A DNA stretch of 34,075 nt from the NCBI GenBank assembly GCA_018662305.1, contig JABJGI010000089.1, forward strand, positions 1 through 34,075, written 5' to 3'. The stretch's first letter is position 1, and every line of letters begins with the position of its first letter. This stretch comes from Porticoccaceae bacterium (lineage in GTDB: Bacteria; Pseudomonadota; Gammaproteobacteria; Pseudomonadales; GM7GCV1). Positions 1-34,075 of the stretch are shown piece by piece. Under the pieces are notes generated by a model. It saw only the letters and a program-made list of their open reading frames with translations, was not told where the DNA came from and made no database searches. A program made the position numbers and the translations under genes.

Positions 1-1347
1 GGCCCCCATAAAAGGTGCGGTACAGGGCGTAGCAACTAAGGTAGCTAAAGCTCCGGTCATAAAGGAGCCGCTTACAGGGCCACTTATACCGGCTCCGATG
101 TTGCCCAAGCGAGTGAGTGAGGCGCCTAGCTCAAGAAAGCCTGATAAAGAGAGACCCAACACAAAAACGACGTAGACAAGCACGCCAATAAATATCGGCG
201 ATTGCAGCTGAAATCCCCAGCCGATGCTTTCCCCTGCTGAGCGCAGCGCCAACATAACGGAGGCAATTGCGAGAAAGCTGATAATCACGCCTGCTGTGTA
301 AGCTAAGCCTTGTGTTTTGCGATTTCCGGAGTCGGTCTCTTCTACTAGATGCATCACTTTTAGAGAGAGCACTGGCAGCACGCAGGGCATAAGATTGAGA
401 ATAAGCCCGCCAAGTAAAGCAAAGATAAGAATAAGTGCGAATGGCAGGTTATCAGCGGGTTCGGAGCTACTATTTATTGTAACGGAAGGGTCAGCTTCAA
501 CTTCGAACTCATAGTTAAATTGAACGCCCTGGGGATTCTCAAATTGCACCAATCCTTCAAAAAAGAGCGGATAGTCACTTGGGTTGAGTGCATTCTCTGT
601 GCTAATGAGTAGTGTGTTGTCCTGAGGCTTGCTCAGTACTGGGGTTGGAAGGTTGTTTACCAGTTTTTGGCTAATAGGGAAAAAGCCGACTGGCTCTAAG
701 CCCTGTAACTCTTCTGGCAGCTGCACAGAGAGCTGAAACTCGCCATCAGTGCGGTAACTGCCGGGAAGTGTGCCAAGAGAGATAGGTAGTTGATCCCGTG
801 CTTCGGCGACATCGCTTGACCAGGGCGATTCGACGCTCTGCTCAGAAACCATTACCTCCAGCTCTAGCGTGGCATTGCCGGGAATGCAGATTTCTTCGCA
901 TATAAGCCAATCTACCCGCCCTCCAAGGCGAAGCGGCTGTCCTATCGGCGCGCTTTCTGAAACCCTTACACTGGAGAATATATAGGTTTCACCATAGTAG
1001 CCGTAATTGATAAAGCCCTGATAGTCGGCCCTGTATGGCGCGGACCAATCTAGCTCGGAATAGCTTAGCAGCTCACTTTCCTGCCATTCGACTTTCGTGG
1101 GTAAGCCGGTGTCACCAGGGTTTTTCCAGTAAATATGCCAGTTTTCATCAGGCAAGATGCGCAAGGCTAAATCAAGAGATTCACCGGGAGCTAGGCTTTG
1201 GTGAGAGGCCAGAAATTCGAGTTGGATATTGGCGGCATATGCGAGTTCGCTGCGGCCTTGTAGATCAGATTGTTGCGCTGAGACAAAACTACCCGCGGCC
1301 AGAATAATAAAGGCTATTAATCTTTTAAAAACAGATAGATATCTCAA
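1..1347 (-). CDS. dsbD: DsbD/ScsB-type thiol:disulfide interchange protein (3' end outside window)
   Basis: Reading the minus strand from a TTG at 1347 gives 449 residues with no stop before the window edge, so the C-terminus (further membrane helices and probably a thioredoxin domain) is missing. A signal peptide ends near FVSAQ (about residue 25). The periplasmic N-terminal domain contains DWLICEEICIPG, the cysteine pair typical of this family. A membrane domain begins at about residue 296 with GGLILNLMPCVLPVLSLK, and a second conserved cysteine motif, ATPCTAPFMGA, sits at the edge; these two Pro-Cys motifs carry electrons across the inner membrane in DsbD. Role by family: moves reducing power from cytoplasmic thioredoxin to periplasmic thiol proteins. 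TTG is chosen because an in-frame TAG lies immediately upstream. The long N-terminal domain fits ScsB-like members as well as classical DsbD. Confidence 0.9.
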   Translation of the reverse strand, partial: MRYLSVFKRLIAFIILAAGSFVSAQQSDLQGRSELAYAANIQLEFLASHQSLAPGESLDLALRILPDENWHIYWKNPGDTGLPTKVEWQESELLSYSELDWSAPYRADYQGFINYGYYGETYIFSSVRVSESAPIGQPLRLGGRVDWLICEEICIPGNATLELEVMVSEQSVESPWSSDVAEARDQLPISLGTLPGSYRTDGEFQLSVQLPEELQGLEPVGFFPISQKLVNNLPTPVLSKPQDNTLLISTENALNPSDYPLFFEGLVQFENPQGVQFNYEFEVEADPSVTINSSSEPADNLPFALILIFALLGGLILNLMPCVLPVLSLKVMHLVEETDSGNRKTQGLAYTAGVIISFLAIASVMLALRSAGESIGWGFQLQSPIFIGVLVYVVFVLGLSLSGFLELGASLTRLGNIGAGISGPVSGSFMTGALATLVATPCTAPFMGA

Positions 1348-1444
1348 CTAATTAATCTCATTTGTAACAGGTGCTTAGTTCGCGGATGCTAGGCTAGTCT
1401 AACGCGCTGGTGAGCTGCAAGAGAGTTAATAAAAGGATACATAG

Positions 1445-2362
1445 TTAATCTTCTGCTGTCTTTTTGCGGCTAGAGCGGAAAGTCTTCTCGAAGTAGTCTT
1501 TTAGAATTGGATGATTGAACTCAAATCCAGCGCTCATCAAATATGCAGGTGACACACGAAGGTTTGCGAGCAGAAAATCCTCTGCGCCCTCCCCAAGTGC
1601 CAATTTTAATACTGCTGTAGGGGCTGTCAGTATCGCTGGCCTCCGCAGAGACTGAGCCAATAAAGTTGTAAACTCAGCATTCCTTACCGCATTTGGGGAT
1701 ACGACATTTAGCGCGTCCGGCAGTTCGGCCTGATCAGAGCAGTATCTGATGATTTCGATGACATCTTGCAGACTTATCCAACTGAACCATTGCTGACCCT
1801 TGCCAAGCTTTGCTCCCAATCCTAGTTTAAAACTTGGCAGCATAGCTTTAAGTGACCCCCCATTAGGGTTTAGAACTACTCCGAGCCGGAGGATTGTTAG
1901 GGACGAGCCTAGCTCTTTAAACTCCCGGGCCGCCTCTTCCCAGTCTTTACAGAGCTTTGCTGAAAAGCTGTCACCCTTGTCGGAATGCTCTGTGTGCGTT
2001 TCCTCCCCTGCCTGGTAGTACCCGATTGCCGAAGCGGAAAGTACTTTGGTAGGCGCAAATTGGGGAATCGCGGCAAACTCCCTGGCCAGTGTTCGGGTGA
2101 ACTGGACCCGGCTTTGGTAGATTTCCGCTTTGCTTTTAACAGACCAGCGCGTGGCTAAAGGTTTTCCGGATAAATTGACGAGAAGATCAATTTTGCGATC
2201 GATTTCCTTTGGGCTAGAAACATATTTGAGTAAATTCTTATTTGAGTATTTCTGTGGATGGCGTGTATGTACGTATACAAAGCAGCCAGAATGGACAAAG
2301 TGGTCAACGAGTGCAGAGCCAATAAAGCCTGTGCCGCCTGTTATGTAGACATTTTTGCCCAT
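1445..2362 (-). CDS. TIGR01777-family NAD(P)-dependent epimerase (YfcH-like SDR)
   Basis: The 305-residue protein opens with GKNVYITGGTGFIGSALV, the extended-SDR Rossmann nucleotide-binding motif (TGGTGFIG). It continues with the family features VNLSGKPLATRWS, a region around SASAIGYY with the catalytic Tyr, and a C-terminal segment with LRVSPAYLMSAGFEF, as in YfcH and the plant homologue SULA/GC1. The substrate is unknown for most members. An in-frame GTG lies 21 bases upstream (2383), but the ATG at 2362 puts the Rossmann motif at the usual distance from the N-terminus and has a GGA about nine bases before it. It lies upstream of dsbD on the same strand with a 97-base gap, in which I saw no clear terminator, and is divergent from the large plus-strand cluster. 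Confidence 0.88.
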   Translation of the reverse strand: MGKNVYITGGTGFIGSALVDHFVHSGCFVYVHTRHPQKYSNKNLLKYVSSPKEIDRKIDLLVNLSGKPLATRWSVKSKAEIYQSRVQFTRTLAREFAAIPQFAPTKVLSASAIGYYQAGEETHTEHSDKGDSFSAKLCKDWEEAAREFKELGSSLTILRLGVVLNPNGGSLKAMLPSFKLGLGAKLGKGQQWFSWISLQDVIEIIRYCSDQAELPDALNVVSPNAVRNAEFTTLLAQSLRRPAILTAPTAVLKLALGEGAEDFLLANLRVSPAYLMSAGFEFNHPILKDYFEKTFRSSRKKTAED

Positions 2363-2430
2363 TTTTCGAAATCCAAAGTTCACAATGACTGCACATTGTA
2401 TTGTCCCACATGAACAATCTATTACGCGGG

Positions 2431-2459
2431 TTCCGTAACATTCCCACTCGGCCTATACT
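2431..2459 (+). promoter_or_regulatory. candidate sigma-70 promoter of the plus-strand operon
   Basis: TATACT at 2454-2459 differs from the -10 consensus by one base. The hexamer 17 bases upstream (TTCCGT, 2431-2436) is only weakly like a -35, so an activator may be needed. It would give a leader of about 90 bases before the TTG start at 2559. This is a pattern match only. Confidence 0.3.
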
Positions 2460-2495
2460 CAAAGAGTTGTGTGCTCACTACCGCAATAGTGTGGA

Positions 2496-2530
2496 ACAGC
2501 ATCCTCACGGAACGATCCTGAGGTTGCTGT
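2496..2530 (+). promoter_or_regulatory. leader stem-loop upstream of the operon
   Basis: Arms ACAGCATCCTCA (2496-2507) and TGAGGTTGCTGT (2519-2530) are inverted repeats of 12 bases with one T-T mismatch around an 11-base loop. It falls between the candidate -10 and the ribosome-binding site (GAGGGG, 2546-2551). No T-run follows, so it is unlikely to be a simple terminator. It could be an RNA regulatory element or a palindromic operator. Confidence 0.45.
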
Positions 2531-2558
2531 ATCTAATGTGATTATGAGGGGTAGTTAA

Positions 2559-3959
2559 TTGAAAAGTAGTATTACCAAGCTTTCTGTCTTTTGGGTATTC
2601 CTATGCCAATGGGTTTTTGCTGCTTCTGTATATGCCCAAGAGCTTCAGATTTCCGAAACCACGCCATCCTTTGAGGATGAAATTCAACTAGAGCCCGATT
2701 CGGATTCATTGCAATTTTCTGCTGTGGAATCTGTGGAGCTGCTTCTTGAGCAAATAGAAACCGTCGAAGCTGAACAAAATAGCTTTGCCCCAGAGCTTGG
2801 AGAGCTGAGTTTCGAACTCGGTCTTCAATTGGAAACCTTGGGGCTGCATGAAGACGCACTCGAAGCATTCCTCCGCGCAGATCAAAACATGAAGATTCGC
2901 GAGGGTTTGTACTCAAATAACCGCGAAATATTGATCCGAAAAATATTTGACCAGCACGTCGCCCTAAATGACTGGGAGTCTGCCGAGATTGCTTTGGACA
3001 ACAACGCCTGGCTACGAGCCAGAAATGTTGATTCAGACTCTCTTGATTATGTTGAGGTGTTGCAAGAGCTGGTGCGATGGAATTTGGCTGTGGATCACTA
3101 CGATATCGAAGACGAAGAGTCTGTCGCCCTGATTAGAGCCTATTCCGATTTGGAGGAGATTTTTGATATTTATGCTGCGCGGGATATGCCTGCAGATGAC
3201 GTAACTATTAATCTGGCCATGACGGTGAACCATATGCTCTCCCAGCAGGTTTATATTGTGGATAGCGTCGGCCAACGCGATACTTCCGCTGCCCTAGAAC
3301 GCAAATATTTTCGTCAATCTCGAGCCGCAGTGATGGCCTGTCATAGTCTCTATAATGAAGCGGAAGAAATACGGGACCGCTGTTCTCGGTCGGCGGAAAG
3401 AGAGATAAGAAGGAACCTGCCCGAGACAATTCTCATCGACTATTCTTCGGGTCAATACGATCAGAATATTTCTTTCTATTCTCGAAGCTATTTCCGCGGC
3501 AAAGACTTACTGCTCGATCAGCTAGAAGTTCTTAAAGATCAAGGGGATCAGCGGCGGTCACTGGATACCATTATGAAATTGGGTGACTGGTACTTGCTCT
3601 TTGGATACCAGCGCAGCGCAGAAGAAATGTATGCCGCTGCCTGGGCTTATGCGAACCAGATCGGGCAACCTGAAGTGATACATATGCAAGAGCCAATGGC
3701 GATATCTTCTGCCGGCCTGGTTGAGTCTCTACCTCGCTTGGTTGTGGGCAATCGTCAGGGGGAAGCACAGGTTGCGGTCACCATAGCGAGAACAGGCGAG
3801 ATAGAGAAAATTGAATATCTGGATACAGATATAGACGACGAGTCAGTTATCGCAGATTTATCAGCAAATTTAGCGGGTTCAATTTATCGCCCTATCCTGC
3901 GTGACGGTGTTCCTATAGCGGCTGTTGCTTACACGGTTAATAAGCAAGTTTCATACTAG
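2559..3959 (+). CDS. periplasmic helical-repeat protein with TonB-C-like C-terminus (paralogue 1)
   Basis: This 466-residue protein starts at TTG with GAGGGG about eight bases upstream. A signal peptide runs to about residue 26 (ASVYA-QE). The central part is alpha-helical and TPR-like (GELSFELGLQLETLGLHEDA, ALEAF), with conserved KIREGLYS and DWYLLFGYQRSAEEMYAAAW segments. The last 70 or so residues (EAQVAVTIARTGEIEKIEYL, then SIYRPILRDGVPIAAVAY) resemble the TonB C-terminal beta-alpha-beta fold, though nothing here anchors it in the membrane as TonB is. The next gene, eight bases on, is a clear tandem paralogue. As first gene of the cluster it probably acts in the periplasm, handling or docking an envelope partner. 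No function is known to me for this protein. Confidence 0.8.
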   Translation: MKSSITKLSVFWVFLCQWVFAASVYAQELQISETTPSFEDEIQLEPDSDSLQFSAVESVELLLEQIETVEAEQNSFAPELGELSFELGLQLETLGLHEDALEAFLRADQNMKIREGLYSNNREILIRKIFDQHVALNDWESAEIALDNNAWLRARNVDSDSLDYVEVLQELVRWNLAVDHYDIEDEESVALIRAYSDLEEIFDIYAARDMPADDVTINLAMTVNHMLSQQVYIVDSVGQRDTSAALERKYFRQSRAAVMACHSLYNEAEEIRDRCSRSAEREIRRNLPETILIDYSSGQYDQNISFYSRSYFRGKDLLLDQLEVLKDQGDQRRSLDTIMKLGDWYLLFGYQRSAEEMYAAAWAYANQIGQPEVIHMQEPMAISSAGLVESLPRLVVGNRQGEAQVAVTIARTGEIEKIEYLDTDIDDESVIADLSANLAGSIYRPILRDGVPIAAVAYTVNKQVSY

Positions 3960-3967
3960 GGCGAACA

Positions 3968-5416
3968 ATGTCGATGGGAAGAGGCTTTGGTGGAATTAAG
4001 TGCGTGACTTTAGTTGCTGGCTTGATTCTATATCCCTCTTTAACTCTCTCTCAAACTGGAGACAGCCTCGACATCAATCTTGTAGCTTCTGATGTTGATA
4101 TCCCTAGGTCTGTTCATATCTTGCTCGGTGAAATTACGCAACTCGAGGCATCTGAAGACAGTTTTGATCCCAGAATCGGAGAGCTTAGTTTTGAGCTTGG
4201 TATGCAGTTAGCTTCCTTAGGCCTCAATGAACAAGCTCTGGAGGCGTTTCAACGCTCAGATCAAAGCATGAAGATACGAGAGGGTCTTTACTCTGAGAAT
4301 AGAGAGATACCCGTACGCAAAATTTATGAACAGTATTTAGAGCTACACAATTGGGATGATGCCTCTAGCAGCTTAAATACAATCGCATGGATAAAAGCTA
4401 GAAACTACGATTCAAGCTCCCTCGAGTATGTCGACGTGCTGCAAGAGCTCACCTACTGGTCTCTGGCTGAAGACGCCCTGAATCCAGATAACAAGAGAGC
4501 GACCCATTTGATCGCGGCGCACGATAATCTTGAAAAGATTTTCGACATCTACGAGATAAACGAACAACCCCTAGACAATGAAACCCTTGAGCTCGTCGTC
4601 GCCGTAAACCACAGGCTGGCGATGCATGGGGTTTTAGGACCCAATCTTGAGACATTAAAAGAGAGCCAGACTCGAAGACAATTCGATGTATCAACTCGAA
4701 GTTGTGAGACTTTATTTGTCGACGCAGAAGAAGCCTTGGGCAATTGTAGCAATAGGGCGCGACGCCACATTCTGGTGAATACTCCTGAATCAAGCAGTGG
4801 AATAGCCGAGAACCAAACTTTAGCCAACACGCAGCAGTTGTCACCCCTGCAGGAATTTTATTCGAGCCAGAACTGGAGTGTGAATGAAATAGACAACTCG
4901 ATTGAGATTGACACTGATCCCATGCTCCCTTTCTATTCTCAGAGTTATCGTCGTGGCAAGGAATTGCTCTTAGATCAGCTGGATGCTCTCAGAATTGGCG
5001 ATGATCACGTAGCTACCCTAGATTCTCTTCTGGCTCTGGGTGATTGGTATCTTCTGTTTGGATATCTCCAGAGCGCAATTGAGGTCTACACTGCAGCATG
5101 GAATTTCGCTTCTCAGGAAGGACTGGAAGAAATGGTAAACATGCAGCCACCCGCTGCGATATCTCTTGCCGCTTTGGCGGATAATTTGCCTCGACTGAAG
5201 CCAGGAAATCGTGATGGATACGCCAAGTTTTCCCTTGCGGTTGCTCCGACTGGGGAAGTTCAGAGTGTAGATATCATCGAAACCGATATTGAAGATGTTG
5301 AAGTTGTTGCTGAGTTGATCGCTGAGTATTCAATGGCCAGATTTCGGCCTGTTTTGCTTGAAGGGGTTCCGGTGGCCTCGGCAAAATATTTGGTTGATCG
5401 ACGAATAGCTTATTAA
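3968..5416 (+). CDS. periplasmic helical-repeat protein with TonB-C-like C-terminus (paralogue 2)
   Basis: A 482-residue paralogue of the preceding gene. Blocks such as GELSFELG, KIREGLYS-NREI, YV-VLQEL, SYRRGKELLLDQLDAL and LGDWYLLFGY recur in the same order, giving perhaps half-identical residues by eye. The signal peptide ends near residue 28 (TLS-QT). It differs by an insertion around residues 275-305 (rich in Gln, Ser, Asn and Glu) before the conserved FYSQSYRRGKEL block. The C-terminus (FSLAVAPTGEVQSVDIIETD, RFRPVLLEGVPVASAKYLV) again resembles a TonB-C domain. AGGGCGA before the ATG is a good ribosome-binding site. The duplication with retained architecture suggests the two may form a heteromeric pair, which is inference. 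Confidence 0.8.
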   Translation: MSMGRGFGGIKCVTLVAGLILYPSLTLSQTGDSLDINLVASDVDIPRSVHILLGEITQLEASEDSFDPRIGELSFELGMQLASLGLNEQALEAFQRSDQSMKIREGLYSENREIPVRKIYEQYLELHNWDDASSSLNTIAWIKARNYDSSSLEYVDVLQELTYWSLAEDALNPDNKRATHLIAAHDNLEKIFDIYEINEQPLDNETLELVVAVNHRLAMHGVLGPNLETLKESQTRRQFDVSTRSCETLFVDAEEALGNCSNRARRHILVNTPESSSGIAENQTLANTQQLSPLQEFYSSQNWSVNEIDNSIEIDTDPMLPFYSQSYRRGKELLLDQLDALRIGDDHVATLDSLLALGDWYLLFGYLQSAIEVYTAAWNFASQEGLEEMVNMQPPAAISLAALADNLPRLKPGNRDGYAKFSLAVAPTGEVQSVDIIETDIEDVEVVAELIAEYSMARFRPVLLEGVPVASAKYLVDRRIAY

Positions 5417-5431
5417 CTCTGGACCCAAGCC

Positions 5432-6364
5432 GTGACCAGTCTCCGCCCAATCATTCTTTTACCCATAGCCTTGTATTTAGCTGGCTGTATTCCAGCACCT
5501 GCAACTATTCCAAGCCCTAGTGTTCCTTCAGTACCTTCTCCAGTACAGATTCCTACACCTAGTACTGGTATGCCTAGTCCTCCCTCTGTGCCTGGAATGC
5601 CATCACCCGAAAGTGGCAGTGAGGGGAGCTCCCCACCGAGCACTGGTATGCCCAGCCCTCCTTCAATGCCTGGGTCTGAGAGTGGCAGTGAGGGCGATTC
5701 AGAGGGTGACTCTGGTGACTCAAGCCCTTCAAGTAGTGGAGCTAGTGGTCCAGAAAATGAAAATGAGGAGGGATCTGGCACGTCCGGAGAAGAAGAGACA
5801 GCGGATGCCAGTGAAGAAGGTGAATCTGGTAACAGTGAAGAACAAGACTCTATGGATGTTTCTCTTGAAGATGTTACCTCTGATGCGGAATCAGAGCCTA
5901 CCTTCGAAGAGCCAACCTTTGAGGAATCATCACAAACGGACGCCTCTTCTTCTCAGGGTGGGCTGTCTCAGGCTACATTGGAAGAGCTAGAGCGCGTTCT
6001 AGAGCAGGAATTAGGAACCTTTGACTCATCGGTGCAAAGAGAGCAGCGAAATGCCGAAGCGCAGTCGAGAGAGCCTTCTAACCCAGGATCTGCACCCGTT
6101 ATTGTCTTTGAGGACTACCCGGAAGAGCAGCAAGGCGGCGCATCTGGTGGTGGAGCTGGTTCCGGTGGCGGCGAAGGCGAGTCATCGGGTGGAAGTTCGA
6201 GCTCTGATGTTTCGGTAGCTGTTGAGCAATCCCAAATACCCCCTCCCAATCCAGATGACGATATCGTTGCTAGGCAGTTGCGTGAAGCCGCTATTGCCGA
6301 GGCCGATCCTGAGCTTAAACAGCGCCTTTGGGAAGAGTATTACCGGTACACTGGCAGCCAATGA
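5432..6364 (+). CDS. low-complexity lipoprotein, probable periplasmic tether
   Basis: GTG start, 310 residues. The lipobox LAGC puts the lipidated Cys at residue 19, and Ile at +2 predicts Lol transport to the outer membrane. Residues 20-75 are Pro/Ser-rich with repeated GMPSPPS motifs. Residues 60-175 are Ser/Gly/Glu/Asp-rich and strongly acidic, and residues 228-262 are Gly/Ser-rich (GGGAGSGGGEGE). Only two parts look structured: a short helix at about 178-200 (ATLEELERVLEQELGTF) and the C-terminal 45 residues (DDDIVARQLREAAIAEADPE, then LWEEYYRY). Such a chain could span much of the periplasm and present its C-terminal helix to an inner-membrane partner. The stop overlaps the next start (ATGA), suggesting coupled translation. 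The ribosome-binding site is weak. Confidence 0.78.
   Translation: MTSLRPIILLPIALYLAGCIPAPATIPSPSVPSVPSPVQIPTPSTGMPSPPSVPGMPSPESGSEGSSPPSTGMPSPPSMPGSESGSEGDSEGDSGDSSPSSSGASGPENENEEGSGTSGEEETADASEEGESGNSEEQDSMDVSLEDVTSDAESEPTFEEPTFEESSQTDASSSQGGLSQATLEELERVLEQELGTFDSSVQREQRNAEAQSREPSNPGSAPVIVFEDYPEEQQGGASGGGAGSGGGEGESSGGSSSSDVSVAVEQSQIPPPNPDDDIVARQLREAAIAEADPELKQRLWEEYYRYTGSQ
5564..5700 (+). repeat. 78-bp degenerate tandem repeat inside the tether lipoprotein
   Basis: ACTGGTATGCC recurs at 5564 and 5642, a period of 78 bases. Both copies encode TGMPSPPS(V/M)PG followed by ESGSEG; the second has lost nine bases. The third-position differences (CCTAGTCCT against CCCAGCCCT) show it is an old duplication rather than an assembly artefact. 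Confidence 0.7.
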
Positions 6365-7560
6365 AAATTTTAACCCCCCCTATTCTTAAAGTATTGGCGC
6401 TCTTCTGTGTCGCTGGGTTATCGGCCTGCGCCGATTATCAGGTACGTACAACGGATTACACTCCTGTAGAGGTATTACAAACCGAGGTTGCCTTCGATAC
6501 TTTGCTCGACGTAGGTATTCGCGTATTTGAGCCTGAGTTGGAGAATTTGCCGGACGAGGCGCTTGAGTTTGACGGTGTTCGTCAAGCAGAAAGTATTTGG
6601 GTCGCTGATCGCCTAAAAGAGACGTTGGATTCGACCGGAGCCTGGGGCTACGTGCGGGTCATACCGGACGATCTGGTAACTATCGATCTCATTGTCGAGG
6701 GTAAAATTCTGCAGTCAGACGGGGAAACTACGCGCCTAGACCTGACTGCGACAGATTCCAGTAATCGTGTCTGGCTCGACAAGAGCTACACCCAGGTTAT
6801 CAGTCACTATGCCTACTCGTACGAGCAAGTAGGTAATGAGCCTTTTCAGGGGTTATATAACCAAATTGCTAACGACCTCCTGCAGTTAATGGATCAAATG
6901 GAGCCTGGCGCGCGACGCCAGCTGCGTAAAGTTACCGACATGCGTTTTGCAGCTGGTTTTTCTCCAGAGGCATTTTCTGAGTTTTTAGTAGCTGATTCTG
7001 ATGGCCATTATCAGTTAGAACGCTTGCCTGCAGACAACGATCCAATGTTGCAAAGGGTGGATGACATACGCCTTCGCGATCAGATGTTTGTCGACGTCTT
7101 GCAGGACTATTACCGTGGTTTTGTCTCCAATATGGAAACGCCCTATGACGCTTGGCGCGAACAGAGTTTTACGGAGACCACCATAATTCGTGAGTTGGAT
7201 AGTGCCGCCGACGCCAGAAAGCTGGGTGGCTGGCTGGCTATTGCAGCTGGCCTGGGTGCTCAATTTAGTGACGACTATCTAGTCCGCTTAGCAGGCACGA
7301 GTGCTGTTTATGGTGGTGTAGAAAACATTCGGGCAGGTTATATGGCCCAGGACGAAGCACTTTTGCACATACAGACGCTTTCTGAGCTTGGAGAGTCGCT
7401 CGAGTATGAACTCGAACCCAGCGTAATCGAGCTTCAAGATCGCACCATAACCCTGGCAGGCACCACCAGGGATCAATATGACGAGTGGCGCGGTATTCTG
7501 CGAGAAATCTACTTCAGGGAGACAGGTGAAATACCACCTGCGGGCGAAGATGGCGGATAA
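6361..7560 (+). CDS. lipoprotein of unknown function
   Basis: Start at ATG 6361, overlapping the previous stop by four bases, gives 399 residues beginning with a classical lipoprotein signal peptide (lipobox LSAC, Cys23; Ala at +2 predicts outer membrane). The upstream in-frame start at 6328 would place 11 extra residues before the signal and is rejected. Residues 60-140 (VRVIPDDLVTIDLIVEGKIL, DLTATDSSNRVWLDKSY) look like an alpha/beta fold of the kind seen in envelope lipoproteins that assemble on secretion or efflux complexes. A Gly/Ala-rich segment near residues 285-300 (LGGWLAIAAGLGAQFSDD) could be a hydrophobic hairpin. I do not recognise a named family. Its place in the cluster suggests an outer-membrane component of the same complex. 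Confidence 0.72.
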   Translation: MKILTPPILKVLALFCVAGLSACADYQVRTTDYTPVEVLQTEVAFDTLLDVGIRVFEPELENLPDEALEFDGVRQAESIWVADRLKETLDSTGAWGYVRVIPDDLVTIDLIVEGKILQSDGETTRLDLTATDSSNRVWLDKSYTQVISHYAYSYEQVGNEPFQGLYNQIANDLLQLMDQMEPGARRQLRKVTDMRFAAGFSPEAFSEFLVADSDGHYQLERLPADNDPMLQRVDDIRLRDQMFVDVLQDYYRGFVSNMETPYDAWREQSFTETTIIRELDSAADARKLGGWLAIAAGLGAQFSDDYLVRLAGTSAVYGGVENIRAGYMAQDEALLHIQTLSELGESLEYELEPSVIELQDRTITLAGTTRDQYDEWRGILREIYFRETGEIPPAGEDGG

Positions 7561-9067
7561 GAGCTCTGCGCGTCGGGTTGAAGCCGCGCCCTTCGAGCCA
7601 CCTAGCCCAGACAATCAACCCCAACCACAGAAATTTAAGACCCAATGGCCCTACGTCATTGCGGCTGCCCTCCTTATCGTCTTAATTCCATCCATCTTCA
7701 AGGTCGTTGATCTGCTCGGATCAAATGTTGAGTCTGAAGTGGTGGTTTATGGGCTAGATTCGGCTTCCTCAGAAAATGGGGCTATTGCCGGCGAGGAGCC
7801 TATAGATGCGCCCTTTGAAGATGCCCTGCTCGCTGAAGCGCGTTCTAAGGCTCAGGACATACTCTCTGAGCTTCTGCCCCTCAGGCGTGATCTAGAGGCG
7901 CGACGCGCTGCGGAATGGGCTGCTGAGAGCTTTGCTGAGTTGGTTGAACTTGCTCTCGAAGGAGATGAGCTTTATCAATCCAGAGAATTCGAACCTGCTC
8001 TGATTCAATATCAGCAATCCCTGAGTTTAGCTCGTGAAATAGAGGCTGATACGGCGCAAAGCGCAGAAAGCTTTAGACGCGATGGCTATATCGCTCTAGA
8101 AGAAAGAAATGCCGATGAAGCTCGTCATGCCTTTGAATTGGCTGTGGCAATTGAGGAAGACAATGAAGAAGGGCAAATAGGGTTAAAACGTGCGCAGGCC
8201 CTGCCCCAGATCAGAGCGCTGTTGGCGGAAGCCGACAATCTAGTTCAGCAATCGCTGCTAGAGCAGGCGAAAGAAAAGGTTGAAGCCTCTATTACTTTGG
8301 ATAGCGATGATCCTGAGTCACAGCAGATGCTAGCGTACATAGATGCAGAAATTCTGCGCAGGGACTTCCAAGCCTACATGTCGAACGGTTTTCAGCAGCT
8401 AGCTCAAGGAAACTTTCAAGATGCAGAAAACGCATTTCGTTCTGCGCAAACACTGGAGCCCGATAATGACGCAGTATCTGACGCCTTGGATCAGGTCGAA
8501 GCAACACGTGAATCTGATCGAAGTGCTCAAATTCTCCAGCAGGCACGCATTGCCGAGGAGTCTGAAAGCTGGTCTACCGCTCGCGACCGGTACAACCAAC
8601 TTCTTGAAGAAGATCCTAACCGGGTTGAAGCTCGTATTGCGCTAGTCAAAGTTGATGCTCGTTTAAATCTTGAGAACCAGATTCTCCAACACCTTGAGAA
8701 TCCTCTTCGTTTAAAAGAAGAATCTATATGGCGCGACGCAGAGAATACACTCGGACAAGCTCAAACAATCGCTAATCCAGGTCCGGTATTGAGAGGACAA
8801 GTTGATCAGCTTGCAGAAATATTACGCAAAGCCCGCACCCCAGTTCGTCTAGAAGTTGTTTCCGACGGTGCGACTCAGGTCAGTATTCTCGGCGTTTCAG
8901 ACTTGGGTCAAATTCGGAGCCATCCTTTGGACCTAAATCCTGGAATATATGTGGTAATAGGTAAAAAACGCGGATTTCAGGATATTCGTCAGGAAATTGT
9001 TCTGACCGGTGATGAAGCCAGAGTTGTTGTGGATGTTATACCTAATCGCTCGGTAGGGTCGTTTTGA
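7550..9067 (+). CDS. inner-membrane-anchored TPR protein with C-terminal PEGA-like domain
   Basis: Start at ATG 7550, 11 bases inside the previous gene, gives 505 residues. The cytoplasmic tail (1-33) is Pro-rich, followed by one membrane helix (about 34-56, YVIAAALLIVLIPSIFKVV). The rest should be periplasmic: an acidic coiled segment, then tetratricopeptide-like helical pairs at about residues 130-410 (GDELYQSREFEPALIQYQQS, GFQQLAQGNFQDAENAFRSA, AEESESWSTARDRYNQLLEE). The C-terminal 80 residues (TPVRLEVVSDGATQVSILGV, LNPGIYVVIGKKRGFQDIRQ) match a PEGA-type beta-sandwich, as in the next protein. Probably a periplasmic scaffold of the complex. TTGA overlap with the next gene suggests coupled translation. 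Function otherwise unknown. Confidence 0.78.
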   Translation: MADKSSARRVEAAPFEPPSPDNQPQPQKFKTQWPYVIAAALLIVLIPSIFKVVDLLGSNVESEVVVYGLDSASSENGAIAGEEPIDAPFEDALLAEARSKAQDILSELLPLRRDLEARRAAEWAAESFAELVELALEGDELYQSREFEPALIQYQQSLSLAREIEADTAQSAESFRRDGYIALEERNADEARHAFELAVAIEEDNEEGQIGLKRAQALPQIRALLAEADNLVQQSLLEQAKEKVEASITLDSDDPESQQMLAYIDAEILRRDFQAYMSNGFQQLAQGNFQDAENAFRSAQTLEPDNDAVSDALDQVEATRESDRSAQILQQARIAEESESWSTARDRYNQLLEEDPNRVEARIALVKVDARLNLENQILQHLENPLRLKEESIWRDAENTLGQAQTIANPGPVLRGQVDQLAEILRKARTPVRLEVVSDGATQVSILGVSDLGQIRSHPLDLNPGIYVVIGKKRGFQDIRQEIVLTGDEARVVVDVIPNRSVGSF

Positions 9068-11112
9068 GTTCACATCGCACAGAGCAACTAGCGCCTACGG
9101 ATTTTAGTCCGCCGAGCGAAACTCAATCGCAGAACATTCCTGTTCGATTGATCGCCATAGCAGCTCCCGTTCTGTTGCTGGTGATCTGCCTGCTTTATTT
9201 TGTGATTGCCGCATCCAGTCTTCAGGTTAGCACTGTGCCGGTGGCAAATATTTCCATTCAAGGTGGTTGGCATGTCGCTATCGGTCAGCGATACCTTGTA
9301 TTGCCTGGAGAATTCACTGTTCTTGCAGAAACTCCAGGCTACAGGCAGGAGCGTGTTGAAGTGACCGTAGAGTCAGGCAGGTCTGCAGCAATAGAAATGA
9401 TTTTGGCCCCTCTTCCCGGCAATTTACACATCCTGACCGAGCCTGAGGTTCCAGTTCAGGTAAGCCTGAACCAGGAAGACCAAGGGTTGCTAACTAACCC
9501 GCTTCTATCAAATCTTGAGGCGGGAACCTATCAGTTGAGCCTGGATGCCTGGTTGTATGAAGCCTGGTCACAAGAAATTGTTGTGCCGGGCAAGGGAGAA
9601 ACATTGGAACTCGAAGTGAGGCTCGAGCCGAACTGGGTTAACTACCGGGTTGAGTCTGATCCTTCAGGCGCTGATATATATCTCGAAGGACAATCTGTGG
9701 GTGTGACGCCCATGGAACTGCCAATTGAAATTGGCGAGCGTGAAATGTCCTTGTCCTATCTGGGATACCGTGACTATCAAGCCCCCCTCTGGGTTGAGGA
9801 GACCGATGATTTGGTAGTTCGTGAATTTGCCATGATTCCCCTGGAATCCAGCTTGGCAATCAATTCAGATCCCACCGCAGCAACGGTCACTCTAAATGGC
9901 GAGTATTTGGGAGAAACGCCTTTAAGTGTAGAACTGGCTCCTGAGCAATTACACCAATTGGCTCTTTTTAAGGCGGGTTATTTGGGCCATAGCGATCAAA
10001 TACGCATGCAGCACCTAGAGAATCGCGCCATCGAAATTTCACTGAAGCCCGATTTAGCAGATATCAGCATTGCAGTGTCACCAGAGGATGCAGAGGTTCT
10101 AGTCGATGGAGTCGTTGTTGGCAGCGGCAGTCAGAACTTAGAGCTGATGACGCGCAAACAAAGCATTAGCGTGCGCCGAGATGGTTATGAAACACAGGTT
10201 CAGGAGATTCTGCCGACGCGCAATCTCGCCCTTCACCTCAGTTTCAGACTACTTACTGAAGAAGAGTCCGAGTGGGCGGACATTCCCAGTCGATATGCAA
10301 CAAGCCAGAATCAGGAGATGCTACTTTTTCGTGACGCGGGATCTGTACAGTTGGGATCTGATCGGCCAGAGACGGAACGAAGAGCAAACGAGACGCGCTG
10401 GAGCGCTAATTTAGAGCGCGCCTTTTACGTAGCCGCTACGCAGGTCACAAATTCGCAGTATCGGGCCTATAACGCTGATCACAGCTCTGGAAACCGAGAT
10501 GGCGAGAGTCTGGACGGGCCGAATCAGCCCGTTGTAAATGTTAGCTGGCAAGAAGCAGCTCTTTATGCGAACTGGTTAAGTGAACGAGAGGGGCTAACCC
10601 CCTACTACACTACAGCAAGGGGATTTGTTTCTGGAGTAAATCCAGACTCCATAGGTTTCAGATTGATGACCGAAGCAGAATGGTCGTGGCTCGCGCGCAC
10701 GACGACCACGGGATTGACTCAGAAATACAGTTGGGGAGATTCCGATGACCCCAGCACTGTGGAAAATATTGCCGGCGTTGAGGCCAGCGGGCTAATTAAT
10801 TTCTATATCGAATCGGTACAGGATAGATACTCGGTTTCAGCGCCTGTGGGCAGCTTTCCACCTAATCATAGAGGCTTAAGTGATATCAATGGCAACGCCT
10901 CTGAGTGGATTCACGACTGGTATGAACCCAGACCTTATCCTGAGGGAGAGGTACAGACAGATCCCCTAGGTCCGGAGATTGGGGAATTTCATGTGATTCG
11001 CGGTGCCAACTGGGCACGAGGCTATTTGCCTCAGCTAAGGCTGGCTTATCGTGATTTTGGGGCGACGGCTCGGGACGATGTGGGATTCAGGGTGGCAAGA
11101 TATGCGAATTAG
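9064..11112 (+). CDS. membrane-anchored PEGA-repeat protein with FGE/SUMF1-like domain lacking catalytic cysteines
   Basis: 682 residues from TTG 9064, overlapping the previous stop by four bases. One membrane helix (about 28-51). Periplasmic residues 55-400 hold about five PEGA-type beta repeats; clearest are SDPSGADIYLEGQSVGVTPM, SDPTAATVTLNGEYLGETPL and SPEDAEVLVDGVVVGS. From about residue 415 there is a formylglycine-generating-enzyme/SUMF1 fold: VTNSQYRAY, PVVNVSWQEAALYANWLSER, FRLMTEAEWSWLAR, GLSDINGNASEWIHDWY, VIRGANW and GFRVARYAN. The only Cys in the protein is in the membrane helix, so the cysteines that bind copper in true FGE are absent. It is therefore more likely a binding or structural module than a sulfatase-activating enzyme. 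PEGA domains are usually extracytoplasmic adaptors. Confidence 0.88.
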   Translation: MSSHRTEQLAPTDFSPPSETQSQNIPVRLIAIAAPVLLLVICLLYFVIAASSLQVSTVPVANISIQGGWHVAIGQRYLVLPGEFTVLAETPGYRQERVEVTVESGRSAAIEMILAPLPGNLHILTEPEVPVQVSLNQEDQGLLTNPLLSNLEAGTYQLSLDAWLYEAWSQEIVVPGKGETLELEVRLEPNWVNYRVESDPSGADIYLEGQSVGVTPMELPIEIGEREMSLSYLGYRDYQAPLWVEETDDLVVREFAMIPLESSLAINSDPTAATVTLNGEYLGETPLSVELAPEQLHQLALFKAGYLGHSDQIRMQHLENRAIEISLKPDLADISIAVSPEDAEVLVDGVVVGSGSQNLELMTRKQSISVRRDGYETQVQEILPTRNLALHLSFRLLTEEESEWADIPSRYATSQNQEMLLFRDAGSVQLGSDRPETERRANETRWSANLERAFYVAATQVTNSQYRAYNADHSSGNRDGESLDGPNQPVVNVSWQEAALYANWLSEREGLTPYYTTARGFVSGVNPDSIGFRLMTEAEWSWLARTTTTGLTQKYSWGDSDDPSTVENIAGVEASGLINFYIESVQDRYSVSAPVGSFPPNHRGLSDINGNASEWIHDWYEPRPYPEGEVQTDPLGPEIGEFHVIRGANWARGYLPQLRLAYRDFGATARDDVGFRVARYAN

Positions 11113-11401
11113 CCCAGCTAGATACCCTTGGAAGGCCAGTATGGCTCTAGTGGTTCTGATTTCTAGCGGCCTTGTCGCTCAGACTTTTGATAATCCTGAT
11201 GCCGAGATCGAGAGTGGCTTGGAATCCGCGGCTGCAGAGCCAGTAAATGAAGCGGAACTCGATGAGGCTTTGGAAGAATACCTGGAAGAAGAACAACCTC
11301 AATTAGAAGAACAGATTAGTGAGGGTGGTGAATTTGACTCATTTGTGCCGAGCGAGGACATATCTGAGGATTATTCGGTGCCCTTTCCCGTAGATATATA
11401 G
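11102..11401 (+). CDS. small acidic secreted protein
   Basis: 99 residues from ATG 11102, which overlaps the previous stop by 11 bases; an earlier in-frame start (11051) would spoil the signal peptide. A cleavable signal peptide ends near SGLVAQTF (about residue 27). The mature part is about 70 residues, dominated by Glu and Asp (EAELDEALEEYLEEEQPQLE), probably helical or disordered, with a C-terminal SVPFPVDI tail. No family recognised. Position just before the TolQ-like channel suggests a small accessory or linker subunit of the complex. Confidence 0.65.
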   Translation: MRISPARYPWKASMALVVLISSGLVAQTFDNPDAEIESGLESAAAEPVNEAELDEALEEYLEEEQPQLEEQISEGGEFDSFVPSEDISEDYSVPFPVDI

Positions 11402-11409
11402 GCAGTTAA

Positions 11410-12201
11410 ATGAAACATATTCTGGAACGCGAATTTCTATTTCAAATCGTTGCGCTCATTCTCTCTTTCGTAGTGGTCCACTCGGTCTATATTGCCATTA
11501 TTAGGCCTAACGCCGAAGAGGTGATTGCCTATGAGGCTTTAATGCTGGAACAAGGAACCCCTGTTGATGATCGCTCCGCTTGGGTAGTTCTGAAAGATTA
11601 TGAGCAGGAGACCTGCTTTGTCTTGATGTTCTGGGCTTTGGCAATTATGACCTTCAAGGGCAGCCGAATAGTCGCTGAGAGAAAGTTATTCGACAAGGCG
11701 CTGATACCTGTTACTGAGGGCAGTAAAATCCTCTCAGAGGATGCTCGTCAGCTTGCTAGACCTATAGAGGCTCTACCCGAACTTTCTCGAGATTACCTGC
11801 TGCCGAGAGTACTGTCCGTTGCGCTACAGCGCCTGGGATCTGGATCGAATATTCAGGAGATCTCCGCATCTATTCGCGATGAATGTGATATTGAATCACA
11901 GAGGTTGGATACCGAGCTTTCCATGATTCGTTATATCGCCTGGGCGATTCCCTCGATTGGTTTTATCGGTACGGTTAGGGGTATTGGCTCAGCCTTGGCG
12001 GATGCACACGAAGCGATCAGTGGAAATATTGCAGGGGTAACCGCTAGTTTAGGGGTTGCCTTTAATTCTACATTTATCGCCCTACTGATCAGTATTCTGA
12101 TTATGTTTTTGTCCCATCAGCTCACTTTGCAACAGGAGCGGTTGGTTCTTTCAGCGCAGCGCTACTGCGACAAAAATTTACTCCGGCATATCAAGGCCTA
12201 A
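11410..12201 (+). CDS. MotA/TolQ/ExbB-family proton channel
   Basis: 263 residues, ATG with AGGCAG upstream. Predicted membrane segments at about 9-31, 68-84, 180-200 and 214-237. The C-terminal half carries the family signature AWAIPSIGFIGTVRGIGSAL, then GVTASLGVAFNSTFIALLIS, equivalent to the TM2/TM3 core of TolQ and ExbB that forms the pentameric ring around two TolR/ExbD helices. By family it uses the proton motive force to move a periplasmic partner. The N-terminal half (residues 90-170) is a cytoplasmic loop unlike classical TolQ and more like MotA in size. No separate tolR/exbD gene is present; the two VWA proteins downstream are the likely partners. Confidence 0.9.
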   Translation: MKHILEREFLFQIVALILSFVVVHSVYIAIIRPNAEEVIAYEALMLEQGTPVDDRSAWVVLKDYEQETCFVLMFWALAIMTFKGSRIVAERKLFDKALIPVTEGSKILSEDARQLARPIEALPELSRDYLLPRVLSVALQRLGSGSNIQEISASIRDECDIESQRLDTELSMIRYIAWAIPSIGFIGTVRGIGSALADAHEAISGNIAGVTASLGVAFNSTFIALLISILIMFLSHQLTLQQERLVLSAQRYCDKNLLRHIKA

Positions 12202-12215
12202 AAAGGAAGACTCGC

Positions 12216-13559
12216 ATGTCCCGTCTACTGGATATTAAAGACCTTGAAGTGGCGCTACTCAGCTCTAGTGGCACGGTCAAATCACCTGGCTACGCTTCTC
12301 TAGATGATCGTGATCTTATATTCGGATCGCCTGCACGTGCGATATCTCGCCTGAATCCAGGTATGTCTGCGAACCAGTATTGGCGTGATCTAAGCACACA
12401 AAAAAGCTCGGCCAATTTTCCTAGTATTCGACATCAGGCAGATCTTGCCTGGAACCATCTGAAATCTTTCGATGCGTCCGAATTGCAGAATGTTTCTCTG
12501 GTGGCGGTTCCCTCTCACTACACTAAGGATCAGATTGCGCTGCTCTCGGGAGTGTTGAAATCCCTAGAGGTGTCGGACAGCTTAATCTGTAAGCGATCCT
12601 TGCTTATGGCGGCGCTACACCCCCAAGCCGAATACCAGGTAGATTTTCAACTACACCAGCTAGTGGTAACTAAGCTAGAGAAACAGGGTGCTGAGATCAT
12701 ATGCGGCGATATGGTTGAGTTCCCCGGTTTAGGTCTGCTTGGCTGCAGTGACGCCCTTCTCAAAGGGATACAGGCCCGTTTTATCGATAAGACGCGCTTC
12801 GACCCACTGCATCATGCGATCACAGAGCAACAGCTGTTTAATCAACTTATGGAGCAGTTATTGCCGCAGAAATGGCATCGAATTGACTTACAAATAGAAT
12901 TAGAGGACCAGAAAAACTCCATCGAGTTATCAGAGCAACAACTGGAAGAAGCCGCCTCTGAGTATTTGGAGAAAATCAGGGCTGTGCTGCCCTCTGCCCC
13001 ATTTGTTGCTGATCACATATTCGGAAATTTACCTATCGATGTTAATACTGGGCTATATCTACCAGCTGAGCAGATGGTAGCAGCGCTGGATGAAATATTG
13101 CCCTCAGCGAACCCCGCTAAGGAATTTGTCGAGCTCACTGCTATTGCAAACCCTGCGGTGAACAGCTCTCCTCTTGAAAGTAGTTCTTCTGAAAATAATG
13201 GGGAAGCTTCGAGTTCAGCTGACTTAAAAAGCGAAAACCCCGTTATGCCTTCGGCGCCAGTGTCGGCTGAGGTGAAGTCATCTACCACTCATCTACTTGC
13301 GAATGGCAGAGCTATACCACTTGCTGGCGCGACTATTGTGGCTGATGGTAATCGTATGACGGTAACCACTGGTTCTGTAGATTCACAGCTTATTCTTGGG
13401 CGAATAACTACTGATTCTGGTCGAATTCAGTTGATGCCGGAAACGGGCTTAAACCTAAATGGTGCACCTATCGCTTCTGCAACTGATCTCAGCGTCAGAG
13501 ATATTGTTAGTCATCATGACTACGCTGGGACCCTAGTGGCAATTGAGGTCGTTGACTAA
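12216..13559 (+). CDS. cytoplasmic protein, possible degenerate actin/Hsp70 fold with FHA-like tail
   Basis: 447 residues with no signal or membrane helix; AGGAAG before the ATG is a strong ribosome-binding site. The N-terminal 290 residues recall the ASKHA (Hsp70/actin) layout: a strand pair and turn (LEVALLSSSGTVKSPGYASL, then LIFGSPA), VSLVAVPSHYTKDQIALLSG where Hsp70 has its VITVPAYF segment, and IICGDMVEFPGLGLLGCSDA later. The DxG phosphate motifs are not preserved, so ATP hydrolysis is doubtful. Residues 300-352 are a Ser/Glu-rich linker. The last 90 residues (GRAIPLAGATIVADGNRMTV, GLNLNGAPIASATDLSV) look like a beta-sandwich of FHA type, without a clear phosphothreonine site. Both fold proposals are inference by eye. 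It could be the cytoplasmic regulator or assembly factor of the channel. Confidence 0.65.
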   Translation: MSRLLDIKDLEVALLSSSGTVKSPGYASLDDRDLIFGSPARAISRLNPGMSANQYWRDLSTQKSSANFPSIRHQADLAWNHLKSFDASELQNVSLVAVPSHYTKDQIALLSGVLKSLEVSDSLICKRSLLMAALHPQAEYQVDFQLHQLVVTKLEKQGAEIICGDMVEFPGLGLLGCSDALLKGIQARFIDKTRFDPLHHAITEQQLFNQLMEQLLPQKWHRIDLQIELEDQKNSIELSEQQLEEAASEYLEKIRAVLPSAPFVADHIFGNLPIDVNTGLYLPAEQMVAALDEILPSANPAKEFVELTAIANPAVNSSPLESSSSENNGEASSSADLKSENPVMPSAPVSAEVKSSTTHLLANGRAIPLAGATIVADGNRMTVTTGSVDSQLILGRITTDSGRIQLMPETGLNLNGAPIASATDLSVRDIVSHHDYAGTLVAIEVVD

Positions 13560-13567
13560 GACTGTCC

Positions 13568-14635
13568 ATGGCTCGTAAACAACGCATTGGAACCACTTTC
13601 AGCCTTTCCTTCCTGGATATAATGTCTTGCGGATTAGGGGCGACGGTTTTGCTCTTTCTTATCGTCCGACACAATATTGATCCTGTGGTGCAGGTTTCCA
13701 CAGACTTAAACGCTGAAACTGAGATGCTGCAAGAAGAGATTCGCATCGGTGAAGAAAATCTGGTGCGAATTCGCAATACCATTTCAGATATAGACGACCA
13801 GCTAGCCCAAGCTACTGGCCTGGCCCGTCAAATCCAGGATGAGATCGAAAATTTACAACGGCAAATTGAACAGCTGGACCCCAATGCTGTCGAAAGTCTC
13901 GCTGAACTCGAGCAGAGGTTAGCGGAATTGGAATCACAGAGATCCTTGTTACAGCAGGCCGGCGGAGACCGCGTACGCCAATATGTTGGTGAGGGGCAGC
14001 GGCAATACCTCACTGGTATCAAAATGGGAGGTCAGCGCACCTTAATACTAGTTGACCGCTCCGCAAGTATGTTGGACGAGACTATCGTCAATGTGGTTAT
14101 TCGTAGAAACCAAAGTGATGAAATAAAGCGTCAATCACCCAAATGGCAACAAGCGGTTGATATTGCCGACTGGATTATTACCAATCTAGAGCCGGATACT
14201 CGATTTCAGTTATACAGCTTTAACGTGGAGGCAGAATCCACAGTGCCTGGTACTACAGACTCCTGGTTGCCGGTATCCGAAGAAGTGGTTCTTAATGGCG
14301 CTATTCAGGGGTTGAGAGGCCAGCTGCCGGAAAAAGGAACGAGCTTGATTAATGTGTTTTCGCGTATCTCCAACTTGAACCCTCAGCCGGACAATATCTT
14401 TTTGATCACCGACGGACTGCCTACTCAAGGAAAGCTGCTATTGACCAATGGCTCCGTAAGCGGGCGTGAGCGAGTTGCTTATTTTAATGAAGCTCTGGAT
14501 GAGCTTGGGCAAAATATTCCGGTAAATGTGCTTCTCTTGCCCATGGAAGGAGATTATTTCGCTGCCTCAGCTTTCTGGACTATGGCTGTCAGAACTCGAG
14601 GTTCCTTTCTCACCCCATCGAGGGATTGGCCATGA
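13568..14635 (+). CDS. VWA-domain protein with TolR/ExbD-like N-terminal helix (1)
   Basis: 355 residues. A single N-terminal membrane helix (about 14-37) reads SFLDIMSCGLGATVLLFLIV; an Asp at the helix start followed by a hydrophobic run resembles TolR/ExbD (F-I-D-V-M), where the Asp is the proton-carrying residue. Residues 45-130 form a heptad-rich periplasmic coiled coil (ENLQRQIEQLD, ESLAELEQRLAELESQRSLL). A von Willebrand A domain follows with an intact-looking MIDAS: DRSAS (163-167), a Thr in KGTSLIN and an Asp in LITDGLPTQ. Such domains bind protein ligands through a divalent metal. The stop overlaps the next start (ATGA). I propose it is the stator-type partner of the TolQ-like protein encoded two genes upstream. 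Confidence 0.85.
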   Translation: MARKQRIGTTFSLSFLDIMSCGLGATVLLFLIVRHNIDPVVQVSTDLNAETEMLQEEIRIGEENLVRIRNTISDIDDQLAQATGLARQIQDEIENLQRQIEQLDPNAVESLAELEQRLAELESQRSLLQQAGGDRVRQYVGEGQRQYLTGIKMGGQRTLILVDRSASMLDETIVNVVIRRNQSDEIKRQSPKWQQAVDIADWIITNLEPDTRFQLYSFNVEAESTVPGTTDSWLPVSEEVVLNGAIQGLRGQLPEKGTSLINVFSRISNLNPQPDNIFLITDGLPTQGKLLLTNGSVSGRERVAYFNEALDELGQNIPVNVLLLPMEGDYFAASAFWTMAVRTRGSFLTPSRDWP

Positions 14636-15618
14636 TTCGACGGCGCAGTGCAGACGATACGAATATTTCCTTTCTGGATGTTATTTGCTGTGGTTTTGGC
14701 GCCATCGTCCTGCTTCTGGTTATTGTACAGACACACTCGCCTGAAGTTATTGAAGAAGCCGATACAAACGAGCGAGAGTCTATTCGGGCTTTGCAAGAGC
14801 AGCTATTTGCACTCCGCGGAGAAATAAATATCCTCAACCGCGATTTGAACGCCAAACACGAACAGCTTGGCATCGAAGATGAATTGGTCGCTATCCTTAA
14901 GGACGAATTGGAAGTTTCGGAAATGCGCCTTAAAGCGCTTGACCAAGAAAATACCGCTGCTGCCGGCCCTCGCGGCGAACTTCAGGCGGCTTTGCAAAGC
15001 CTGACTGAGGAGATGCGTCGGCTGTATAGCAACTACCAGAACGATACTAACTATATTGGCGGTATCCCGGTGGATTCCGAGTACATCATTTTTGTGATTG
15101 ATACATCGGGGAGTATGTTCACCTACTCCTGGCCTCGGATGATCGATGAATTAATTTCGATTCTCGATATTTATCCGAGGGTTGAGGGGCTTCAAATCAT
15201 GAACGATATGGGGCAATACATGTTCACCAGTTTTCGCGGACAGTGGATCCCCGATTCGCCGGACCGAAGAGATATTATTATTAGTCAGCTAAGAAACTGG
15301 CATCCATTTAGTAATTCGAGCCCAGTCGAGGGAATTCAGGCGGCGATTCGGACTTTTTACGAATCCGACCAGAAGATGAGCATTTATGTGCTGGGAGATG
15401 ACTATACTGGAAGATCACTGGAAGCCGTTCTCGATACAGTGTACAACTTGAACCGTCAGGCGAACTCTGGAGAGCCAATGGTACGTATTCACGCCATAGG
15501 GTTTCCTTTGATGATAGCGGTTGGTGAAGCAGACGCTGCAGCCAGATTTGCCGCACTAATGAGAGAGCTGGCTCAGCAGAATATGGGCTCATTTGTCGGA
15601 CTAAATGATTACAGGTAA
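14632..15618 (+). CDS. VWA-domain protein with TolR/ExbD-like N-terminal helix (2)
   Basis: 328 residues from ATG 14632, which overlaps the previous stop (ATGA); a TTG six bases earlier is less likely. Same plan as its neighbour: membrane helix ISFLDVICCGFGAIVLLLVI (about 13-32) with the Asp in the same place, a periplasmic coiled coil (about 45-120), then a VWA domain with FVIDTSGSMF (MIDAS DTSGS, 157-161). The later MIDAS positions are less canonical: NSSPVEG replaces the usual Thr region and VLGDDYTG supplies an Asp. TolR/ExbD works as a dimer inside the TolQ/ExbB pentamer, so the two VWA proteins could form a heterodimer. It is diverged enough from its neighbour that the duplication must be old. 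Confidence 0.85.
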   Translation: MIRRRSADDTNISFLDVICCGFGAIVLLLVIVQTHSPEVIEEADTNERESIRALQEQLFALRGEINILNRDLNAKHEQLGIEDELVAILKDELEVSEMRLKALDQENTAAAGPRGELQAALQSLTEEMRRLYSNYQNDTNYIGGIPVDSEYIIFVIDTSGSMFTYSWPRMIDELISILDIYPRVEGLQIMNDMGQYMFTSFRGQWIPDSPDRRDIIISQLRNWHPFSNSSPVEGIQAAIRTFYESDQKMSIYVLGDDYTGRSLEAVLDTVYNLNRQANSGEPMVRIHAIGFPLMIAVGEADAAARFAALMRELAQQNMGSFVGLNDYR

Positions 15619-15621
15619 TTT

Positions 15622-16200
15622 ATGGTGTTAGTACGTTCAATCTTAGTTTCGGGTTTGCTGATTTTGGCGGGATGCTCGTCAACTCACACCATTGATACGG
15701 ATTTCCCAATCCCACTTATCGAACGCATCCCCGCTTCCGGTTATCTCAACTTGACTCCGGAGTTTCAGCAGTACAATTTCATTCAGGACGAAGAAGATCG
15801 CTCTGATATGACCGTTATTCTCGGCCCTGCTCAATCCAGTATGTTTTCCAGCATATCTGATGCGCTCTTTGCCGAAGCTGCCGCCTCTGCTAAAAGTGCA
15901 GATATTACATTGCTCCCCGACCTCGACAGTTATCAATACGCCTTGCCGAAAGAGACCGGGTCCGACTTTTTCGAGGTTTGGCTGAAATATCGGCTTCAGG
16001 CATTAGATAAGGACGGGCAGCCGATAGCAGACTGGCTAATCACGGGATATGGCCGGGCTACGGATGAGCGCCTGCAAACTCAGGGAGCTGGAGTAAATGA
16101 AGCCACTGTGGAAGCGCTACGAGATATTGGTACCCAACTCACCTTGGGCTTCTCCCAACAAGCGGATATTCGAGCATGGTTAGACCAGAACTCAATTTAG
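15622..16200 (+). CDS. lipoprotein of unknown function
   Basis: 192 residues beginning three bases after the previous stop, with CAGGTAA as ribosome-binding site. Lipobox LAGC, Cys18, Ser at +2 (outer-membrane sorting). The mature part has an alpha/beta appearance (MTVILGPAQSSMF, DITLLPDLDSYQYALPKE, EVWLKYRLQALDKDGQPIAD, WLITGYGRATDERL), similar in general layout to small envelope lipoproteins that sit on larger complexes. No named family recognised. It is followed by a second lipoprotein overlapping by 25 bases, so the pair is probably made together. Confidence 0.72.
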   Translation: MVLVRSILVSGLLILAGCSSTHTIDTDFPIPLIERIPASGYLNLTPEFQQYNFIQDEEDRSDMTVILGPAQSSMFSSISDALFAEAAASAKSADITLLPDLDSYQYALPKETGSDFFEVWLKYRLQALDKDGQPIADWLITGYGRATDERLQTQGAGVNEATVEALRDIGTQLTLGFSQQADIRAWLDQNSI

Positions 16201-16850
16201 ATTTGCGGATTTATGTGGTTCTTGCGGTAGTCCTGCTAGTTGGCTGCAGCTCTGTGACAGTGGATGAGATGCGTTTGACTGAAACGGAAATTGATTTGGA
16301 ATCGGACACTGTCGTTGTTCTCGGGCGCCAGCATTCACCAGCCTATGAAGCTGAGGGCGATCTGGTAAGTTGTGTTGCGTCGCAACTGCGCTCAGGTTCA
16401 CAGGGTTTGTCTGTGGTACCTGACGAAGAGTTCGTTGATGCGCTTTACCCTTGGTTTGAACCTCGCACGGCGCCGCTAAGTCTTGAAAGGCTCGAAAACC
16501 TTCTCGATCGACCTATATTGCAAAATGCGATAGACAGTTTCGCAGTGAGATACATTATCTGGATTGAAGGTGCGACAGAAACCACAGACAGCAGTGGAGG
16601 TATGAGTTGCACCATATCGGCGGCTGGTGGCGGCTGTTTGGGAATGGGAATGTGGGAAGATGAAAGTACCTATGAAGCCAGTATCTGGGATTTTCATGAA
16701 TTACAGGAGGCGGGTCGAGTCAGTGTAGACAGCCGCGGAACCTCCTATATGCCAGCGGTTATCATCCCAATCCCTTTTCTGGCTCGTGTCCAGACCAACT
16801 CTTGTCGGGGGTTGGGAGATCAAATTCAGTCTTTTATTGTTGAAGGCTAG
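16176..16850 (+). CDS. lipoprotein of unknown function
   Basis: 224 residues from ATG 16176, overlapping the preceding gene by 25 bases. Lipobox LVGC with Cys24, Ser at +2. A TTG at 16203 would give a more usual short signal peptide (lipobox Cys at 15), so the true start is uncertain. The mature part has four further Cys residues (SCVASQL, MSCTISAAGGGCLGMGMWED, TNSCRGLG) that may form disulfides in the periplasm, and a Gly-rich beta stretch around AAGGGCLGMG. FAVRYIIWIEGATE suggests a central strand. No family assigned. A DsbD-type thiol transporter is encoded at the left edge, but that link is speculative. Confidence 0.68.
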   Translation: MVRPELNLDLRIYVVLAVVLLVGCSSVTVDEMRLTETEIDLESDTVVVLGRQHSPAYEAEGDLVSCVASQLRSGSQGLSVVPDEEFVDALYPWFEPRTAPLSLERLENLLDRPILQNAIDSFAVRYIIWIEGATETTDSSGGMSCTISAAGGGCLGMGMWEDESTYEASIWDFHELQEAGRVSVDSRGTSYMPAVIIPIPFLARVQTNSCRGLGDQIQSFIVEG

Positions 16851-16853
16851 CTT

Positions 16854-18269
16854 GTGAACCGCTTTATTCCATCGCAAATTTTGAGAGCGCTAGCGGGACT
16901 GGTTTGTCTGGTTAGTCTTGTTGCACATGCTGATGACGCAGAAATTGGGAAAGCCCTACATGAGGAGCTGTTACTAACCGAGCGCTTTTACCACGACGAA
17001 GCCCTCAATGAATTTGTGGATCGCATAGGTCAGAAGGTAGCTGCCAATGGCGATTGGCCCGAACTGGAATACCATTTCTTTATTATCGACAGCGGAGATA
17101 TCAATGCCTTCGCCCTACCCGGCGGATATATTTATGTTAACCGCGGTCTTCTCAATTTCCTGACATCGGAAGCCCAGCTCGCTGCTGTGCTAGCGCATGA
17201 GGTTGCCCACGTAACTCGCAAACATCACAGTCGTCGCGACAATACCAACACCATGGGAAATGTGGCGGCTTTTATGGCGAGCCTGCTTACTCTAAATTCA
17301 AATGTGGGTGAAGCAGTTAGCCTCTGGAATGCAGCTCGTGTGAGTGGATTTGGTCGAGAAATGGAGCTGGAAGCGGATGAGTGGGGAGCTCAATACCTCT
17401 ACAAAAGTGGCTATGACCCACTGGCGATGATTGAAGTGCTCGGCATTTTGAAGGATCACGAAACCTACATGAATCGTGTTGCGCGTAATTCAGGTAGACA
17501 GTCGACCTATCACGGAGTGTTTGCCAGTCACCCCCGCGGAGATACGCGTTTAAAGGAAGTTGTTGCGCAAGCTGGAATGCTGCCACCGGGTGAAGCTTAT
17601 CAGGGCAGAGATGAATATCGGGCTGTGGTTGATGGAGTGGTCTTTGGCGATAGCATTAATAGCAATGCGCCTCCCGGCAAAGCCCGTTATGTGCACAAGG
17701 GTTTAGCGATAACCTTTGCCTATCCGGATGACTGGGTTAGAACAACCATGGGTTCAACCATCAGAGTTGAGTCTCGGGAAGGCGATATTGTCCTAACGCT
17801 TGAGGTCGCATCTATTAGTGATCAGGAGCTTACTGCTGAAGACCTTCTGCTATCACATTTGTCTTCTGAAGAACTTCACGACTCCCGGCAATTAAATGAA
17901 AATATTGATCGGAATGAAGCGATCACCGGTTTTATTGAGACGCAGCCCGGTAGGCAGCGTGTCGCTGCTATGAAGTTGGGTAGTAACGTCTATTTCCTCA
18001 AAGCTCTCTCCCCTGTGCCGGCAGATGAAGAAACTGATGCTCTGCATCTGGAGATCATGTCGAGCTTCCGTCGAGCTTCGAACGCAGATTTACCTCCAGA
18101 CCGGGAATACAACATTATTTACAGAAGACTCGAGCCGGGCGAAACATTTTTAGACCTGGCTAGGACCTCAGTATTGGGGCAGTCGGCGGAGCCGGTTCTG
18201 AGGCTAATTAACGGCTACTATCCCAGTGGCGAAGCGCAGCCAGGCACCTGGATGAAACTTGTGGAATAA
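16854..18269 (+). CDS. periplasmic M48-family zinc metalloprotease
   Basis: 471 residues from GTG 16854 with GAAGG upstream. Signal peptide to about residue 26 (SLVAHA-DD). The zinc site is HEVAH (His115, Glu116, His119) in AAVLAHEVAHVTRKHH, with the third ligand Glu173 in ELEADEWGAQYL; this is the M48 pattern of BepA/YfgC and LoiP. ALPGGYIYVNRGLL is the conserved substrate-cleft strand. Beyond the protease (about residue 250) is an extra C-terminal region: GLAITFAYPDDWVRTTMGST starts a PsbP/Mog1-like beta domain, and the last 50 residues (RRLEPGETFLDLARTS) look LysM-like. Family role: quality control or maturation of outer-membrane and lipoprotein clients. As last gene of the cluster it may process or clear its lipoproteins. 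Confidence 0.9.
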   Translation: MNRFIPSQILRALAGLVCLVSLVAHADDAEIGKALHEELLLTERFYHDEALNEFVDRIGQKVAANGDWPELEYHFFIIDSGDINAFALPGGYIYVNRGLLNFLTSEAQLAAVLAHEVAHVTRKHHSRRDNTNTMGNVAAFMASLLTLNSNVGEAVSLWNAARVSGFGREMELEADEWGAQYLYKSGYDPLAMIEVLGILKDHETYMNRVARNSGRQSTYHGVFASHPRGDTRLKEVVAQAGMLPPGEAYQGRDEYRAVVDGVVFGDSINSNAPPGKARYVHKGLAITFAYPDDWVRTTMGSTIRVESREGDIVLTLEVASISDQELTAEDLLLSHLSSEELHDSRQLNENIDRNEAITGFIETQPGRQRVAAMKLGSNVYFLKALSPVPADEETDALHLEIMSSFRRASNADLPPDREYNIIYRRLEPGETFLDLARTSVLGQSAEPVLRLINGYYPSGEAQPGTWMKLVE

Positions 18270-18322
18270 CTAATTGGGCCTAGCTGGGTCCGGCACTAAC
18301 TAGACGTCAAGGATGACGAATA

Positions 18323-19234
18323 ATGAAAAAGACCTCCGTCGGAGAATTTTCTCCCGAATACCCTCCCCCTTTCCCCCAAAAAGAAACAACAGCTTCGCGG
18401 CTTTTTGAGGCTATGGCCGAGGGCAATATGCACTGTTATTGCCTGCTGGAATTAACAAATGACGACTCAATGAATCAGGATTTTCTGGTTCGCTATGCCA
18501 ATTCCAAGCTGATTGGTTTATTGAGATTGCCCAGAAAATCTGTTGTTGGGAGCCCCCTAAGTTCAATCTATCCATTTTCCAAAAATTGGGTTCAATGCGG
18601 CAGGTACTTTGATGCGTTGCAGCAAAACAAAGCGATTATGGAAGAGTTTCCCCTAGAGGTTTTCGAGCAGACTCGCTGGTACCGACATGAAATCGTGCCA
18701 TTGTCGGAAAATCTTCTGTCTGTTACAGCCGAAGATGTCACCGAGCAAAAATCGCTTCAAAAGCAATTGGTTCGGAAAGCTTTTTGTGACGACCTAACTG
18801 GGCTTAAAAACAGGAATGCCTTAGTTCAGTTTTTGAACTCGATTCCAGCTGAGAATACTCGAGTTAGCCTTATTCTCTTTGATATCGAGGGGTTCAGCGA
18901 TATCAATAACTCATTCGGCGTCGATGCCGCTAACAATTTACTCAGGAGCTTTGCTAAAGAGCTACAGGGGTTACAAGCGGGCAGTTGCTATCGCCTCTCT
19001 GTAGACACTTTTGGGCTGCTGGTGCAGAGGCAAGATACCGAAGCCTCTGTTAATCAGACTCAGGTGGTTAAGTGGTCAGTCATACTGGCAAGAGGACACG
19101 AATATCAGGGAAAGAATCTGCCTTGTGTTCTGAGCGTGGGGTATTCGAATGCAGAGCCGAATTATAGGAGTGGGTTCGCTCAGCTTCTCGGTGAGGCGGA
19201 AGTTGCGCTATCGGCAGCTCGGCAAGCCTTTTAG
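18323..19234 (+). CDS. PAS plus degenerate GGDEF domain ORF, ends at an in-frame TAG
   Basis: 303 residues, ATG with AAGGATGA upstream. An N-terminal PAS-like sensory domain (about 28-150, ending DVTEQKSLQKQL) leads into a GGDEF-type domain: FCDDLTGLKNRNALVQFL is the usual entry motif and ILFDIEGFSDINNSFG the metal-binding helix. The signature loop reads SVDTF (226-230) in YRLSVDTFGLLV instead of GGDEF, so diguanylate cyclase activity is very unlikely. The ORF stops at TAG 19232-19234 just after EVALSAARQAF, exactly where GGDEF-EAL proteins continue into their linker. The next ORF (19265) is in the same frame, so this is probably the front half of one split gene. It sits 53 bases after the M48 gene. 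Confidence 0.8.
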   Translation: MKKTSVGEFSPEYPPPFPQKETTASRLFEAMAEGNMHCYCLLELTNDDSMNQDFLVRYANSKLIGLLRLPRKSVVGSPLSSIYPFSKNWVQCGRYFDALQQNKAIMEEFPLEVFEQTRWYRHEIVPLSENLLSVTAEDVTEQKSLQKQLVRKAFCDDLTGLKNRNALVQFLNSIPAENTRVSLILFDIEGFSDINNSFGVDAANNLLRSFAKELQGLQAGSCYRLSVDTFGLLVQRQDTEASVNQTQVVKWSVILARGHEYQGKNLPCVLSVGYSNAEPNYRSGFAQLLGEAEVALSAARQAF

Positions 19235-19264
19235 ACTAATGTAGTTCAGTATTCAGGCTCAGTT

Positions 19265-20065
19265 ATGCAATCGCATCGCCTACGCCTGGATATCGGTAAA
19301 CGCCTACCACAGGCCTTGGCTTCAAAAGAGTTTAAGCCCTTTTTCCAGCCTCAATACTCGCTTCGCACTGGTGCCGTGCTCGGCTTTGAGCTGCTTTGCC
19401 GATGGAGTCCACCAGAAATTGGCTTCGTCTCTCCAGAGGTATTTATTTCCATAGCAGAGCAGATGCATTTGCTTAAGACGCTCGACTTAGAGCTACTTGA
19501 ATCAGCGGTGGGCTGTATTCGGAAACTGCCTGCCGAAGTGGGCCTCTGTCTTTCCGTCAATGCATCTCCAGCGAGTATCCAGGACAGTAATTATCTAGAT
19601 TCTTTACTTGAGCTCTCTTGTTCGCTCCCCAATTGGTGCAACCTGGAAGTAGAGATCACTGAGAATTCACTGATTTCCGATGGTCAATGTTTGAAACAGG
19701 CCTTGATACGATTGCAAACGCAGGGTGTGAGTATTGCTCTGGATGACTTTGGCTCCGGCTATTCCAACTTTGGTTATCTTGCGTCCTTTCCCTTTGAAAA
19801 GCTCAAACTGGATCGCACTCTCATTGCTAGTATTAATGGAGATACAGGCGCTGACCTGGTATCCGGAGTAATAAATCTAGCTCACAAACTGGGCTTGCAG
19901 GTGGTAGCTGAGGGTATTGAGAGTCAGTTTCAGCTTGATTGGCTGAGAAGTGAGGGATGCGAGATTGGTCAGGGATACTATCTCTGCAAACCCCTACCTC
20001 AAACTGAGAAGCAGCAGCTGGTTGCTCAATTGCCCTCCTCTATGCTGAGCAATCCTCGAATTTAG
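19265..20065 (+). CDS. EAL-domain c-di-GMP phosphodiesterase (back half of the split gene)
   Basis: 266 residues from the first ATG after the TAG, 30 bases on and in the same frame. The EAL domain keeps the catalytic set: ExLxR as ELLCR (Glu42), Asn in LSVNASP, EVEITEN, ALDDFGSGYSN, KLKLDR, VAEGIE and GYYLCKPL, so it should hydrolyse c-di-GMP if made. Only a weak AGG precedes the ATG, so independent translation is doubtful. Whether the cell makes a free EAL protein, a readthrough GGDEF-EAL fusion or nothing cannot be told from sequence. Its stop lies three bases from the stop of the convergent uppP gene. Confidence 0.82.
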   Translation: MQSHRLRLDIGKRLPQALASKEFKPFFQPQYSLRTGAVLGFELLCRWSPPEIGFVSPEVFISIAEQMHLLKTLDLELLESAVGCIRKLPAEVGLCLSVNASPASIQDSNYLDSLLELSCSLPNWCNLEVEITENSLISDGQCLKQALIRLQTQGVSIALDDFGSGYSNFGYLASFPFEKLKLDRTLIASINGDTGADLVSGVINLAHKLGLQVVAEGIESQFQLDWLRSEGCEIGQGYYLCKPLPQTEKQQLVAQLPSSMLSNPRI

Positions 20066-20068
20066 CTT

Positions 20069-20857
20069 TTAGAAGAAAGAGAGTAACAATATCCCAAGGG
20101 CTAAGCGGTAGAGAATAAAGGGCATAAAGCCTATGCGCTGGATAAGCACGAGAAAGTAGTGAATACAGAAATAAGCAGAGATTCCTGAGACTAGCGTTGC
20201 GATGCCGATAGAGAGCCAGTCTGTATCAACGTCACCTGTTAGCTGAATTGCCAGCCAGCCGCCGGTCAGAGCAATTACCGGAATGGAAAGCAAAAATGAG
20301 AATTTTGCAGCTGAGATAGGGTTCATACCTAATAATAAAGCAGCTGTTATGGTTATTCCCGAACGGGAAGTACCGGGAAACAAAGCAGTTGCTTGGGCGA
20401 TTCCGATAATTAGCACCAGTTTCCAGGTTAGATCAGCTATCTCTCGTTTTCCCCTGCCATAACGAACAGCAACAAAGAGTAATAACGCTCCAGCAAGGGT
20501 GGCATAGGCGATTACTTGAGAAGTCTGAAGGTGGGCCTCGATATAGTCATCAAATAGAAGTCCTGCGAGACCAACGGGAATAGTTCCAAGTACAAGCAAC
20601 CAGGCCAACTTCCCATCCTCAGACCACTGCCCTCCCAAGCTCCTAAGCCCTCCCGTGGCAATGTTCCCCACTTCCTTGCGGAAATAGAGAATCACCGCGA
20701 CCAGACTACCGACATGAACCGCCACCGTAAAAGCCAGTCCCTGAACTGGCCAACCCAATACTTCCTCTGGAAGTATGAGATGCGCGGAACTGGATATAGG
20801 CAGGAATTCGGTAATCCCCTGAATCAGAGCCAGCAATATTGCCTGAAGGATATCCAT
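20069..20857 (-). CDS. uppP: undecaprenyl-diphosphatase UppP/BacA
   Basis: 262 residues, the family's usual length. MDILQAILLALIQGITEFLP, then SSSAHL, carries the first conserved motif (Glu-rich, E-F-L-P-I-S-S-S-A-H), and LFPGTSRSGITITAALLLG the second (PGxSRSxxT). Multiple hydrophobic helices follow. It removes a phosphate from undecaprenyl diphosphate so the lipid carrier for peptidoglycan and O-antigen can be reused, and its loss sensitises cells to bacitracin. The ATG directly abuts the tsaB stop, so it is the last gene of that transcript. Its end converges on the EAL ORF with three bases between, leaving no room for a terminator between the two genes. Confidence 0.96.
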   Translation of the reverse strand: MDILQAILLALIQGITEFLPISSSAHLILPEEVLGWPVQGLAFTVAVHVGSLVAVILYFRKEVGNIATGGLRSLGGQWSEDGKLAWLLVLGTIPVGLAGLLFDDYIEAHLQTSQVIAYATLAGALLLFVAVRYGRGKREIADLTWKLVLIIGIAQATALFPGTSRSGITITAALLLGMNPISAAKFSFLLSIPVIALTGGWLAIQLTGDVDTDWLSIGIATLVSGISAYFCIHYFLVLIQRIGFMPFILYRLALGILLLSFF

Positions 20858-21544
20858 CTAGCTCTGTCCCCTTTGTTGTTCCAGAGTCTTCCAAGCGGAT
20901 TTAGATCGAAGATATGCCGGCTCTGCCTGCATCGCGGAGATTTGATCACCTGCATCAAAACTTATTTCAGCGAGGCCAAAGAGATGTTTTGCTCGCATGG
21001 GGGAGTGGTTGATCTTCTTAACTATATTGGCCGTCTGGAGTCTGTTCGCTGCATTACCCACAGCCAGGACTGTATTTTTTGACAATAAAACCTCTTCCAG
21101 CTTGGTTAGCGAATCATCGGAAGTTCTGACGAGACTTCTGTTTTTCCCTGAATAGCCGAAGGTGGCCCAATAATACTCACCCATATGAGCATCTGAGATG
21201 GTCAAAATGGTACCTTCCCCTTCCATATCTGCCATTACCGAAGTGGCCATCGCCTCGAGACTGGAAACGGCCACTAGCGGCAGGTTTAGAGCGTATGCAA
21301 GTCCTTGGGAAACGGCCGTGCCTATGCGTAATCCAGTGAATGAACCAGGCCCGGATGCCCAGCAGATACTTCTGAGGAGGGTTTTATCCAGCTTTGCCTT
21401 GGCTAGGCATTGATCCACTAGCGAGAGGATGTTTTTAGCCTGCCTTTGTTCGCTCCCCTGCTCAACTTGCCAAACCTCTTCACCCTTGGATATAGCAATT
21501 GAGCTTATCTTGTCTGTACATTCTATTGCGAGGGAGGGATACAT
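20858..21544 (-). CDS. tsaB: tRNA threonylcarbamoyladenosine biosynthesis protein TsaB
   Basis: 228 residues from ATG 21544 (MYPSLAIECTDKISSIAI); an in-frame extension to 21616 would overlap hemH and is not expected. The ASKHA-fold core is recognised from WASGPGSFTGLRIGTAVSQG, the most conserved TsaB segment. TsaB pairs with TsaD and TsaE to put threonylcarbamoyl on A37 of tRNAs reading ANN codons; TsaB itself lacks catalysis and dimerises with TsaD. It lies between hemH (13-base gap) and uppP (abutting). Confidence 0.94.
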   Translation of the reverse strand: MYPSLAIECTDKISSIAISKGEEVWQVEQGSEQRQAKNILSLVDQCLAKAKLDKTLLRSICWASGPGSFTGLRIGTAVSQGLAYALNLPLVAVSSLEAMATSVMADMEGEGTILTISDAHMGEYYWATFGYSGKNRSLVRTSDDSLTKLEEVLLSKNTVLAVGNAANRLQTANIVKKINHSPMRAKHLFGLAEISFDAGDQISAMQAEPAYLRSKSAWKTLEQQRGQS

Positions 21545-21557
21545 AGTTAAGGTGGTA

Positions 21558-22565
21558 TTAGTTGTCTGGCGAAATTGCTCGAAGGTGTCGTTCAGCGATG
21601 TCGGCGAGTGCCTCAATGTGAAAATCAGAATCGTTTAGGCAGGGTATTAGCCGCAGCTCCTTTCCGCCTGCTTCTTGAAATATTTCGGCGTTTTCAATCG
21701 CGATTTCTTCTAAAGTTTCAATACAATCTGCTGCAAAACCTGGACAGATAACGTCAACCCTGCCCGCCCCTTGAGTTGCCAGCTGCTTAAGGAGTTCCGA
21801 AGTGTAAGGTTTCAGCCACTCTGCCTTTCCAAACAACGACTGGTAGGACATATGGGTACTCACACCTCCAATCTCTAAGCCGTCGAGTACCGCTGCGGTA
21901 GTACATTCACAATGTCCTTGATAGGGGTCACCCTTTTCTACATAGGAAACAGGAATACCGTGATAGGAAAACAGCAGATGATCTGGTTTCCCCTCTTTCT
22001 GCCAATAGTTCTCAATGCTTTGTTGTAGTGCCGAGATATAACTCTCTTCCTGAAAGTAGCTATTTATGATGCTGAGGCCAGGCAGAGCGCGCTGTGCCTG
22101 CATAAATTGAGCTATTTGGTCGTATATCGCTCCAGTAGTAGAGCCTGAGTATTGGGGATAGAGTGGCAATACGACAATGCGCCTATGACCGCTCTGATAG
22201 AGCTCTTCCAGGCTCTCGGAAATACCGGGATCGCCATAGGTCATGGCGTAGCGAACACTGACACGCCCTTCGCCAAAGCGATTCTGCAATGTACGCTGGA
22301 GCGCTGCGCTTTGTCGTTCGGTAATGACCCTTAGCGGCGAGCCTTCCGGCCACCAGACTTGCCTGTAGGTTTCGACTACCTTTTTGGGGCGAAAAGTCAG
22401 CACAAAGCAATTAAGAATTAGCCACCAGATCAGACGAGGTATTTCCACAACTCTCGGGTCGCTTAGAAACTCACGCAAGAATCGTCGAACAGAAGCAGTG
22501 CTAAGTTCTTCGGGGGTGCCAAGATTTACAAGCAGCAGGGCAACCGGTTTTTTTGAACCCTTCAT
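21558..22565 (-). CDS. hemH: ferrochelatase
   Basis: 335 residues, typical bacterial length. PVALLLVNLGTPEELSTASV is the classic N-terminus, LLFSYHGIPVSYVEKGDPYQ holds the catalytic His, and VICPGFAADCIETLEEIAIE the C-terminal signature. It inserts ferrous iron into protoporphyrin IX, the last step of haem synthesis, at the inner membrane. It is 33 bases downstream of adk, an association common in gammaproteobacteria. Confidence 0.96.
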   Translation of the reverse strand: MKGSKKPVALLLVNLGTPEELSTASVRRFLREFLSDPRVVEIPRLIWWLILNCFVLTFRPKKVVETYRQVWWPEGSPLRVITERQSAALQRTLQNRFGEGRVSVRYAMTYGDPGISESLEELYQSGHRRIVVLPLYPQYSGSTTGAIYDQIAQFMQAQRALPGLSIINSYFQEESYISALQQSIENYWQKEGKPDHLLFSYHGIPVSYVEKGDPYQGHCECTTAAVLDGLEIGGVSTHMSYQSLFGKAEWLKPYTSELLKQLATQGAGRVDVICPGFAADCIETLEEIAIENAEIFQEAGGKELRLIPCLNDSDFHIEALADIAERHLRAISPDN

Positions 22566-22598
22566 ACGAAAGTTTGAATATCCCGTTTTCTGATTAGA

Positions 22599-23252
22599 TC
22601 AGTTGCTCAGAGCGGTTAATACGCTTTGACTAATCTCATCGACAGCTCCAACCCCTTCAACAGAAAGGTATCTGGGTGCAGATTCAGAGGATGCCTGGAG
22701 TTCCTGATAGAAAGCTACCAGAGGCTCGGTCTGATCAGCGTAGACCTCTAGGCGTTTGCGGACAGTTTCTTCCTCGTCATCTTTACGCTGAGTTAAAGGT
22801 TCGCCAGTAACATCATCCAGGCCTTCCTGTTTAGGTGGGTTGTATACAAGGTGATATACGCGCCCTGAGCCAGGATGGACTCGTCGACCACTCATTCGAG
22901 TAATAATTTCTTCATTGGGAACACGAATTTCCAAAACACAGTCGATACTAATTCCAGCATCAACCAGAGCCTGTGCTTGGGGAATAGTTCTAGGAAAACC
23001 ATCAAATAGAAAGCCGTTGCTGCAGTCCTGTTCTTGAATGCGCTGCTTGACCAGATCGATTATCAGTTCATCGAATACCAGATCACCGGCATCCATAATG
23101 CTCTTGGCTTTTAGACCAAGTTCAGACCCAGAGGCTACCGCTGCTCGCAGCATATCCCCAGTGGATATCTGTGGGATACCGTAGGCCTCTGTAATAGCAG
23201 CTGCCTGAGTGCCTTTTCCTGCTCCAGGTGGCCCTAAAAGTATTACTCTCAT
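22599..23252 (-). CDS. adk: adenylate kinase
   Basis: 217 residues. P-loop [11 protein letters not shown] at the N-terminus, FLFDGFPRT, and a long-type LID domain with [19 protein letters not shown] and [17 protein letters not shown]. The LID uses His/Ser/Asp-type positions rather than four cysteines, as in Gram-negative enzymes. It balances ATP, ADP and AMP in the cytoplasm. TAAGGA about nine bases before ATG is a good ribosome-binding site. A 127-base gap separates it from mazG, long enough for its own promoter, but I could not define one with confidence. Confidence 0.97.
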
Positions 23253-23379
23253 TGGATTTTTCCTTATAACAAAACTCAGGTACTAAGTTGCCAAGCCTTG
23301 GGTTAAATCTTAATACAATTACTTATCTATCCCTCGCTATACAAGGGATTGCGAAACATACACATCTGTTTCAGGGAAC

Positions 23380-24228
23380 TCAAACGGAAAGGTCTTTTTT
23401 CGCCTGCTCCCAATATTCTTCCAATTGGTCTGTTGATAGTTCGGAAATTTTTAACCCTTTATTATCAATAAGTTGCTCTACTTTCCTAAAGCGTTTTTCA
23501 AACTTAGTTTGCGACTGCCGAAGTATCTGTTCAGAGTTCAGATTGAGCTTCCTGCTCAAATTTACGCAGCTAAATATCAAATCTCCGAGTTCTTCTTTCA
23601 CTTGTTCTTCCGAATCGCCATCCATAGCTTGGCGCAACTCTTCAAGCTCTTCTTCAATTTTGGGAAGTACTTGTTCAGCGGTACTCCAGTCAAACCCGAG
23701 ACTGGCAGCTCTTTTTTGCACTTTCTGAGATCGCGTTAAGGCCGGCAAATTTAAAGGGATGTCATCCATAGCTGACCTCAGTCCCTTGCCCTCCCTTTCT
23801 ATACTCTTGAGAGCCTCCCAGGTCTTTTTTACCTGAGGTTCTGCCTTTCTGTCGGCTGCGCGTGAGCTCAGATTACCATCGGGGAAAACATGGGGATGGC
23901 GACGAACAAGTTTACTCACCAGAGTTGAAATCACATCCTTGAGATCAAATCTTTCTTCCTCGGAGGCCAACTGAGAATAAAAAACTGTCTGAAAAAGCAG
24001 ATCACCCAACTCTTCCCGCAAGTCGTCGAAATTTCCACGTTCAATACAATCAGCCACCTCGTAGGCTTCCTCGATAGTCGAGGGGGCAATGTCGGCATAG
24101 CTTTGCGCGATATCCCAGGGGCAACCGTCCTTTGGATCGCGCAAGCGTGACATAAGCTCGATTAGGTCATCGAGGTCATATTCGAGATTGTTAGCAGCTT
24201 CCTTTGTCTTTGATTTCTCTTCAATCAC
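23380..24228 (-). CDS. mazG: nucleoside triphosphate pyrophosphohydrolase MazG
   Basis: Two MazG domains in tandem. The first has PWDIAQSYADIAPSTIEEAY and ELGDLLFQTVFYSQLA, the second EEELEELRQAM and VKEELGDLIFSCVNLSRKLN; the EExxE and ELGDL motifs bind magnesium and nucleotide. It hydrolyses NTPs (including damaged ones) to NMP and pyrophosphate; in E. coli it also lowers ppGpp. I choose GTG 24228 (282 residues), overlapping the cysM stop by eight bases, rather than TTG 24279, which would overlap by 59. The 25 residues before ELMSRLRDPKDGCPWD are poorly conserved either way, so the start is uncertain. Confidence 0.93.
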   Translation of the reverse strand: MIEEKSKTKEAANNLEYDLDDLIELMSRLRDPKDGCPWDIAQSYADIAPSTIEEAYEVADCIERGNFDDLREELGDLLFQTVFYSQLASEEERFDLKDVISTLVSKLVRRHPHVFPDGNLSSRAADRKAEPQVKKTWEALKSIEREGKGLRSAMDDIPLNLPALTRSQKVQKRAASLGFDWSTAEQVLPKIEEELEELRQAMDGDSEEQVKEELGDLIFSCVNLSRKLNLNSEQILRQSQTKFEKRFRKVEQLIDNKGLKISELSTDQLEEYWEQAKKDLSV

Positions 24229-25126
24229 TAAAGATTCCGGATGAGAGGTAGCGATCACCGCGGTCGCAAATGATCGCAACCACCAGAGCGTTGTCGGTAC
24301 CGTTCGCGATGTCTAGAGCTGCCGCAATAGCTCCGCCAGATGAAATGCCTGCGCAAATCCCTTCTGATTGCGCCAAAGTTCGAGTCATTTCTTCGGCGCG
24401 CAGCTGAGTCATTTCAACAACCTGATCGACGCGTTGGTTCTCAAAAATACTGGGTAAATATTCCTTTGGCCATTTTCGAATGCCTGGAATTCTAGACTCG
24501 TCGTCGGGCTGTAGACCAATGATCTGAATTTCTGGGTTTTGTTCTTTTAGGTACCTAGAGACCCCCATAATGGTGCCGGTGGTTCCCATGGAGCTCACAA
24601 AATGAGTGACTTTTCCCTGCGTTTGCTGCCAAATTTCTGGCCCAGTGGTCTCATAGTGCATACGAGGGTTGTCGAAATTACCAAATTGATCCAAGACAAC
24701 GCCCTTTCCTTCCGACTGCATCTGTAGAGCTAAATCTCGAGCTCCCTCCATGCTAGCTTCCTTGGAGACTTCGATAAGCTCAGCACCGTAGGCCGACATG
24801 CTGGCTTTACGCTCATCAGTTGCGTTTTCGGGCATGATTAAAATCATTTTGTACCCGCGCATGGCCGCTACCATCGCCAGAGCAATTCCCGTATTTCCGC
24901 TAGTCGCCTCAATAAGGGTGTCCCCTGGCTTGATATCACCCCTCTCTTCGGCACGCTTTATCATGCTCAGTGCAGGGCGGTCTTTCACGGAACCGGCCGG
25001 ATTGTCGCCCTCAAGCTTGGCGCAAAGAATACTACTGGGGTTCTCCACCAATCGCTGAAGCCGAACGAGTGGAGTATTGCCCACAAGGCTTTCAAGGGTT
25101 GGAATACTAAGCGGGTCAATGGCCAA
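24221..25126 (-). CDS. cysM: cysteine synthase B
   Basis: 301 residues. TLESLVGNTPLVRLQRL, then GDNPAGSVKDRPA with the PLP-binding Lys, EATSGNTGIALAMVAAMRGY binding the phosphate, and SSMGTTGTIMGVSRYLKEQN are O-acetylserine sulfhydrylase features; length and VGNTPLVRLQR favour CysM over CysK. It makes cysteine from O-acetylserine with sulfide or thiosulfate. The start appears to be TTG 25126 with no good ribosome-binding site; no in-frame ATG lies before the conserved region. The 102-base gap upstream (towards recO) holds no recognised gene. Confidence 0.95.
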   Translation of the reverse strand: MAIDPLSIPTLESLVGNTPLVRLQRLVENPSSILCAKLEGDNPAGSVKDRPALSMIKRAEERGDIKPGDTLIEATSGNTGIALAMVAAMRGYKMILIMPENATDERKASMSAYGAELIEVSKEASMEGARDLALQMQSEGKGVVLDQFGNFDNPRMHYETTGPEIWQQTQGKVTHFVSSMGTTGTIMGVSRYLKEQNPEIQIIGLQPDDESRIPGIRKWPKEYLPSIFENQRVDQVVEMTQLRAEEMTRTLAQSEGICAGISSGGAIAAALDIANGTDNALVVAIICDRGDRYLSSGIFSD

Positions 25127-25228
25127 AATATTGTTCTTTATTTGCTGATTTAGATCTTATGTTGAGTGGTGCATATTAACGCTCATCAGACTTTCTCCAT
25201 AGCCTTATAGTGAAAGATGAGGTCTTTT

Positions 25229-25933
25229 TCAGGCCTTTTCTTGGGAAGGCTTTTGGCCAATCAATTCTCTACTGTTGAGCTTTCGCCCCTCAAGCAGCGA
25301 GTCGATTAACGTGCGATTGATTCTCTTGCAGGCACTTCTTACGCCTTTGTTTTCAAATCCTTTGGTATGAATACCTAGAATGGTTTCTCCAGGGTATGCC
25401 TGAGCTTCCCTCGATTGGGTTTTACACCATCCCTGCTCAGCGGAAAGGCTGTAGAACAGATTGTCTCGAATTTCATCACCCTCCGTGTCATATTCGAAAG
25501 ATATACCGTAGCCCACCTCATCGAGGAGATTCAGTTCGAAGCCTCTCAATAGCGGCTCCAACTCGAGCTGATGCTCTAGTATTTCCAGTGTTTCTTTATA
25601 TTGTAAATAGAGGTCTGGGTGACTGTCCTCGGGTTGCAGCAGGTGCCAGAGCAGTTCATTTAAATAAAAACCACAGATCAGGTTTTCACCCTGTAGCGCG
25701 AGATGTTTTTGCGCTTCAAATTGAGTCAGTGTTTTGAGTTCGCTTCGGCCGGTCCAGCTGAAGTGCCCCAGGGTAAAAGGGCTGAGACGAGAGCTATTCT
25801 TTTTTTGGGATCTGGTGCCTTTGGCAACTAGTCTGACGCGACCAAATTTCAGCGTAAATATGTCCACCAGCTGACTGGTATCCCGATAGTCGCGAGCGTG
25901 GAGAACGAAGCCTTCTATTGAATCTACGCGCAC
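25229..25933 (-). CDS. recO: DNA repair protein RecO
   Basis: 234 residues from GTG 25933. The N-terminal OB-fold is recognised from EGFVLHARDYRDTSQLVDIF and RVRLVAKGTRSQKKNSSRLS, followed by PFTLGHFSWTGRSELKTL. RecO works with RecR to load RecA on SSB-coated single-stranded DNA at gaps. No four-cysteine zinc motif is seen in the C-terminal half, as is common in gammaproteobacterial RecO. It follows era by 17 bases in the conserved rnc-era-recO order. Confidence 0.93.
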   Translation of the reverse strand: MRVDSIEGFVLHARDYRDTSQLVDIFTLKFGRVRLVAKGTRSQKKNSSRLSPFTLGHFSWTGRSELKTLTQFEAQKHLALQGENLICGFYLNELLWHLLQPEDSHPDLYLQYKETLEILEHQLELEPLLRGFELNLLDEVGYGISFEYDTEGDEIRDNLFYSLSAEQGWCKTQSREAQAYPGETILGIHTKGFENKGVRSACKRINRTLIDSLLEGRKLNSRELIGQKPSQEKA

Positions 25934-25950
25934 GGTATCGGAGCTCGAAA

Positions 25951-26850
25951 CTAGTTCATATCCTGGTAGCCGAGACTTTGCAGTGCGCGTTCATCATCAG
26001 ACCAGTTCGATTTCACCTTCACCCAGAGTTTCAACAGAACTTTGCTGCCGAGCAAATTTTCGATATCCAGTCGCGCCTCAGTTCCCACGGACTTTAGACG
26101 AGCTCCAGATTCGCCGATGATGATGCGTTTCTGTCCTTCACGTTCCACCAGAATTAGAGCATGAACTTCTACTAGGGAGCCTTTCTGTTCGAATTTTTCT
26201 ATTTCTACCGTGGATGCATAAGGGACCTCCTCACCCAGCTGTCGCAGAATTTTTTCTCGAACTATTTCCGCTACGACAAACCGAGTGCTGCGGTCAGTAA
26301 TCTGATCTTCACCAAACATCGCTTCGCCTTCGGGTAGGTGATCTCCGATGAGTTTGTATAACTGATCTAGATTGTCACCCTGAAGCGCGGATATGGGAAT
26401 AAATTCAGCCTTGGGCAAGCGCGCGGAAAGATCCCGAACATGGGGCAAGAGTAAATCTTTGTCGCTCAGACGATCCGTCTTATTGATAGCGATTAGCACT
26501 GGAGACTCAGAGGATTCCAGACGTTTGAGTATTAGCTCGTCTTCTTTAGTCCATTTTAGTCGATCCAGAACAAATACAACCAGGTCAACATCGCGCATAG
26601 CGGCTTTGGCAACCTTATTCATGTATCGATTGATAGCGCGGGGTTGGTCTATGTGCTGGCCCGGAGTATCTACAAAAACTACCTGACGGTCTTCATCTGT
26701 CCGGATACCGAGAATTGCGTGACGAGTGGTCTGAGGTTTACGTGAGGTGATATTGAGTTTTTGACCAATGAGGTGATTGACCAGCGTTGATTTGCCGACA
26801 TTTGGCCGACCGACAATTGCGACATAACCGCAGCGAAAAGCTTCATTCAT
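25951..26850 (-). CDS. era: GTPase Era
   Basis: 299 residues. GTPase motifs in order: G1 [10 protein letters not shown]3 DTPGQH, G4 NKTD, then a C-terminal KH RNA-binding domain ([20 protein letters not shown]). Era binds the 3' end of 16S rRNA and checks maturation of the 30S subunit. The ATG overlaps the rnc stop by eight bases, consistent with co-translation as in other gammaproteobacteria. Confidence 0.97.
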
Positions 26851-27535
26851 TGCCCTGCTCCAACAGCTCTAGTGCAAAAAGGGCATTTTGAGCTGCTATT
26901 TGTTCAGCAGCACGGCGATTTGAGCCCTGACCTTGAAATGATTCTTCTATCCCGCTAATTCGACAGGACACTGAAAACTCCCGCGCGTGTCCTGGGCCGC
27001 CAACTGAGGTTGTCTCGTATTCAGGCACTGGAAGCCCCTTAGCCTGAAGTCTTTCCTGTAAGAGAGATTTAGAGTCTCTAACGGACTCTACGCTATCAAT
27101 AGTTAAGGCAGGGATCGCCATCATCTTGGCGGTAACATTTGAAGTGGCTTGCCAACCGCCATCCAGATATACCGCGGCAATGATTGCCTCTATTGCATCA
27201 GCAAGTATTGAGTCACGACGATGCCCTCCCGAACTTAAAGCTGACTGTCCGAGCTCGATGACTTCCTCCAATCGCAAATGCCGGGCGATCTCAGCCAAAG
27301 ACTCTTTACGTACTAGATGAGACCGCATTGAGCTTAAATCGCCCTCTGGTGCGTCAGGATGACTTAAGTAGAGCGATTCGGCGGCAAAAAAATTAACCAG
27401 ACTATCGCCCAAAAATTCGAGACGTTCATTGTGGTCAGCACCGGCACTCCTGTGCTTTAGCGCCTGGCAAAGCAGCTCGACATTTGAAAATTGGTAGCTG
27501 AGCCTTTCCTGAAAGCGGTTTAAGGCGTCACTCAT
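26843..27535 (-). CDS. rnc: ribonuclease III
   Basis: 230 residues. The catalytic signature is [20 protein letters not shown], with a second acidic cluster in [20 protein letters not shown], and a double-stranded RNA-binding domain follows at the C-terminus ([20 protein letters not shown]). It cleaves dsRNA, including the 30S pre-rRNA and many regulatory stems. In E. coli it autoregulates the rnc-era-recO message; I did not identify the equivalent leader stem here. Confidence 0.97.
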
Positions 27536-27541
27536 GAGAAA

Positions 27542-27934
27542 TCAGGGATCTGCAGGGTATCTAGTCTCAAAGTTTGCAATAACGCTGATATTGGCGAATA
27601 AATCAGTGCGAGCCTCGTATTCATACCTCAGGCTAACAAGGTTGTTAGCTCTGCTTATCTCAATATCGCGCGTATCAACTTCTATCCCATTTACAGTAAA
27701 GGCTTTTCGTAAATTGTCTCGAATTTCGGCATTGCTAAGAGTATTGATTGAACCCACAGGGCTATCTATGCCTTCGATAGTGGATTGCAACATGATGTTG
27801 TCATAGTACAGAGGGGTAACTTTAAAAGCACAGATTCCGAAGAAAGCAACGACAATCAACAGCGCAAGCAGGGAAAGAGAAGACATTCCGGAAGATTTCG
27901 GTAGTGGACCTAATTTTCGATCAGACTTGCTCAT
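27542..27934 (-). CDS. DUF4845-type small membrane protein
   Basis: 130 residues with one N-terminal membrane helix (about 17-40, LSLLALLIVVAFFGICAFKV) and an extracytoplasmic domain of about 85 residues. YYDNIMLQSTIEGI and NLVSLRYEYEARTDLFANIS fit the DUF4845 family, which sits between lepB and rnc in Pseudomonas and relatives. The pseudopilin-like layout (helix followed by a small beta domain) is a resemblance only. Function unknown; it is 12 bases after lepB and six before rnc. Confidence 0.85.
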   Translation of the reverse strand: MSKSDRKLGPLPKSSGMSSLSLLALLIVVAFFGICAFKVTPLYYDNIMLQSTIEGIDSPVGSINTLSNAEIRDNLRKAFTVNGIEVDTRDIEISRANNLVSLRYEYEARTDLFANISVIANFETRYPADP

Positions 27935-27946
27935 TCTAATTCACCT

Positions 27947-28690
27947 TTATTGAATACTGCCCGCTGTGCGGAATGAGGGCAAAGACCATGGTCTCCAATG
28001 CATCCAGACCGCAACAGCCTTGCCTACTATATTGGATTCTGGCACGAAACCCCAAGCCCTGCTATCAGCACTGTTGTCGCGGTTGTCGCCCATCATAAAG
28101 TAGTGCCCATCGGGTACAACTGTTTCAAAATCGGCTCCAACGGATGTGGCGGGCACTTTAAACCGAATTTGGTGTAATACATCCCCGGTGGTCTCTTCGG
28201 CAAGATTCACAATTCGACCATCCTGAGGATCGCTTCCAAGACGCGCGACAAACTCTTGCTCTAACGCCTCGCCATTCACAAAAACCTGATTTTGAATGAC
28301 TTGGATATGATCGCCACCGACTCCAACCAAGCGTTTAATAAAATACCTTTCGTCGTGGGGAGGAATAAAAACAATAACGTCACCCGCTTCGGGGTCACCA
28401 GTTGGAATGATCTTTGTGCCTAAAATAGGCAGTCGAACCCCGTAGCTAAACTTGTTTACCACGATAAAGTCTCCAACTTCTATAGTTGGAATCATGGAAC
28501 CGGAAGGAATCTGAAAAGGCTCAAACAGAAAGGATCGCAGGAAGAAAACCAGCAGCAAAATCGGGAAAAAAGAGCCGGTGTACTCGATTGAGCCATGCCC
28601 TTTCCCCTTGAGAATAAATTTGTCTACAACCCAGAATGCACCGGTAAAGAGCACCAGTACAAAAAGGATCACTGCAAAATCGAAATCCAT
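27947..28690 (-). CDS. lepB: signal peptidase I
   Basis: 247 residues. Two N-terminal membrane helices (about 5-25 and 41-57) precede the catalytic domain. The Ser is residue 65 in FQIPSGSMIPTIEVGDF, the general base Lys is residue 119 in YFIKRLVGVGGDHI, and GHYFMMGDNRDNSADSRAWG is the C-terminal signature. It cuts signal peptides from Sec- and Tat-exported proteins, so it would mature the non-lipidated secreted proteins encoded on the plus strand here. It is 21 bases downstream of lepA, the usual order. Confidence 0.97.
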   Translation of the reverse strand: MDFDFAVILFVLVLFTGAFWVVDKFILKGKGHGSIEYTGSFFPILLLVFFLRSFLFEPFQIPSGSMIPTIEVGDFIVVNKFSYGVRLPILGTKIIPTGDPEAGDVIVFIPPHDERYFIKRLVGVGGDHIQVIQNQVFVNGEALEQEFVARLGSDPQDGRIVNLAEETTGDVLHQIRFKVPATSVGADFETVVPDGHYFMMGDNRDNSADSRAWGFVPESNIVGKAVAVWMHWRPWSLPSFRTAGSIQ

Positions 28691-28711
28691 GATTTTCCTA
28701 TTCTTTGTCGT

Positions 28712-30511
28712 TTATTCGTCGGATCGCAAAACCGCTAAGAAAGCTTCCTGAGGAACTTCAACGCTGCCCAGTTGCTTCATGCGCTTTTTACCTGCTTTCT
28801 GTTTTTCCAACAACTTTTTCTTACGGCTGATATCACCGCCGTAACACTTAGCCAAGACGTTCTTGCGAAGCGCTTTGACAGTAGAACGCGCAACGATATG
28901 TCCACCTATAGCAGCCTGAATGGCGACATCAAACATCTGCCGAGGAATAAGTTCGCGCATCTTCTCGGTGATTTGGCGACCACGGCCCTGAGAATCATCC
29001 CGGTGAACAATTAAAGCTAATGCATCTACCTTGTCGCCGTTGATCATTATTTCTAGCTTCACAAGCGGAGCTGCCTCAAAACGCTTGAAATTATATTCCA
29101 GAGAGGCGAACCCTCTGCTGACCGACTTAAGGCGATCAAAGAAATCCATCACCACTTCATTCATGGGAATTTCGTAGGAAAGCGATACTTGATGGCCAGC
29201 AAACTGCATGCCTTTTTGCACACCCCTACGCTCGTTACAAAGGCCAATCACGTTTCCGAGGTGTTCCTTTGGTACCAAGATATTTACCTCGGCAATAGGT
29301 TCTCGTATTTCGTCGATGCCGCCAGGGTCTGGCATTTTGGAGGGATTGTCGATATGAAAAGTCTCGCCCTTGGCAGAGAGTATTTCGTAGATTACCGATG
29401 GTGCCGTAGTGATAAGGTCAAGGTCGTATTCTCGCTCTAATCGCTCTTGAATGATTTCCATATGCAGCATGCCGAGAAAACCACAACGGAATCCAAAACC
29501 TAGGGCGTCAGAAGATTCTGGCTCATAGGCAAGTGAAGCGTCGTTAAGGGCAAGCTTTTCTAAGGCTTCACGAAGCTTTTCATATTCGTCAGAACTGGTG
29601 GGGAATAGTCCGGAATAGACCTGCGGGCTTACCTGTTGAAATCCGGGAAGTGCATCAACCTCAGAGGTATTGGCGTGGGTAAAGGTATCACCGACGGGCG
29701 CGCCCTGAATGTCTTTAATTCCAGCAATCACAAAACCAACTTCACCGGCTTTCAGTTCTTCTGTTGCCGTCTGTTTTGGCGTAAATACACCTACGATATC
29801 AACCACCTGGGAGCGGTTTAAAGACTTTGTGACGATTTTGTCTTTCTTTTTCAGGCGACCCTGTACCACGCGCACCAGAGACACCACGCCCTGGTAGTTG
29901 TCGAACCATGAATCAATAATCAAAGCTTGGAGAGGTGCGTCAATATCGCCAGTTGGCGGTGGCACTAACTCAACTAGCTGCTCTAGTACCGCATCAACAT
30001 TCTTGCCAGTCTTGGCACTGCAATACACAGTTGAGCTGGTATCCAAACCGATGATTTCTTCAATTTCCTCACAGACCTGTTCTGGTTCTGCCTGAGGCAG
30101 ATCTATCTTGTTGAGTACCGGAATAACTTCAAGGTTTTGCTCTATAGCGGTGTAGCAGTTGGCAACGGATTGCGCCTCAACACCCTGAGCCGCATCCACA
30201 ACCAAAAGAGCACCTTCACAGGCTGCCAATGACCTGGAAACTTCATAGCTGAAATCTACATGTCCTGGCGTATCAATAAAGTTTAGTTGGTACTCTCGAC
30301 CATCAGGGGCGACATATTTCAGAGTTACACTCTGAGCTTTGATGGTAATTCCCCTCTCCCGCTCAATATCCATTGAATCCAGGACCTGGGCTTCCATCTC
30401 ACGCTCGGTTAATCCACCGCATATCTGTATAAACCGATCGGCAAGAGTAGATTTGCCGTGGTCGATATGGGCAATAATCGAAAAATTTCTGATATGGCTG
30501 AGATCAGACAC
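28712..30511 (-). CDS. lepA: elongation factor 4 (LepA)
   Basis: 599 residues from GTG 30511. G1 [10 protein letters not shown]3 [21 protein letters not shown]4 [10 protein letters not shown]; the LepA-specific C-terminal domain includes [20 protein letters not shown]. Translational GTPase that acts on the ribosome at initiation and elongation under stress. A 123-base gap with a palindromic structure separates it from degQ. Confidence 0.98.
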
Positions 30512-30558
30512 GAAGACAGAGGTTCTCTAATAAGCTTTTAGGGCGCGCAGTCTAATGG

Positions 30559-30605
30559 TTCAGGGCAGCTATGAACATAGCTCGTTTGAATAGAGCTGCC
30601 CTGAA
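30559..30605 (-). repeat. nested, mutually exclusive inverted repeats between degQ and lepA
   Basis: Outer arms TTCAGGGCAGCT (30559-30570) and AGCTGCCCTGAA (30594-30605) are a perfect 12-base inverted repeat. AGCTATG (30567-30573) and CATAGCT (30576-30582) form a second perfect 7-base hairpin with a 2-base centre that shares AGCT with the left outer arm, so both cannot form at once. Neither strand has a T-run after the structure, which argues against a plain intrinsic terminator. It may affect lepA expression or processing of the degQ-lepA transcript. Confidence 0.6.
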
Positions 30606-30634
30606 TATTGATCCTGCAATTGAGCGTAAATTCT

Positions 30635-32032
30635 CTAGTCGATATCTATGGTTCTGAAAATCGCATTGCCGTCGCGGTAAAAGCGAATAGGTTGAACCTT
30701 GCCACGCGGCAGATCCGATGCAATTTCTGCAAAGTCGTTCAGGTTTCTTACTTCACTAAAGCCTAGCTGAACGATGATATCGCCTTCACGCAGACCCGCT
30801 TCTGCTGCTGGGGAACCTGGTGCGACGGACTCGATAAGAACCCCAGAGGTAAGATCCTGATTCTCATCCCCTGAACCAGAGAGATCGGATAGTTCCATAC
30901 CAAAAATAGCGGAGGAAGAGGATCTGGATCCCGGTACTGCTCTTGTTGCGGCGACAGGCTGACCAGGCAGTGCGCCGAGCTCAACATCTAAAGAGTTGCG
31001 TCTGCCCTGCCGATAAATTACCGCCTCAGCGGTTGATCCGGGTTCGATCAAACCCACTACGTGGGGAAGGTCATGAGAATACTCAATCTGGTTACCATCA
31101 AACTCGACAATCACATCACCCGCTCTTAACCCAGAACTCTCGGCTGGGCTACCCTCTCCGACCCGGCTAATAAGAGCTCCGCGAGGTCGATCCAAGCCGA
31201 AGGAGGTAGCCAGATCCTGGCTGACATCCTGAATGTAGACGCCCAGCCACCCGCGAGACACTACGCCAGTCGATTTCAGCTGTTCGGTGACATCTAGTGC
31301 AACCGCTGCTGGAATCGCAAAGGATAGCCCCATATAGCCGCCTGACTGTGTGTAAATCTGTGAATTGACACCCACGACTTCCCCGTCAAGGTTAAATAGG
31401 GGACCACCGGAGTTCCCCGGGTTGATAGCAACATCTGTTTGGATAAAGGGAACGTAATCGGTGCCGCTCCCATTAGGGAGACTTCGACCAATAGCGCTGA
31501 CAATGCCTACGCTGGCTGAATAGTCGAGGTCAAAGGGGGAACCGATGGCTAATACCCAATCCCCCACCTCAATATCATCGGGGTCGGCGAAGGTTACTGT
31601 GGGTAGATCATCACCATTGATTTTTAAAAGCGCCATATCCGATTGAACGTCAGTTCCAACAATCTCGGCATAAAACTCCTGTCGGTCGCTTAGGCGAACC
31701 AAAATTTCATCTGCACCCTCAACAACGTGGTTATTGGTAATAACGTAGCCATCTTCGGAAATAATAAAGCCAGAGCCTACCGAGGACTGCTGTTGTGGAG
31801 ACTGCGGAACATTAAAGCCGAAGAAATCTCTATAGATTTCTGGCATTTGACTGTTGGGTGCGTAGGCAGAGGGATTCGATCGACTAGAACTAACATTGAT
31901 TTTTACCACGGCAGGCGAAGTTTGTTCGATCAGATCCGTAAAGTCAGGCAGTTCAATCGCTATCAAGCTACCACTCTGTAAAAGAGCATTAGCGAGAATA
32001 AATAGACAGAGAAAGTTCTTTAATTGAGGCAT
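30635..32032 (-). CDS. degQ: periplasmic Do-family serine protease (DegQ/MucD)
   Basis: 465 residues from ATG 32032 with GGAG upstream (an adjoining TTG is rejected). Signal peptide to about residue 25. Catalytic triad His102 (TNNHVVEGAD), Asp132 (SDMALLKI) and Ser208 (INPGNSGGPLF). Two PDZ domains follow (RGWLGVYIQDVSQDLATSFG, GDVIVEFDGNQIEYSHDLP; second GVLIESVAPGSPAAEAGLRE). It degrades or chaperones misfolded periplasmic proteins. The position directly after rseC matches mucD of Pseudomonas, where it belongs to the sigma-E/AlgU response. Confidence 0.94.
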   Translation of the reverse strand: MPQLKNFLCLFILANALLQSGSLIAIELPDFTDLIEQTSPAVVKINVSSSRSNPSAYAPNSQMPEIYRDFFGFNVPQSPQQQSSVGSGFIISEDGYVITNNHVVEGADEILVRLSDRQEFYAEIVGTDVQSDMALLKINGDDLPTVTFADPDDIEVGDWVLAIGSPFDLDYSASVGIVSAIGRSLPNGSGTDYVPFIQTDVAINPGNSGGPLFNLDGEVVGVNSQIYTQSGGYMGLSFAIPAAVALDVTEQLKSTGVVSRGWLGVYIQDVSQDLATSFGLDRPRGALISRVGEGSPAESSGLRAGDVIVEFDGNQIEYSHDLPHVVGLIEPGSTAEAVIYRQGRRNSLDVELGALPGQPVAATRAVPGSRSSSSAIFGMELSDLSGSGDENQDLTSGVLIESVAPGSPAAEAGLREGDIIVQLGFSEVRNLNDFAEIASDLPRGKVQPIRFYRDGNAIFRTIDID

Positions 32033-32066
32033 CAAAATCTCCGAATTCTTTGTTTCTTATTGGCGA

Positions 32067-32094
32067 TTAGATGGTACTCAGAGTGGAAAATTCA
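32067..32094 (-). promoter_or_regulatory. candidate sigma-E promoter of degQ
   Basis: On the minus strand, TGAATTT (32094-32088) and TCTAA (32071-32067) are separated by 16 bases. The first matches five of seven bases of the sigma-E -35 GGAACTT and the second matches the -10 TCTRA. The -10 ends about 35 bases before the degQ ATG. This fits a degQ promoter controlled by the adjacent rse module; it is a pattern match only. Confidence 0.35.
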
Positions 32095-32157
32095 ACTCCT
32101 TTAAAAGTCTTAAAGTTCTAACTGTGAACTGCACCAAATAATAGGGGTTTATTTGAA

Positions 32158-32586
32158 CTATCTGACTATACGAGGAGAAAAATCAGAGGCGTATGCCGAG
32201 CGTTTGAGCAAAAACTTAACCGCTTCAGCTCCGAGAATCAGACCAAGAATTCCTCCTAATATCGAAGCAAACTCACCGAACATCTGATAGCCAAGCCCAG
32301 CACCCGCAAGAAATACCAAAATAGGAATCAAATAGAGTGAGAGCGCATTTCGGACAAAGGCGCCCTCATCTACTCCCACCTTAAGCTGATCTCCAACTGA
32401 AACTGATTGGCAATGTTCTGAATCAGAGTCTATCCAGAGCGTTCGAGTAGGGTTAAGCCAATGGTCGAGAATTCCATTGCCGCAACCAGCTTTGGCTGTA
32501 CAGGATCCGCATCCACTACTACTGCGGATTTCTATCTTTAGTCGATCGGGGCCAACTTCGACTATTTGTGCGTATTCAGTAATCAT
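32158..32586 (-). CDS. rseC: RseC/MucC-family sigma-E positive regulator
   Basis: 142 residues. A short N-terminal beta domain has a cysteine cluster (SGCGSCTAKAGCGNG; Cys26, Cys29, Cys35), followed by two membrane helices (about 78-98 and 104-124). RseC family members affect sigma-E activity and, in the Rsx system, reduction of SoxR. Its ATG overlaps the rseB stop by four bases (ATGA). Confidence 0.93.
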   Translation of the reverse strand: MITEYAQIVEVGPDRLKIEIRSSSGCGSCTAKAGCGNGILDHWLNPTRTLWIDSDSEHCQSVSVGDQLKVGVDEGAFVRNALSLYLIPILVFLAGAGLGYQMFGEFASILGGILGLILGAEAVKFLLKRSAYASDFSPRIVR

Positions 32587-33569
32587 CTCTCGGATTCGGC
32601 GTCATTAACTTTATAGCTAAGTCCAGTTACGATCTGTTCCAGGCTTTCCAGAGGCACTTCCCCAACCAAGGTGGCTAGGTAAATTTGCTGACGGTAGCTT
32701 AGATAGCTAAGCAGTATATTGGTAGCACCTAAATCAGTTGTCACGGGAGGAAAGCTGGGAGCTTCTATGGGCTCAATAGAAATGCTTATAGTCGCCAGAC
32801 CATCTGAAACCACCATGTGGCTAACATTTGTCTCGGGGTCAAAGCCAGATCTGGTGGTCACAAAACCTCGGGGTAAAACTTCAGCGGACCAGGACAATGG
32901 CTGATTCTCTAGTTCTGGGCAGTCGCCTAGCATCTGGGCTTGTGAGGACGGAAGTTCCAGAAACTCAATCGCTACAAACTCGTATCTTTCCAAGGGTTCT
33001 CTCCTTGGTGTTAATACCACGGTTCGAAGAGGCAGATAGTTTTCCCTGTCAACGGAAAACCCATAGCCGTAACGATTTCCATCCACCGGAAGCATTAGAA
33101 GCTCCATGGTCTCTCGCCCGGCGACCATGCTCTCCGCAGGACGGTAAAAGTTGTACAGATTTTCCAGATTCTGTAGCGCTGAAGTCGATTGTTCTTGAGA
33201 GTCCTGACACAAAAGAGAATGGGTTTGGATTGGGAGCGCGCGATTTAAGGAGCTAAGACTTTGGCTGCCGTCACCTTCGATTTGGCTTTCTATTTTGTAG
33301 GTCGCTAGCTGCCCAGCGCGCTCATAGGCGAGTAATCCGCTGTAGGCGAGATCTCTATTGGCTTCAATCATTCGGGCAAAAACTTGCTGGGGTTCAAGCG
33401 GTGAATCCAAGGGTTCTTGTGAAACTACCCCAAAACTAACAGACAACAGAAAGGCTAAGCAGCCGAACTGCTTTGAATATTTATAGGAATTTAGAGGCTT
33501 ATTCTTCGACGTTGATTTGACGTGCCAATGGCAGCACGGAATTAAGGCTCTCAGAAGTGTTTTCAACAT
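32583..33569 (-). CDS. rseB: sigma-E regulatory protein RseB/MucB
   Basis: 328 residues as drawn. The mature domain begins QQVFARMIEANRDLAYSGLL, the LolA-like lipid-sensing fold, and YGYGFSVDRENYLPLRTVVL and LSWSAEVLPRGFVTT follow. In the periplasm RseB binds RseA and blocks DegS cleavage until mislocalised LPS or lipoprotein displaces it. The only ATG is at 33569, giving a 71-base overlap with rseA and a long n-region before the signal peptide core (CLAFLLSVSFGVVSQ, about residues 36-50). A non-ATG start further in is possible but none with a good ribosome-binding site stands out. Confidence 0.93.
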   Translation of the reverse strand: MLKTLLRALIPCCHWHVKSTSKNKPLNSYKYSKQFGCLAFLLSVSFGVVSQEPLDSPLEPQQVFARMIEANRDLAYSGLLAYERAGQLATYKIESQIEGDGSQSLSSLNRALPIQTHSLLCQDSQEQSTSALQNLENLYNFYRPAESMVAGRETMELLMLPVDGNRYGYGFSVDRENYLPLRTVVLTPRREPLERYEFVAIEFLELPSSQAQMLGDCPELENQPLSWSAEVLPRGFVTTRSGFDPETNVSHMVVSDGLATISISIEPIEAPSFPPVTTDLGATNILLSYLSYRQQIYLATLVGEVPLESLEQIVTGLSYKVNDAESER

Positions 33570-34075
33570 GTGTAGAGATAGCGTCCTGTATATGCTCGTC
33601 TAGTTCGGCTTTGTTAAAGCTTGGCACATCTACAGTCTCAGATACATGGTTAACTTGAACAGTGTTGGTAGAACTTACGGTTTGAGCTTGAATGGGAGGG
33701 AGTTCAAAGCCCTCTGGAATAACAACTGGCTGAATATCTGTTGTTTCTGCAACGAGATTAGGAGCCTCACCTGCCGTCTCGTCCAAATTGGTATAGAGAG
33801 GCATTTGTTGGATACCAAGAAGCGCAAAGACAGCAACTGATGCAGCAACGGCAACCTGAGTAAAGGGCTTGAAGAAGGATCCAAAATGAACTGGCCGAGA
33901 CTCGGATTCCAGCGCTTCAGAAATGCGTGCTGATAAATCAACCCCTTTCAGTTCAGATTTATTCAGCGATGCACTAGTGATCTGGTGTAAATGCCATTCC
34001 TCTCTGAGACTTTCATCTCTTTCAAGCTCAGCAATAAGACGCTTCCCTTCCCAATCTGTCGCTTCTCCATCAACA
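33499..34075 (-). CDS. rseA: sigma-E anti-sigma factor RseA/MucA (5' end outside window)
   Basis: The frame is open from the right edge (codon at 34074) to TAA at 33499, giving 191 residues; the first dozen or so are missing. The cytoplasmic part (DGEATDWEGKRLIAELERDE, LREEWHLHQITSASLN) is the sigma-E-binding anti-sigma domain. One membrane helix (VAVAASVAVFALLGI, around 33807-33870) leads to a disordered, Pro/Val/Thr-rich periplasmic tail and a C-terminal helix (FNKAELDEHIQDAISTHVEN) of the sort RseB contacts. It sequesters the sigma-E/AlgU factor until cleaved by DegS and RseP. The rpoE gene should lie just outside the right edge. Confidence 0.93.
   Translation of the reverse strand, partial: VDGEATDWEGKRLIAELERDESLREEWHLHQITSASLNKSELKGVDLSARISEALESESRPVHFGSFFKPFTQVAVAASVAVFALLGIQQMPLYTNLDETAGEAPNLVAETTDIQPVVIPEGFELPPIQAQTVSSTNTVQVNHVSETVDVPSFNKAELDEHIQDAISTHVENTSESLNSVLPLARQINVEE

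Follow-up and report, generated by a model that had tools for sequence, protein, structure and literature searches.

A conserved fourteen-gene operon encoding a candidate envelope-spanning motor with paired VWA proteins

Described motors and the layout of the operon

Motors of the 5:2 type power flagella, the Ton and Tol systems, and gliding. A further family was predicted in a 2025 survey (Mol Biol Evol, June 2025; PMC12204202), in which TolQ-like genes are tightly linked to heterologous pairs of TolR-like ‘TPH-vWA’ proteins without TolR, ExbD or MotB. The seed organism of this family is Idiomarina loihiensis, and AF3 models place the paired TPH-vWA helices inside a TolQ-like pentamer. The available part of that text says nothing on what these VWA-axle motors work on. 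The operon described here lies in a window of 34,075 nucleotides (the whole stretch of DNA that was analysed) from a 2.2 Mb genome that is 97% complete. It resembles the predicted motors: its TolQ-like gene H sits beside J and K in the window and in nearly all relatives, J and K form a distinct VWA pair whose pore helix has a conserved Asp and no SHLS motif, and the cluster has no tolR-, exbD- or motB-like gene. To judge by their sequences, H, J and K share every testable feature that the available text gives for the TPH-vWA family. The motor core is all that this text covers: it mentions neither the constant partners C, D, E and F nor the accessory I, L, M, N, A and G, and the fold of D and the matched stalk lengths are likewise absent. 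A literature search for the whole gene set turned up only this paper, and no other paper joining these parts was found. The original prediction, that no described system with this set is known, is therefore only partly right: the motor core had been predicted in 2025, while the literature searched contained no account of the conserved partners. The partner set and the outer-membrane end appear new, with the motor core known by prediction.

Fourteen complete open reading frames without internal stops, named A to N, occupy positions 2559-18269 on the forward strand (Table 1). Successive spacings from A to N are 8, 15, -4, -11, -4, -11, 8, 14, 8, -4, 3, -25 and 3 bases, so that the arrangement on one strand with gaps of 3-15 and overlaps of 4-25 bases, claimed from a first inspection, is borne out. 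Promoter and terminator scans gave no signal above shuffles. Directly downstream on the same strand, at 18323-20065, lie a GGDEF and an EAL protein, a cyclic-di-GMP pair; no cyclic-di-GMP family is among the frequent flanking families of the operon’s relatives.

Table 1. Genes of the operon, with positions in the window
Gene	Position	Strand	Product	Basis
A	2559..3959	+	Exported TPR protein, C-terminal TonB-C-like domain, no membrane anchor; TTG start	Profile matches
B	3968..5416	+	Tandem paralogue of A, 45% identical	Sequence comparison
C	5432..6364	+	Lipoprotein, long disordered part and conserved C-terminal motif; core	Motif, operon comparison
D	6361..7560	+	Outer-membrane-type lipoprotein, predicted TolB-N/PelC/FlgT/CsgG-like domain and long helical hairpin; core	AlphaFold model, fold matches
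E	7550..9067	+	Periplasmic TPR protein, single TM (residues 35-53); core	Pfam TPR, hydropathy
F	9064..11112	+	Single-TM periplasmic protein, four PEGA and SUMF1/FGE fold; core	Pfam
G	11102..11401	+	Small exported protein, conserved C-terminal tail SEDxSVSFPVDI	Conservation in relatives
H	11410..12201	+	MotA/TolQ/ExbB-family channel; core	PF01618
I	12216..13559	+	Cytoplasmic pseudo-Hsp70 (ASKHA) with degenerate FHA-like domain; outside minimal core	Model, Foldseek
J (VWA1)	13568..14635	+	Membrane helix carrying Asp17, then a coiled-coil stalk and a MIDAS-bearing VWA domain; invariant alignment columns; core	Conserved residues
K (VWA2)	14632..15618	+	Membrane helix carrying the equivalent Asp, then a coiled-coil stalk and a MIDAS-bearing VWA domain; invariant alignment columns; core	Conserved residues
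L	15622..16200	+	Lipoprotein, conserved in Gammaproteobacteria copies	Present in 59/67 loci
M	16176..16850	+	Lipoprotein with invariant cysteines C66, C145, C154, C210	Alignment; 58/67 loci
N	16854..18269	+	Exported M48 metalloprotease, BepA-like, HExxH intact	Pfam M48 3e-34; 54/67 loci

Conservation and the seven-gene core

Of the 274 genomes of the class, 20 carry J, spread over 16 of the 222 genera sampled, and the same genes surround it in the neighbourhoods of 19 of those 20 genomes. A search of the genome collection with a K profile revealed a wide distribution, with at least 583 encoded relatives, of which the nearest named ones are Gammaproteobacteria; the best 80, which were retrieved, are labelled as Gammaproteobacteria or their genera, except for MAGs with coarse or doubtful labels. 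The comparison used the 67 loci that contain the core gene C together with over 14 kb of sequence. In every one of them genes C to N share a strand, and in 63 their order is identical. The prediction that the same neighbours recur was clearly passed, and every part named at first inspection was confirmed. E, F, J and K are each present in 67 loci, D and H in 66 each, I in 63 and G in 60 (for L, M and N see Table 1). Gene order and strand are kept between relatives that are ~40-60% identical, which is beyond what chance would leave, and many marine bacteria keep the gene set with its order unchanged. In the relatives’ loci the commonest flanking families are generic and variably placed, and none from outside the operon recurs close by. 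Culturable genera carry the operon, among them Microbulbifer, Bowmanella and Halieaceae such as Seongchinamella.

The seven-gene cluster C-D-E-F-H-J-K stands alone in family f199, which belongs to another class of Pseudomonadota (13 of 78 genomes of that class have the cluster), and more distant Gammaproteobacteria also carry only these seven genes. The constant core is thus C-D-E-F-H-J-K; A/B, G, I, L, M and N are additions confined to particular lineages, frequent in Gammaproteobacteria copies and absent from the minimal core. Of the 20 J-positive genomes, 18 also have D, which occurs in one other genome of the 274 (Fisher p=5e-25, with genomes counted as independent). The two J-positive genomes without D are G213, whose cluster (L020) lacks it, and G087, whose locus is on a short contig. 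The sole D-positive genome without J (G185) keeps a decayed remnant at L129:9373-12305, in which C is a fragment, D has a stop, E is broken and F to K are gone, suggesting that the operon set decays together. On these observations the operon is a real, conserved candidate for an envelope machine.

Since accessory sets differ between lineages, some accessory genes may be passengers. For I, the expected cytoplasmic pseudo-ASKHA protein, the model (pLDDT 84.5) has an Hsp70 fold (Foldseek to the Hsp70 family, E 4.8e-15, prob 1.0), while by pattern the phosphate/nucleotide-binding motifs of Hsp70/ASKHA are absent in 82 of 82 copies and the canonical FHA motif in 81 of 82, leaving the FHA-like tail degenerate. 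G ends in FPVDI or a close variant in most of ~79 relatives; its tail is strictly conserved and the remainder of this small exported protein is variable, so that the tail looks like a docking peptide. In M, the cysteines C24, C66, C145, C154 and C210 are invariant in alignment A3, which suggests disulphides; a comparison of the M sequence with solved structures matched nothing useful. Distant relatives of M also occur in two genomes without J.

The putative motor and its outer-membrane partners

The TolQ/MotA-type channel proposed for H matches MotA_ExbB (PF01618, E=2e-15), and its pore threonines (those of GTVRGIG and FNST) are conserved in 89 of 92 copies. The N-terminal membrane helix of both J and K follows the pattern SFLDxxxCGxGA, and its aspartate is conserved in 96 of 98 copies of J and 96 of 97 of K, in register with the aspartate in the helices of the genome’s own ExbD and TolR. 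The Pfam VWA matches of J and K are weak (8e-5 and 0.06), yet a MIDAS DxSxS is found by pattern in 87 of 98 J and 97 of 97 K, in agreement with the reading of both as TolR-like VWA proteins. The two genes are neighbours with distinct products, which share 28% identity in a short stretch only (J matches K at no better than E=8.6e-9), and they are paired wherever the contig extent permits. Comparison with solved structures matched nothing useful for the H sequence and only coiled coils for the J profile. Taken together, the channel threonines and an Asp in each VWA helix are sequence marks of a 5:2 proton motor.

After the helix, each VWA protein has a stalk in which proline is absent or nearly so, with a heptad-like periodicity of 3.5 residues (p=0.001 for J, 0.04 for K). 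The distance from the aspartate to the MIDAS is 152 +- 4 residues in J and 142 +- 2 in K, and stalk lengths covary between the two (Pearson r=0.85 with 92 loci counted as independent; rho=0.71 on 24 distinct pairs). Matched, covarying lengths are what a parallel J:K stalk would give, and such a stalk would bring the VWA heads a long way into the periplasm.

At the outer-membrane end, a lipobox is visible in C, D, L and M and none of the four has Asp at +2, consistent with the four lipoproteins with outer-membrane sorting signals that had been claimed. The AlphaFold model of D has a pLDDT of 81, mostly above 85 in the N-terminal domain and partly of low confidence in the hairpin. Foldseek matched it to PelC (3.9e-5) and FlgT (4.9e-5), and structure comparison gave Z values of 10.9 for FlgT, 10.4 for the LPHT ring and 10.1 for PelC, with CsgG and TolB-N also matching; the matches span only the N-terminal domain (mature residues ~9-163). 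As modelled, this domain has the TolB-N/PelC/FlgT/CsgG-type fold found in outer-membrane rings, and D probably forms a ring at the outer membrane. The same fold also occurs in the non-ring proteins TolB, LptE and PqiC. C is a mostly disordered lipoprotein with a C-terminal helix motif, DDxVARQLREAAxxExDPxxxxxLWxEYRxY, in 64 of 70 relatives, and it is present in all core operons, including those of the other class of Pseudomonadota.

E and F each cross the inner membrane once and have large periplasmic parts, and Pfam finds TPR in E (which is in 67 of 67 loci) and four PEGA domains plus SUMF1 in F, as had been anticipated for a membrane TPR and a membrane PEGA/SUMF1 protein. F lacks the cysteine pair of FGE (no Cys after RGxSW in 48 of 48), and its SUMF1 domain is therefore probably a binding or structural domain.

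The explanation that we favour for this gene set is a proton- (or sodium-) driven motor of the 5:2 type that does mechanical work at the outer membrane through C and D, which we regard as fairly probable. H would form a pentameric channel and J with K a heterodimeric axle, to which each contributes one membrane helix with an ion-carrying aspartate. The paired coiled-coil stalks (~140-150 residues from Asp to VWA) would position the two metal-binding VWA heads well inside the periplasm, and rotation of the axle could there let them push on or grip C and the putative ring of D. E and F would be inner-membrane-anchored periplasmic scaffolds, acting as a stationary frame or adaptor, and the Gammaproteobacteria frame would have gained I as a cytoplasmic pseudo-Hsp70/FHA regulator together with L, M, N, A and G; the products of all fourteen genes may assemble into one machine, of which only the seven-gene core is constant.

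Several lines of evidence point to this motor. The operon and its core are conserved, D and J co-occur, and the remnant in G185 has decayed as a set. The channel Thr and axle Asp are conserved, the latter in register with the genome’s own ExbD and TolR, and the operon has no ExbD or TolR of its own. The covarying stalks, the D fold, the published AF3 models of the homologous core (PMC12204202) and the presence of a complete tolQRAB-pal elsewhere in the genome lead the same way. Other points weigh against it: an orphan ExbD on contig C120 could serve H, the fold matches of D span only its N-terminal domain and this fold is also found in non-ring proteins, the core C-D-E-F-H-J-K contains no obvious outer-membrane pore or cargo gene, its surroundings offer no recurrent outside family, and the accessory sets vary between lineages. 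The motor would most likely serve to move, assemble or export something at the outer membrane, independently of Tol-Pal and Ton. More tentatively, the operon could represent a distinct trans-envelope rotary class in which a heterodimeric VWA axle of fixed, matched length turns within the TolQ-like channel, drives a D ring and exports or assembles cargo without Tol-Pal, Ton or flagella. A seven-gene core that includes an outer-membrane lipoprotein with a ring-associated fold gives the VWA-axle motor a partner and a load to test.

Alternative readings and known systems

A first alternative is that the motor serves outer-membrane upkeep, combining with quality control (the BepA-like protease and the lipoproteins) for envelope integrity in parallel to Tol-Pal, without cargo transport. 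N, present in 54 of 67 loci, fits such a role: the M48 protease assignment is upheld by Pfam, HExxH is found in 71 of 72 copies, and the best NCBIfam match is BepA (8e-35, below cut-off). The resemblance of the D domain to the N-terminal domain of TolB and the TonB-C domain in A are also in line with it. The two periplasmic TonB-C-like proteins announced for A and B hold at profile level only, where A/B and relatives match TonB2 (E=9e-9) and TPR proteins and PF03544 is found in 9 of 17 relatives; the two arose by tandem duplication, most relatives carrying one copy at the operon head. However, the minimal core lacks N, A, L and M, and the spread is patchy (8 of 38 order-level relatives), which disfavours an essential upkeep role. 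We consider upkeep unlikely overall, if far from negligible; with motility or secretion it makes up the main competing uses of the motor.

The second alternative, a surface motility or protein secretion motor like the T9SS/gliding motor of Bacteroidota (GldL-GldM-GldK-GldN), would make F a GldK-like track or ring part. The two systems share a TolQ/MotA-type channel, a periplasm-spanning axle and a SUMF1-fold protein, and F can be likened to GldK, a formylglycine-enzyme-like track component in Bacteroidota (PMC12635249). In all 15 of the 15 members compared, the SUMF1 domain of F matches GldK/PorK (1.5e-35 at best), and GldK is the best NCBIfam match of F from the window. This match is unspecific, since a control from the same genome, a kinase-fused SUMF1 protein whose best match is PvdO, also matches GldK (4.8e-26), and F scores 70 bits against a curated cut-off of 350; membership of F in T9SS was accordingly rejected. 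F is moreover anchored in the inner membrane and is not a lipoprotein, family scans gave no NCBIfam match to GldM or GldN among the operon proteins (remote homologues could escape such scans), and neither a translocon nor an adhesin gene is a recurrent neighbour of the operon. A motor of this kind is therefore quite doubtful.

In a third alternative, J and K are not the axle: H would use an ExbD or TolR from elsewhere, and J/K would dock at the channel side as TonB and TolA do, which is the arrangement of the first vWA family in the available text of PMC12204202. The genome’s four PF02472 (ExbD) matches are on contigs C71, C115, C120 and C100, not on C157. The one on C120 (L119:7195-7617) is the orphan that could serve H; its neighbours are mutM on one side and a hydantoinase-type gene on the other, and the listed neighbourhood contains no channel gene. 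Contig C97 (L120:262-8586) holds a second channel without adjacent ExbD, a 275 aa protein distantly related to H (158 bits against the H profile) with clear homologues in 6 of 274 class genomes. It is surrounded by FHA proteins, two PP2C phosphatases, a peptidase-FHA protein and a Ser/Thr kinase fused to peptidoglycan-binding and SUMF1 domains, and the cluster is perhaps a phospho-regulated motor. Against the side-docking arrangement, the homologues’ helices lie inside the pentamer in the published models (PMC12204202), and the ExbD-less channel on C97 could itself own the orphan ExbD. In addition, nearly all copies of J and K carry the FLD-type Asp at the ExbD position and lack an SHLS motif, making this alternative improbable.

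An anti-phage motor like Zorya, which also pairs a MotA-like channel with a partner bearing an extra domain, is very improbable and a defence role was rejected, as the seven operon proteins scanned with PADLOC matched no Zor model and gave only coiled-coil chance matches in J, the operon has many envelope parts and neither nuclease nor helicase, and no defence genes recur nearby.

Exclusion of Zorya, Mot and Tol-Pal had been part of the original prediction, and the comparison with each agrees with it. Tol-Pal has in common with the operon a channel of the 5:2 family, an outer-membrane lipoprotein and, in the TolB N-terminal domain, a likeness to D. In contrast, the operon is without TolR, TolA and Pal and would use VWA proteins as axle; a complete tolQRAB-pal set is on contig C115 of the same genome, and replacement of Tol-Pal by the operon was accordingly rejected. 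The flagellar stator MotAB differs in that J and K carry VWA domains and have no match to the MotB OmpA-like domain in Pfam. The Agl-Glt system of Myxococcus (AglRQS) likewise combines one TolQ-like channel with two TolR-like partners and uses a VWA protein in gliding, which we take to be CglB. Its VWA domain is not on the TolR-like subunits, unlike in J and K. The available text of PMC12204202 names AglZ as the VWA protein of Myxococcus gliding. Finally, the FlgT/LPHT ring and the PelC, CsgG and TraT rings share the fold of the D N-terminal domain (Z ~9-11 for FlgT, LPHT, PelC and CsgG), whereas their identity to D is ~7-12% and D adds a long helical hairpin.
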